Numbered from the stretch's first letter, positions 1 to 49,274 are shown. The stretch: DNA of 49,274 nucleotides from a candidate division TA06 bacterium SM23_40 (GCA_001303705.1 LJUI01000025.1:1-49274); one strand, 5' to 3'. The notes: generated by a model from the sequence alone, not told the origin. Program-made: numbers and translations.

Positions 1-1456
1 CGGAACGTGCCGGAGCGATGTCTGTCCCGGCCGGGTCAGCGGTCATCCCTTCATCAAGACTGGCTTTCCCGGGCTCGGCGCCGCCCTTGGGTGGGCCGGC
101 GCCCGCCCCACGATCGACTCCCATGCTGGCGGCAAAGCCGAGCAAGGCCCAGACCGTGAACGCCACTCCCGCGTTTTCCATGTCCCAATCGATGAGGAGA
201 TGGAGGAGGATGGCGACGAGGCCGGCGAGAATGGCCGGCCCTGCGGCACTCATCCATCCCCCAGGGCCCGACCCCCTGCCGGCGAGCGACCTCGCACGGG
301 GCCGGATGCCGGAAGCCAGGCGCGCCATCGACCCGAGGACGAGGATAAGGAAGGCGAGCGCGCCGGGGATCCCGATCCCCACCGCAAGCTCCAGATAGTG
401 GTTGTGTGCAAACCGCGTCTCATCCCGCGCCTCGGGAGACTTCAAGCGGAGATAGATCTCTCGAAATCTCCCCGGACCGTTCCCCAGCACCGGGCGCTGG
501 ATAAGGGCATTCAGGGCTCCACTCCACGTGAGGACCTTCTCCCTCATGGTGGACCGATACCCCGAGACCTCGATGACACGGGCCGGAGTCACCGATGTTT
601 CATCTGATGGGGGCGCCTTCCACACCTCGTTTGCCACCAGGGCGAACGCCACCACACAGAGAAGGCCGAGGAGGAGAGCGCGCTGGACGATCTCCCGCAG
701 CCGACTGCCACGAATCCTGACGGTGAACCAGACGAGGATCACGGCACCTGCCAGGGCGCAGACGATTCCGCCGCGCGAATAGGTTAGGAGAAGGGCGAGA
801 AATGCTGTCGCCGCGATCACTGTAGCCACCCACCTCACCATCCGCCTCGCCGCGGTGAGAGCTCCTGCCATCGCCAGGGGCCATACGAGTCCGATGTACC
901 CGGCAAACCCGTTGGGAGAGCGGAACGTGGAGAATGCCCGCCCTGACTCGATCTGGATCATCATCAGGGAGCGCGCCCATGGATCGATAGATTCAGCTCG
1001 CTCTACCAGGGCGAGCGCGGTCGCGGGAAGGCTCACATAGTGCTGGTACACGCCGTACAGGGAGACGAGCCCCAGTGTCAGCACCAGTGAGCCGACGATG
1101 ACGACACGTTCATTCCGCCGCCACCGCACGTGGGCAATGATAAAAAAGAGGACCCCCAGAGAGACCATCTCTATCGCCTCGATGCTGCTCGCAAACCGAT
1201 CGGCGGAGAGAGACGCAGCGACGACTGTGGATATGAGATAGACGAGCAGGGAGACGTCGAGGACGGCGAGCCTGGGCCTCGGTATGCGGCCATCGACTAT
1301 CGAGAAGGCCCAGCCAACGAAGAGAAGTGTGATCCCGAGCGGCCAGACTTCACGGCCGCCGCTCACCAGCGGAGCGAGCAGAATCAGTCCGGCGAGAATC
1401 GCGACCATCCCCCACCTGTATGCCAAACCGGTCTTCCCCACCAGAACCCTCCTCAC
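1..1456 (-). CDS. O-antigen ligase / polymerase-like membrane protein (3' end outside window)
   Basis: This frame is open from a GTG at 1456 to the left edge, giving 485 codons without a stop, so the gene is cut by the window. The translation has about ten hydrophobic segments and ends in the Wzy_C-type region: AHNHYLELAVGIGIPG (around residue 360) is the usual periplasmic-loop/TM signature of O-antigen ligases and polymerases. An SRGG motif (SRGGIVCAL) follows a TM helix, as in WaaL/Wzy proteins. The family joins or polymerises undecaprenyl-linked glycans on the outer face of the inner membrane. The GTG overlaps the TGA of the upstream glycosyltransferase (GTGA), which suggests translational coupling, and AGGAGGG lies about 15 bases upstream. 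The last visible segment (about residue 450 on) is a hydrophilic Gly/Pro/Ala-rich tail. Ligase versus polymerase cannot be decided from sequence alone. Confidence 0.8.
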   Translation of the reverse strand, partial: MRRVLVGKTGLAYRWGMVAILAGLILLAPLVSGGREVWPLGITLLFVGWAFSIVDGRIPRPRLAVLDVSLLVYLISTVVAASLSADRFASSIEAIEMVSLGVLFFIIAHVRWRRNERVVIVGSLVLTLGLVSLYGVYQHYVSLPATALALVERAESIDPWARSLMMIQIESGRAFSTFRSPNGFAGYIGLVWPLAMAGALTAARRMVRWVATVIAATAFLALLLTYSRGGIVCALAGAVILVWFTVRIRGSRLREIVQRALLLGLLCVVAFALVANEVWKAPPSDETSVTPARVIEVSGYRSTMREKVLTWSGALNALIQRPVLGNGPGRFREIYLRLKSPEARDETRFAHNHYLELAVGIGIPGALAFLILVLGSMARLASGIRPRARSLAGRGSGPGGWMSAAGPAILAGLVAILLHLLIDWDMENAGVAFTVWALLGFAASMGVDRGAGAGPPKGGAEPGKASLDEGMTADPAGTDIAPARS

Positions 1457-2613
1457 CGACGACGCCCTGCTCCCTCCTCTGCCTCAGCATAGAGCGCCTC
1501 GAACCGACGCAGCATCAGTGCGTCCGAGAATTCGTCGACCATCCCCCTCCCCTCCTCACCCATCTTCCGGGCAAGTTCCCGATCTTCGAGCAGGATGAGA
1601 ACCCGCCGGGCCAATGCACCTACATCCCCTGGATCGGCGAGAAAGCCGTTGCGTCCGTCGAGCACCGCCTCCGGCGTCCCGTCGACTCTCGTCGCCACGA
1701 TCGGCTTCGACAGGCACATCGCCTGCGGGCAGACCATGGGCAGTCCCTCCCACAGCGAGGTGAGAAGGAAGACATCGAAACACGAGAGTATCCTCGCCAC
1801 ATCCCGGCGCCACCCGAGCAGATGGATGTTCGAACGGATCCCGAGGTCGTCGATCAGCCACTCCATCTCCCTTCTCAGCTCGCCATCGCCGACAAGGACG
1901 AAATGTGCGTCCGGGCAATGTATGATCACGCGGTGCGCTACGCGCACGAAGTCGAACGGAGCCTTCTGGGGCTTGAGGCAGGAGATTGTGCCGACCGTAG
2001 GAGCTTCGGGCGGAATGCCGAGTTCGCGCTTCACAGACTCCGCGTCGACGTGCACATCACAGAATTCATCCAGAGGTATGCCATTCACGATGACCCGATG
2101 CTGCTCGGGCCGTCCGATCCGCTCTGCGAGCGCGCGCCTCCGATTCGCCTGCGACACGGGAACGAGGAAGTCCGCGCAGCTCGCGGCCACCCGCTCCGCC
2201 GCCACCAGCAGGCGGTTCACGAGAGTCGGCTGGCTGTCGGTAAACCCGAATCCATAGTAGGTGTGGACTATGGCACGGACACCGGCGAGGCGAGCCGCGA
2301 TCCTTCCGAGCACACCCGCCTTGGAGCTGTGTGTGTGGACGAGATCGAACCCTCCGGCCCGGAACAGGCGCCGGAGCCCGATCAGAGCTCGCAGGTCACG
2401 CAACGGGCTGATCTCGCGCACGAGTGTCGGAAGGAAGATGACCTCAACACCATCGAGACGCTTTGCCTCTTCATCGAGCAAGCCCCCGCACCCGGCGATG
2501 AGGGTCACCTCGAACCTGGGCCGCGGGAGTTCCCGGCAGAGAAAGAGGACCACTTGCTGTGCGCCCCCGAGTTCGAGCTTTGTGACGACCTCGCAGACAC
2601 GCACGGTCTTCAC
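1453..2613 (-). CDS. Glycosyltransferase family 4 (GT-B fold)
   Basis: A 386-residue GT-B glycosyltransferase that transfers a sugar from a nucleotide donor to a lipid-linked glycan at the inner face of the membrane. The N-terminal domain carries KLELGGAQQVV (glycine-rich acceptor loop) and VHTHSSKAGVLGRIAARLAG. The C-terminal domain carries the donor-site sequence SLWEGLPMVCPQAM in place of a clean E-x7-E, followed by GTPEAVLDGRNGFL. The frame is open up to an ATG at 2688, but that start would overlap the upstream gene by about 80 bases. The GTG at 2613 forms a GTGA overlap with the upstream stop, and the protein then begins MKTVRVCEVVTKL as family members do. It lies between an FAD oxidoreductase and the Wzy-like gene. 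Sugar specificity cannot be predicted. Confidence 0.88.
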   Translation of the reverse strand: MKTVRVCEVVTKLELGGAQQVVLFLCRELPRPRFEVTLIAGCGGLLDEEAKRLDGVEVIFLPTLVREISPLRDLRALIGLRRLFRAGGFDLVHTHSSKAGVLGRIAARLAGVRAIVHTYYGFGFTDSQPTLVNRLLVAAERVAASCADFLVPVSQANRRRALAERIGRPEQHRVIVNGIPLDEFCDVHVDAESVKRELGIPPEAPTVGTISCLKPQKAPFDFVRVAHRVIIHCPDAHFVLVGDGELRREMEWLIDDLGIRSNIHLLGWRRDVARILSCFDVFLLTSLWEGLPMVCPQAMCLSKPIVATRVDGTPEAVLDGRNGFLADPGDVGALARRVLILLEDRELARKMGEEGRGMVDEFSDALMLRRFEALYAEAEEGAGRRR

Positions 2614-3920
2614 CCCGCTGGCGAGAAGAGGCGTTCGACCAATCGCTCCGCGTCGTTGGAGCAGTCTTCCATCGAGGCGTATGTCCACGCCCCGAACCGT
2701 CCGAGGAGGTCGATCGAATGCCCGGAGGTAAACCGCCTGATCGCCTCCACCGCGGGCCGGCGTCGACGATCGAAGACGACATACGCATAGGGAAGCCGCA
2801 GCACCACCGTCGTCAGGATCTGGTCGTCCGGACGGAGGATCCCCATCGCCACCAGATCCTCCCGGGCCTTGTGTACAGCCGCACCCTCGTCGGGGGGATC
2901 ATCGGGCAGATACGATATCTCAGTATAGATGGAACTCGTCCCTTCCGGGGCCATCGATGAGGAGAAGGAGCCGGGAAACCCCACGCGATAGAAGGAGAAT
3001 CTATCTTCGGGAACATAGATCCAGTGGCGGTCGGAGAGATGGTGTCTGGCGATTCCGAAGTTGATGTTGAGGACTGAGACCCACCGGAGCTCACGCGCGG
3101 CCGCGAGGAGATCTTCCGGGACGTCCTCGATCATCTCCACCAGCTCCGGGAGGGGGATCGTCGAGATCAGCCGGTCGTACCCCACCCGCGATCCGTCCGC
3201 GAACTCGACCTCCCGGCTCCCGCACCGAACCGCGCTGGCCTGCTTCCCGAGCTCGATCCTTCCGGAGAGCGCGCGTGCCAGAGTCCGCGGCAGGATAGCG
3301 ATCCCCCCTGAGCGCGGGTAGAAGAACGTCGCGTTATACCCCAGAGTCGTCGGATCGTTGCTGACCGCTCCCCTGATCACCTCCTCCAGGCTGGGCCGGG
3401 GAATGAACCGATCGAGCCACTCGGTTGTCATATCGCGCGGATGGGTCTTCCACAGCTTCTGGTTATACGGGATCATGAAGTGCCGGGCGATGCCCGAGCC
3501 GAACTGGCGATTGATCCAATCATAGAAGCTCTCATCCTCTCCGGCCGGTTCGCCACGGGCCCGGAGGAAGCCAACCAGACATTCAGTCACGACATCCGCC
3601 GGGAGGCCGTATGTGTGGCACTGGAAGGGATAGCGCGTGAACGCCCCCTTCGAGTAGATCCAGGCGTTGCGCTCGTGTTCGGTGAGCTCGTCTCCGAGCA
3701 GCTCCAGGAAGAACCTGCGTCCCTGTTTCGTGCGGAGATGGAGGAGGTGTCCGGTATGGTCGAAGGTGAACCCGTCCCCGGCCACTGACCGGCACAACCC
3801 CCCGACGTGCGGTGAGCGCTCGAATATGAAGAATTCGGCCTCGGGGTCCCGCCGCAGGAGTTGGTACCCGGCGGCAAGCCCTGAGATCCCCCCACCAAGT
3901 ATCACCACTCGTTCGGACAT
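2610..3920 (-). CDS. FAD-dependent oxidoreductase of the amine-oxidase / UDP-galactopyranose-mutase-like type
   Basis: A 436-residue protein starting with a Rossmann dinucleotide fold: VVILGGGISGLAAGYQLL, then an acidic residue at the end of beta-2 (FERSPHVGGLCRS). It resembles the NAD(P)-binding, protoporphyrinogen-oxidase-like proteins often found in polysaccharide clusters. RYPFQCHTYGLP and IPYNQKLWKTHPRDM are typical of that subgroup and recall UDP-galactopyranose mutase. The substrate is unknown; a redox or ring-contracting modification of a sugar nucleotide is a context-based guess. The frame opens earlier (3947), but the ATG at 3920 has GGGAG seven bases upstream and lies 13 bases past the stop of the WecA-like gene, so I prefer it. 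The 3' end overlaps the next glycosyltransferase by GTGA. Family call is firm, function is not. Confidence 0.82.
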   Translation of the reverse strand: MSERVVILGGGISGLAAGYQLLRRDPEAEFFIFERSPHVGGLCRSVAGDGFTFDHTGHLLHLRTKQGRRFFLELLGDELTEHERNAWIYSKGAFTRYPFQCHTYGLPADVVTECLVGFLRARGEPAGEDESFYDWINRQFGSGIARHFMIPYNQKLWKTHPRDMTTEWLDRFIPRPSLEEVIRGAVSNDPTTLGYNATFFYPRSGGIAILPRTLARALSGRIELGKQASAVRCGSREVEFADGSRVGYDRLISTIPLPELVEMIEDVPEDLLAAARELRWVSVLNINFGIARHHLSDRHWIYVPEDRFSFYRVGFPGSFSSSMAPEGTSSIYTEISYLPDDPPDEGAAVHKAREDLVAMGILRPDDQILTTVVLRLPYAYVVFDRRRRPAVEAIRRFTSGHSIDLLGRFGAWTYASMEDCSNDAERLVERLFSPAG

Positions 3921-3933
3921 TGGTGGCTCCCAT

Positions 3934-4929
3934 TCACAGGCCGACATCGATCCGCTGCAGCAGATGCGCGCAGACGAGGAGCCCGAGCGCGAGGACGAGG
4001 AGCAGATAGGTCCCGATCAGATCCGAGGCGTAGGTGAGCCCGATCCCGCAGGCACCGAGGATCACACAGACGACGTAACTCAGTAACACGGTGCGCCGTT
4101 TCGAGAATGCCCAGCGCCTCAGGCGGAGCGCGAAATGGTCCTTGCTCCCAAGAAAGACCGGCTGACCGCGCATCCTCCGTACGTGCATCACGAACAGCAG
4201 GTCGAAGATGGGGACGCCCAGGATGATGAGGGGAGCGAGGAACCCGATCTGATTGACCCGCGTATAGCTCCCGATCATGGCGAGCGACCCCAGGAGGAGG
4301 CCGACGAAGAGGCTGCCAGTATCGCCCATGTAGATCGTCGCCGGCTCGAAGTTGTAGAACAGGAATCCGGCCAGAGCGCCTGCCAGGGCGAGAGCCATCG
4401 TCGCGATCATCGGCCGTCCGTTCATGAGCGCTACGACGAACAGGGCCAGGGCCGCGATCGCCGCTACCCCCGCCGCCAGGCCATCCATCACATCGATAAT
4501 ATTGAACGCGTTAGTGATCACCAGTATCCAGAGGAAGCTCAACGGTAGAGCCATCCAGAGCGGGAGATAGACGAGTTCGATCATGATGCCGGACTTGAGG
4601 AGCACGATGGCGGCGAGGCACTGGCCGGCCAGCTTCACTGCGGGACGCATCGCGCGCAGATCATCGAGCAGCCCGACGACGATGACGATGGCCCCGGCGA
4701 GAAGGATGCCGAGGACCTCACGATCGAACTCGAAAGTCACGGCAAGGGCGACGAGAACCGCGGCGTAGATGGCAAGGCCGCCGAGATAGGGAATCGGCCG
4801 CTGTTGTTCCTTGAGCTTTCCATCCGGGGCATCGACGATGCCGAAGCGCAGCGCCGCACTCCTGGCGATGGGCGTTCCGTAGGCAGAGACGAGGACTGCG
4901 AGCAGAAATGTGAGCGGGTACTGGATCAC
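3934..4929 (-). CDS. Undecaprenyl-phosphate sugar-1-phosphate transferase, WecA/TagO-like (MraY superfamily)
   Basis: A 331-residue polytopic membrane protein with about ten TM helices. MraY/WecA superfamily members move a sugar-1-phosphate from a UDP-sugar to undecaprenyl phosphate and so start lipid-linked glycan synthesis. Visible signatures are APDGKLKEQQRPIPYLGG in the first cytosolic loop, the metal-binding LLDDL, NAFNIIDVMDGLAAG, IYMGDTGSLFVG, and a C-terminal loop GSKDHFALRLRRWAFSKR that stands where WecA has its basic HIHH region. The single His there instead of a His cluster is a mild departure. The start ATG overlaps the stop of the preceding glycosyltransferase (ATGA). Its place among glycosyltransferases and a flippase marks it as the likely initiating enzyme of this cluster, with UDP-HexNAc the probable donor given the two UDP-GlcNAc 2-epimerase-like genes nearby. 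Confidence 0.92.
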   Translation of the reverse strand: MIQYPLTFLLAVLVSAYGTPIARSAALRFGIVDAPDGKLKEQQRPIPYLGGLAIYAAVLVALAVTFEFDREVLGILLAGAIVIVVGLLDDLRAMRPAVKLAGQCLAAIVLLKSGIMIELVYLPLWMALPLSFLWILVITNAFNIIDVMDGLAAGVAAIAALALFVVALMNGRPMIATMALALAGALAGFLFYNFEPATIYMGDTGSLFVGLLLGSLAMIGSYTRVNQIGFLAPLIILGVPIFDLLFVMHVRRMRGQPVFLGSKDHFALRLRRWAFSKRRTVLLSYVVCVILGACGIGLTYASDLIGTYLLLVLALGLLVCAHLLQRIDVGL

Positions 4930-6137
4930 GTTCCCTCCCCCCGCGGCTCGATCCCACGCACGTCCTCGGCGTGGCTCCTCCTGGCCTTCTCTCCGGAGAG
5001 CGATCGATAGAGCGACTCCAGCCGGGCAGCGGTCTTCTCTATCCCGAACGAGGCCTCGACGCGACGACGCCCCTCTTCCCCCATCATGTCACATTGCTGC
5101 CGATCAGACAAGAGGCGAACCATCGCCCGGGCCAGTGCCGGCGCATCGCAGGGGGGTACGAGCATCCCGGTGAGGCCGTCCTCTATGATCTCGGGGATCC
5201 CTCCCACGTTCGTCGCGACCACCGGCTTCCGGGAAGCCATCGCCTCAAGGAGGACGATTCCGAATCCTTCCCGCCGTGAAGGGAGCACGGCGAGATCGAA
5301 GGCAGCCATCATCCGCGGTACTTCGTCCTGCGTAGAGTCGAAGATCACCCGATCCGATATACCCACCTCGCGCGCTATCCTCTCCAGCTCGGGGCGGCAG
5401 GGGCCCTCGCCGACAATGACGAAGTACGCCCGGGGAAATGCCTCCGCCACCTCCCCGGCAGCGGCCAGGAAGAGATCTTGCCCCTTCTCGGGCAGGGCGA
5501 GCCTTCCCACTACTCCCGCGACCAGGGCATCGGACGGGATCCCCCACCTCTCCCGCCACACACTCCCGTCGGGAGGGAGGGCGAAGCGGTCGAGATCGAC
5601 GCCATTATGCAATACCGATGAGTGCCTCCGGTCGGCACCCATCACGTCGACCGCGTAGTCCCGAACTGACTCCGAACAGCCGGTCACATGGTCGGCACAA
5701 TGTACAGTCGTCCGCTCGAGGAGAAGGTGGTACCAGCGCATCCAGATCTCAGTACCGTGCTGGGAGGAGATGATGATCGGCACACGGAGCAGCCGACCCA
5801 CCAGTCTGGAAATGAGGTTCGCCAGATACAGGTGCGAGTGGACGATGTCGTATCGCTCCCTCCTGATGAAAGACGCAAAGCGGCTGATGACGCGAGGATC
5901 GAATCTCCCCTTCCCCCCGAGCGCCACGACCTTCACTCCTCGCCGGGCCAGCCGATCGCCGATCGGACCCCACCCCTTGAGCGAACAGACCGTCACGTCA
6001 TATGCCTCCCGGTCGAGCCGCGGCACCAGATCGGCGATGAGCGACTCCGCGCCTCCGATCGTCAGCCCCACCAGCACATGGAGGACCCTAGTCTTCCTCT
6101 TCGGTGATGCGCGGCCATCATCGCCTTGACGGGCCAT
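4926..6137 (-). CDS. Glycosyltransferase family 4 (GT-B fold)
   Basis: A 403-residue GT4 enzyme. VLHVLVGLTIGGAESLI is the N-terminal GT-B strand and glycine-rich loop; VHSHLYLANLISRL and ISSQHGTE follow. The C-terminal donor domain has GVVGRLALPEKGQDLFL and the canonical E-x7-E (EGFGIVLLEAMASRKPVVAT), then GGIPEIIEDGLTGMLVPP. It is expected to extend the lipid-linked glycan in the cytosol. The ATG at 6137 starts three bases after the upstream stop, and the 3' end overlaps the WecA-like gene by ATGA. The first 15 residues are a charged, poorly conserved extension, so a later start cannot be excluded. The C-terminal 25 residues are also hydrophilic and variable. The sugar transferred is unknown. 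Confidence 0.9.
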   Translation of the reverse strand: MARQGDDGRASPKRKTRVLHVLVGLTIGGAESLIADLVPRLDREAYDVTVCSLKGWGPIGDRLARRGVKVVALGGKGRFDPRVISRFASFIRRERYDIVHSHLYLANLISRLVGRLLRVPIIISSQHGTEIWMRWYHLLLERTTVHCADHVTGCSESVRDYAVDVMGADRRHSSVLHNGVDLDRFALPPDGSVWRERWGIPSDALVAGVVGRLALPEKGQDLFLAAAGEVAEAFPRAYFVIVGEGPCRPELERIAREVGISDRVIFDSTQDEVPRMMAAFDLAVLPSRREGFGIVLLEAMASRKPVVATNVGGIPEIIEDGLTGMLVPPCDAPALARAMVRLLSDRQQCDMMGEEGRRRVEASFGIEKTAARLESLYRSLSGEKARRSHAEDVRGIEPRGEGT

Positions 6138-6140
6138 GCC

Positions 6141-7256
6141 TCATCCCCTCGCTGCTGCCCTGGCGAAGACATCCAGGGTCTCGCTCGCTGCACGATCCCA
6201 GGAGAACGCACTCACCCTCCGCTCCCCCTGCGCTATCAGATGACGGCGCAGCGCCTCATCGGTATGGACGAGCCACATCGCGTCGGCAAGGGCCTCGACG
6301 TCGTAGGGATCGACCAGTATCCCACTGCCGCCCACGACTTCGGGGAGCGACGATGCCCGGGAGGCGATAACCGGAGTGCGACCGGCCATGGCCTCCAACA
6401 GAGGCAGGCCGAATCCCTCGTACAGCGAGTTGAGCACGAACATCCTGGCTCCTGCGTACAGCGCATGAAGGTCGTCATCATGCACGTACCCGGTAAAGAT
6501 GATTTCACCTTTCATATCGAGACGGCGGCAGGTTTCCGTCACATCCCGGGACCGCCAGCCCGGCCGGCCGGCGACGACGAGCTGGAGCTGCGGCCCGCGA
6601 TCGGCCAGGAGTCTGGCGAACGCTTGTACGAGCCGGCCGAGATTCTTGCGCGGAGCAATCGTCCCCACGCTCAATATGAACGGCTTCGCGATGCCCAATC
6701 TCTCCTTCAGTGAGGCGAGACGATCCTCGTCTGGCGGCGCCCGGTACCGATCGTCGATCGCCGCGTGGATCACATCGATCTTGGAGGCGGAGCGCGGGTA
6801 CAGATTCACGACATCCCGCGCCGTGCTCTTCGAGATGCAGATAAGCCTCCGAGCCCTGCGGACGGCGCGGTCGAGCCACCACCGCTGCGAGAACCGCTCT
6901 CCCAGCCCGTACCCCTCAGGAACCGCGCGCCAGCAGAGGTCATAGAGTGTCACCACGAGCGGGCACTTGATCAACAGAGGATAGGCGGGGAAGGGCGAGT
7001 GGAAGACATCGATCCTGTCACGCGCGATCTCGCGGGGGAGCCAGGTCTGCCTCCACATATCTGACCGGAGCCAACCGCCGCCGGCCTTCATCACGCACTC
7101 GCCAGGCGTGTCGAGCTCGGGAGCGGGTGCCTGCGCGTACAGGTAATAGCGATGGGCCCGGTCGCTCCGTGCGAGGGCCTCGATCAGCCGTGCGATGTAC
7201 GTTTCCACGCCGGTCTTCGCCCCGGCCAGGATTGCGATGTCAATGCCTACTCTCAC
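6141..7256 (-). CDS. Glycosyltransferase family 4 (mannosyl/rhamnosyltransferase-like)
   Basis: A 371-residue GT-B enzyme starting at a GTG with GGGTGA about seven bases upstream. The start [20 protein letters not shown] is typical of the GT4 subfamily with a G-x-GxY loop, often annotated as mannosyl- or rhamnosyltransferases of O-antigen and EPS clusters. Further motifs are [20 protein letters not shown], the donor-site [20 protein letters not shown] (E-x7-E) and [19 protein letters not shown]. The length is normal for the family. It is preceded 24 bases upstream by the frameshifted GT2 gene and followed three bases later by another GT4, so it is within the polysaccharide transcription unit. 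The donor sugar cannot be read from the sequence. Confidence 0.9.
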
Positions 7257-7280
7257 AAGCGCTTCACCCGCTTTGCGGTT

Positions 7281-8287
7281 TCATGCCGGCCCTCGCACGC
7301 TTCGACGGGGATGGCGCCCGGCAATGGCGGCGAGCGTGCCGGCATACCTCGACAGCCTGTTCTGCGCGTACTCCCTCCGCCCCGGCGAGATGAGCAGCAG
7401 GAACACGAAGGGCGTTTTGACGGCGATCTCCAGAACCAGCATCAGGCTGAGCAGGACGCGCTGGACGAGGTTCCGGTGCTTGCGGAAGAAGAGGAGATGA
7501 CCCCGAAACACCTCGACCTCGAGCGCTCCCGGAATCTGGCGCGTGCTCGATCCCTGCCTGTGGACTACTCGCACCTGGGGAAGGTAGTACACGCGCCAAC
7601 CGTTCTGCCTGGCACGATACAGAGATCCACATCCTCCCCGAAGATGAAGTAGTCCTCGTCGAGCCCCCCTAGTGACTCCAGTATCTCCCGTCTGGCGAGG
7701 AGGCATGCCCCGGTCACCCAGTCGACCTCGACCGCATCGGCGTCGTCGAACGCTGACGGCACGATGTTCCTCGATAGCCCGCGGCCGGGGTGCACCACCT
7801 CGAGCCGCGAGAGAAAGAAGAACATGTTCAGCAGCGATGGAAATCTGTGGCCCCATGGCTGTGACTGCCCGCCGGGATCGACGAGCGCCGCGCCCGCAAC
7901 GCCCGCCTGCGGACAGGACCCGATGAATTCGACCATCGCACGAAGCGATGGGCCGTCGATCTGGGCGTCGGGATTGAGCAGTAGCACCCACGCCCCCCGC
8001 GCGCGTCTCAGTCCCTGGTTTGCTGCGGCCGCGAACCCGAGATTCCGGCGATTGGCGATCACCTCCACATCGGGGAACGACTCTCTCACCGCATCGGGGC
8101 TCCCGTCAGTCGAGCCGTTGTCCACGACGATGGCCTGGCACTGCATCCCTGCGGGAGCGGCCCCGAGGGAAGCGAGCGACGACAGGAGGAGGTCGCGGAC
8201 GTTCCAGCTCACGATGATCACCGACACGACCTCTTCCTCATACCGGTCGGGCGAGGCCGGACCCACGAGCTCGCTATCGAACTCCAC
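7281..8287 (-). pseudogene. Glycosyltransferase family 2 (rhamnosyltransferase-like), interrupted by a frameshift
   Basis: Two overlapping frames make up one GT2 enzyme. The first (from GTG 8287, with GAGGTGA six bases upstream) encodes VSVIIVSWNVRDLL, VVDNGSTDGS, NLGFAAAANQG, LLLNPDAQIDG and FGEDVDLC: the nucleotide-binding, DxD-like and catalytic ED motifs. Just after FGEDVDLC (about 7616-7622) the reading frame shifts, and the family pattern goes on in another frame as YRARQNGWRVYYLPQVRVVH to a stop at 7281, ending in two hydrophobic stretches. Adding one base after the Cys codon restores DLCYRAR, as in relatives, and yields about 335 residues, the normal length. In the first frame translation ends at 7565 and lacks the C-terminal part. 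The cause may be a sequencing or assembly error, a recent inactivating mutation or phase variation; no homopolymer or repeat is present at the site, which argues against slippage. Confidence 0.85.
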
Positions 8288-9497
8288 TCTTTTTCACCTC
8301 GGCTGACACGAGCGCCCGGCCATCGAGACGCGCCAGCTCCCTGTCGATGATTGCCATCGCGCTCTCGACGCGGTCATCCCAGGTGTTCGCAGCGGCAAAT
8401 CGCCTCCGCGCCTCCCGCTCTTCCTCGCCTTGCTCGGCCAGCGCCCGCCGTATCTGTTGGGCAAACTCATCTGCTCCCAGAGCAAGGCGAACGTGGGGGC
8501 GGAACGATTCCAGCTCCGGGAGCCTCGTCGCCACGACGGGCCTGCCGGCTGCGAGATACTCGAACACCTTGACCGGGTTCGTCCGCTCTGTCACAGGAGT
8601 GATCTTGAACGGCACGAGGCAGACATCGAATGAATGGACATACTGCGGAATGAGACCGTACGGCCTTTCTCCCAGCGCGTACCCATTTCCGAGACGGCTG
8701 AGGCGGGACGTATCTGCATGTCGTTCCGGACCGACGAGGACGAAGGACCACTCGGGATGAGTGCGCGCCAGCACCTCGAGGAGCTCCAGATCGATCCATT
8801 CGAACACCGATCCCACATACCCCACGATCGGACGTGGTATGTTGGCGATGTCGAGCGGCGGCGAGCCTGCCGGCGCAGAGAAATGATCGACATCGGCGGC
8901 GTTCGGGAGAAGGTAGGTGTGCGGGTTTGTCCGCCGACACTGGTCGTATAGGCCGCGCGCCGTGGCAACGACGAAATCAGCCCTTCGCGCGAGCTCGTCC
9001 ACACCTTCCATCTCGCGCCTCAGATACGGATATTCAAACGAGGCGTAGTCGTCAAGGCAGTCGAAGCAGACGATTCGTTCATCCAGGTGTCCGATGTACG
9101 GCCGACCGAGCGGGGTGGTTATCCAGAGCACCGACCCGCGAAAGCCGAGCCGGCCCACGAGCTGCGCGAGCCTGCTCTGTAGCCACCGCACATTGAGCGC
9201 GTACAGACGCGGGAAGAGTCTCTGGAAAGGAAAGAGAAAGGGCGAGAAGATGATGATCCGAGGACCGAGAGTGCGCAGACCCCGCAGTCGTCTGAGTGCC
9301 TGCCGGGGCCTGGTAACGAGCGTGCGGCACCACCACCACCAGGTACAGGCAGGCTCGATGAAGAGTACCCTGGTGCGGGTTGCGAACCCGAGCGCCAGGT
9401 GGTGATGGCGGTGGCGGAGAAACTGCCAGTCGACACCCGAGAAGATGATGATCGGTGCAGAGGTCGGGCCGCAGCACCACGCCCCGCCAGAACGCAT
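8274..9497 (-). CDS. Glycosyltransferase (GT-B, family 1/4-like)
   Basis: About 407 residues if translation starts at the ATG at 9497; the frame opens at 9602, but the extra N-terminal 35 residues are Arg-rich, unlike the family, and would overlap the flippase gene. The N-terminal domain starts IIIFSGVDWQFLRHRHHHLA, where GT-B enzymes of this kind often have a W-x-F-x-x-Q-R-x-x-H-L pattern. Donor-domain motifs are YLLPNAADVDHFSAP, IVGYVGSVFEWIDLELLEVL, and ERTNPVKVFEYLAAGRPVVA, in which KVFEYLAAG takes the place of the usual E-x7-E region. A TWWWWC run near residue 55 is unusual. The 3' end overlaps the GT2 gene by 14 bases. Likely a cytosolic transferase of the same polysaccharide pathway; specificity is unknown. 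Confidence 0.82.
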   Translation of the reverse strand: MRSGGAWCCGPTSAPIIIFSGVDWQFLRHRHHHLALGFATRTRVLFIEPACTWWWWCRTLVTRPRQALRRLRGLRTLGPRIIIFSPFLFPFQRLFPRLYALNVRWLQSRLAQLVGRLGFRGSVLWITTPLGRPYIGHLDERIVCFDCLDDYASFEYPYLRREMEGVDELARRADFVVATARGLYDQCRRTNPHTYLLPNAADVDHFSAPAGSPPLDIANIPRPIVGYVGSVFEWIDLELLEVLARTHPEWSFVLVGPERHADTSRLSRLGNGYALGERPYGLIPQYVHSFDVCLVPFKITPVTERTNPVKVFEYLAAGRPVVATRLPELESFRPHVRLALGADEFAQQIRRALAEQGEEEREARRRFAAANTWDDRVESAMAIIDRELARLDGRALVSAEVKKSGVR

Positions 9498-9555
9498 TGA
9501 GCGATCCCGCGGTCGCCCCCTCTTTGTGGGACCTGGGTACTCCCTGCGCAATCTC

Positions 9556-11001
9556 TTACGGAGCACGGACGGTCTCCTCAACACTCGATGAGTGGACCGC
9601 ATCGACCAGCCCGAGTGTATGAATCCTCCTGGTCCAGATGAGGGCGACCAGCCACCCCACAGCGGGCACGATGAAAATCGTCTGCCAGTTCACGAGCAGC
9701 GCGAGGAGAAGGAGCGGCAGGGCGACCAACCAGCGCGCCGAGAAGACGACGTGACGTGAGAAGACGGAGAGAATGATCATGGACGCAACCACGCGGGACA
9801 GGAGAAGCGCCCACGCCGCGCCGATCGCCCCGAGGGGACCGACGAGCACCCAGGCCAGGGCGACGAAGCAGGCAAACCCGGCGAGATATGCTTTCGTCGT
9901 CACATCTACGCGGCCCCTGGCATTCGGCACAAGCGTCATCAGATAGAAGAGGATGTAGAAGACGACCGACGGCACGAGCACCATGACATGACGACTACTC
10001 TGCGCATATTGAGGCCCATAGAGAATCTGAATGCCAATACGATGAACGATAATGACCAATGACGCGACGACGAGGACAATGGGCATCACTAGATCCTGCA
10101 CTTCCCGCCCTTTCGTCCTCAGCAGATCATCTCCGGGATAACTCGCGAATCGTGATAACCGCTGCTGGAGGACGGAGACCAACTGGACAAACGGGGCGGA
10201 GCACATCGTCGCGAGCACGAATGCGATCTTGAGATACGCGGTCTCAGTCATGCTGCGAAATCCGACAATCCACAATGCCGCGGGCATGAACGCCATAGCC
10301 ACCACGTTCTGGGGCACGACCCACCGCCCATAGGAAGCCGAACGCTTCAGCACCTCCCAATAACCGACACGCGCATCCTCCGGACTGATGGGGGGGACGA
10401 TGCGCCTCAGTAGGAACCACTCGATGACCGCGACCAGAAGGAGCGGCACCATGGCAGCGCCGACAGCGCTCACGACATTCTTCGTCGCGAGATAGACTCC
10501 GGCAACGGTCACGAGAGTCAGCAGTCGCAGGACGAGCTGGGAGGCCACGGCGAACCGCACCCGCTGCAGAGTCGTGAAGACAAAACCCGCAAACGCCATC
10601 AGACTCGCCGGCGAGGCGTAGATCGCAAGGATGAGGAGCGCCTCGTTGTGGTCGGGAAGCACCCGCAGGGTCCAGGCAAGCACGAGGAGAAGAGTGACGA
10701 TGATCGAGGACGCGACGGCGATGACAAGACCACGATCAAGGTGCCCTCTGACGGCGGCCAATCTGCCCTTCTCTTCGAGCTTAGCCACATCACAGACGAA
10801 CAGAAACGGGAGCCCGAAGAGGCAGATCGTAGAGACGATCCACACCGGCGAAAGCAGAAACGAAACCAAGCCATAGTCGTGCACGGACATCAATCTGGTC
10901 AGCACGATGCTGCTCACCAGTGCGAGACCGTACTCGCCGACAGCGCCCCCCATGATAAGAAGGGACGACGTTACTGTGCTTTCTTTCCTGAAACGAGTCA
11001 T
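9556..11001 (-). CDS. Polysaccharide flippase, Wzx-like (MOP superfamily)
   Basis: A 481-residue membrane protein with 12-14 predicted TM helices spread along its whole length and short polar loops, which is the size and shape of Wzx/RfbX flippases. The N-terminus (SSLLIMGGAVGEYGLALVSS followed by IVLTRLMSVHDYGL) matches the conserved first helix and the R-x-L-x-x-x-x-Y-G motif of the polysaccharide transport family. The family moves undecaprenyl-PP-linked oligosaccharide from the cytosolic to the periplasmic face for Wzy polymerisation. It sits between UDP-GlcNAc 2-epimerase and glycosyltransferase genes, in the same operon-like run as the Wzy-like genes, which together indicate a Wzx/Wzy-dependent pathway. 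AGGAG directly precedes the ATG. Confidence 0.9.
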   Translation of the reverse strand: MTRFRKESTVTSSLLIMGGAVGEYGLALVSSIVLTRLMSVHDYGLVSFLLSPVWIVSTICLFGLPFLFVCDVAKLEEKGRLAAVRGHLDRGLVIAVASSIIVTLLLVLAWTLRVLPDHNEALLILAIYASPASLMAFAGFVFTTLQRVRFAVASQLVLRLLTLVTVAGVYLATKNVVSAVGAAMVPLLLVAVIEWFLLRRIVPPISPEDARVGYWEVLKRSASYGRWVVPQNVVAMAFMPAALWIVGFRSMTETAYLKIAFVLATMCSAPFVQLVSVLQQRLSRFASYPGDDLLRTKGREVQDLVMPIVLVVASLVIIVHRIGIQILYGPQYAQSSRHVMVLVPSVVFYILFYLMTLVPNARGRVDVTTKAYLAGFACFVALAWVLVGPLGAIGAAWALLLSRVVASMIILSVFSRHVVFSARWLVALPLLLLALLVNWQTIFIVPAVGWLVALIWTRRIHTLGLVDAVHSSSVEETVRAP

Positions 11002-11028
11002 CTCCTGCCGCTCACTTGCACGGGCAGA

Positions 11029-12168
11029 TCAACCGGATCCCCGGAATCCCTGCCGTCCGCAGCTCTCGAGGTAGCAGAGGCAGCGATCCACGATCCTCGG
11101 GCTCGCCTTCCCATCGCCGAACGGATTGGCAACTCGCGCCATCTGCTGATAGGCTGAGCGATCGGTAAGCAACGTCCGGGCAGCATCGACTATCCCCTGT
11201 CGCTTCGTCCCCACGACCCGCGCCGTCCCCGCCTCCACTGCCTCCGGGCGCTCGCTCTCGTCGCGCAGGACGAGCACCGGCTTGCCGAGCGAGGGCGCCT
11301 CTTCCTGGATCCCGCCGGAATCGGACAGTATCAGGTAGGCGCATGAGAGGAGGCTGGCGAATCGCGGATAGTCGAACGGTTCGGTGAGGTGGATGCGGTC
11401 GACCCCACCCAACTCCCCCCTCACCGTCTTCTGAACAGCTGGATTGAGGTGGACCGGAAAGACCACCTCCACGTCAGGATAGTCTGCGACGATCTCCCGC
11501 ACCGCCAGGCAGATCTCCGTCAGCGGCCCTCCGATATTCTCGCGGCGGTGGGCAGTGACTACAATGATCCTGTTTCTATCGGGGTCGATATCGAGCCCGA
11601 TGGGGGTACCCCTCTCTACCATCTCGAGGAGTGAGTCGATGACCGGGTTCCCGGTGACCGCGATCGATTCGGGATCGATCTTCTCGCGGATGAGATTCTG
11701 TCTCGCGCGCTCGGTGGGGGCGAAGTGCACGTCAGAGAGCTGTGATATGAGACGCCGGTTCATCTCCTCCGGAAAGGGGTAGTACTTGTCAGGGGTGCGC
11801 AAGCCGGCCTCCACATGGCCGACAGGGATGCCGTGATAGAAGGCGACGAGCGCCGCGAACAGGGCCGTCGTCGTGTCCCCCTGCACGAGGACGAAATCCG
11901 GACGCTCGGAAGAGAGGATCCTGTCGAGGCCTCGTGGGAGAGAGGAACTGAGGTCGATGAGCGTCTGGTCATCGATCATCACATCGAGGTCGAAATCCGG
12001 CTCGATCCCGAATACGCCGAGCATCTGGTGGAGCATCTGACGGTGCTGCCCCGTCACGCAGATGCTCGCCCGCACCCCATCCCGCGTCCCGAATTCCCTG
12101 ATGACAGGAGCGAGCTTGATGACCTCGGGACGTGTTCCCAGAATGACCATCGCGTGAGTAGTTGTCAT
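11029..12168 (-). CDS. wecB: UDP-N-acetylglucosamine 2-epimerase (non-hydrolysing)
   Basis: A 379-residue epimerase that interconverts UDP-GlcNAc and UDP-ManNAc in the cytosol. Signatures are ILGTRPEVIKLAPVI at the N-terminus, TGQHRQML, QGDTTTALFAAL with Asp98, GHVEAGLRT with Glu120, PEEMNRRL with Glu134/135, and THE-like HRREN with His207, which correspond to the catalytic and UDP-binding residues of the family. LSDSGGIQEEAPSLGKPVLV is the conserved UDP-binding loop. The start ATG has AGGGGA seven bases upstream. It is followed after 27 bases by the flippase and preceded after 44 bases by a second, diverged epimerase. It presumably supplies an activated ManNAc-type sugar to the glycosyltransferases of this cluster. 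Confidence 0.93.
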   Translation of the reverse strand: MTTTHAMVILGTRPEVIKLAPVIREFGTRDGVRASICVTGQHRQMLHQMLGVFGIEPDFDLDVMIDDQTLIDLSSSLPRGLDRILSSERPDFVLVQGDTTTALFAALVAFYHGIPVGHVEAGLRTPDKYYPFPEEMNRRLISQLSDVHFAPTERARQNLIREKIDPESIAVTGNPVIDSLLEMVERGTPIGLDIDPDRNRIIVVTAHRRENIGGPLTEICLAVREIVADYPDVEVVFPVHLNPAVQKTVRGELGGVDRIHLTEPFDYPRFASLLSCAYLILSDSGGIQEEAPSLGKPVLVLRDESERPEAVEAGTARVVGTKRQGIVDAARTLLTDRSAYQQMARVANPFGDGKASPRIVDRCLCYLESCGRQGFRGSG

Positions 12169-12212
12169 CGTTCCCCTTCCCGATTGCTGTGCGCCGCCGC
12201 CGGCCCGAGACC

Positions 12213-13310
12213 CTAGACGCGAGATCCTTCCACGAGCACCTCGACCACCCTCTCAGCAGCTCTTCCGTCCCACAGCTCGGGGATCCGCCCCCGCTTGCCG
12301 TGGCCGCTCACTATCTCCCTCACCTCCTCGGCCGCCCTGGGAGGATCGAGTCCGATGACCGTGTTTGTCCCCTCGGTTACCGTGATCGGCCGCTCGGTGT
12401 TCTTTCTCACCGTGAGACAGGGCACCCCGAGCACAGTCGTCTCCTCCTGAATCCCTCCCGAGTCGGTGATGACACAAACCGCATCCATCATCAGCGAGAG
12501 GAAGTCGAGATACCCGAGAGGCTCAGTCAGAATCAGGCGGGGCACCCGGCGAAGCGCGGCATCGAGCCGCGAAGTCTTCAGTCTGAGACGAGTGCGCGGG
12601 TGTACGGGAAAGATGCCCGGGATCTCGGCCGAGACTCTCTCGACGAGCTCGATCACCTGATCCAATCGATCCACCTGATCTACATTCTCGGGTCTATGGA
12701 GGGTGTACAGCACATATTCCTTCTGCCTGAAGCCGAACCTCTCCATCGACCTCCGGGCTCGGGCGGCGTCCCGCCAGGCGAGCACCGTATCGATCATTAC
12801 GTTCCCCACGAAATAGATCCCCCCCTCATCGACTCCCTCTCTCTTCAAATTATCGCACGCGTCGGCCGAGGGGGCAAACAGATACCGTGCGAGGGCATCA
12901 GCCACCATACGGTTTATCTCCTCCGGCATCGACCTGTCGAAACTGCGGAGCCCGGCCTCGACATGCGCCAGGGGAACGCCCCGCTGCCCGGCGACAAGGG
13001 CGCAGGCCAGTGTCGAATTGACGTCGCCGACGACAACGACGAGATCAGGGGCCTCGCCCTCCACGATCTTCTCGAATCCTATCATCGTGTCGGCGGTTTG
13101 TTCGGCGTGGGTACCGGAGCCGACATCAAGGTGGTAGTCGACGCTCGGCAGCTCCAGCTCGGCAAAAAAGATATCGCTGAGGGTGGCGTCGTAATGCTGT
13201 CCGGTGTGGACGAGCTTTGAGACGACCCCGCTCTTCCTGTGAAATGCTCTCGCGAGCGGGGAGATCTTGATCAGATTGGGCCGTGTGCCGACTACGTTCA
13301 GAACGTTCAT
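12213..13310 (-). CDS. UDP-GlcNAc 2-epimerase paralogue (WecB/WbpI-like)
   Basis: A 365-residue member of the same non-hydrolysing epimerase family as its neighbour, but clearly a separate subfamily. It has VVGTRPNLIKISPLARAF, HTGQHYDATLSDIFF, VVGDVNSTLACAL with Asp96, AHVEAGLRSFD with Glu118, MPEEINRM with Glu130/131, TLHRPENVD and ITDSGGIQEETTVLGVPCL. The TGQHYD and GTHAEQTADTM segments are typical of the WbpI-like branch that can act on UDP-GlcNAc or on its 2,3-diacetamido-uronate derivatives. All family catalytic residues are present. Its ATG overlaps the stop of the upstream SDR epimerase (ATGA) and GGGAGGAGG precedes it directly. Whether both epimerases use the same substrate is unknown; the presence of two suggests two different activated amino sugars. 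Confidence 0.9.
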   Translation of the reverse strand: MNVLNVVGTRPNLIKISPLARAFHRKSGVVSKLVHTGQHYDATLSDIFFAELELPSVDYHLDVGSGTHAEQTADTMIGFEKIVEGEAPDLVVVVGDVNSTLACALVAGQRGVPLAHVEAGLRSFDRSMPEEINRMVADALARYLFAPSADACDNLKREGVDEGGIYFVGNVMIDTVLAWRDAARARRSMERFGFRQKEYVLYTLHRPENVDQVDRLDQVIELVERVSAEIPGIFPVHPRTRLRLKTSRLDAALRRVPRLILTEPLGYLDFLSLMMDAVCVITDSGGIQEETTVLGVPCLTVRKNTERPITVTEGTNTVIGLDPPRAAEEVREIVSGHGKRGRIPELWDGRAAERVVEVLVEGSRV

Positions 13311-14275
13311 CCTCCTCCCTCGCGCAGGATGTCCTGATCACGCCACGATATGAGTCTCCGTAGCCCTTCTCTGACCCCCACCGTCGCCCTGAACCCGAGC
13401 AGAGCTTCCGCCTTCTCCGTGCTCCCCCACCGCCGTACGACAAGCCCGCGCTCCCGGTTCTCGATCGTCGGCACGAGGTCGCTCCCCATCACTTCCAGGA
13501 CAGCATCGGCGAGTTCGCGAAGTGTTGTCTCTCTGCCGCTGGCGACGTTCAACACCTCAGCCTCCAACCCGCTCTTGAGGGCGACGATGTTGGCCTTGGC
13601 AACATCCTCGACGTAAACGAGATCGAGCGTCTCGTTGCCGTCGCCGAATATGATCGGCGGCTCGCCTTCCGCCACACGGTTGATGAAGTTCGTGATGACA
13701 CTCACGTAGGCCGAGCGGTAGTCCTGGCGCGGACCATAGACATTGAGATAGCGGAGACAGATATACTTGAGACCATACTTCCGGTAAAAAGCGCGTGCCA
13801 GCTGCTCATCGGCGACTTTGGTCGCCCCGTAGAAGAAGTCGTTGTTGAAGGGATGATCTTCATCGGTGGGCAGCGAACAGGCCTCACCATAAACAGAGGA
13901 CGAGGAGGCCATCACGATCTTCACAACGCCGGCCTCGACGCTGGCCTCCAGGACGTTGAACGTGCCGACGATATTGACTTCCAGGGCCTCCCGCGGATCG
14001 CTCTCACACTCCCAGAGCCAGAGCGAGGCCTGGTGGGAGACCAGATCGGCCCCGGAGATCGCCTGTGCCAGGTGTCCGCGATCGGCAATATCACCCTCGA
14101 TCACCTTCACGTCACCATTCGCCATCGCCCATTCGAGGTTGGCCATTCTCCCCCTCCGGAAATCGTCATAGACGACGACGGCCGCCCCCTCTCTCACGAG
14201 TCCGTCAACAACATGGGAGCCGACGAAGCCGGCTCCTCCTGTCACAAACACATGTGCTCCGGCGAGTTCTCGCAC
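13307..14275 (-). CDS. NAD-dependent sugar-nucleotide epimerase/dehydratase (extended SDR, GalE-like)
   Basis: A 322-residue extended short-chain dehydrogenase. It has the NAD-binding TGGAGFVGSHVVDGL, VEGDI-like VIEGDIAD, the catalytic Ser-Ser and YxxxK (ASSSSVYGEACSL and YGATKVADEQLARAF), RYLNVYGPRQ, and LVYVEDVAKANIVAL. This is the pattern of UDP-glucose/UDP-GlcNAc 4-epimerases of the WbpP/GalE branch and of related 4,6-dehydratases. One oddity is HQASLWLWECESDPREAL, where relatives normally read H-x-A-A-x-x-S-V-x-x-S. The start is a GTG with GGAGA about seven bases upstream, and the 3' end overlaps the epimerase paralogue by ATGA. It probably supplies a modified hexosamine for the polysaccharide; the exact reaction cannot be given. 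Confidence 0.88.
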   Translation of the reverse strand: MRELAGAHVFVTGGAGFVGSHVVDGLVREGAAVVVYDDFRRGRMANLEWAMANGDVKVIEGDIADRGHLAQAISGADLVSHQASLWLWECESDPREALEVNIVGTFNVLEASVEAGVVKIVMASSSSVYGEACSLPTDEDHPFNNDFFYGATKVADEQLARAFYRKYGLKYICLRYLNVYGPRQDYRSAYVSVITNFINRVAEGEPPIIFGDGNETLDLVYVEDVAKANIVALKSGLEAEVLNVASGRETTLRELADAVLEVMGSDLVPTIENRERGLVVRRWGSTEKAEALLGFRATVGVREGLRRLISWRDQDILREGGG

Positions 14276-14338
14276 GCCACGCTCTCCATCTCATGATATC
14301 AGTGAAATCGGGCCATCAGATGCGTGGAAGAAGACGAT

Positions 14339-14794
14339 CTATCCGCTCTGCGGCCTCCATTCGAACCCGATCTCCGGATCAAATGGGTCGCGCCTTAGTT
14401 CGTCTGGCTGTTCGGGGTCGTAGGGTTCGGAGGGGATGTTGATCAGGATCGACGGTTCGTTGCCCAGTGCCATCTGTCCGTGCCAGACGAGCGGAGGAAT
14501 GATGACGAGCGCCGGATTCAGCTCGCCAATGACCACGTTCATTGTTTCGCCGCACGTGGGAGAGGCTTCCCGGTCGTCGAATAGCCCGATCTTTGCATTC
14601 CCCTTCACGACCGCGAAGTGATCAGTCTGTTTCCGATGAGCGTGCCAGGCCTTGATGATCCCGGGGTTGCATGTGGCGACATAGACCTGTCCGAACTTCT
14701 CGTAGTGGGTGTCGTCACTGCGCAGGATTTCCATGACATAGCCGCGTTCATCGACGTGCCTCGTGAGTGGTATGACCTGCACTCCCTCAATCAT
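14339..14794 (-). CDS. RmlC-like cupin, dTDP-4-dehydrorhamnose 3,5-epimerase family
   Basis: A 151-residue cupin protein. RHVDERGYVMEIL matches the D-x-R-G start of RmlC, AWHAHRKQTDHFAVVKG carries the two conserved His residues of the active site (His-x-His then D-H-F), and PPLVWHGQMALG is the third cupin strand. It is shorter than classical RmlC (about 180) but matches the short FdtA/RmlC-like proteins often annotated dTDP-4-dehydrorhamnose 3,5-epimerase. The catalytic role in this cluster is therefore an inference. The ATG overlaps the stop of the upstream Wzy-like gene (ATGA). A 63-base gap separates it from the SDR gene, the longest in this gene run; nothing promoter-like stands out in it. 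No rmlA, rmlB or rmlD is adjacent, although a sugar-phosphate nucleotidyltransferase lies at 38-39 kb. Confidence 0.85.
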   Translation of the reverse strand: MIEGVQVIPLTRHVDERGYVMEILRSDDTHYEKFGQVYVATCNPGIIKAWHAHRKQTDHFAVVKGNAKIGLFDDREASPTCGETMNVVIGELNPALVIIPPLVWHGQMALGNEPSILINIPSEPYDPEQPDELRRDPFDPEIGFEWRPQSG

Positions 14795-16767
14795 CTACTG
14801 ATCCTCCTCGTTCCTGCAGCGTCGAGAGCAAGCCTGTCAACACTGCGCTCCACAGTGCCCCGATCATATTCGAGCAGGCGGAGCTCATACCCGTTCATGG
14901 CATGAGGCCTGAGCTCGCCGATCGGCACCGCAAGCGCCTGATGGTAGTGCTCCAGGGCAAGAGAGGGTTCACCTTGCTCTTCGTACAGTTGCGCAAGTCG
15001 TATGTGAGCGCCGGGGAAATTCGGCTCCAGGGCAAGTGCAGACTGTACCGCGGCGACAGCCTGCCGCAACTCACCGCGCTCCACGTGGGCCTCGGCCAAG
15101 TCGAGTCGGAGGAACGGATTGTGTGGATCGAGCCCGACAGCCCGCTCCCGGTGGCCCAGGATGGCATCGGCAGTCTCGGGATCAGCGAACCCACATCTCC
15201 TCACGAGCATATCGGCAAGAGCCGTCTCGTACCTCGGCTCGAGGCGATCCGCCAGGATCGCCTTCTCGTACATAATGAACGAAGACCAGATATCTGCAGC
15301 TCTGCGCGTCTCGATAAACGAGAGCTCATACAGGCCGCCCAGAGCTCCGGCGAGGTTGGCGTCTCCTGGAGCGACGAGGCGTGCGCGCTCCAGAGCTGCG
15401 ATCGCCCGATCGTGCGATCCCTTACGCAAAGCCTCACCTGCGCGCCCTGAAAGGACGGTGGCGATCGCCGGACGCACTATCCCCTGGGCGACCAAGAGCA
15501 GGGCAATCGCCACGTACAGCGTACGTACTCGAGATGGCTGGAACTCCCATCGCCAGTACCGCGACCCGCTCATAAGCCCGGCAAGCGCTCCTAACAGGAG
15601 AAAGAATATGAGTGCATTTCCCGGGAGGTAGAGCACGTTGTCGAACAGGGCATGTACGAGCAGCGCCATCACGCCTGCCGTAGAGCCCACGACGAAGGGT
15701 GTTGTCGCCGGGTCCACCTCGAGGCGCCTCACCCGACGCATCACCCCGAGGAAAAGCACGATCACCCAGGTGAAGAGCGCGAACCCCACAACACCCAGTT
15801 CAACACCGACATGCATGAATTCGTTGTGGGCGATCTGCGCGGAGTGAGCATAGCGGCCCACCGCACCATCGACCGGAAAACTGAATTGCCGGGCCGCTGC
15901 TGCGTAGTTGCGCGGGCCGACACCGAACAGGGGAGCGGTGGTGAAGGTTCGGAGGGACTGCTGCCATATGTCGAGCCGCTTATAGGCATAGATGTCATAC
16001 TCTCCCACATTCAGCAGTCGTTCGGTGATCGAATTGGGCACGGCGACAAAGAGCACGACGAGAGCTATAAGACAGATGAGGAGCCACCCCCTTCCACGGA
16101 GGGCGCCCAGGAGCGAAGCTACCACGATGAGCGCCACTATTGCGGCCCTCGTCCCGGTCATCACCAGCGTCCCGAGCAACACGGCCGAGGCGGCGCCGGC
16201 GGCCAAGTACGGTGCCAGCGATCTCCTCCCGAATAGCAGATAGGCGAACGAGATACTGACGCCAACCAGAAGGAGGTCAGTGAAGTAGTTGCTGTAAGGT
16301 AACGAACCCATGACCCGCTCGATGCCTTGGCCGAACCGTTGCGAGAACGCGAGAAAGGATTCGGCAACTCCGAGCACGACGATTACGATACTCATAAGTC
16401 GAATCTGCGGCACGGAGGCCAACCAGTTGGCCGCGATCAAGAAGAAGGCGATATATGCACCGAGTTCGAATGTCCCTAACGTCGAGCTGTATCTGTTCCC
16501 GGAGAGCAATGTCGAGATGAGGGCTGCGAGCAAGAGCAACAGGAGAGGGAGTTCGAACCCCGTTCGGCGGATGACGACCTTCCCGTGCGACACCATCCGC
16601 CATACAGACCAGCCCAGAAGTCCCAGCACCGCGAGCTGGGCCAGAGCAAGCACCTCTACCCGTTCGCCGCCCCCGAGGATCGTCACCAGCACCGGCACCG
16701 CCACCGCTAGAGAGGCAAGCGCATATGGATGGTGCCCCGGTCCGATCCTAGACATCGTCGATCCCAT
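14791..16767 (-). CDS. O-antigen ligase/polymerase-like protein with C-terminal TPR domain
   Basis: A 658-residue fusion-like protein. Residues 1-430 hold about 11 TM helices and the Wzy_C signature AHNEFMHVGVELGVVGFALF; MTGTRAAIVALIVVA stands where Wzy/WaaL proteins have their conserved Arg. Residues about 450-640 form helical TPR-type repeats (for example LVAPGDANLAGALGGLYEL, DPHNPFLRLDLAEAHVERGE, LEPNFPGAHIRLAQLYEEQG), likely on the periplasmic side. Ligases with TPR tails occur in Deltaproteobacteria and FCB bacteria. The start could also be the ATG at 16755; both overlap the end of the response regulator gene (16748), and the 16767 ATG has AAGGG about seven bases upstream. It directly follows the pilSR-like pair and opens the polysaccharide part of the gene run. 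A second Wzy-like protein lies at the left edge, so one may polymerise and the other ligate. Confidence 0.87.
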   Translation of the reverse strand: MGSTMSRIGPGHHPYALASLAVAVPVLVTILGGGERVEVLALAQLAVLGLLGWSVWRMVSHGKVVIRRTGFELPLLLLLLAALISTLLSGNRYSSTLGTFELGAYIAFFLIAANWLASVPQIRLMSIVIVVLGVAESFLAFSQRFGQGIERVMGSLPYSNYFTDLLLVGVSISFAYLLFGRRSLAPYLAAGAASAVLLGTLVMTGTRAAIVALIVVASLLGALRGRGWLLICLIALVVLFVAVPNSITERLLNVGEYDIYAYKRLDIWQQSLRTFTTAPLFGVGPRNYAAAARQFSFPVDGAVGRYAHSAQIAHNEFMHVGVELGVVGFALFTWVIVLFLGVMRRVRRLEVDPATTPFVVGSTAGVMALLVHALFDNVLYLPGNALIFFLLLGALAGLMSGSRYWRWEFQPSRVRTLYVAIALLLVAQGIVRPAIATVLSGRAGEALRKGSHDRAIAALERARLVAPGDANLAGALGGLYELSFIETRRAADIWSSFIMYEKAILADRLEPRYETALADMLVRRCGFADPETADAILGHRERAVGLDPHNPFLRLDLAEAHVERGELRQAVAAVQSALALEPNFPGAHIRLAQLYEEQGEPSLALEHYHQALAVPIGELRPHAMNGYELRLLEYDRGTVERSVDRLALDAAGTRRISR

Positions 16768-18112
16768 AGGCCCTTATTTTGCGATAGAGGGTGGAGAGAT
16801 GTATGCCCAGGACCTGAGCGACCTTCGTCTTGTCGCCTCCGGTCTCGGCCAGGAGGCGCTCTATCTCGTCGCGCTCCAGTTGGCGAAGACTCCGCTCCCC
16901 GCGATCCTGTACTGGGCCGACAGGAGCCGGGGCCCGCGTGAGTACACGCTCCGGGAGGTCAGCCCGCTCGATCGACGACCCCTCGTGCAGGACGACGGCC
17001 CGCTCGATCGTGTTCTGGAGCTCGCGGACGTTTCCCGGCCAACTATAAGTCTGAAGCACTTCGAGCGCATCCCCGGTAATGGTCTTCAACGGGATGGAGA
17101 ATGCCTCACAATAGAGCTTGATGAAGTGATCTACGAGACGGGGGATGTCTTCGATCCGCTCGCGCAGCGGCGGCACCCGGATCGGTATGACGTTCAGACG
17201 ATAGAAGAGATCCGCGCGAAACGCCCCTTCTGCAACCGCCTGTTCGAGGTCGGTATTCGTCGCCGCGAGCAGACGCACGTCAATGGGGACAGGTTTCGTC
17301 CCACCGACCGGCACGACCTCCCGCTCCTGCAGGGCGCGGAGCAGCTTGACCTGAATCGCGCCGCTCGTCTCCCCCACCTCATCGAGGAACAGGCTCCCGC
17401 CGTTCGCCACCTGAAACAGGCCCTGCTTGTCCTTGTGGGCCCCGGTGAACGATCCCCTGAGGTGGCCGAAGAGCTCGCTCTCCAGCAGTGTCTCCGGCAG
17501 CGCTCCGCAGTTGATCGTCACAAACGGCCCGTTCGCGCGCGGACTGCGCAGGTGTATCTCCCGCGCGACGAGCTCCTTCCCGGTACCACTCTCCCCTGCG
17601 ATCACGACCGTACTCTCCGCACCAGCGACCCGGTCGATCACCTCCAGGAGACGGCGGAACGCAGGGCTGTCTCCGATGAGTTCGGTCGGCCTGCCGCGGC
17701 GCCCGAGTTCCCTCCGCAGCCGGACGTTTTCCCGCCGCAGCTGCTCGCTCTCCAGAACCTTGCGCAGCCGCAGCTTGATCTCTTCAGTGGTGGTCCGAGA
17801 CTTGACGAAGTAGTCAGCCGCACCGTCACGAAGCGCCTCGATCACCGACTCGACGGAGCTATAGGCAGTCATCATCATTACGCAGCTTTCGGGATCCAGC
17901 TTCTTGATCTCGCGCAGCAACTCATGGCCGTCAACGCCGCGCATCCGAATGTCGGTGATGATGCAGTCGAATCCGAACTCGCCGACTCGCTGGAGCGCCT
18001 CCTGTCCGCTGCCCGCAAGGGTGACATCGTACCCTTCCTTTCGCAACATAATCGAGAGCATGTCGCGCATACTCTCATCGTCATCCACCACCAGAATGCG
18101 TTCATCGCTCAC
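16748..18112 (-). CDS. Sigma-54-dependent response regulator, PilR/NtrC type
   Basis: A 454-residue activator with three domains. Residues 1-120 are a receiver with acidic DDDES near the start, phospho-acceptor Asp54 (IITDIRMRG) and Lys104. Residues 145-380 are the AAA+ sigma-54 contact domain: Walker A GESGTGKE at 173-180, sigma-54 contact loop GSFTGA at 220-225 (usual GAFTGA, so Ala to Ser at the second position), and Walker B GGSLFLDE around 238-245. Residues about 410-454 form a Fis-type helix-turn-helix (KTKVAQVLGIHLSTLYRKI). It should activate sigma-54 promoters when phosphorylated by the overlapping kinase gene (ATGA). Lying directly after pilC, it is most likely the PilR equivalent, although regulation of the polysaccharide genes that follow is equally plausible. 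An rpoN gene is present at 44-45.5 kb. Confidence 0.93.
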   Translation of the reverse strand: MSDERILVVDDDESMRDMLSIMLRKEGYDVTLAGSGQEALQRVGEFGFDCIITDIRMRGVDGHELLREIKKLDPESCVMMMTAYSSVESVIEALRDGAADYFVKSRTTTEEIKLRLRKVLESEQLRRENVRLRRELGRRGRPTELIGDSPAFRRLLEVIDRVAGAESTVVIAGESGTGKELVAREIHLRSPRANGPFVTINCGALPETLLESELFGHLRGSFTGAHKDKQGLFQVANGGSLFLDEVGETSGAIQVKLLRALQEREVVPVGGTKPVPIDVRLLAATNTDLEQAVAEGAFRADLFYRLNVIPIRVPPLRERIEDIPRLVDHFIKLYCEAFSIPLKTITGDALEVLQTYSWPGNVRELQNTIERAVVLHEGSSIERADLPERVLTRAPAPVGPVQDRGERSLRQLERDEIERLLAETGGDKTKVAQVLGIHLSTLYRKIRAYGIDDV

Positions 18113-19803
18113 GATTCAGAGTCCCCTATCTGCGCGAAAGCCTCCCGCCTGGTGAGCGGCAGAGCCAGCACGAAGCGGGTATACTCGTTGGGTTTGCTCT
18201 CGACCGAAATGGTGCCCCCGTGCTCCTCCACTATGCGGTGGACGATGGCGAGGCCCAGTCCCGTGCCCTCTCCGCTACCCGAGTAGAAAGGCTCGAAAAT
18301 CCTGGGGTGCTCTTCGGGAGAAATGCCCACACCGTCATCCTCGCACGCGATCACGAGGGCGCTCTCGTCCGGCGACACTGAGACCTCAATCCTGACTGTG
18401 CCGCTCCCTTTGATTGCGCGGAAGGCATTGAGCAGCAGGTTGAAGAGCGCCTGCCGCACGCGCTCGGGATCCGCCTCGAGATGAATCGGTCTGCTCGACA
18501 CGGCGCATTCTACCCTGATCTCATTGCGGTACGCGGGATGAGCCTCAGCCAGCCTTATAGCATCATCGACCACTCCGCTGATGTCGACATCGTAGAACGC
18601 CGGAGGCGTCGATCGTGCGAACCTCAGAAAGTTGTCAATCGTGTCGTTGAGACGATCCGATTCCTTGATGATCAGTTCCATCAGTCTCTTGTGTTCCCCA
18701 CGGAGTTGAAGATCATCCGCGAGCATCTCGATGCATCCCCTGATCGACCCCATCGGATTGCGGATCTCGTGCGCGATGCCGGCGGCGAGCTCTCCCAGTG
18801 CAGCCATCCGATCTGCCAGCCTCAGTCGCTCCTCGATCTCCTTGACCTGTGTGATATCCCGAAATACCGCCATCGCACCATGTCGCCGCCCCTCACGATC
18901 GTACAGGACAGTAGTCGATAGACCGAGCGACCTGGTAGACCCGCCCTCTGTCTGTATATCGACTTCAGCTCGCACCTCCTCAGTCCCATCGCGCACGACG
19001 CTCATCAGATGGTCGCGGAACGGTGCAACTCTCTCGGGCAGCTCTGCCCCGAGCACCTCATCATGGTGAAGACGGCCAGCACATTCGAGGAGCAGTTCCG
19101 CATTCCGATTGAAGTAGACGATCTTCCCATCGAGATCGACCGTGACGAGGCCGCTTCCCATATTCTGGAGGATGTCGTCGGTCGTCAACCGGGCTTCGTG
19201 AAGCTCGCGGACAATCTGCTTCAACTCCACCCCGCTCACACGAAGGCGCTCGGAGAGATACCCCGACAGTGCTGCAACGAGAAAGAAGAAAAGAACGTGG
19301 AGATATGCGCGCAGGAAGATGTGAGCTCCCGGCATGTCGAGGGCGGTCAGGCCAGCGGCGAAGGGCATGACGCCGCTCCGCTCTCCCCAGAGAAGCAGTC
19401 CATATGCGAGCCCGGAGAGGCAAGCCATCACCAATCCGCCGCGCACTGAGAAGACGATGCTTCCGCAAATTATCGTGAGGAAGTAGAGAAGTGAGAAGGA
19501 ACTCTCGGGGCCGCCGGTGAAGTGAATGATACCGGTCTCGAGGACAATATCTGCGACCAGCTGCACATACAGCGTTCCGAGGGCCGATACCCCCATCAAT
19601 AACGCGAGCCACGAACCTATACTGAGAGCGCAGCTCGCTCCGATCAACAGGTAGAGGGGAAGCAGGGAGACCGGGGTCTCTCCCAGATTCAGGATGATGA
19701 TCCCCGTTCCCAATATGACAGAGACGACCAGGGGCCTGCCCGCGAGTAACCACGCAATCCGCCCGGCCGTCTCCCTTCCAGTCAGCGGACTGTCACGCCT
19801 CAT
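18109..19803 (-). CDS. Membrane sensor histidine kinase, PilS-like (6 TM - PAS - HisKA - HATPase)
   Basis: A 564-residue sensor kinase. Residues 20-185 contain six TM helices joined by very short loops, as in PilS, with HFTGGPESSFSLLYFLTII close to the conserved PilS sequence. A linker coiled coil (185-210) leads to a PAS domain (about 212-320; ILQNMGSGLVTVD, VFRDITQ), the H-box AGIAHEIRNPMGSIRG with phospho-acceptor His345, and an HATPase with N-box LFNLLLNAFRAI, G1 EDDGVGI, and G2 GTGLGLAIVHRIVEEHGG. No periplasmic sensor domain is present, so the signal is probably sensed in the membrane; in Pseudomonas PilS this is the pilin itself. The stop overlaps the start of the response regulator (ATGA), and the start lies 24 bases past pilC. 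The PilS assignment combines domain order, TM pattern and context. Confidence 0.92.
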   Translation of the reverse strand: MRRDSPLTGRETAGRIAWLLAGRPLVVSVILGTGIIILNLGETPVSLLPLYLLIGASCALSIGSWLALLMGVSALGTLYVQLVADIVLETGIIHFTGGPESSFSLLYFLTIICGSIVFSVRGGLVMACLSGLAYGLLLWGERSGVMPFAAGLTALDMPGAHIFLRAYLHVLFFFLVAALSGYLSERLRVSGVELKQIVRELHEARLTTDDILQNMGSGLVTVDLDGKIVYFNRNAELLLECAGRLHHDEVLGAELPERVAPFRDHLMSVVRDGTEEVRAEVDIQTEGGSTRSLGLSTTVLYDREGRRHGAMAVFRDITQVKEIEERLRLADRMAALGELAAGIAHEIRNPMGSIRGCIEMLADDLQLRGEHKRLMELIIKESDRLNDTIDNFLRFARSTPPAFYDVDISGVVDDAIRLAEAHPAYRNEIRVECAVSSRPIHLEADPERVRQALFNLLLNAFRAIKGSGTVRIEVSVSPDESALVIACEDDGVGISPEEHPRIFEPFYSGSGEGTGLGLAIVHRIVEEHGGTISVESKPNEYTRFVLALPLTRREAFAQIGDSES

Positions 19804-19827
19804 CTCGTTTCCCTTGCTCGAACCTTC

Positions 19828-21033
19828 CTAGTGGATCAATGTGACGATCTTGAAGATCGGAAGGTACATGGCAATGACCATTCCGCCGACGATCACCCCC
19901 AGGAAGACGATGATTATCGGCTCGAGAGCGGAAGTCAGGTTCTCAACAGCCTGATCGACCTCCGTATCATAGAAGTCGGCGATCTTGTTCAGCATCTCAT
20001 CGAGGCCGCCCGTGGCCTCTCCGATCGAGATCATCTGCACGACCATGGGAGGGAAGACGCCGACGTTCTCAAGGGGACCAGCGATCGTCGCGCCTTCGCT
20101 GATACTCGCTCTAGCCTCCATTACAGCGTTCTGGACAACTTGGTTCCCTGCGGTCCGTGCTGTAATCTCCAGGGCCTCGAGAATCGAGACCCCGCTCGAG
20201 AGCAGCGTGCCGAGCGTGCGTGAGAACCGGGCGATCGCCGATTTCTGGATCAGCGTCCCCAGGACGGGCACTCTAAGGAGAATACGGTCTAGCGTGAGTC
20301 GACCCCGAGGCGACCGATAGAAGAACCGCAGGCCCACGACCAATGCCACCGCGCCAATGATCCCGGCGATGAACCAATGGCGGACGAAGTTCGATAGTGC
20401 AATCACGATCCTCGTGGGCAGGGGGAGTTCGGCACCCATGCTGATGAACATGTTCGCGAACGTCGGAATGACCGCCACTAGAATGATGGCAGTGGCGGCT
20501 ATAGCGATCGTCACGACGATGGCCGGATAGATCATGGCGCCCTTGATCTTGCGCGCCAGCGCCTCGGCCTTCTCCAGATAGTTGGCGAGCCTCACCAGTA
20601 TGATATCGAGCGCGCCTCCGGCCTCGCCGGCCTCGACCATGTTGACGTATAGATCGGAGAAGACGCGCTTCTGCTTGCGGAGGGCCTCTGCAAGCGTCAT
20701 ACCACCCTCTACATCGTGCATCACCTCGCGCAGGACCTTGCGAAAGGTTTCCTTCTCGACCTGCCTCGACTGGATCTCGAGACATGAGACGAGGGGGAGT
20801 CCGGAATTGATCATCGTGGCGAACTGGCGGGTGAAGACCGCCAGATCACGTGATCTGACCTTGCCGCCGCCAAGCAACGGGAGATGTATCTCCCGCGGCT
20901 TCTCGCGGATCGAACTGACGATGATCTTCCGTGCCCTGAGGGCGGCAACGACGGCTGCCTGATTCTCTGCCACTAGCTCCCCCGACGTGATCTTGCCGGA
21001 GGGCAGTGTCCCCTTCCAGGTGTACGTGGCCAT
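19828..21033 (-). CDS. pilC: Type IV pilus inner-membrane platform protein PilC (GspF family)
   Basis: A 401-residue GspF/PilC protein. The first 60 residues are the PilC N-terminal extension (YTWKGTLPSGKITSGELVAE), followed by two homologous GspF domains, each cytosolic helices plus TM helices: FTRQFATMINSGLPLVSCLE in the first and FSRTLGTLLSSGVSILEAL in the second. TM segments lie near 165-195, 215-240 and at the C-terminus (FLGVIVGGMVIAMYLPIF). The protein forms the inner-membrane platform on which the extension and retraction ATPases act. It begins six bases after pilT and is followed after 24 bases by the PilS-like kinase. Length and motifs are standard, so this is a firm call for PilC over GspF mainly because pilT is next to it. 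Confidence 0.95.
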   Translation of the reverse strand: MATYTWKGTLPSGKITSGELVAENQAAVVAALRARKIIVSSIREKPREIHLPLLGGGKVRSRDLAVFTRQFATMINSGLPLVSCLEIQSRQVEKETFRKVLREVMHDVEGGMTLAEALRKQKRVFSDLYVNMVEAGEAGGALDIILVRLANYLEKAEALARKIKGAMIYPAIVVTIAIAATAIILVAVIPTFANMFISMGAELPLPTRIVIALSNFVRHWFIAGIIGAVALVVGLRFFYRSPRGRLTLDRILLRVPVLGTLIQKSAIARFSRTLGTLLSSGVSILEALEITARTAGNQVVQNAVMEARASISEGATIAGPLENVGVFPPMVVQMISIGEATGGLDEMLNKIADFYDTEVDQAVENLTSALEPIIIVFLGVIVGGMVIAMYLPIFKIVTLIH

Positions 21034-21039
21034 AGTTCG

Positions 21040-22134
21040 CTACCCCTTCTTGGTCGATCCCAGCACCACCGTCGGTGATCCGGTCTCGATCATCTTCTCC
21101 AGTTCATCCGGATTGGGCGAATAGTTGAGACCGTTCTCAAGCGAGATCTGACGCATGTTATACAGCTGGTACAACGACTGATTCATCGTCTGCATCCCGT
21201 ACTTCTGCCCTGCCTGCACCATGCCATAGATCTGGTGGACCTTGTCGTCACGAATCAGCGCGCGAATGGCCGGAGTCGCTACCATGATCTCCAGCGCCAA
21301 TGCCCGGCCACCGCGGATCCTGGGAATGAGGTGCTGGGTAAGCACACCCTCGATGACGAACGCCAATTGGGCCCGCACCTGCGATTGCTGATCTGCGGGA
21401 AAGACGTCGATGATTCGGTTGATCGACTCGGCGGCAGAATTCGTGTGCAGTGTGGCCAGCGTAAGGTGACCCGTCTCGGAAATCGTGAGCGCCGCCTGAT
21501 ACGACTCCATATCTCTCATCTCGCCGATCATCACAACGTCCGGATCCTCGCGCAACGCGTACTTAAGCGCGTTCGAAAAGCTCTTCGTATCGGACCCGAC
21601 CTGGCGCTGATTGATGATACACTTCTTGTGGCGGAAGACATACTCGATCGGGTCTTCGACGGTCACCACATGACCCTGACGGACACTATTGATGTAATCG
21701 ATCACCGCGGCGAGGGTCGTCGACTTGCCGCAGCCCGTAGGGCCGGTCACCAAAATGAGCCCCTTGGAGCGCTGACTGAGGTCGGAGACGACCGGCGGCA
21801 GCCCCAGATCCTGGAAGCTCCGGATGTCGAACGGGATGGTCCGCACCGCCATCGCCACACATCCGCGCTGCAGGAAGACATTAGCACGGAACCGCGATAG
21901 ATTCTGAATGCCGAACGAGAGGTCGAGCTCGTTCTCCATCTCGAACCGCTTCTTCTGCTCGTCGTTGAGCACACTGTAGGAGAGCTGTTCGGTCGCCTCC
22001 GGAGAAAGGACCTCATAGTTCGTGGGCATGAGCCTTCCGTCGACCCTGAAGACCGGCGGAGCGCCGGCCGTCAAATGGAGATCGGAAGCTCCCTTCTGAA
22101 CCATCTCCTCAAGCAACTGCCGGAGCGTAATCAC
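21040..22134 (-). CDS. pilT: Twitching motility retraction ATPase PilT
   Basis: A 364-residue hexameric secretion ATPase that powers pilus retraction. It starts at a GTG with GGAGG about nine bases upstream. The N-terminal domain has GASDLHLTAGAPPVFRVDG; the core has Walker A GPTGCGKS (131-138), an Asp box TVEDPIEYVF, Walker B region ALREDPDVVMIGEMRD, and the His box THTNSAAESINRIIDVFP-like sequence. The PilT-specific C-terminal AIRNLIRE motif is present as TPAIRALIRDD, and GMQTMNQSLYQLY is also typical of PilT. It lacks the N-terminal domain and zinc-binding cysteines of PilB, as expected. Neighbours are pilB and pilC, spaced by 17 and 6 bases. Retraction-dependent twitching or DNA uptake is therefore likely in this organism. 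Confidence 0.96.
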   Translation of the reverse strand: MITLRQLLEEMVQKGASDLHLTAGAPPVFRVDGRLMPTNYEVLSPEATEQLSYSVLNDEQKKRFEMENELDLSFGIQNLSRFRANVFLQRGCVAMAVRTIPFDIRSFQDLGLPPVVSDLSQRSKGLILVTGPTGCGKSTTLAAVIDYINSVRQGHVVTVEDPIEYVFRHKKCIINQRQVGSDTKSFSNALKYALREDPDVVMIGEMRDMESYQAALTISETGHLTLATLHTNSAAESINRIIDVFPADQQSQVRAQLAFVIEGVLTQHLIPRIRGGRALALEIMVATPAIRALIRDDKVHQIYGMVQAGQKYGMQTMNQSLYQLYNMRQISLENGLNYSPNPDELEKMIETGSPTVVLGSTKKG

Positions 22135-22151
22135 TGGTCTTCGTCCTCCGT

Positions 22152-23861
22152 TCAGAATGCTGCAGTCTCTCGGAGCACTTCCTCGACGGTCGTGATGCCT
22201 GCTGTGAGCTTCCGCAGGGCATCCTCCCGCAATCCGATCATCCCCTCTTCTCTCGCCTCCTGGGCGATCGCTGCGGTCGACTTCCGCTCAAGTATCATGC
22301 TCTTGATCGTGGGAGATATCGGCATCACCTCGTACAGGCCGATTCGACCACGGTATCCCTTATTGCCACACTCGCCACACCCCCTACCCTTGTACAGCTT
22401 AATTCCTAGGTGCTCCTGCGGTTTCAGGCCGATATCCTCGAGCAGCTTCGGCTCCACCACGATCTCCTCTTTGCAGTTGGAACAGATGCGACGAACGAGA
22501 CGCTGCGCCTGGATCAGGTTGAGTGATGCAGCAACGAGGAATGAATCGATTCCCATATCGATCAGGCGGTTGACGGTGCTCGGTGCGTCGTTCGTGTGGA
22601 TCGTACTGAGGACAAGGTGGCCTGTCAGCGCTGCGCGAATCGCGATCTCGGCTGTCTCGGCATCTCTGATCTCGCCCACCATGATGATGTTCGGCGCCTG
22701 GCGCAAGAACGATCGCAGCACCGACGCGAACGTCAGACCGATGTCTTCGTTCACCTGTACCTGATTGATGCCACGGAGATTGTACTCGATGGGATCCTCA
22801 ACCGTGAGGATGTGCTTATCAGGACTGTTGAGCCGGCTGAGAGCCGAATAGAGTGTGGTCGTCTTCCCGCTGCCCGTCGGGCCGGTGACGAGCACGATGC
22901 CATACGGACTCTCGATCGCCTTGAGGAAGTTCTTGAGCGCCGCCTCCTCGAACCCGAGCTCGGTCATATCGAGCATGAGCCCGCTCTTGTCGAGAATACG
23001 CATCACGATCTTCTCGCCATAGAGGGTGGGAATGACCGAGACCCTGAGGTCGATGAGCTTCTCGTCGACGCGGACCCTGATCCTCCCATCCTGCGGAACG
23101 CGCCGCTCGGCGATGTCGAGATTCGACATTATCTTGACACGCGAGGTGAGGGGAGCGCGGAGACGATGGGGCGGTGACATTACTTCGTGGAGGACACCGT
23201 CGATCCTGAACCGAACGCGCATGACCTTCTCATAAGGTTCGATGTGAATGTCGCTCGCCCCAGACCGCACGCCGTCGGTGATGAGGAAATTGACGAGCTT
23301 GACGACCGGCGTCTCCTGTCCCAGGGCGATAAGCTCTGAGAGGTCCTCCTCCTCCCGCTCGGCCATCTCGCCCGCCTCGAGCACCTCGATGTCCTCACCT
23401 CCCCCCTCCTCTTCTCTGACCGGCGCCAGGTCCTTTCCCACGCCGTAGTGCTTGTTCAGGATTTCCTGGATCGCGGTCTCCGTGGCGACGACAGGCTGGA
23501 CCTCGAGTCCCGTGAGGAACTTGATGTCCTCAAGGGCGAAGAGATCTGTCGGGTTGCCCATAGCGACGGTAAGCAGTCTGCCCACACGCTTCACCGGCAC
23601 AACCTCGTACCGCTGGGCGACCTCCGGGGGAATGAGCCCGATGACCGACTCGTCGAGCGTGGCGGCAGAGAGCTCGACGGCCGGCACATGAAACTGCTCG
23701 CTCAAGAAGCCCGCCAGGCGCTCAGCGGAAATGAAACCCATCCGCACGAGGCTGGAGCCGAGGCGGCCACCAACGGTGTCCTGCGCCTTGAGTGCCTCCT
23801 CCAGCTGCTGCTGGGTGATCAGTTCCGCTTTTACGAGCAGCGCCCCCAGTCGTTCCGCCAC
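22152..23861 (-). CDS. pilB: Type IV pilus / type II secretion extension ATPase, PilB-type (copy 1)
   Basis: A 569-residue GspE/PilB ATPase that drives pilus extension. An MshEN domain (residues 1-140) opens with LGALLVKAELITQQQLEEAL and repeats the RLG-x-x-LV pattern; MshEN domains of this family can bind c-di-GMP. The catalytic core has GASDIHIEP, Walker A GPTGSGKT (327-334), TVEDPIEYNL, GEIRDAETAEIA and the His box HTNDAPSTVNRLID. A tetracysteine zinc site is visible at Cys460, Cys463, Cys495 and Cys498. Before Walker B it reads FLRQAPNIIMVGE, where PilB/GspE proteins, including copy 2, normally have QDP. A glycine/acid-rich linker of about 40 residues follows the MshEN domain. It starts at a GTG with AAAGGAGG eight bases upstream. 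Pilus versus general secretion role cannot be separated by sequence. Confidence 0.94.
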   Translation of the reverse strand: MAERLGALLVKAELITQQQLEEALKAQDTVGGRLGSSLVRMGFISAERLAGFLSEQFHVPAVELSAATLDESVIGLIPPEVAQRYEVVPVKRVGRLLTVAMGNPTDLFALEDIKFLTGLEVQPVVATETAIQEILNKHYGVGKDLAPVREEEGGGEDIEVLEAGEMAEREEEDLSELIALGQETPVVKLVNFLITDGVRSGASDIHIEPYEKVMRVRFRIDGVLHEVMSPPHRLRAPLTSRVKIMSNLDIAERRVPQDGRIRVRVDEKLIDLRVSVIPTLYGEKIVMRILDKSGLMLDMTELGFEEAALKNFLKAIESPYGIVLVTGPTGSGKTTTLYSALSRLNSPDKHILTVEDPIEYNLRGINQVQVNEDIGLTFASVLRSFLRQAPNIIMVGEIRDAETAEIAIRAALTGHLVLSTIHTNDAPSTVNRLIDMGIDSFLVAASLNLIQAQRLVRRICSNCKEEIVVEPKLLEDIGLKPQEHLGIKLYKGRGCGECGNKGYRGRIGLYEVMPISPTIKSMILERKSTAAIAQEAREEGMIGLREDALRKLTAGITTVEEVLRETAAF

Positions 23862-23913
23862 GCCGTCCGCCTCCTTTCGTTCCTTCCCATCCGCTCTGTC
23901 GCGTCAACGCCTC

Positions 23914-25605
23914 CTAGATTACTTTCGTCTCCCGCACAACCTCATCAACCGAGGTGACGCCTGCCTTCAGCTTGAGGATGGCATTATCGTGCAATGTCCG
24001 CAGGCCCTCCCCTTTCCCGACCTGCTCTATTTTCTCGGTGCTATCCCGATTCAATATCATCTCCCGTATGCGGGGCGTGATGCCCATCACCTCGAATATC
24101 CCGATCCTTCCCCGATACCCGGTCCCCGAGCAGTGGGCACAGCCGCGGCCGGCATAGATCTGGGCTCCGTCAAGCGCCGCCGGATCGACGCCCATATCCT
24201 GCAAAACCTCGGGCTTGATGTCGATCGGTTCCTTGCAGTTGGCACAGATCTTCCTCAGCAGCCGTTGCGCCTGGATCAGATTGAGCGAGGATGCGATGAG
24301 AAATGGCTCGACTCCCATGTTGATGAGACGGGTGATCGTCCCGGCAGTGCTGTTGGTGTGAATCGTACTCAGGACGAGGTGGCCCGTCAGGGCCGCCCGG
24401 ATCGCGATTTCCGCGGTCTCCTGATCGCGGATCTCCCCCACCATAATGATGTTCGGGTCCTGCCGCAGGAACGAGCGGAGGGCATCGGCGAATGTGAATC
24501 CGATATCCTCCCTGATCTGAACCTGATTGACTCCGATGAGACTGTACTCGATGGGATCCTCGGCAGTAGTGATGTTGACATCCGGGGTGTTTATCTTGTT
24601 GAGGGCGGCATACAGAGTCGTCGTCTTCCCGCTCCCTGTAGGGCCGGTCACGAGAATGATACCATAGGGAACCTGGATCGCGCGCATGATCCGTTGGTAT
24701 TCGTCCTCCTCGAATCCGAGGGTTGCGAGATCGAACGAGATTGCCGAGCGGTCGAGGACGCGCAGACATATTTTCTCTCCGAACAGAGAGGGGACGGTCG
24801 AGACTCTCAGGTCGACGACCTTACCCCTCACCTTCACTTTGAGCCGGCCATCTTGAGGCAGACGCTTTTCGGCGATGTTCATCTTCGCCATGATCTTGAT
24901 ACGGGAAGTAACGGCGGCCCGCAGGCGAGCGGGCGGCGACATCACTTCGTGGAGATGCCCGTCGATGCAGTAGCGGATCCGTAGTTCCTTCTCGTATGGC
25001 TCGATGTGAAGGTCACTCGATCCCCGGCTGATACCATCTATCAGTATGCTATTGACGAGCTTGACCACCGGCCCGGTCTCGACGGCCAGCGCGATGTCGC
25101 TCACCTCATCGTCCTTCTTCTCCTTGTCGACGAGGGTGAGCTCATCCTCTTTCACCGCCTTCATCACCTGAGAGAGGACATCGGCAGCCTGATAGTACTT
25201 GCCAATCGCTCCCTGGATCAACCCCTCTGATGCGACAGCCGGCCGGACCTCGAAGCCCGTAACGAACTTGATGTCCTCGATGGCGAAGACGTCGCTCGGA
25301 TTCGCCATCGCCACCGTGATAACTTTGCCTACCCTCGAGACCGGAACGGCCTGATATTTCTGGGCGACGTCGGGAGGGAGAAGCTTCAGCACAGCCTCGG
25401 GGATCTCTTTGTACGCGAGATCGACTCCCGGGACGTTATACTGCTTGGCGAGGAACTTCGTGATCTCTACGTCGCTGACGAACCCGAGCTTGACGAGGTT
25501 GAAGCCCAGCCGGCCGCCGTCCCGCTTCTGGGCCTCCAGCGCCTCCTTGAGCTGCTCCTCGGTTATGAGCCCGGCCTCGATGAGCATATCACCTAGTCTC
25601 GGCAT
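23914..25605 (-). CDS. pilB: Type IV pilus / type II secretion extension ATPase, PilB-type (copy 2)
   Basis: A 563-residue GspE/PilB ATPase, paralogous to the gene just downstream of it. The MshEN domain starts MPRLGDMLIEAGLITEEQL, the core carries GSSDLHIEPYEKELRIR, Walker A GPTGSGKTTT, TAEDPIEYSL, FLRQDPNIIMVGEIRD and HTNSTAGTITRLINMG, and the C-domain has a zinc tetracysteine (CANCKEPI and CAHCSGTG). The frame is open to 25704, but the ATG at 25605 is preferred: it has GAGGT just upstream, it aligns with the normal MshEN start, and a near-perfect promoter lies within the longer version. It is the first gene of the long minus-strand run. Keeping two complete PilB-type motors next to one PilT and one PilC suggests that they serve different machines or conditions, which is inference. 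Confidence 0.93.
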   Translation of the reverse strand: MPRLGDMLIEAGLITEEQLKEALEAQKRDGGRLGFNLVKLGFVSDVEITKFLAKQYNVPGVDLAYKEIPEAVLKLLPPDVAQKYQAVPVSRVGKVITVAMANPSDVFAIEDIKFVTGFEVRPAVASEGLIQGAIGKYYQAADVLSQVMKAVKEDELTLVDKEKKDDEVSDIALAVETGPVVKLVNSILIDGISRGSSDLHIEPYEKELRIRYCIDGHLHEVMSPPARLRAAVTSRIKIMAKMNIAEKRLPQDGRLKVKVRGKVVDLRVSTVPSLFGEKICLRVLDRSAISFDLATLGFEEDEYQRIMRAIQVPYGIILVTGPTGSGKTTTLYAALNKINTPDVNITTAEDPIEYSLIGVNQVQIREDIGFTFADALRSFLRQDPNIIMVGEIRDQETAEIAIRAALTGHLVLSTIHTNSTAGTITRLINMGVEPFLIASSLNLIQAQRLLRKICANCKEPIDIKPEVLQDMGVDPAALDGAQIYAGRGCAHCSGTGYRGRIGIFEVMGITPRIREMILNRDSTEKIEQVGKGEGLRTLHDNAILKLKAGVTSVDEVVRETKVI

Positions 25606-25689
25606 GACCTCGTAACCCCGTGTTGACGCTACTAGACCGCTCCCCTCTGCCCGATCACCCCACCCGACCGGGCCACGGTACCTCGACAT

Positions 25690-25718
25690 ATTATAGGAAT
25701 GCATCTGCCTCGTGTCAA
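25690..25718 (-). promoter_or_regulatory. Near-perfect sigma-70 promoter of the pil/polysaccharide gene run
   Basis: On the minus strand TTGACA (25713-25718) and TATAAT (25690-25695) are separated by exactly 17 bases. Both hexamers match the consensus at all six positions. Transcription would start near 25683, about 78 bases before the pilB copy 2 ATG. ATTGGGCCAAT, two ATTGG/CCAAT arms around one base, lies directly upstream of the -35 box (25722-25733) and could be an operator. No sigma-54 type -24/-12 element is seen here. Confidence 0.85.
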
Positions 25719-25735
25719 GACCATTGGGCCAATCC

Positions 25736-25753
25736 GGGGAAAATCTCTTCCCC
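25736..25753 (-). terminator. Hairpin after the comEA-like gene, weak terminator candidate
   Basis: Minus strand GGGGAA - six-base loop - TTCCCC, ten bases past the comEA-like stop and upstream of the pil promoter. No run of U follows the stem, so intrinsic termination would be weak. It might simply separate the two transcription units. Confidence 0.35.
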
Positions 25754-25762
25754 CCACCGCCG

Positions 25763-26170
25763 TCACTCGATCCCCTCGCGAGCTCCGCACCGGACGTGCG
25801 GCCGTATCCTCCCGAGGGTCTCCGGTCCGATGCCCCGGATCCTCAGGAGGTCATCGGGACTGCTGAACGGGCCGACCTCGTCTCGATAGGCAATGATGCG
25901 CGACGCAATAACCGGCCCAATCCCCGGCAGCTTCTCCAGTTGTCCCTCCGAGGCTTCATTGATGTCGACGCACTCTCCCTCCTCCACTTCGTTCGACGTC
26001 TCCGCGGGGCGAATGGATCCCGCCGCGCCCCGGCCCTGGCGCACGCCGACCAGATCCGGAGCAAAGGCCGGGTGACTCCGCTTATAGATAAGGATCGCCG
26101 ATCCGAGGAGAAGTCCTCCGATCAGCAGCGCCACGACCTTCTCTTCCCCGGGCGTGAGCCATGGCATCAT
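25763..26170 (-). CDS. ComEA-like helix-hairpin-helix protein
   Basis: A 135-residue protein with one N-terminal TM helix (about residues 10-28, VVALLIGGLLLGSAILIY), a 35-residue linker and a C-terminal double helix-hairpin-helix domain: VDINEASEGQLEKLPGIGPV then IRGIGPETLGRIRPHV. This is the domain order of ComEA, the membrane-bound DNA-binding protein that pulls transforming DNA into the periplasm. The family also includes ComEA-like proteins of unknown role. It ends in DNA-binding GIGP motifs typical of non-specific DNA contact. The ATG overlaps the stop of the M28-type gene (ATGA); a second ATG follows directly. Its nearness to pilT, pilB and pilC fits a DNA-uptake role, but no comEC is in the window. 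Confidence 0.88.
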   Translation of the reverse strand: MMPWLTPGEEKVVALLIGGLLLGSAILIYKRSHPAFAPDLVGVRQGRGAAGSIRPAETSNEVEEGECVDINEASEGQLEKLPGIGPVIASRIIAYRDEVGPFSSPDDLLRIRGIGPETLGRIRPHVRCGAREGIE

Positions 26171-27021
26171 GGAAGATTCCTCTCCCCCTGGGCTTCCTGC
26201 CCGTAGATTACGTGTGTCAGCAATTCCCCGACGATGGCCAGACTCTCCTGACTACACTTGTCTGGAGTATCCTCGAGCGTGTGCCAGTAACGGTAGTCGA
26301 AATCTATGACGAGTACGCACGGGATTCCAGCCCTCAGCAGCGGTATGTGGTCGTCCCAGACCGCGTACTCCACGTCCGGATGGAATGCCTCCAGTCCCAG
26401 ACGGTCTGCCGTGTTCCAGACCAGATCGACCACCGGTGAACAGAGTGCAACCGAATAGTGCTCCTTGTAGATGGCGAGATCGCTGTCGCCGATCATGTCG
26501 ATGACTATGCCGAAGCGGGGCCGATACGCGCCCATATTGGCGGCGAAATGGGTCGATCCGAGAATGTAGCGGTCAATGTCGCCCTCCTGGCCATAGTCCT
26601 CCCCGTCGAATAGAATGATGTCGACGCCTACCGGCGGCGGATACTCGTGGAGGAGCCTGGCGATCTCCAGGAGCACGGCTACTCCTGAGGCACCATCGTT
26701 GGCGCCGAGGATGGGTTGCTCACGAACGAGCGGATCAGGATCCCGATCCGCCCTGGGCCTGGTGTCCCAGTGCGCTCCCAGCATGATCCTCTGCCGTCTG
26801 TCCGGCAAGAACGAAGCGATGATGTTTGTCAGGTCGAATGTCATCCCTGCGTCTTCGTCTGTATATTGGAATGTCTGTTCCTGCACGACTTCAGCAACCT
26901 GGCTCAGTTCGCCTACGAGGAGGCGTCTCGCATCATCGTGTCCCGTCGAGCCGGGGTGTCGCGGTCCGAGTTCGGTTTGTCTGATGAGGTGCCGGTAGGC
27001 CCGCGTCCCGTCGAACGACAG
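26167..27021 (-). CDS. M28-family zinc enzyme, glutaminyl-peptide cyclotransferase-like (start uncertain)
   Basis: A metal-dependent M28 fold: IMLGAHWDTRPRA, GANDGASGVAVLLE, ILFDGEDYGQEGD, DDHIPLLRAGIPCVLVID and YWHTLEDTPDKC give the His/Asp/Glu metal and catalytic residues. AHWDTRP, FDGED and the W-H-T-x-x-D-T end resemble glutaminyl cyclases, which close N-terminal Gln to pyroglutamate, but an aminopeptidase cannot be excluded. The only standard start in frame is GTG 26886. That start would drop about 45 residues that match the family (FDGTRAYRHLIRQTELGPRH, PGSTGHDDARRLLVGEL). The frame continues upstream without an ATG/GTG/TTG to the sprA stop, so I place the start provisionally at a CTG (27021) with GGTGG upstream. 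A frameshift in a lost signal peptide is the alternative. Its stop overlaps the comEA-like start. Confidence 0.75.
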   Translation of the reverse strand: MSFDGTRAYRHLIRQTELGPRHPGSTGHDDARRLLVGELSQVAEVVQEQTFQYTDEDAGMTFDLTNIIASFLPDRRQRIMLGAHWDTRPRADRDPDPLVREQPILGANDGASGVAVLLEIARLLHEYPPPVGVDIILFDGEDYGQEGDIDRYILGSTHFAANMGAYRPRFGIVIDMIGDSDLAIYKEHYSVALCSPVVDLVWNTADRLGLEAFHPDVEYAVWDDHIPLLRAGIPCVLVIDFDYRYWHTLEDTPDKCSQESLAIVGELLTHVIYGQEAQGERNLP

Positions 27022-27099
27022 ATGTGAGCCACCGGATGAGCAGGCGCCGTCGCGATGATGTGAGCAGTACGTACACGCCCCTCTACTTCCTCCTGGTTG

Positions 27100-30000
27100 T
27101 TAGAACTTGAACTCGACAAATACCCTTACCTCGATCGTCTTGAACGTCCGGTCAGCCTGATTGTCCCGTCGCCTCGTGTACTCCCCGCTCAACCCACCCA
27201 CAACACTCGACGAAAAGTTGTAGCTGGCCTGGGGCACGATCGAGAGCGTATTGATATCCACCTCTATAACTGGCGCTGCGGCGAGGCCCTTCTGTACCCT
27301 CGTCCGGACCTGAGTGCTATAGCTGGCCATGAGGGAGAAATCGAGATTTGATGTGAATCTGAGGCGATTGCGCACAAAGGGCAACCGCAGACCGCCCGGT
27401 GCGCTGAAAGAATAGTTTGCAGTGAGACGGATGTTCCTGGTCTCCTCCTGAGAGACTGACGAGATCTGAGTCATCGTGTTGACGTTTTCGACTTCGGTCC
27501 GCGTGTAGTTTGTCGAGAGATTCGTCCCGATCCCCTGTCGCCACCTCGCCTGCCATGCAATAAGTGGAGAGAAGCTGTTTACCTCGGTGATGTAGTCAGA
27601 TGGCTCCCCGACGTAGCCGCGTCGCTCGGTGCGGCGCATATATGAAGAACTCAATGTCGAAGATGTGACGAGCCCCCTGAATATCTGAAATCTCTCCACG
27701 CGGCCCCAGGACAACGAGAGGTCGGGCCACGTCGCCGAATGGCCCTCTCTTGCCCTCCACCCGGCAGTCTCGGCTCTGGAATCTGTGCGATGTGTTGCCA
27801 CACTCACGTTCACCGTACCCATCCGCACCCCGCTCGATAGGCGGTACGAGTTCGATACACTCCTCGAATCCTCCGACAGCCCGCGATAGCCTTCGTACCG
27901 AGGAACGTCGCCGGAGGAGCGCGTCAGGCCGATCTGGTATCTGAGCGACGGGCGATCGAGCAACCCGTACGCCCTCGTCTGGCGATCCTGGGTGTATGAC
28001 GCCTGAGGGCTGGTGATGTTCCGCGACCACTTCTCCGCCTGCATGGCCAGCCAATGGGGGGACCCTGGCCGGGCAGAGGCATCCTTCGCCTCGTCCCGCA
28101 GACCGGTGAAGATGCGGACGAACTCGGGAAAGTTGAGCCCGAGACGCACCTGACTGGTGTTGGCATTACTGGCATTGCGCAGATCGAGAGAATCGGTGAG
28201 GACGCTTCGATTGGGATGATCCTCCGCATATCGTGTCGAATACGAGAACGTATGGCTGAGAATCCGCGTGAGAGTGGGGGAAAACGACGTTGTCACGGTC
28301 TGGGTTCTGTTTACCTCGCTCCCGATGTTCCTGTTGAACCGCCGCTTCTCGAGCTCGAGATCCCTGATCACATTGAGGCTGTAGCTCCCCGTCAGGCTGG
28401 GGAAGGGTCGGACGTCCACCTTGGTGTTGCCCTTCACGGCCCTGGACCGGCTCCTGCTCGTGATCGGTCCTCCCGGGTCGGTCCTGCTCTTCCGCCACTG
28501 CTCGGTGTAGCCGGTGCCGAGAGAGAAGCTCGTTGGTGTGTACAGCAACTCGAGACCGCGCGGGAGACGGAGCGGACTGATACGCGGGCTGTAGGAGTAG
28601 TTCACAGCGGTGGCATAGGTCATGCTCGTATCGACAGACGTTGGCGAATATCCAACGTGCTGGCTCACGCTTCCGGACGCCGTGAGATGGTCGAGGGTGA
28701 GCTGGGCGAATCGATTGAGCGAACGCTTCGGCTTGCGGAACGAAGCACTGATCCTTCGATCGCGTCTCTGTGTGCGCTCCTTCCTCGCCTCGCCTGCCGT
28801 CAACTCAACGTCATCTCCCTCGCCGAAGCGCGGCAGACTCTGGCTCTCATCCCAACTTCCGGAGAGCGGGAGGGTAATCCCCCATGATGCCGGTAGAAAC
28901 CGCTCGAGCTGAAGCGTGCCATCCACATTGAAGCCGAGCCGGGTCGCTGATCTCCCGCGCCCGCCTCCTCCTGTCTGGCGGGCGGCCCAGTCGCTCATGG
29001 AGTAGAAATCGCTCTCACGCCTGTCAACAGTCGCATTCAGCGATAGCAGGTCGGCGAACTTTGTCTCGATCCTCGCCCGGGCAGCGGTGCCGACCCGCCG
29101 CACCACTTCCGTGAGCCGTACGTCATCGACCCACAACTCGCCGCTCACCGGATTCCCACCGGGCTGATCCCGGTTCTCGACGCCCAGGGCCAGCCATTCG
29201 ATGTTCGTCAATGATGGGCTGCCGCGAACCACGTACGGGCCCTCCGTCGCGTAGCGGCTCCCTGTTGAGTCGAGAGGAGTCTCCTGTTTCAGCCTGGTGA
29301 GCTCCCGCAGATCGACAAACAGTTCTTGCCACCCCGACCACGTCACATCGACCTCGTACCCATAGTAGTTCGCCGAGTCCTCTCCCACGCGATAGAAGAA
29401 GTGGGATCCAGAGGCATCTCCGTAGACGTACACCCGTATCTCTCTGTAGTCAGTATAGTCGTCAGAGGTGAACAGAGATCGGTAGGCGAGCCCCCCGTGC
29501 CCGACCTCGATGTCCTGATACTGGAGCACGAGGGAGCCCTCTGTCATGCGCTTGCCTTCGCGATCCACCCCGGGATCGTAGGGAGGCTTGTACTCCGGAT
29601 CCTCCCGGGAATTGACCGTCGCCACTTCGAAGCGCTCGTACTCCTGGACGGGAGCGGCTCCGCCCACAACCGGGATCACGCCTTCATTCTGCCAGCGATT
29701 CCCCACGACCTCGAGGCCGCCGATCAGTACGGTATCCTGCTCAGCCAAGCCATCCAGCCAGAGCCTGGCGAAAATGATATGTTCCCAGTCAGGGGCGCCG
29801 ACAACCGTATCGAGTGCTGCCGTATCCGTGAGTGGTACGCGATAGAGCGTCCACCCTTTCTCGTTCTCCGGTATGGCAACGAACTGCGTGTCTTCGAGAT
29901 CGATAGTGAATTCGAAGTAGTCATTACGCCTATTGAGGCCGTTGTCTCGGTTCAAGTTTTCGGTATCGAGGCGTCGGTTGTTCTCTGTCCGATTGAGTTT

Positions 30001-32802
30001 GAAGTAGTCCTCCGACCGTATCTCCCCCTGGGGGTAGTCATCGTTCCCATCATCGCCCGGGACCTGATCGCCGTCCGCCCCGGCCACCCCGTCGAGACCG
30101 GCGTCCTCGCCTGCCCCCACGTCGAGATAGCCGTTCCGGTTTGCATCTTCGGTATCGAGCACCCCGTTCCAGCCTGCGATCGCGCCGGCAGCCGTCCAGC
30201 GGGGAGCATCTTCGTCGATCTCGGTGCCGAGATCGATGTGAACTCTGCCGCCGTCTCCCTTTACCCACACCTCGAGCAGCCTGGAGTCGGAGAAGTCATA
30301 CCCTCCCGGAGAGATGCACCTGGAGATCCCGCCCCACGATTCCTCTACGATCGGGAGGGCATCTCTCGGGTCTAAGGCGAGGGCGAGCACAAGTCGCTCC
30401 TGCTGGCGATCTTCCTCCGGCAGGCCTGGCTCGATATCGCCGGCCTTCACGCCCTTTGGGTTATACCAGTAGATCCTCCCGAACGTCGACGTGTCCTTCT
30501 GGACGGGAATCGTCCCGTAGCTCCATGCGGTGCGCGCCAGACCGAGTCCGCTCGCCAGCTCCGCACCCTCCATATCATCGACAAACACCTCTCCCCGCGT
30601 GTTCGGATCAGGAAACGAGGCCGCCACCTCCCCCGTTATGTAGAGATGGGATGGTTCCTCAGTCTCAACAAGGGGGAGCAGATCGGCTACCTTGGTGAAG
30701 AGGGCGGGCTCCGCTTCCAGCGTCATATCCGCCTCCCCTAGCAAGATCTGCGTAGGCTCCTGCCCGAGACGCGGCCGTTCCTCGAACGAGCGTTCACTCC
30801 GATACATCCAGGTCGAGCCGACCTGGAACCGATCGGAGAAACGATAGTCAGCCCGGGCACCCAGCAGTGTCTTCTCTCCGAAGGCAAAGAAGGGCTGATA
30901 CTCGTAGTCGATCTCTATCCTGGCGTCCTCGCTTGCGGCCGCCTCTGAGAGCAGGGTGAGGATCCCGGTATCGTAGTCGATGAAATAGCCGGATCCGCGG
31001 CTGAGCCTCAGTCCGTTGACCTTCACCACCTCGCTCTCGGGGAGGATGTTGATGCCGAGAGAGTAGATGGTCTGGACGCTCTTATACCCCACCTCTATCA
31101 CATAGACCTTTCCGTCGTCGAGATCGAGGCTCGTCGAGTCGTAGATGACCGACACCGGATCGGCGAGGATGTCATTCGCAAACGGACGCAGATCCGGGAC
31201 GTATATCTCGGTATCCGCCCCGGCGACGGTGAACCTCAGTGTGTCCGGCGGACCCTGGGCCGGAAAGGCGAGCAGCCCCCGCGTCAGAACGAGGTACCCG
31301 GGCTCGACATCGCCGTCTCCATCGGGGTCGAGGCCGAGAAGGCTCAGGTAGGTGGCCCCCTCCTCGGTCTCGATGAGCTCACCAGCTCCTGACGGATCCT
31401 TCTTGATCTTGATCTCGAGGCTCCCCCCGATGATCCGGCTCGAACCGAGATCGTAGTAATTCTTGAGCGCATAATGCCAGGTGGGAGAACTCGGGTCGGG
31501 AAAACGAGGCTTGAGAAGTTTGAGCATCAGGGTGTCGCTGACGATGCCGCCCACCGTATCCTGCGATGCCGTCGTATACATCACAGCCAGCACATCGTTG
31601 GTGAGACGGCGGTTCATCTCGATTACGTTGTTGACAGGATCGAAGATATAGTCTTCGTCTGCCCCTTCGACCAACCTATAGAAGCTCCCAGTGTAGTAAT
31701 CGAAACTTGTATCCGGCCGCTCGGGGTCGAAGTAAGCCTTGCCGGGGGAGACATTCTGTTCGAGGTCCGTCCGTTCATCCTGATCGTCAACGTACACCTG
31801 CATGAGGGCGAGAGGTTCGACTGTGCCCACCCAGAAAAACCGATTGCTGATGAATTCCCGATCATAGATGGTGAGCCTGTTAAACGTCGCCTGGCCCTCG
31901 AAGGTCTTTTTCTCGGTCCTCCCCTCTTCCTTGCTGGCAATGGCGGTGACCTCCAGCCCGCCGACCTGAGCCCGTCCCTTGATGCCGAACAGCCCGTGGT
32001 GGCTTATCCCTCCCCCGACATACTGAGTGCTCGGGAGCCCGAGCTGCGTGTTTCCGGCCTCGATCTCCTGGACGATCTCATCCTCTTCCCCCTCGTACCG
32101 TATCCGGATCTTGTTCTTGAGTTCAGCCTCCTGCTGGCTGTCGTGATCGACAAAGACATGTATCTTCTCCCCTACCGTCCCCTGCAGATTGAGGAGAAGC
32201 CGCTGCTCCATGTCGAGCTGGGGGAACCGCGAGGGCCTGTTGAATTCGGTGTACACCTCCTCTTCTACGTAGCTGCTCACACCACCGAGCTCGATCCGCT
32301 GACTCCCGTCGACCTTGAGCTGTCCTCCCTGACCGATCACTCCTGCGATCGGCGTCGGAAAGGCGACGGGTATGTCGATATTCGGCACGAGACCGCCCGT
32401 GCCGCCCGTCTCGCCGCGGGCGGTGAGTGTAGTCACAAGCGCACGCCGCCGCGCCTCCCTGAGCCGTCTGCTGGCCCGTTGAGAGACGAACCGATCGAGG
32501 CCGCCGATCGGTCCTACCGCGAGCACCTCACCCCGGTATGTGACAACACGCCGGACAGCGCGCGCCGGCAGGTCGATAGCCACGGAATCCTCTACCCCGT
32601 ATCTGGTGAGCAATGAGAGATCGCGCAGGCGGGCGGGAGATACGCCAAGACCCGGCAGGGACGGGACGGAGAATGGCTCCACGCCGGCGCGAGAGGGCCA
32701 TCGCAGGGCAGGGCCCCCCTGTGCCCGGGGGAGGCCTGCGGATAGTATGAGGAGGGCAGCCGCCGTCCACACTCTGAAGTTATGGGTACCGGGTCGAAGC
32801 AT
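27100..32802 (-). CDS. sprA: SprA homologue, giant outer-membrane cell-surface / type IX secretion translocon protein
   Basis: A 1,900-residue exported protein. A signal peptide (MLRPGTHNFRVWTAAALLIL onward, with possible cleavage at PRA/QGG) precedes a beta-rich body. The SprA N-terminal family segment is clear: GSQRIELGGVSSYVEEEV, NKIRIRYEGEEDEIVQEIEA, GNTQLGLPSTQYVGGGISHH and GLFGIKGRAQVGG. Around residues 940-1000 lies an Asp-rich stretch (DANRNGYLDVGAGEDAG; GDQVPGDDGNDDYPQGE), a possible calcium site. The last 600 residues are amphipathic beta strands rich in Ser, Thr and Arg that end in VEFKF, a beta-barrel-type C-terminus. In Bacteroidota SprA is the outer-membrane pore of type IX secretion and gliding. 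The 1,900 residues are shorter than the Flavobacterium protein (about 2,400). The ATG at 32802 has GGAG nine bases upstream. No other type IX component is in view. Confidence 0.93.
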   Translation of the reverse strand: MLRPGTHNFRVWTAAALLILSAGLPRAQGGPALRWPSRAGVEPFSVPSLPGLGVSPARLRDLSLLTRYGVEDSVAIDLPARAVRRVVTYRGEVLAVGPIGGLDRFVSQRASRRLREARRRALVTTLTARGETGGTGGLVPNIDIPVAFPTPIAGVIGQGGQLKVDGSQRIELGGVSSYVEEEVYTEFNRPSRFPQLDMEQRLLLNLQGTVGEKIHVFVDHDSQQEAELKNKIRIRYEGEEDEIVQEIEAGNTQLGLPSTQYVGGGISHHGLFGIKGRAQVGGLEVTAIASKEEGRTEKKTFEGQATFNRLTIYDREFISNRFFWVGTVEPLALMQVYVDDQDERTDLEQNVSPGKAYFDPERPDTSFDYYTGSFYRLVEGADEDYIFDPVNNVIEMNRRLTNDVLAVMYTTASQDTVGGIVSDTLMLKLLKPRFPDPSSPTWHYALKNYYDLGSSRIIGGSLEIKIKKDPSGAGELIETEEGATYLSLLGLDPDGDGDVEPGYLVLTRGLLAFPAQGPPDTLRFTVAGADTEIYVPDLRPFANDILADPVSVIYDSTSLDLDDGKVYVIEVGYKSVQTIYSLGINILPESEVVKVNGLRLSRGSGYFIDYDTGILTLLSEAAASEDARIEIDYEYQPFFAFGEKTLLGARADYRFSDRFQVGSTWMYRSERSFEERPRLGQEPTQILLGEADMTLEAEPALFTKVADLLPLVETEEPSHLYITGEVAASFPDPNTRGEVFVDDMEGAELASGLGLARTAWSYGTIPVQKDTSTFGRIYWYNPKGVKAGDIEPGLPEEDRQQERLVLALALDPRDALPIVEESWGGISRCISPGGYDFSDSRLLEVWVKGDGGRVHIDLGTEIDEDAPRWTAAGAIAGWNGVLDTEDANRNGYLDVGAGEDAGLDGVAGADGDQVPGDDGNDDYPQGEIRSEDYFKLNRTENNRRLDTENLNRDNGLNRRNDYFEFTIDLEDTQFVAIPENEKGWTLYRVPLTDTAALDTVVGAPDWEHIIFARLWLDGLAEQDTVLIGGLEVVGNRWQNEGVIPVVGGAAPVQEYERFEVATVNSREDPEYKPPYDPGVDREGKRMTEGSLVLQYQDIEVGHGGLAYRSLFTSDDYTDYREIRVYVYGDASGSHFFYRVGEDSANYYGYEVDVTWSGWQELFVDLRELTRLKQETPLDSTGSRYATEGPYVVRGSPSLTNIEWLALGVENRDQPGGNPVSGELWVDDVRLTEVVRRVGTAARARIETKFADLLSLNATVDRRESDFYSMSDWAARQTGGGGRGRSATRLGFNVDGTLQLERFLPASWGITLPLSGSWDESQSLPRFGEGDDVELTAGEARKERTQRRDRRISASFRKPKRSLNRFAQLTLDHLTASGSVSQHVGYSPTSVDTSMTYATAVNYSYSPRISPLRLPRGLELLYTPTSFSLGTGYTEQWRKSRTDPGGPITSRSRSRAVKGNTKVDVRPFPSLTGSYSLNVIRDLELEKRRFNRNIGSEVNRTQTVTTSFSPTLTRILSHTFSYSTRYAEDHPNRSVLTDSLDLRNASNANTSQVRLGLNFPEFVRIFTGLRDEAKDASARPGSPHWLAMQAEKWSRNITSPQASYTQDRQTRAYGLLDRPSLRYQIGLTRSSGDVPRYEGYRGLSEDSRSVSNSYRLSSGVRMGTVNVSVATHRTDSRAETAGWRAREGHSATWPDLSLSWGRVERFQIFRGLVTSSTLSSSYMRRTERRGYVGEPSDYITEVNSFSPLIAWQARWRQGIGTNLSTNYTRTEVENVNTMTQISSVSQEETRNIRLTANYSFSAPGGLRLPFVRNRLRFTSNLDFSLMASYSTQVRTRVQKGLAAAPVIEVDINTLSIVPQASYNFSSSVVGGLSGEYTRRRDNQADRTFKTIEVRVFVEFKF

Positions 32803-32826
32803 CCCCGTCACTCCGCCAAGCAACAT

Positions 32827-32867
32827 GGCCGGGTTTGTCCGAAGGGAAATCCCCAGACAGCCCGGCC
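32827..32867 (-). other. Strong nested hairpin in the sprA leader, just upstream of the ribosome-binding site
   Basis: On the minus strand GGCCGGG pairs with CCCGGCC (7 bp, 32827-32867), and the enclosed sequence can pair further (TGTC with GACA, GGG with CCC). The stem ends about 24 bases before the sprA ATG; a GGAG Shine-Dalgarno lies between. It is a candidate translational or attenuator-type control element. No U-run follows, so it is unlikely to be a simple terminator. It matches no riboswitch that I recognise. Confidence 0.5.
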
Positions 32868-33107
32868 ATATATGCAACTCACGACGGCCCCTCACGAGGC
32901 CCCGATGAGCAGCTCGAAGCTGTCGAAGGATGACATGTGCCGCCGGTGCGCCCGGGCGGGCCGCCCTCCGATAGCTGCGGCCGCCTGTGACGTTCCCACG
33001 ACTGCGCGCTTCTACACGATCAAACCTTCAACAGACTTCTATACTGAACCTCCGCTCTATCTCGTGGAACTACAGCATGTCGACAACCCTATGCCACCCA
33101 ATTAATT

Positions 33108-33136
33108 AGTATAGTGCCGGAACGCGGATCTGTCAA
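33108..33136 (-). promoter_or_regulatory. Sigma-70 promoter for sprA
   Basis: On the minus strand TTGACA (33131-33136) is followed after 17 bases by TATACT (33108-33113). The -35 box is perfect and the -10 has one mismatch. Transcription would begin near 33101, which gives a leader of about 300 bases before the sprA ATG at 32802. An AT-rich AATTAATT lies just downstream of the -10. The intergenic stretch 32803-33311 holds no convincing gene on either strand: only this promoter, the lptF promoter and the leader hairpin. Confidence 0.75.
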
Positions 33137-33220
33137 CCCTGAAGGCCGGGAGGCCCGACAACGCATGAGAATCCTAGCAGATCGAACGAGGGCAGGCAAG
33201 CAAAATCGTGACCTGGCCTC

Positions 33221-33249
33221 TTGCGCCCCCCGTCACCTTCGAGTATACT
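33221..33249 (+). promoter_or_regulatory. Candidate promoter for lptF-lptG
   Basis: TTGCGC (33221-33226) and TATACT (33244-33249) are 17 bases apart. The -10 has one mismatch to consensus, the -35 matches only at its first three bases. The start site would be near 33256, about 56 bases before the ATG at 33312. It lies back to back with the sprA promoter. Confidence 0.45.
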
Positions 33250-33311
33250 TCGACTCGGATCGGCCTGACCGGATCCCAATAGTCCCCAATCACCAATCCC
33301 CGGGGAATCGT

Positions 33312-34604
33312 ATGAGATACTCGATAGTCTCCTGGTATGTGCTCCGAGAACACCTCGTGCCGTTCGTACTCGGACTTCTCGTGTTGACGTTCATTCTCCT
33401 CATGAATCGGATCTTCACCCTGATCGATCTCATCGTCGGCAAGGGTCTGGCACCTCTCGTCGTGCTCCAGGTCTTTGTGCTCAGCCTCCCCTTCATACTG
33501 GCTCTCACTGTTCCGATGGCTGTCCTCGTCGCCAGCTTGATGGCATTCGGGAGGTTAGCGCAGGATTCCGAAATCGTGGCGATGAAGGCGAGCGGCATCG
33601 CTTTCTGGAGGCTGACGATCCCGGTACTGACGGCGGCGACGTTCCTGGCTCTGTTCATGGTCTACTTCAACAACCACATACTTCCTGAATCGAACCACCA
33701 GGTGAAGAACTTGATGATCGATATCTCTCAGAAACGGCCATCGGTCAAGCTTCGAGAGATGATTTTCATACCGGATTTCGAGGGGTACAAGGTCTTCTTC
33801 ACGCGCATGAACGCCCGTACTTCCCGCATTTTCGGCGTCACCGTGTACCAGGAGCAGAAAAACGGCAAGCCTCGCGTCATCTCGGCTCGTGAAGGACAAC
33901 TCCGCTTCTCCGGCGGCGGCAGTCTCTTCACCATCGACCTGTTCGACGGTGAGATCAGTGACGTCGACAAGGAGGACCCGACCCGGAGCCGCCTGTTGAC
34001 GTTCGACCGTCACACCATTAATATCCCCATCGATACCGAGCTTGTGCGACAGGAGCGGGAGTTCCGCAGCGACCGCGAGCTCAGCGCCCGGGCGATGATG
34101 ACGCGGGTGGAGAATCTGAGGACCGAGATCGACAAGGAGAGCGAGAAGCTGTCCGACCTTCAGGCGGTCGCCCTATCGGACTCGCTCGGTCCGAACCAGG
34201 ATGCCCCCGCAAAGATCGACCTCCAGATCGACCAGACCAACAGGCGAATTGAACGGCGCCGGGCAGAGATCAGTCGGTATCTCGTAGAGATTCACAAGAA
34301 GTATTCGATACCGTTTGCCTCCCTCGCATTCGTGCTCGTGGGCGCTCCCGTCGCCGTGCTGGCACGAAAGGGCGGCACCGGAATGGGGTTCGGCCTCTCC
34401 ACGTGTTTTTTCATAGTCTACTATGTCGCACTGGTAGGAGGAGAAGAGGTAGCTGACCGGCGTATCGTATCGCCGCTCATCGCGATGTGGGCACCGAACG
34501 TCCTCCTGGCTCTTGCGGGAGCGGTTATGATCGCACACGTAAGCCTCGAGGCCGACTGGCGATTCTGGAGGCACCTGGGGCGGCAATCTAACAGAAGAGC
34601 ATGA
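33312..34604 (+). CDS. lptF: LPS export permease, LptF/LptG family (first gene)
   Basis: A 430-residue permease with TM helices near residues 15-40, 55-80, 100-120 at the N-terminus and three near the C-terminus (FASLAFVLVGAPVAVLARKG, FIVYYVALVGG, MWAPNVLLALAGAVMI), enclosing a large periplasmic beta-jellyroll domain. LptF and LptG form the membrane part of the LptB2FG transporter that extracts LPS from the inner membrane. Family motifs are TLIDLIVGKGL, IVAMKASGIAFWRL and GAPVAVLARKGGTGMGFG. A charged coiled coil (about residues 255-325) is inserted before the last TM group. The frame is open from 33114, but ATG 33312 has GGGGAA upstream and gives the normal protein start. The following permease starts one base after its stop. 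Which of the two is F or G is a judgement by order. Confidence 0.9.
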   Translation: MRYSIVSWYVLREHLVPFVLGLLVLTFILLMNRIFTLIDLIVGKGLAPLVVLQVFVLSLPFILALTVPMAVLVASLMAFGRLAQDSEIVAMKASGIAFWRLTIPVLTAATFLALFMVYFNNHILPESNHQVKNLMIDISQKRPSVKLREMIFIPDFEGYKVFFTRMNARTSRIFGVTVYQEQKNGKPRVISAREGQLRFSGGGSLFTIDLFDGEISDVDKEDPTRSRLLTFDRHTINIPIDTELVRQEREFRSDRELSARAMMTRVENLRTEIDKESEKLSDLQAVALSDSLGPNQDAPAKIDLQIDQTNRRIERRRAEISRYLVEIHKKYSIPFASLAFVLVGAPVAVLARKGGTGMGFGLSTCFFIVYYVALVGGEEVADRRIVSPLIAMWAPNVLLALAGAVMIAHVSLEADWRFWRHLGRQSNRRA

Positions 34605-34605
34605 G

Positions 34606-35718
34606 ATGTCACGACGCTTCCTGCCTGCGCGAATTCTAGACCGATATCTTGCCTCGCAATTTCTGCGCTACCTGCTCCTGGCACTCATCGCCTTCGTGCT
34701 CGTCTATGCGGTGGTCGACCTGTTCGAGAAGCTCGATCGTTTTATCGACCGACAGGTGGGACCGCTCGAGATCGCCTTCTTCTACCTCCTCCAAGTCCCG
34801 TATATCACAGTACTGGTCGTTCCCGTCGCGGTACTTCTCTCATCGTTTTTCTCAGTGGGGCAGCTCGTCAGGCACAACGAACTCATCGCGATGAAGTGTT
34901 CCGGGATCAGCCTATACCGGATTCTTGCACCCCTGCTCATACTCGGTTTCGGCACCAGCATCGTAGTCCTCTGCCTCGACGAACTCGTTGTCCCTCGCGC
35001 TAACCGCCGCAAGGCGTCGTTCGAACGCCAGGCGATCGAAGGCAGGCCGCCCATCGATTACTCGAGGAGAAAGAATATCTACTACTACGGGATGGGCGGG
35101 CGGATGTACTACATCGGCTCGTTCGACGGCAACCGCCAGATGATACGCGACGTCGTAATCCATGAGTATACGAGGGCAGGTGCTATGGCGCGACGGATCG
35201 ACGCCAGAGCGGCCGTATGGAGCAATGGCCGATGGACGTTCCGCGACGGATTCCTGAGAACATTCGACGAACAGGGCACCGAATTGCCCGACTCATCGTA
35301 CCCGTTCTCGACTCTGGTAATCCCGGAATTGCAGGAGACGCCCGATGATTTCGCCAAACGGGAGGAAGATCCAGCGGAGATGAATTTCTGGGAGCTGCGG
35401 CACTACATCTCGAAGTTGAGGGGCGGGGGCGCGGATGTCCACAAGGAGCTAGTGGAACTCTATCTCAAAACGGCTTTTCCTTTCGCCAATCTGATCATCC
35501 TTCTCTTCGGTGCCCCCCTATCGAGCAACATGCGCCACAGCGGGTTCGCGCTCGGGTTCGGAGCCAGCCTCTTCGTCTGTTTCTTCTACTGGGGATTCAT
35601 CCAGACCGGCAGGGCCCTCGGACACAACGGCACCATCTCGCCGTTCATTGCCGCCTGGATGCCGAATATCCTCTTCGGGGCGGCGGGGATCGTCCTCCTC
35701 CTGAAAGTGAAAAAGTGA
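34606..35718 (+). CDS. lptG: LPS export permease, LptF/LptG family (second gene)
   Basis: A 370-residue permease with the same layout as its neighbour: N-terminal TM helices (FLRYLLLALIAFVLVYAVVD, VPYITVLVVPVAVLLSSFFS), the family motif ELIAMKCSGISLYRILAP, a periplasmic domain of about 150 residues (NIYYYGMGGRMYYIGSFDG), and three C-terminal TM helices. LFGAPLSSNMRHSGFALGFG matches the cytosolic loop. It lacks the long coiled-coil insert of the first gene. ATG follows the lptF stop after one base, so the two are surely cotranscribed. The partner ATPase lptB and the periplasmic lptC/lptA genes are at 45.5-47.8 kb on the other strand. The gene ends two bases before the convergent ahcY gene ends. 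Confidence 0.9.
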   Translation: MSRRFLPARILDRYLASQFLRYLLLALIAFVLVYAVVDLFEKLDRFIDRQVGPLEIAFFYLLQVPYITVLVVPVAVLLSSFFSVGQLVRHNELIAMKCSGISLYRILAPLLILGFGTSIVVLCLDELVVPRANRRKASFERQAIEGRPPIDYSRRKNIYYYGMGGRMYYIGSFDGNRQMIRDVVIHEYTRAGAMARRIDARAAVWSNGRWTFRDGFLRTFDEQGTELPDSSYPFSTLVIPELQETPDDFAKREEDPAEMNFWELRHYISKLRGGGADVHKELVELYLKTAFPFANLIILLFGAPLSSNMRHSGFALGFGASLFVCFFYWGFIQTGRALGHNGTISPFIAAWMPNILFGAAGIVLLLKVKK

Positions 35719-35720
35719 CC

Positions 35721-36977
35721 TCAGGTTCCCCACTCCCATGACGCCAGGTACCGCTCCTGCTCGTCCGTCAACGTGTCGATCCTGATCCCCATCGACTGCA
35801 GCTTCAACCTCGCGATCTCTCGATCTATCTCGGCGGGAACAGGCAGGACCACGTTGTTGAGCCCGGTGCCGTTACGTGCCAGATATTCAACGGCGAGGGC
35901 CTGGTTCGCGAAGCTCATATCCATGACCATCGCAGGATGCCCCTCTGCCGCCGACAGATTGATGAGGCGCCCCCGGCTGAGTAGATAGATCCGCTTTCCG
36001 CCGCCCAGCTCGAACTCCTCGACCTCATCCCTGATGAGGCGCCTCCCGGTGCTCATCTCTTCCAGAGCGGCGATGTCGATCTCGACGTCGAAGTGGCCCG
36101 CATTGCACAGGATAGCCCCGTCCTTCATAGCCGCAAAGTGATCCCGGGATATGACCCTCGTGTTGCCGGTGGAAGTGACGAAGAGATCGCCCCACGGCGC
36201 GGCCTCTCGGAGCTGCATCACCAGGAACCCATCCATGGCGGCCTCGAGCGCTCTCAGAGGATCAACCTCCGTGACGGCGACGGCCGCCCCCATCCCCTTG
36301 GCCCTGATGGCGATCCCTCTGGCGCACCACCCGTACCCGCAGACGACGAACTTCGACCCCGCGAGGAGGATATTGGTGGCACGGAGAATGCCGTCGATGG
36401 TACTCTGGCCGGTGCCATATCGGTTATCGAACAGGTACTTGGTGTTCGAATCGTTCACCGCGATCACGGGGTATCGGAGCTCACCCGCGCGCTCCATACT
36501 GCGGAGACGCACAACGCCCGTAGTCGTCTCTTCAGTGCCCCCTATGATTCCGTCGAGTAGATCACGCTTCCGCGAATGCACCGTCGATATGAGATCAGCT
36601 CCATCATCCATGGTGACCTGCGGGCAATGCTCGAGCGCACCCTCTATGTGGGCGTAGTATGCGTCCCGATCGTCTCCGCGCTTGGCGAAGACACCGAGGC
36701 TGCTGTCCTTGACGAGCGAGGCAGCAACGTCGTCCTGGGTAGAGAGCGGATTGGAGGCGCAGAGAGAAACCTCGGCTCCGCCCTCCTTGAGCGTCTCGAC
36801 CAGGTTAGCTGTCTCCGTGGTCACGTGGAGACAAGCCGAAATGCGGAGGCCCTCCAGCGGTCTCTCCTCCCTGAAGCGCTCTCGTATCATTGCCAACACC
36901 GGCATGTGGCGAGAAGCCCACTCGATCCGGGCCCTTCCCGAATCAGCCAACGACAGATCTTTGATATCGTGTCCCAT
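35721..36977 (-). CDS. ahcY: S-adenosylhomocysteine hydrolase
   Basis: A 418-residue NAD-dependent enzyme that splits S-adenosylhomocysteine into adenosine and homocysteine and so removes the product inhibitor of methyltransferases. Signatures are LHVTTETANLVETLKEGGAE, CASNPLSTQDDVAASL, GTEETTTGVVRL, the catalytic NDSNTKYLFDNRYGTGQS (Lys and Asp), NAD-binding VVCGYGWCARGIA, and NAGHFDVEID. The C-terminus (SWEWGT) lacks the K-x4-Y-R-Y tail of most bacterial enzymes; this is the shorter version also seen in Archaea and Thermotoga-like bacteria. The ATG shares one base with the metK stop, so metK-ahcY are translationally coupled and carry out consecutive steps around the methyl cycle. The gene meets lptG tail to tail. 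Confidence 0.97.
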   Translation of the reverse strand: MGHDIKDLSLADSGRARIEWASRHMPVLAMIRERFREERPLEGLRISACLHVTTETANLVETLKEGGAEVSLCASNPLSTQDDVAASLVKDSSLGVFAKRGDDRDAYYAHIEGALEHCPQVTMDDGADLISTVHSRKRDLLDGIIGGTEETTTGVVRLRSMERAGELRYPVIAVNDSNTKYLFDNRYGTGQSTIDGILRATNILLAGSKFVVCGYGWCARGIAIRAKGMGAAVAVTEVDPLRALEAAMDGFLVMQLREAAPWGDLFVTSTGNTRVISRDHFAAMKDGAILCNAGHFDVEIDIAALEEMSTGRRLIRDEVEEFELGGGKRIYLLSRGRLINLSAAEGHPAMVMDMSFANQALAVEYLARNGTGLNNVVLPVPAEIDREIARLKLQSMGIRIDTLTDEQERYLASWEWGT

Positions 36978-38119
36978 CAGCCTACCGCCTTCTTCAGTGT
37001 CTCCACAAGGCTCAGTTCTTCCCAGGTGAATCCCTTTTCTTCCCTCCCGAAGTGGCCGTACGCGGCTGTCCGCCGATAGATCGGGCGGAGCAGCGACAAT
37101 CTCTCGATCAGCCCACGCGGGGTGAGATCGAGCGCCGAGCGGACGGCCTCGGTAACCCGTTCATCTTCGACACTGCTGCCCCCCCGTGTCCTGATATTGA
37201 GACAGACAGGTTCTGGCTCCCCGATTGCATAGGCAAGCTGAACTTCACATTGCTCGGCAAGTCCTGCCGCGACCACGTTCTTAGCGATATAGCGAGCCGC
37301 GTACGAACCCGAACGATCGACCTTTGTCGGATCCTTCCCGGAGAAGCATCCTCCCCCGTGACTGCCAACACCCCCGTAGGTATCGACGATGATCTTCCTG
37401 CCGGTGAGGCCGGTATCCCCCTGAGGTCCTCCGATAACGAACCGTCCGGTCGGATTGACGAGAATGCGCATCTCTTTATGGCGAAGTTCCCCGGGGATGA
37501 CAGCATCGATGACGTGATGGATAATACCGTCGCGGATCTCCGCCTGCTTCACATTCTCGCTATGTTGCGTCGACACGAGGACGGTATTGACGCTCACCGG
37601 CCGCCCGTCTGCGTACTCGACCGTGACCTGGGATTTCCCATCGGGTCTGAGGAAGTCAAGCGCACCCTCCTTCCGCACTTGGGTCAGCCTCCGTACGAGT
37701 TTGTGAGCAAGCATAATGGGCAAGGGCATCAACTCGGGGGTCTCGCTGCACGCGAAACCGAACATCATCCCCTGATCGCCGGCCCCACCTGGATCGACAC
37801 CTTGCGCGATGTCGGGTGACTGCTTGTTTATAGCGGTCACCACGGCGCACGTCTCGTAGTCGAAACCCATTGCAGGGTCATCATAGCCGATGTCCCGCAC
37901 TACCTCTCTCACTACGCCGGGCATGTCGACGTACGTCTTCGTCGTGATCTCTCCTGCGATGAAGACGAGGCCGGTTGTCGCCATAGCCTCGCACGCCACG
38001 CGACCATCAGTGTCATCTTGCAAGACAGCATCGAGGATCGCGTCGGATACCTGATCGCATATCTTGTCGGGATGGCCTTCAGTTACAGATTCTGAGGTCA
38101 GGTACTCTCGTTTCGCCAT
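36977..38119 (-). CDS. metK: S-adenosylmethionine synthetase
   Basis: A 380-residue enzyme that makes S-adenosylmethionine from ATP and methionine. All family signatures are there: [15 protein letters not shown] at the N-terminus, [24 protein letters not shown]-like [15 protein letters not shown], and the phosphate loop [22 protein letters not shown] at 38122 also opens the frame, but the ATG at 38119 has a strong AAAGGAGG five bases upstream. The leader to the preceding gene is only 67 bases, too short for a SAM riboswitch aptamer, so transcription probably comes from upstream genes. It overlaps ahcY by one base. The length and sequence are ordinary for the family. Confidence 0.97.
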
Positions 38120-38150
38120 CAATACCTCCTTTGACTCCAGGCTTGTGAGC

Positions 38151-38174
38151 CGGTACTATCGCGGTAGCATACCG
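38151..38174 (-). other. Imperfect hairpin between the nucleotidyltransferase and metK genes
   Basis: Minus strand CGGT/ACCG and CTA/TAG arms pair around a CCGCGA loop with a three-to-one-base internal loop. No U-run follows. It may mark a transcript end or a processing site between the two genes, but it could be chance. Confidence 0.25.
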
Positions 38175-38186
38175 TCGCGCCCATCG

Positions 38187-39164
38187 TCATTTGAAATCGA
38201 TCTCCGAGGAATCTCCCACGTTCAGCTTCTTGAGAGCACCGCGGACAACTGCATTGTCCCCGACAAGGGACCGGTGGATGAGGACGTTCTCCACGTAGGC
38301 GCCACCGTTCACGATGCTGTCCCGGATCACAGACTCCTTGATTGTAACCTGTTCAGCTATTGACACGTAGGGGCCTACAATCGAACTCTCGACCACCGCC
38401 GAGGGATCGATGAAGACCGGGGGGTGAATGATCGACCCCTCCACCTCAGGGTTACCGCCCAGCTTGTCGAGGAGATAGCGATTGGTGGTGAGCACAGTCT
38501 CCAGCTGCCCACAATCATACCAGCCGTCGATCTCGAAGACCTCCATCCTCTCTCCCTGTTCAATCATCAGCTGGAGGGCATCCGTAAGCTGGATCTCGCC
38601 CTTTGTGGTCCTGCCGGCGGCGATATTGGCCTCCAGGGCCTGAAACAGGCGCGCGCCGCTGGGCAGGTAGTACGGACCTACGATGATCAGGTTACTCGGT
38701 GGCTCGGCGGGCTTCTCCACGAGGCGAGTCACACGCCCATCCTCCATCTCCACGACGCCAAACCGCCTCGGGTCCTCCACCTCCCAGACACCGATCTTGG
38801 CACAGCGCTGCCCGACTACCTTTGCAAGGTCGGCCTCAAAGACCGTATCCCCGAGTACGATGAGGAGCGGCTCATCAGCGACCCGTTCTCGAGCGAGGTA
38901 GATGGCGTGCCCCAATCCCCGAGGAACATCCTGGTGGACGAACGATGCGTGTATGGTGGAGTAGTGACTGAGAACGAAATCCCGCACCTTGTCTCCCATA
39001 TGGCCGACGATGAAGATCGCCTCCTCGATATCGAGCGGGACGAGTGTGTCGAGTATGTATCCGAGGATGGGCTTGCCCGCCACCTCTATCAACACCTTCG
39101 GGGTAGTATGAGTGTGCGGCCTGAGACGGCGGCCTTCGCCGGCCACCGGGATTATTGCTTTCAT
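38187..39164 (-). CDS. Sugar-phosphate nucleotidyltransferase with left-handed beta-helix (RmlA/GlmU-like)
   Basis: A 325-residue enzyme that should couple a hexose-1-phosphate to a nucleotide. The N-terminal GT-A domain reads MKAIIPVAGEGRRLRPHTHT and TPKVLIEVAGKPILGYILD (the pyrophosphorylase signature G-x-G-x-R-L and P-K); FVHQDVPRGLGHAIYLAR and VLGDTVFEADL follow. Residues about 240-320 contain hexapeptide repeats (IIHPPVFIDPSAVVESSIVG, VTIKESVIRDSIVNGGAYVE) that form a left-handed beta-helix. The layout matches long RmlA-type glucose-1-phosphate thymidylyltransferases and related UDP-sugar pyrophosphorylases; substrate and nucleotide cannot be fixed. GGGGG lies five bases before the ATG. 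It stands between ptsI (104-base gap) and metK and may feed the polysaccharide cluster 25 kb away. Confidence 0.88.
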   Translation of the reverse strand: MKAIIPVAGEGRRLRPHTHTTPKVLIEVAGKPILGYILDTLVPLDIEEAIFIVGHMGDKVRDFVLSHYSTIHASFVHQDVPRGLGHAIYLARERVADEPLLIVLGDTVFEADLAKVVGQRCAKIGVWEVEDPRRFGVVEMEDGRVTRLVEKPAEPPSNLIIVGPYYLPSGARLFQALEANIAAGRTTKGEIQLTDALQLMIEQGERMEVFEIDGWYDCGQLETVLTTNRYLLDKLGGNPEVEGSIIHPPVFIDPSAVVESSIVGPYVSIAEQVTIKESVIRDSIVNGGAYVENVLIHRSLVGDNAVVRGALKKLNVGDSSEIDFK

Positions 39165-39269
39165 CAGTCCCCCTTTATCTCAGATCGATTCAGAGCGACT
39201 CCCACGGACGTACGGATCCCTCCCGACTCACGACCATCCCGTAGCCGTCGTCAGGGGGTGACCCGGCGC

Positions 39270-41045
39270 CTATCGGATCGGCTGCACCTCCCTCGTCTCC
39301 TGATCGATCAGCAATTCCGCTAGATCCGGGTACGCGGACTGGAATCGCTCAGCCAGGAACCGCCTGACTCCCTCCCCGGATGAGATCCCGAGGACAGTCC
39401 GCGCCATCCTCTTGGCCTCCCGGAGCGAGAGTGACCGAACGACCCTCTTCACGCGCGGAAGGTCTATCGGGTTAGTGGAAAGCTCATTGAGGCCGAGGCC
39501 CAGCAGGACCGGCACCACCAATAGATCCCCGGCGACTTCGCCGCACACACCCACCGATATCCCATTCGAGTGCGCGGCATGTACCACGCGTTCCATGAGG
39601 CGGAGCACCGCAGGGTGATAGTGCATGAACAGATGGGCGACTCGTTCGTTCCCTCTGTCAACGGCAAGGGTGTACTGCGTGAGATCGTTCGACCCGATGC
39701 TGAAGAAGTCGGTCTCTCTGGCCATTGCGTCGGCGGTCAACGCCGCAGAAGGGGTCTCGATCATCAACCCACTCTCGCATTCCTCATCGAACGGGATAGA
39801 ATCCCGCTTCAGGTCGTCTTGCACTTCTCGGAAGATCACATTGATCTGGCGAAGTTCTTCGATCGTGGCGACGAACGGATACATCACCTTCACGTTCTTT
39901 CTCGTACTGGCGCGCAGGATCGCCCGGAGCTGCGAGCGGAAGATGTCCTGGCACGTGAGTGAGAACCTGATCGCCCGCCAGCCGAGATAGGGATTCATCT
40001 CTCCGGTCCCCACGTCGTGCATGACCTTATCGCCCCCGATATCGAGAGTTCTGATTATCACTGTCTCAGGAGCGATGAGTTCCGCAACCTCGTCGTAGAT
40101 GTGGAATTGCTCCTCCTCGTCCGGGAGACGGAGAGACGTGAGGAAGAGGAACTCCGTGCGGAACAGCCCGATGCCGCGACATCCATGCTCGATGGCAGAG
40201 GGCACTTCCTCGCTCAACTCGATGTTGGCCGATAACTGAACCTCGTGACCGTCGACCGTGACCGCCGGCGAATCCCTCAGCTGCTCGAGATCGTGCGTGA
40301 AGAGCACGTACTGCTGCCGTTTCGAGCGATACCGCTCCAGTTCCTCATCATCGGGATTCACGATGACCACACCTTTGTTCCCGTCAACGATGACCATGTC
40401 CCCGTCGGCGATCTTCTTCCCCGCTTCCCGCACTCCCACGACGGCCGGTATCTCGAGGGCTCTCGCCATGATCGCCATATGCGACGTGCGTCCGCCGACT
40501 TCCGTCACTATCCCCGCTACCTTCTTGCCCCGCAGCTGAGCGGTATCAGAGGGATTGACATCGTGAGCGGTCAGGATCACCTCGTGATCCATTGGAATGA
40601 TCGAGCCGTGTGGTTCTCCGCGCATAATTCGCAACACGCGCCTGCCCACATCCTTGATATCTGGGGCCCGCTCACGAAGATAGCCGTCGTCCAATGCGCC
40701 GATCGAGGCGGCAGTCCGCCTGACGATCTCATCGAAGACATACGCAGCATTGACGCGCTCCCGTTGCACCCGTTCTATGGTGTCCTTGATGGCCATCTCG
40801 TCCTCGAGGACGAGCAACTGCGCGTCGAGGAACCGGGCGTAGTCCTCCCCCATCTCTCTTGCCAGCCGGTCCCGAATGGCCCTGAGCTCGTGCTTCGCCT
40901 GCTCGACTCCCGTCTTGAATCGATCGATCTCTGCCCCAATCTCGTCGGCACCGATCTCGCACCGCTCGACCGGGGGTTCCAGGACCTTGAAATGGTATGC
41001 CGGGGCGATGGCGAACCCCGGCGATGCAGCTATTCCCCTGAGCAT
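39270..41045 (-). CDS. ptsI: PTS enzyme I (phosphoenolpyruvate-protein phosphotransferase)
   Basis: A 591-residue cytosolic enzyme, normal in length, that autophosphorylates from phosphoenolpyruvate and passes the phosphate to HPr. The N-terminal HPr-binding domain is followed by the phospho-His motif GGRTSHMAIMARALEIPAVV with His189 at the usual position. The C-terminal TIM barrel has IGLFRTEFLFL, ILRTLDIGGDK-like IIRTLDIGGDKV, IGSNDLTQYTLAVDRGN and the catalytic Cys502 in GVCGEVAGD. All expected active-site residues are present. The ATG directly follows the ptsH stop, so the two are cotranscribed. No EIIA, EIIB or EIIC gene is in the window, which together with hprK suggests a regulatory rather than a transport phosphorelay. 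Confidence 0.96.
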   Translation of the reverse strand: MLRGIAASPGFAIAPAYHFKVLEPPVERCEIGADEIGAEIDRFKTGVEQAKHELRAIRDRLAREMGEDYARFLDAQLLVLEDEMAIKDTIERVQRERVNAAYVFDEIVRRTAASIGALDDGYLRERAPDIKDVGRRVLRIMRGEPHGSIIPMDHEVILTAHDVNPSDTAQLRGKKVAGIVTEVGGRTSHMAIMARALEIPAVVGVREAGKKIADGDMVIVDGNKGVVIVNPDDEELERYRSKRQQYVLFTHDLEQLRDSPAVTVDGHEVQLSANIELSEEVPSAIEHGCRGIGLFRTEFLFLTSLRLPDEEEQFHIYDEVAELIAPETVIIRTLDIGGDKVMHDVGTGEMNPYLGWRAIRFSLTCQDIFRSQLRAILRASTRKNVKVMYPFVATIEELRQINVIFREVQDDLKRDSIPFDEECESGLMIETPSAALTADAMARETDFFSIGSNDLTQYTLAVDRGNERVAHLFMHYHPAVLRLMERVVHAAHSNGISVGVCGEVAGDLLVVPVLLGLGLNELSTNPIDLPRVKRVVRSLSLREAKRMARTVLGISSGEGVRRFLAERFQSAYPDLAELLIDQETREVQPIR

Positions 41046-41354
41046 CTATTCTCCCTCTTCCGGAGAGGTGTCGAGGCCCTGTTGAGCAAGCCGTGCATCG
41101 AGGTCTTCCTCCACTAACTTGCTGAGGGCTTCGAGAACTTCATCCTCATCGCTCCCGTCCGCGCGTATCGTGATCTTGCTGCCGCGTCGTGCGCCCAGCA
41201 TCAGAATACCCATAATCGACTTCCCGTTCACCTCCACTCCGTCCTTCGTCACTGACACCTCGGACTGGAACGAAGCCGCGGTCTTCACGAACTCTGCGGC
41301 GGGATATGCATGGAGTCCCAACCTGCTTTTCACAACGACGGTCATCTCCTTCAT
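41046..41354 (-). CDS. ptsH: PTS phosphocarrier HPr with Tyr at position 17
   Basis: A 102-residue HPr. Numbered from the ATG at 41354, the phospho-acceptor His15 and the regulatory Ser46 (NGKSIMGIL) fall exactly at their usual positions. The active site reads LGLHAYPAAEF, where HPr proteins have H-x-R-P: Arg17, which contacts the phosphate and enzyme I, is Tyr here (TAT at 41304-41306). Ser46 and its surroundings match those of proteins phosphorylated by HPr kinase, and hprK is the adjacent upstream gene. A C-terminal tail of about 15 acidic residues extends past the usual end. The frame opens at 41378; ATG 41354 is chosen because it gives the normal N-terminus. Whether His15 is still phosphorylated efficiently is open. 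Confidence 0.92.
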   Translation of the reverse strand: MKEMTVVVKSRLGLHAYPAAEFVKTAASFQSEVSVTKDGVEVNGKSIMGILMLGARRGSKITIRADGSDEDEVLEALSKLVEEDLDARLAQQGLDTSPEEGE

Positions 41355-41410
41355 CTGACCCTCGCGCGCAGAAAGCATCCGACGCTATCGCCCGCATCGG
41401 ATATTCATAG

Positions 41411-42394
41411 CTATTCCATGTCTTCTTCAGAATGATAATCCAGGTCCCCACCCATCATCGCGACCAGCCGCTTGTCGAACTCCTTTGCCGGGTGGTATCC
41501 GCGAATCTTCAGTAGGTAGTTCATGGCGACGACTTCGGAAATAACAGTGATATTCTTGCCAGGGAAGAGTGGAATGTGGACGACCGGAATGGCCACGCCC
41601 AGGATCTCTGTGACCTGATCCTCGAGTCCGATGCGCTCATAGTCGAGTTTGTCACTCCATTCAACCAGCGTCACCTGCACCTCTACCCGCTTCTGCAGCC
41701 TCGTAGCCCGGATCCCGAAGATACTGCCGACATCGATGATTCCGATCCCCCTGATCTCCATGAAGTGCTGCAGCGTCCGTGCACGCTCATAGCCGGCCCC
41801 GATCAACAGCCCCCTCCCCCGTCGGGTGATCCTGACGAGATCATCTGCCACGAGGCGGTGACCGCGCTCGACCAGGTCGAGCGCACATTCACTCTTGCCG
41901 ATGCCGCTCTTTCCCATGAACAGCAGGCCCACACCGTACACATCGACGAGTGTCCCATGCACCACCACCTCAGGTGCGAGCTCGATTTCGAGATAGCTAG
42001 TGAGTAAATGAATGAACGGCGTCGTTGAGATGGGTGTTCTGAGCAGGGGGATCGCTCGCTCTCGGCAACCGGCCGTGAGGTCTTCTGGAACGTCGAGGCG
42101 CTTGGCAACGATGACACACGGCAGGGAGTGGTCGAGAACGCGCTCGATCGCCGTCCGCCTCCTATCCGCATCCAGCGTTGCAAGATACGATACCTCAGTC
42201 CTCCCGACGATCTGGACCCTCTCCCAGAGGAAATAGTCAGTGTAACCCGCAAACGCCAGACCCGGCCGGTTGACGTCCGGTGTCGTAATCGTGTTGCCGA
42301 GACCGTCGTGGCCGCAGAGAATCTCCAGTTCGAAATCTCTCTGCTTGTTTTCGTAGAGCTGTCTCACTGTCAGTTCTTTCGAGACGCTCTGCAT
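41411..42394 (-). CDS. hprK: HPr kinase/phosphorylase
   Basis: A 327-residue enzyme that phosphorylates and dephosphorylates HPr on Ser46 according to metabolic state. The N-terminal MurF-like domain (to about 125) includes NRPGLAFAGYTDYF; the catalytic domain has HGTLVDVYG with conserved His146, Walker A GKSGIGKS (161-168), ERGHRLVADDLV, and the signature MEIRGIGIIDVGSIFGI. These are all the diagnostic motifs. The frame is open to 42451, but the ATG at 42394 lies four bases past the hpf stop and starts like other HprK proteins; GGGGAGG lies about 12 bases upstream. It is next to hpf and ptsH, as in many Gram-negative bacteria where hprK, hpf and rpoN cluster. Confidence 0.96.
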   Translation of the reverse strand: MQSVSKELTVRQLYENKQRDFELEILCGHDGLGNTITTPDVNRPGLAFAGYTDYFLWERVQIVGRTEVSYLATLDADRRRTAIERVLDHSLPCVIVAKRLDVPEDLTAGCRERAIPLLRTPISTTPFIHLLTSYLEIELAPEVVVHGTLVDVYGVGLLFMGKSGIGKSECALDLVERGHRLVADDLVRITRRGRGLLIGAGYERARTLQHFMEIRGIGIIDVGSIFGIRATRLQKRVEVQVTLVEWSDKLDYERIGLEDQVTEILGVAIPVVHIPLFPGKNITVISEVVAMNYLLKIRGYHPAKEFDKRLVAMMGGDLDYHSEEDME

Positions 42395-42398
42395 AGGA

Positions 42399-42731
42399 CT
42401 ATCGCCTCCCCTGGGTCTCCTTGTTCCGGCTGCCCGCACGGTGTCTCTCATCCTTGAGTCGTTCTTCGTAACGCTTTATCTGTTTCTCGAGTTTCTCTGC
42501 TGCTCTGTCCGCAGCCATATACATATCATCCGATTCTTCCTTCGCCATGAGGGTCGACCGATTGACATGGAGAACCATCTCTGCGATGTGTCGATACCCT
42601 TCCTTTTCCAGTATGACATGAGCTTCGATGAGGTGGTTGGAGAATCTTTCGAGCTTCGTGAGTGTCTCTTCGATGTATTCCTTCAGGGCAGATGTCAGAT
42701 CAAAGTGCCTCGCGGTTATGTTGATCTTCAT
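42399..42731 (-). CDS. hpf: Ribosome hibernation promoting factor, short form (HPF/YfiA/RaiA)
   Basis: A 110-residue S30AE-domain protein. MKINITARHFDLTSALKEYI and VILEKEGYRHIAEMVLHV follow the HPF beta-alpha-beta pattern, and DDMYMAADRAAEKLEKQI with a basic tail is the conserved C-terminal helix. It binds the decoding region of 30S subunits in slow growth and blocks translation. It lacks the second (dimerisation) domain of long HPF. The ATG at 42731 has GGGGATC just upstream; another in-frame ATG is at 42740. Either start lies inside the 3' end of lipA, an overlap of about 32 bases. The gene order rpoN ... hpf - hprK - ptsH is a conserved one. Confidence 0.93.
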   Translation of the reverse strand: MKINITARHFDLTSALKEYIEETLTKLERFSNHLIEAHVILEKEGYRHIAEMVLHVNRSTLMAKEESDDMYMAADRAAEKLEKQIKRYEERLKDERHRAGSRNKETQGRR

Positions 42732-43602
42732 GATCCCCATTTCCCCCTTTCGAACGAAGGAATTCGTCTCCCCGGTACGAGCTCCGCACAAGCGGCCCCG
42801 AAGCTACATGTCGAAACCCAAGCTTCCGGGCAAAAAGGGCATATCGATCGAACTCAGCCGGTGGAACGTAGCGCTCCACTGGCAGATGGGCGGGCGACGG
42901 TCGAAGATATTGACCGATCGTGATCGAATCACATCCTGTATCCCGAACCGCCCGCATGGTCTCGTGCAGTTCATCACGACTCTCTCCCAGCCCCACCATC
43001 AGGCCCGACTTTGTAATCATCCCATTATCCAGCTCCCCAGCCGTCCGCAACAGGTCGAGAGAGCGCTGGTACACCGCGCCGGGACGCACATGTGGGTACA
43101 GGCGCCGCACTGTCTCCATGTTGTGCGCGAGGATGTCAGGGCGCGCGTCAGCAACCGAGAGAATCGACTCGCGTCTGCCCAGGAAGTCCGGCACCAATAC
43201 CTCGATGCTCACCCCCCTCATACGACGCCTCACCGCCCTGATGGTGCGGACGAAATGAGACGCCCCTCCGTCGGGAAGATCATCCCTCGTTACCGACGTG
43301 AGCACGACATGCTTCAGACCCAGTGCCTCGGCCGTCCGGGCGACTCGGTCTGGCTCGCTATCATCCGGGGGAGCAGGAGTACCGGGCTGCACAGCGCAGA
43401 ACGAACAGGCGCGAGTGCATTCGCCACCGAGAAGAAGGAGGGTCGCCACTCCACAGGCGTAGCATTCACTCCGATTGGGGCAGAGCGCTCTCTCACAGAT
43501 CGTCTCCACCTGATAGTGGAGAAGAACACGCCGTGTACTGCTCCAGTTTCTCGTGGCCCCGAGAGGCCGTTTGAGCCACTGTGGCTTAGATGCTTTCTTC
43601 AT
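42700..43602 (-). CDS. lipA: Lipoyl synthase (radical SAM)
   Basis: A 300-residue radical-SAM enzyme that inserts two sulfurs into octanoyl groups carried on proteins such as GcvH. The auxiliary cluster ligands are Cys36, Cys41 and Cys47 (CERALCPNRSEC), and the radical-SAM cluster ligands are Cys62, Cys66 and Cys69 (CTRACSFC). The C-terminal VRSSYRGDEF supplies the R-S-S-Y motif that ligates the auxiliary cluster by its Ser. An extra Cys50 is present. SAM-binding and substrate motifs (VLTSVTRDDLPDGGASHFV, KSGLMVGLGE) are typical. The gene overlaps gcvH by ATGA, placing enzyme and substrate in one unit, and its 3' end overlaps hpf by about 32 bases. No lipB is visible, so the octanoyl transferase must be elsewhere. 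Confidence 0.97.
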   Translation of the reverse strand: MKKASKPQWLKRPLGATRNWSSTRRVLLHYQVETICERALCPNRSECYACGVATLLLLGGECTRACSFCAVQPGTPAPPDDSEPDRVARTAEALGLKHVVLTSVTRDDLPDGGASHFVRTIRAVRRRMRGVSIEVLVPDFLGRRESILSVADARPDILAHNMETVRRLYPHVRPGAVYQRSLDLLRTAGELDNGMITKSGLMVGLGESRDELHETMRAVRDTGCDSITIGQYLRPSPAHLPVERYVPPAEFDRYALFARKLGFRHVASGPLVRSSYRGDEFLRSKGGNGDHEDQHNREAL

Positions 43603-43979
43603 CCTTCACCGATCAGCTTTCCATACTCTTCGGCGGACATCAGGTGCTCCAGTTCGCCCTGTCCAGAAATGCTGATCTTCACCAGCCACCCGTCACCATA
43701 TGGATCCTTGTTGATTGTCTCGGGAGTCTCACCGAGGAGTCTATTCGTGTCGCTCACCGTACCGCCGACGGGAGCGTAGAGATCTGACACAGCCTTTACG
43801 GATTCGATAGTGCCGAACGCCTCTTCTCGTTTAATGACCCGCCCCTTCTCGGGGAGTTCGACGAAGACGACGTCACCCAATTCACTCTGCGCATGGTCGG
43901 TTATCCCGCAGGTTACCTCAGTGCCATCTACCCGTACCCATTCGTGTGTCTTTGTGTACTTCAGGCCATCAGGAATCAT
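43599..43979 (-). CDS. gcvH: Glycine cleavage system H protein (lipoyl carrier)
   Basis: A 126-residue lipoyl-domain protein. KYTKTHEWVRVDGTEVTCGI at the start, LGDVVFVELPEKG and FGTIESVKAVSDLYAPVGG with the lipoylated Lys62 identify it. H protein shuttles the aminomethyl intermediate between the P, T and L proteins of glycine cleavage, and in some bacteria serves as the lipoylation relay. The frame opens at 44084, overlapping rpoN, but the ATG at 43979 with GGGAGGG six bases upstream gives the standard length. gcvP, gcvT and lpd are not in the window; the pairing with lipA suggests that a main purpose here is lipoate assembly. It is 61 bases after rpoN. Confidence 0.96.
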   Translation of the reverse strand: MIPDGLKYTKTHEWVRVDGTEVTCGITDHAQSELGDVVFVELPEKGRVIKREEAFGTIESVKAVSDLYAPVGGTVSDTNRLLGETPETINKDPYGDGWLVKISISGQGELEHLMSAEEYGKLIGEG

Positions 43980-44040
43980 CTGTTCCCTCCCTGGCATGTG
44001 CGCACGCCCCCTCGGTCTCGTGACGACGTAGCCGATCGCG

Positions 44041-45477
44041 TCACAACTCCTTGCGAAGGCGAGCCGGCAGAATGTGTAGTTCATCGCGGTACTTCGCTAC
44101 TGTCCGCCGCGCCACCAGCATGCCCTCACTCTTGAGCAGCTCGACGACCTTCCGGTCACTCAGCGGCCTCCGCTTGTCCTCCTTCTCTATCAGTTCTGCG
44201 ATCCGTGCCTTGACACTATGCGTCGAGATCGCCACTGAGGTCTGTGTCCTCACCCCCCCGCTGAAGAAGTAACGCATTTCGAACACGCCGTGCGGTGTCT
44301 CAACATACTTGTCCTGAACAACACGGCTCACCGTCGATTCGTGCATCCCGATGCCGTCAGCAACATCCCGCAGGGTCATAGGTGCGAGGTGGGCAATGCC
44401 GCGATTGAAGAAACCGTTCTGGGTCTCCACGATATAGCGCATCACCTTTAGGATCGTAGTCCGCCGCTGCTCCAGCCCCTTCAGCAGAAACCGTGCCGCC
44501 TTCAGCCGGTCCATGACGAACGTACGCTCCTCTTTCGACGCCTTCCGCGAGCCATCGAGCACATCGCGATAGGCCGCGCCGATTCTGAGATGAGGGACGT
44601 CACGCTCATTCAGGAACACCGTATGTTCGCCGTCGATCAATTCGATAGAGACGTCGGGGACGACGTATCGGACGTCTTCGGTCGAGTACCGTCGGCCAGG
44701 CTTCGGCTCGAGAGAAGTGATGTCCTGAACGGCCTCCCTCACCTCACTCACCGAGACACCCAGTGCTTTTGCGATCTTAGAATGTTTCCGGTTCTGGATA
44801 TCTCTCAGGTGATCTGTGACCATCCGCGCCTGCAACGAATCACCCAATCCTCTCTCTCTGAGCTGGATGATCAGGCATTCTTCGAGATCTCTCGCTCCGA
44901 TTCCTATAGGATCAAATGTCTGAACGATCCTCAGAACACGCTCAACATCCTCATCTGAGACCTCAAGGATCTGGGCGATCTCCTCAATCGAACAGACGAG
45001 ATAGCCATCGTCGTCGAGGTTCCCGATGATGAACTCTCCAATCACGAGGTCTTCGTCCGGAAGTCGCTGGAGGCGAAGCTGAGTCATAAGGTAATCGGAA
45101 AAGGTGGGCACCGTCACGGCCACCTTTTCCTGAAAGCGATCGTCTCGGTCAGGTTGGGGGCGGTACCCCGGGTCCACTCCGTTCTGGAGGAATTCCTCCC
45201 AGTCGAAGTCCTCCAGGTTCTTCTCCTCATCAGTCGCCTCGCTCGATTCGTCTTCCTGGGGCTCTTCGGCGGTCGTCTCCGGCTCTTCGGCGGTTGTCTC
45301 CAGCTCTTCCTCGGCCTCCACTTCCTCCTCGAGGACATCCTCGAGAAACGGGTTCATCTCGAGTTGCTGGCGGACAAGCTGTTGCAGCTCCACACGCGGC
45401 AACTGGAGGATCTTGAGCGACTCGATCAGCGCCGGTGCAAGGGTTAGCTTCAGCTCATGTCTCAGATCGATCTTCAT
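44041..45477 (-). CDS. rpoN: RNA polymerase sigma-54 factor
   Basis: A 478-residue sigma-54. Region I is the Leu/Gln-rich activator-response segment at residues 1-48 (LTLAPALIESLKILQLPRVE, LQQLVRQQLEMNPFLED). Region II (about 49-115) is strongly acidic and holds a direct ETTAEEP repeat. The core-binding domain follows, then the helix-turn-helix (TLRDVADGIGMHESTVSRVV) and the RpoN box ARRTVAKYRDELHI near the C-terminus, which contacts the -24 promoter element. It lies after lptB, in the lptA-lptB-rpoN order common in Gram-negative bacteria. The NtrC/PilR-type activator at 16.7-18.1 kb is a likely partner. The length and motif set are complete. Confidence 0.97.
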   Translation of the reverse strand: MKIDLRHELKLTLAPALIESLKILQLPRVELQQLVRQQLEMNPFLEDVLEEEVEAEEELETTAEEPETTAEEPQEDESSEATDEEKNLEDFDWEEFLQNGVDPGYRPQPDRDDRFQEKVAVTVPTFSDYLMTQLRLQRLPDEDLVIGEFIIGNLDDDGYLVCSIEEIAQILEVSDEDVERVLRIVQTFDPIGIGARDLEECLIIQLRERGLGDSLQARMVTDHLRDIQNRKHSKIAKALGVSVSEVREAVQDITSLEPKPGRRYSTEDVRYVVPDVSIELIDGEHTVFLNERDVPHLRIGAAYRDVLDGSRKASKEERTFVMDRLKAARFLLKGLEQRRTTILKVMRYIVETQNGFFNRGIAHLAPMTLRDVADGIGMHESTVSRVVQDKYVETPHGVFEMRYFFSGGVRTQTSVAISTHSVKARIAELIEKEDKRRPLSDRKVVELLKSEGMLVARRTVAKYRDELHILPARLRKEL

Positions 45478-45510
45478 CGATGGCCCGGTTCCTTAACTGG
45501 CAAGAACGGA

Positions 45511-46233
45511 TCAAAGGGTGAAGTTCTCGCCGAGATAGATCTCCCTAGCCTTCTCGTCAGATGCAAGGTCCTCTGCGCTGCCGGAGATGAGGATCTTTCC
45601 CTCATACATTATGTACGCCCGGTCAGTGATCTCCAGCGTCTCGCGTACGTTGTGGTCAGTGATGAGCACCCCGAGGCCCCGCTCCCGCAACTCCGACACG
45701 ATCTCCTGGATGTCGGCGCGAACAATGGGATCGATCCCGGTGAATGGCTCGTCGAGCAGCATGAACCGGGGATCGGTCACCAGCGCCCGAGCGATCTCGA
45801 CCCGCCTCCGTTCGCCTCCCGAGAGCGTGTTCGCCCTCTCACGTCTCAGGTGCTTCACCTGCAGGTCACCGAGCAGCGTCTCCAGCCTCTCCGTCCGCCT
45901 CGCAGCCGGGATGGACAGTGTCTCGATGATCGCTGCGACATTCTGTTCCACCGTCAATTTACGGAAGACAGAGGGTTCCTGCGGGAGGTAACCGATGCCC
46001 TTGCGGGCTCTTACGTACATGGGCAATCGGGATATCTCTTCGCGTCCGATATAAATACCCCCTGCATCGGCCGAAATGAGACCGACTATGATGCGGAAGG
46101 TCGTAGTCTTGCCGGCCCCGTTCGGGCCGAGAAGGCCTACCACCTCGCCCTGACGCAACTCGAGGCTGGAGCCGTCTACAACCCTCCTGCCGCCATAGAC
46201 CTTTGTCAGTCCCTCAATGCGCAGGTCAAGCAC
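45511..46233 (-). CDS. lptB: LPS export ABC transporter ATPase LptB
   Basis: A 240-residue ATP-binding protein: Walker A GPNGAGKTTT, Q-loop region ISADAGGIYIGREEISRLPM, signature LSGGERRRVEIARAL, Walker B FMLLDEPFTGID and H-loop GVLITDHNVRETL. PMYVRARKGIGYLPQEPSVF is characteristic of LptB. It powers extraction of LPS by the LptFG permeases encoded at 33.3-35.7 kb. The start is a GTG two bases after the lptA stop, and rpoN begins 33 bases downstream. The sequence is close to textbook, so the name is secure. Confidence 0.97.
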   Translation of the reverse strand: MLDLRIEGLTKVYGGRRVVDGSSLELRQGEVVGLLGPNGAGKTTTFRIIVGLISADAGGIYIGREEISRLPMYVRARKGIGYLPQEPSVFRKLTVEQNVAAIIETLSIPAARRTERLETLLGDLQVKHLRRERANTLSGGERRRVEIARALVTDPRFMLLDEPFTGIDPIVRADIQEIVSELRERGLGVLITDHNVRETLEITDRAYIMYEGKILISGSAEDLASDEKAREIYLGENFTL

Positions 46234-46235
46234 GT

Positions 46236-47204
46236 CTACCCCTCGGGTTGCTCCTCCCCCTGCGGGAGGCGGTAGATCCCCCTGGCCTGCCCCCCCACGA
46301 CCATCCGGGTGGCGCTCTCACTTTCAAATGTAACCCGAATCGAGTCTCCTTCAACCTCATTGAGACCACCGCCCTCGGCCTCGTGAGAACAGCGCGCCGA
46401 TCCAATAACATGGGCCTCCGTGAGGACATTCTCCGCGAAGATGAGCTCGATCGTATTCCCCCGCAGCCAGTTCGCGCCCTCCTTCACAACCGGGTGGCCC
46501 TCCAGAACGGCCCTCTCCTCCGAGGAGTAGTACGTAAGTCGATCACACCGTGCCTCTACCCGCTCGCGCTCCACCACTACACTGCCCGTGGCAACGGCAA
46601 TGTTCTCGTCATCGAAGACCTCTGCACGTTCGGCCTCAATCACTGTCGGCCGCCCGCGCGTGAGAACGATTCTGGGGCTCTGGTCCATCATACCGTGAGC
46701 AGATGCGAAATCGTATGTGCCATGTCCACCGCAGACTGTCGCTTCTCGCTCCGAGTTGGAGATGCAGACGTCCCCATAGGCAGTTGCCATTCTGGTGTCG
46801 CGAAGGTATGTGACTCTATCTGCAGTGATCGTCTTCTCACGGTCGACTATGACGACCTCATCGAGCAATTCAGCTCGGCGCTCATCGCGGGCATAGATGC
46901 CCTGCCGTCCTGTGAAGATCACTCCTTGATCGACGAGCTTCACATTCCCGCGTATCCGGGCCAGGGCGCTCTCCTCATAGGCAGTCGCTTCATCACCCGT
47001 GAGAACGGCCTCCCCGTGGGTAACGACCACATTCCCGGTCAGGTGAGTGATAGTCTTCTCCTCGATCACCTCCAGGTCGACACGGTCTGCGGTGACCACG
47101 TACGGCTCTTCCCTGCCCTCCGCGAACGGCTCCTCACCGACGACTGAAGCTCCTCCGAGGCACAAGAGAACGAGGCCGATGCTGAGGAGAAGGTGAAGCC
47201 GCAC
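46236..47204 (-). CDS. lptA: LptA/OstA-like periplasmic LPS transport protein
   Basis: About 322 residues from a GTG at 47204 (another GTG at 47213 is possible; both lie around the lptC stop). A signal peptide (MRLHLLLSIGLVLLCLGGAS) precedes repeated OstA/LptA beta-strand units: VTADRVDLEVIEEKTITHLT, GNVVVTHGEAVLTGDEATAY, ARIRGNVKLVDQGVIFTG and SVVVERERVEARCDRLTYYS. The repeats form the beta-jellyroll bridge that LPS slides along from LptC to the outer membrane. At 322 residues it is nearly twice the length of E. coli LptA (185) and holds more repeat units, as often in FCB and delta-group bacteria. The gene lies between lptC and lptB. No LptD gene is in view. Confidence 0.88.
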   Translation of the reverse strand: MRLHLLLSIGLVLLCLGGASVVGEEPFAEGREEPYVVTADRVDLEVIEEKTITHLTGNVVVTHGEAVLTGDEATAYEESALARIRGNVKLVDQGVIFTGRQGIYARDERRAELLDEVVIVDREKTITADRVTYLRDTRMATAYGDVCISNSEREATVCGGHGTYDFASAHGMMDQSPRIVLTRGRPTVIEAERAEVFDDENIAVATGSVVVERERVEARCDRLTYYSSEERAVLEGHPVVKEGANWLRGNTIELIFAENVLTEAHVIGSARCSHEAEGGGLNEVEGDSIRVTFESESATRMVVGGQARGIYRLPQGEEQPEG

Positions 47205-47205
47205 T

Positions 47206-47772
47206 TCACTCACCGTCCGGCGACACGCGCGTAACGGCACGGAAGTCCTCTTTGATACTGATATGTTCGAGGCTCGGGTCGCTCTCGAATCCCCTGCCAG
47301 TGAGAACGGCGTCATCCTTCGTGATACGCACCGGACCGTTACTCGTGATGCGAGCTTCGCTGTTGCTCCACCGGAGACGTTCGGTCTCCAGAACGGCCCC
47401 CCTGTCCGAGGTCACTACGACCTCTCCGATCGCCTCCATGTCACTGGTGATCGAGTCGTAGGTCCCCCTCGCGGCAGTCAGCCGCGAATAGTGCTCTCCC
47501 TCCTCATCATAGAAATCGATTGTGACGTCGAAGGTATATATCTCATTGGCGTCCTCGTAGCTGATCGCGCGCTCCGCCGCGAGGACCCAGCGCCGCTCCC
47601 CGCTCACGGTCTCGACCAACACAAATCCCTCGATGACGTGATCGGGTATGGGTGTGCCTGCCGTTGCCTCCTCTCGATCGCGTCCCTGACCGGAGCAGCC
47701 CGCCGCTGCCAGAACTCCCGCCATAAGGAAGACGGCACAACGAACCTCAGCTCGGGATCGCTCTATCCACAC
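47206..47772 (-). CDS. lptC: LptC-like LPS transport protein, predicted lipoprotein
   Basis: A 188-residue protein starting at GTG 47772 with GGGAG eight bases upstream. A hydrophobic segment ending LMAGVLAAAGC gives a lipobox-like site with Cys26, so it is probably lipid-anchored rather than held by a TM helix. The body is the LptC beta-jellyroll: GERRWVLAAERAISYEDANE, RLTAARGTYDSITSDMEAIG, EVVVTSDRGAVLETERLRWS and ISIKEDFRAV. LptC hands LPS from the LptB2FG transporter to LptA. It overlaps the 3' end of the acyltransferase gene by about 26 bases and the lptA start by a few. The sequence is divergent from E. coli LptC, but position, signal and repeats agree. Confidence 0.85.
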   Translation of the reverse strand: MWIERSRAEVRCAVFLMAGVLAAAGCSGQGRDREEATAGTPIPDHVIEGFVLVETVSGERRWVLAAERAISYEDANEIYTFDVTIDFYDEEGEHYSRLTAARGTYDSITSDMEAIGEVVVTSDRGAVLETERLRWSNSEARITSNGPVRITKDDAVLTGRGFESDPSLEHISIKEDFRAVTRVSPDGE

Positions 47773-48709
47773 GAATCGATCTCCCCTGGGTGGCACCGGG
47801 CCCGTGGCGTACCGCGGGCGGCTCTGTCTTCCAGCGCTCGTGGATCCATACCCACTGCTCGGGATGACACAGGATGTACTTCTCGACGGCCTTCGATAGC
47901 CGCTCAGTATTCTCTCTCAGGAGTTCTCTTTCCGTCCCCTCGGCGGCCAGTTCGATCGGTGCGCCGACTTCTATAATGTGCCGCCCGTCCCGATCCCGGT
48001 AGGTAGCCACCGGAACGACCGGAGCCCCGGTCCGCATTGCCAATGCTGCCGGTCCCACCGGGGTGCTGGCCTGCCGGCCCATGAAATCGACAAACACGCT
48101 CTCGACCCTCGTATCCTGATCGATGAGGACGCCCAGCGCCTCTCCTCTCCGCAGGCAGCGAAACGCTGTCCTCGCCCCGAGATCACGGTCGATGTTACGG
48201 ATCCCACGCTTCTCTCGATAGCCGACGACAAGTCTGTCGAGGCGGGGATCGTTGAGCCGCCGGGCGATCACGTTGACCGGTATCCCCTTCAGCGAGAAAT
48301 AGACCGGTATCAGTTCCCAATTGCCCAGGTGGCCGGTGACGGCGATCAGCCCCTTTCCTCTCGCGCGGGCCTGAAGAACCGTCTCCATTCCCCGGACTTC
48401 CACTATCCGGTCGACCTCCGCCATCCGCAAGATGGGGAGACGGGCCGCCTCCGCCGCATTTCTCGCCACCTCCACAAAGCTCCGGCGGGCCAGCTTCTTC
48501 CGCTCACGGAACGGGACCTGCTCTCCATACGCTATCTCTAAGTTGGAGAGGACACGCCGCCTCAGTCCCCCGGCGGACAGATAGATCAGATATCCCAGGA
48601 GGCCGAACAGGGTGAGGACGAGCCGGCGAGGCAGTCTCTGACTGAGCGTGATAAGGGTCCTCGCGAGAAGATAGAACGTCGCATGTCTCACCCTCTTCGA
48701 TATCGCCAT
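47747..48709 (-). CDS. Lipid A biosynthesis acyltransferase, LpxL/HtrB family
   Basis: A 320-residue membrane-associated acyltransferase. One N-terminal hydrophobic segment (LVLTLFGLLGYLIYLSAGGL) is followed by the catalytic H-x4-[DE] motif GHLGNWE with His127 and Glu132. ALGVLIDQDT and FMGRQASTPVGPAALAMRTG match the conserved LpxL substrate motifs. The family adds secondary acyl chains to Kdo-lipid A precursors on the inner face of the membrane. A C-terminal tail from about residue 295 is Arg/Pro-rich and overlaps the lptC gene, so it may not be conserved. It sits between a KdsD-type gene and lptC. LpxL, LpxM and LpxP cannot be told apart from the sequence. Confidence 0.9.
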   Translation of the reverse strand: MAISKRVRHATFYLLARTLITLSQRLPRRLVLTLFGLLGYLIYLSAGGLRRRVLSNLEIAYGEQVPFRERKKLARRSFVEVARNAAEAARLPILRMAEVDRIVEVRGMETVLQARARGKGLIAVTGHLGNWELIPVYFSLKGIPVNVIARRLNDPRLDRLVVGYREKRGIRNIDRDLGARTAFRCLRRGEALGVLIDQDTRVESVFVDFMGRQASTPVGPAALAMRTGAPVVPVATYRDRDGRHIIEVGAPIELAAEGTERELLRENTERLSKAVEKYILCHPEQWVWIHERWKTEPPAVRHGPGATQGRSIRVDRAIPS

Positions 48710-48755
48710 TCCCCGACTGATGCTCCCTCTGCTCCATTCACTATCGCAGCCTCAC

Positions 48756-49274
48756 CTACACGACACGGGCCTTCATGATGTCGTGGAGATGGATGATGCC
48801 GCACGGCGCACGCTTGCCGTCCGTGACGATGAGTGCGGTGATCCCGTGATTCTCCATCAACCGCGCAGCCCGGGCCGCCAACTCATCGGGAGCGATCGTC
48901 TTCGGCTGTTTGGTCATCACATCACGTGCCCGGAGTGAGAAGATGTCTTTCTTCCGTTCGAGCAGGCGGCGCAGGTCGCCGTCGGTGATCACGCCGACCA
49001 GCGCGCCGCGGCGATCGACGACACTCGTGATCCCGCGCTTGGCCGTCATCTCACTAATGGTCTCCCCCAGAGATGCACCTGCCGGGGTGATGGGAACTGC
49101 ATCGCCCACAAGCATCAGATCCCGGACGCGCAGGAGCGGTGCCCGCCCCAGGCTCCCTCCGGGATGGAGCTGGGCGAAGTCCTCGGGCTCGAACCCCCGC
49201 TCGTGGAGGAGGGAGATCGCCAGTGCGTCTCCCATCGCCAGTGCCGCCGCGGTGCTCGCGGTCGGGACCAGGCC
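48756..49274 (-). CDS. kdsD: D-arabinose 5-phosphate isomerase KdsD/KpsF, 5' end outside window
   Basis: The C-terminal 172 codons of a KdsD/KpsF/GutQ-type protein. Reading in from the right edge, the frame gives LVPTASTAAALAMGDALAIS, the end of the SIS sugar-isomerase domain, followed by HPGGSLGRAPLLRVRDLM, the conserved linker, and two CBS domains (about MLVGDAVPITPAGASLGETI onward and RARDVMTKQPKTIAPDELAA). The enzyme makes arabinose 5-phosphate from ribulose 5-phosphate for Kdo synthesis. An internal ATG at 49235 is not the real start, as the family motif continues upstream of it. The gene opens the LPS run and is followed after 46 bases by the LpxL-type gene. Confidence 0.95.
   Translation of the reverse strand, partial: GLVPTASTAAALAMGDALAISLLHERGFEPEDFAQLHPGGSLGRAPLLRVRDLMLVGDAVPITPAGASLGETISEMTAKRGITSVVDRRGALVGVITDGDLRRLLERKKDIFSLRARDVMTKQPKTIAPDELAARAARLMENHGITALIVTDGKRAPCGIIHLHDIMKARVV

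Follow-up and report, generated by a model that had tools for sequence, protein, structure and literature searches.

Direct pairing of sprA with a predicted glutaminyl cyclase gene in a candidate division TA06 bacterium and in phyla outside Bacteroidota

The sprA locus and its gene neighborhood

The window analyzed here is a stretch of 49,274 nucleotides from the candidate division TA06 bacterium SM23_40 (GCA_001303705.1 LJUI01000025.1:1-49274). In it, a gene for the T9SS outer-membrane translocon SprA is followed by an M28-family gene (Table 1). The identity of SprA was established by a profile search, in which the TIGR04189 score was far above the cut-off of 200 bits, and its product also has a Pfam match to the SprA_N domain. 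The probable start of sprA is the ATG at 32802 within the open reading frame 27100-32895(-), and its TAA stop occupies positions 27102-27100. The frame of the M28 gene is open on the same strand from 27099 to the stop at 26167. The arrangement proposed in an earlier sequence-only reading, namely sprA directly followed by a glutaminyl-cyclase-like M28 gene, is therefore what we find.

Upstream of sprA there is a divergent lptF and lptG pair, and LptF/G genes are likewise divergent upstream of sprA in two KSB1 loci (L050 and L053). Downstream of the M28 gene, referred to below as the glutaminyl cyclase (QC) gene, comes a ComEA-like gene, whose profile score is below the comEA cut-off, and then two genes for PilB-type ATPases along with other pilus genes. 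The type IV pilus cluster that begins directly 3' of the ComEA-like gene includes tandem PilB-type ATPases, a PilC-like T2SSF protein and a PilS-like kinase.

Table 1. Coordinates of the features at and around the sprA-QC pair in the window
Feature	Position	Strand	Basis and remarks
Type IV pilus cluster genes	18109-19803, 19828-21033, 22152-25704	all (-)	tandem PilB-type ATPases, PilC-like T2SSF, PilS-like kinase
ComEA-like helix-hairpin-helix gene	25763..26170	(-)	HHH_3 1.9e-21; start overlaps QC stop (ATGA)
Type II (M28) QC, complete catalytic domain (LSFDGTRAY... to stop)	26167..27021	(-)	PF04389 1.1e-31; AlphaFold2 pLDDT 95.4
Probable QC N-terminus, other frame, GTG start, VYVLLTSSRRRLLIRWLTS	27022..27076	(-)	frame log-odds
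Shine-Dalgarno-like AGGAGG just 3' of sprA stop	27089..27094	(-)	sequence
sprA, T9SS outer-membrane translocon	27100..32802	(-)	TIGR04189 515 bits; SprA_N PF14349; ORF extendable to 32895
SprA signal peptide if cut at PRA/QGG; Pro at -3	32722..32802	(-)	translation; tentative
lptF + lptG	33114..35718	(+)	PF03739; divergent, upstream of sprA; synteny family 13

The signal peptide of SprA can be read as MLRPGTHNFRVWTAAALLILSAGLPRA followed by QGG. A cut between Ala and Gln at this point had been suggested earlier, with the reservation that Pro occupies position -3. Both the PRA/QGG sequence and the Pro are there, but our home-made scorer puts the cut at PRAQG/GPA instead, so that Gln at +1 of the window SprA is tentative. 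Gln also follows a plausible cut in SprA of six relatives (L053, L054, L077, L084, L100 and L113).

Identity and start of the glutaminyl cyclase

The catalytic domain encoded by the M28 gene is intact: it comprises 284 residues with all of the zinc-site residues in place. When it was searched against the PDB sequences, Bacteroidota QCs and QC-like entries were matched at 1e-46 to 1e-52, compared to 1e-8 for aminopeptidases. The same relationship was seen for the fold. The AlphaFold2 model of the domain gave Z-scores of 44.8 with BtQC, 44.0 with TfQC, 43.4 with PgQC and 39.3 with F. ruber QC, whereas comparison with aminopeptidase structures gave about 31. Structure prediction thus placed the protein among the known glutaminyl cyclases, Bacteroidota QCs being its best PDB matches (Z 43-45).

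The ligands of the single zinc and the catalytic residues are all present (D135, D168, H273, E167 and D201, corresponding to D159, E202, H330, E201 and D248 of HsQC). Residues that part QCs from aminopeptidases have been defined previously (PMC7948796): the residue after the first zinc Asp is Gly or Ser in QCs rather than Asn or Asp, and a Trp precedes the His ligand. By these criteria, the protein carries QC-type features, having Asp135-Gly136 and Trp272-His273 at the two diagnostic positions along with Glu167-Asp168 and Asp201. Seven residues are invariant in 18 aligned sequences (Asp135, Glu167, Asp168, Asp201, Asp249, Asp250 and His273). The pocket-lining Trp (HsTrp207/PgTrp193) is replaced by Tyr178 at the aligned position, where relatives have other residues too; we counted this Trp as a lining residue and not as a family-defining one. 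Judging by its residues and predicted fold, the window M28 gene is a type II glutaminyl cyclase, with predicted activity, in agreement with the sequence-only reading. An active site of the aminopeptidase type was also looked for, and the residues found were of the QC type; on residues and fold, an aminopeptidase identity of the M28 protein was rejected.

In the QC frame 5' of the catalytic domain, no ATG, GTG or TTG was found up to position 27099. There is, however, a GTG at 27076, preceded by the Shine-Dalgarno sequence AGGAGG (27094-27089), in a frame different from that of the catalytic domain. Over the first ~19 codons, the coding log-odds are 0.004 for the GTG frame versus -0.558 for the QC frame. 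With the probable N-terminus in the GTG frame, the reading frame would have to change ahead of the catalytic domain. The QC reading frame in this assembly holds no export signal. Most QC relatives have lipoprotein-like or secretory N-termini, whereas that of the window QC is out of frame. The start region, then, represents either a small error in the draft or a non-exported copy; the periplasmic location of QC in the window organism is a presumed one.

Distribution of the sprA-QC pair and the T9SS gene set

We looked for the pair in a panel of 145 genomes, which are kin of the window organism at the domain level only. QC is present in 34 of them, the window's own genome included, and in 17 of these 34 a SprA match passes the curated cut-off as well. 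Of these 17, 16 were assessable, and in 14 the QC gene comes right after sprA in the same orientation (G000, G001, G006, G009, G025, G051, G054, G061, G066, G069, G074, G099, G117 and G144, with G025 and G061 judged by coordinates and frame lengths). The genes are not neighbors in G053 and G120; G055 was left out of the count because of too short contigs. In a 59-genome panel, QC and SprA were found together more often than expected, QC being present in 9/14 SprA-positive genomes versus 11/45 others (p = 0.01). The M28 QC was absent from five SprA-positive genomes of this panel, and a type I QC, tried as the alternative partner, turned up in only one of these five; QC is thus not indispensable for SprA.

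Among 80 named QC loci, sprA is directly upstream of QC in 37. Since these loci were chosen by similarity to the window QC, 37/80 is not a measure of prevalence; at least one organism is shared with the panel (the KSB1 genome G001, locus L050), and in 6 of the 43 other loci the upstream sequence is too short to judge. The paired loci come from Marinimicrobia (23), Calditrichota (3), Zixibacteria (3), KSB1 (2), Eisenbacteria (2), one Bacteroidota-labelled MAG and three unlabelled MAGs. The sequence-only reading had supposed that the maturation partner travels with the translocon, possibly outside Bacteroidota, and the neighborhood does recur in at least five named phyla. Conversely, the pair is absent from the Bacteroidetes, Ignavibacteria, Kryptonia, Balneolales and Rhodothermaceae loci among the 80, although those genomes have both genes. 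Altogether, the pairing of sprA and QC is far from chance. The Bacteroidota-labelled MAG with the pair (L061) differs in this respect from other Bacteroidota loci, and its label is perhaps wrong. Some close relatives of the window QC belong to Acidobacteriota, Aminicenantes, Armatimonadota, Bacillota and Gemmatimonadota MAGs (L045, L046, L089, L090, L096 and L114), and no SprA match was found in the genomes of these six loci.

In most Marinimicrobia loci, the pair is part of a wider block. It runs from rdgB through sprA and QC, in some cases with prmA next, to genes for a surface-type protein of 388 aa and for a propeller protein that matches FlgD_ig weakly, and on to one or two PorV-family genes. 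Pieces of this block are found again in Calditrichota and KSB1. Examples of the Marinimicrobia block are L075:9001-18000, L066, L073 and L084; a polysaccharide deacetylase closes the block in some loci, and the 388-aa family has almost no domain match.

The window genome has a T9SS outer-membrane set made up of SprA, the PorV family, a PorU-like C25 protease and CTD cargo. Besides SprA, we found 10 PorV-family, 11 C25 and 63 CTD-cargo (TIGR04183) matches; three control genomes without SprA gave 0 PorV and CTD matches. The PorU-like C25 protease gene adjoins a PorV-family gene (contig C62:11996-15249). Neighboring PorU-like C25 and PorV genes were also seen in many other SprA-bearing panel genomes. 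For the motor protein GldL, the model gave no match in the window genome, nor did it give one in the two Bacteroidota control genomes.

N-terminal glutamine and the possible role of the pair

In Bacteroidetes, QC and T9SS occur together with the Q-rule (PMC5837995), and published values for Gln at +1 lie above 48% for all but two species, or 332 of 334. To the window genome we applied a home-made signal-peptide predictor, which uses a length prior, is blind to Gln at +1 in its score and excludes Pro and Cys at that position. It was run on controls and on about 911 kb of the window genome, or roughly one third. The proportion of predicted signal peptides with Gln at +1 is 11/84 in the window genome (13%, 95% CI 7-22%), 11/17 in the Bacteroidota control and 2/22 in E. 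coli. Against the Bacteroidota control the difference is significant (p = 2.6e-5), against E. coli it is not (p = 1), and therefore the window organism has no Bacteroidota-type genome-wide Q-rule, as far as this rough predictor goes. With a first scorer, which cut too early, Gln at +1 had been lower both in the controls and in the window genome; its replacement left the verdict unaltered. T9SS cargo shows no clear Gln excess either: about 17 of the 25 CTD-cargo genes within the stretches read gave usable signal peptides, of which about 4 could expose Gln. Other holders of the pair vary, the samples being small and the sites approximate. Gln at +1 reaches about 24-40% in Marinimicrobia (16/66), KSB1 (3/9) and Calditrichota (4/10) and was seen in 6/18 for G054; it is low in Zixibacteria (2/25 and 1/10, or 8-10%) and in G069 (0/8). 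One genome with QC but no SprA (G012, stretches L194-L203) has Gln at +1 in 7/25 predicted signal peptides.

How, then, might the pair be explained? In the explanation we favor, SprA and QC would make up a conserved two-gene unit within a T9SS working outside Bacteroidota, with QC being a zinc enzyme located in the cell envelope. Once signal peptidase I has exposed N-terminal Gln, QC would convert it to pyroglutamate in a restricted group of exported proteins. These substrates would probably include outer-membrane T9SS parts, for example SprA in some lineages, and the pyroglutamate cap might shield exported proteins from aminopeptidases. In the window organism such capping would not have grown into a genome-wide Q-rule, unlike in Bacteroidota. 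As its most likely function, at about even odds, QC would cap the N-terminal Gln of a limited range of exported proteins and be tied to T9SS by co-expression with sprA; its enzyme activity, substrates and protective role we infer. The broader proposal, in which the pair is a functional T9SS unit in several non-Bacteroidota phyla, QC caps a dedicated T9SS/outer-membrane set and the Bacteroidota Q-rule is a later expansion, is only tentative and rather less likely.

Among the competing explanations, neutral retention is the most plausible, though still improbable: sprA and QC might have been kept together by descent or lateral transfer with no joint function. This would fit the presence of the housekeeping genes rdgB and prmA in the block in some phyla. 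Moreover, the QC tree, too weakly resolved for dating the sprA-QC linkage, allows a single old origin of the QC block. On the other hand, outer neighbors are swapped between phyla while sprA-QC stays, at least two changes of the adjacency label are needed on the QC tree, and PorV-family genes lie within the Marinimicrobia block. Somewhat less probable is a QC that is broken or non-exported in the window organism owing to the frame change near its start, the pair being functional in relatives only. The lack of an in-frame start before the domain and the better coding of the GTG frame upstream speak for it, as do the absence of a type I QC as a substitute and the low Gln at +1. Yet the domain has kept its full length and zinc site, and a one-base assembly error in a draft of 189 contigs would give an identical picture.

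Still less can be said for an M28 aminopeptidase that trims secreted proteins without cyclizing Gln, a reading we regard as quite unlikely. The M28 family itself, a fold near that of aminopeptidases and the Tyr in the pocket would be compatible with it; however, both sequence and structure are much nearer to QCs, the zinc site has Asp-Gly and not Asp-Asn/Asp, the WHT motif is present and the third zinc ligand is Asp as in Bacteroidota QCs. The least likely of all is a full Bacteroidota-type Q-rule in the window genome with QC as the general maturation enzyme. QC is indeed present, the frequency of Gln at +1 is above the 2.9% Gln content of the proteins themselves, and there are clear sites such as TAGA/QII and AASA/QQR. 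Nevertheless, the frequency is equal to that of E. coli and far from both the Bacteroidota control and the published Bacteroidetes values, and any allowed site with Q behind it occurs in 26% of cases versus 24% for E. The Gln enrichment at +1, whose absence the sequence-only reading had named as a refutation, is thus not borne out.

Compared with known systems, the window QC shares with Bacteroidota type II QCs (PgQC PG2157, TfQC and BtQC) the fold, the Asp/Asp/His zinc ligands, the catalytic Glu and the WHT and DDH motifs, and it differs in having Tyr where their pocket has Trp. Envelope anchoring is usual in its relatives, as in the Bacteroidota enzymes. The P. gingivalis QC gene, which is essential, is the first gene of an operon that also contains PG2158 and hemG (PMC10653852), whereas the window QC follows sprA. 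The secretion set resembles the T9SS of P. gingivalis and Flavobacterium in SprA/Sov, the PorV family, the PorU-like C25 protease beside PorV and CTD cargo, but differs in the linkage of sprA to QC. Type II QCs outside Bacteroidota are already known, with QC-fold structures in the PDB from Fimbriiglobus ruber (7d1b) and Acidobacteriales (7d18), and so are T9SS parts outside this phylum. For the sprA-QC linkage, we found no account in the open-access papers covered by our search. Co-occurrence of the Q-rule and T9SS was noted earlier and then set aside (PMC5837995, PMC10653852). Against the explanation favored here, secretion by the T9SS of P. gingivalis is not under the control of pyroglutamate (PMC5837995). 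The tight link of QC to the T9SS pore gene in several phyla brings a functional QC-T9SS tie back into view. The phyla with the pair may also be the places where specific QC substrates are not hidden by a genome-wide Q-rule. In addition, outer-membrane T9SS sets are now seen in phyla outside the range given by some papers.
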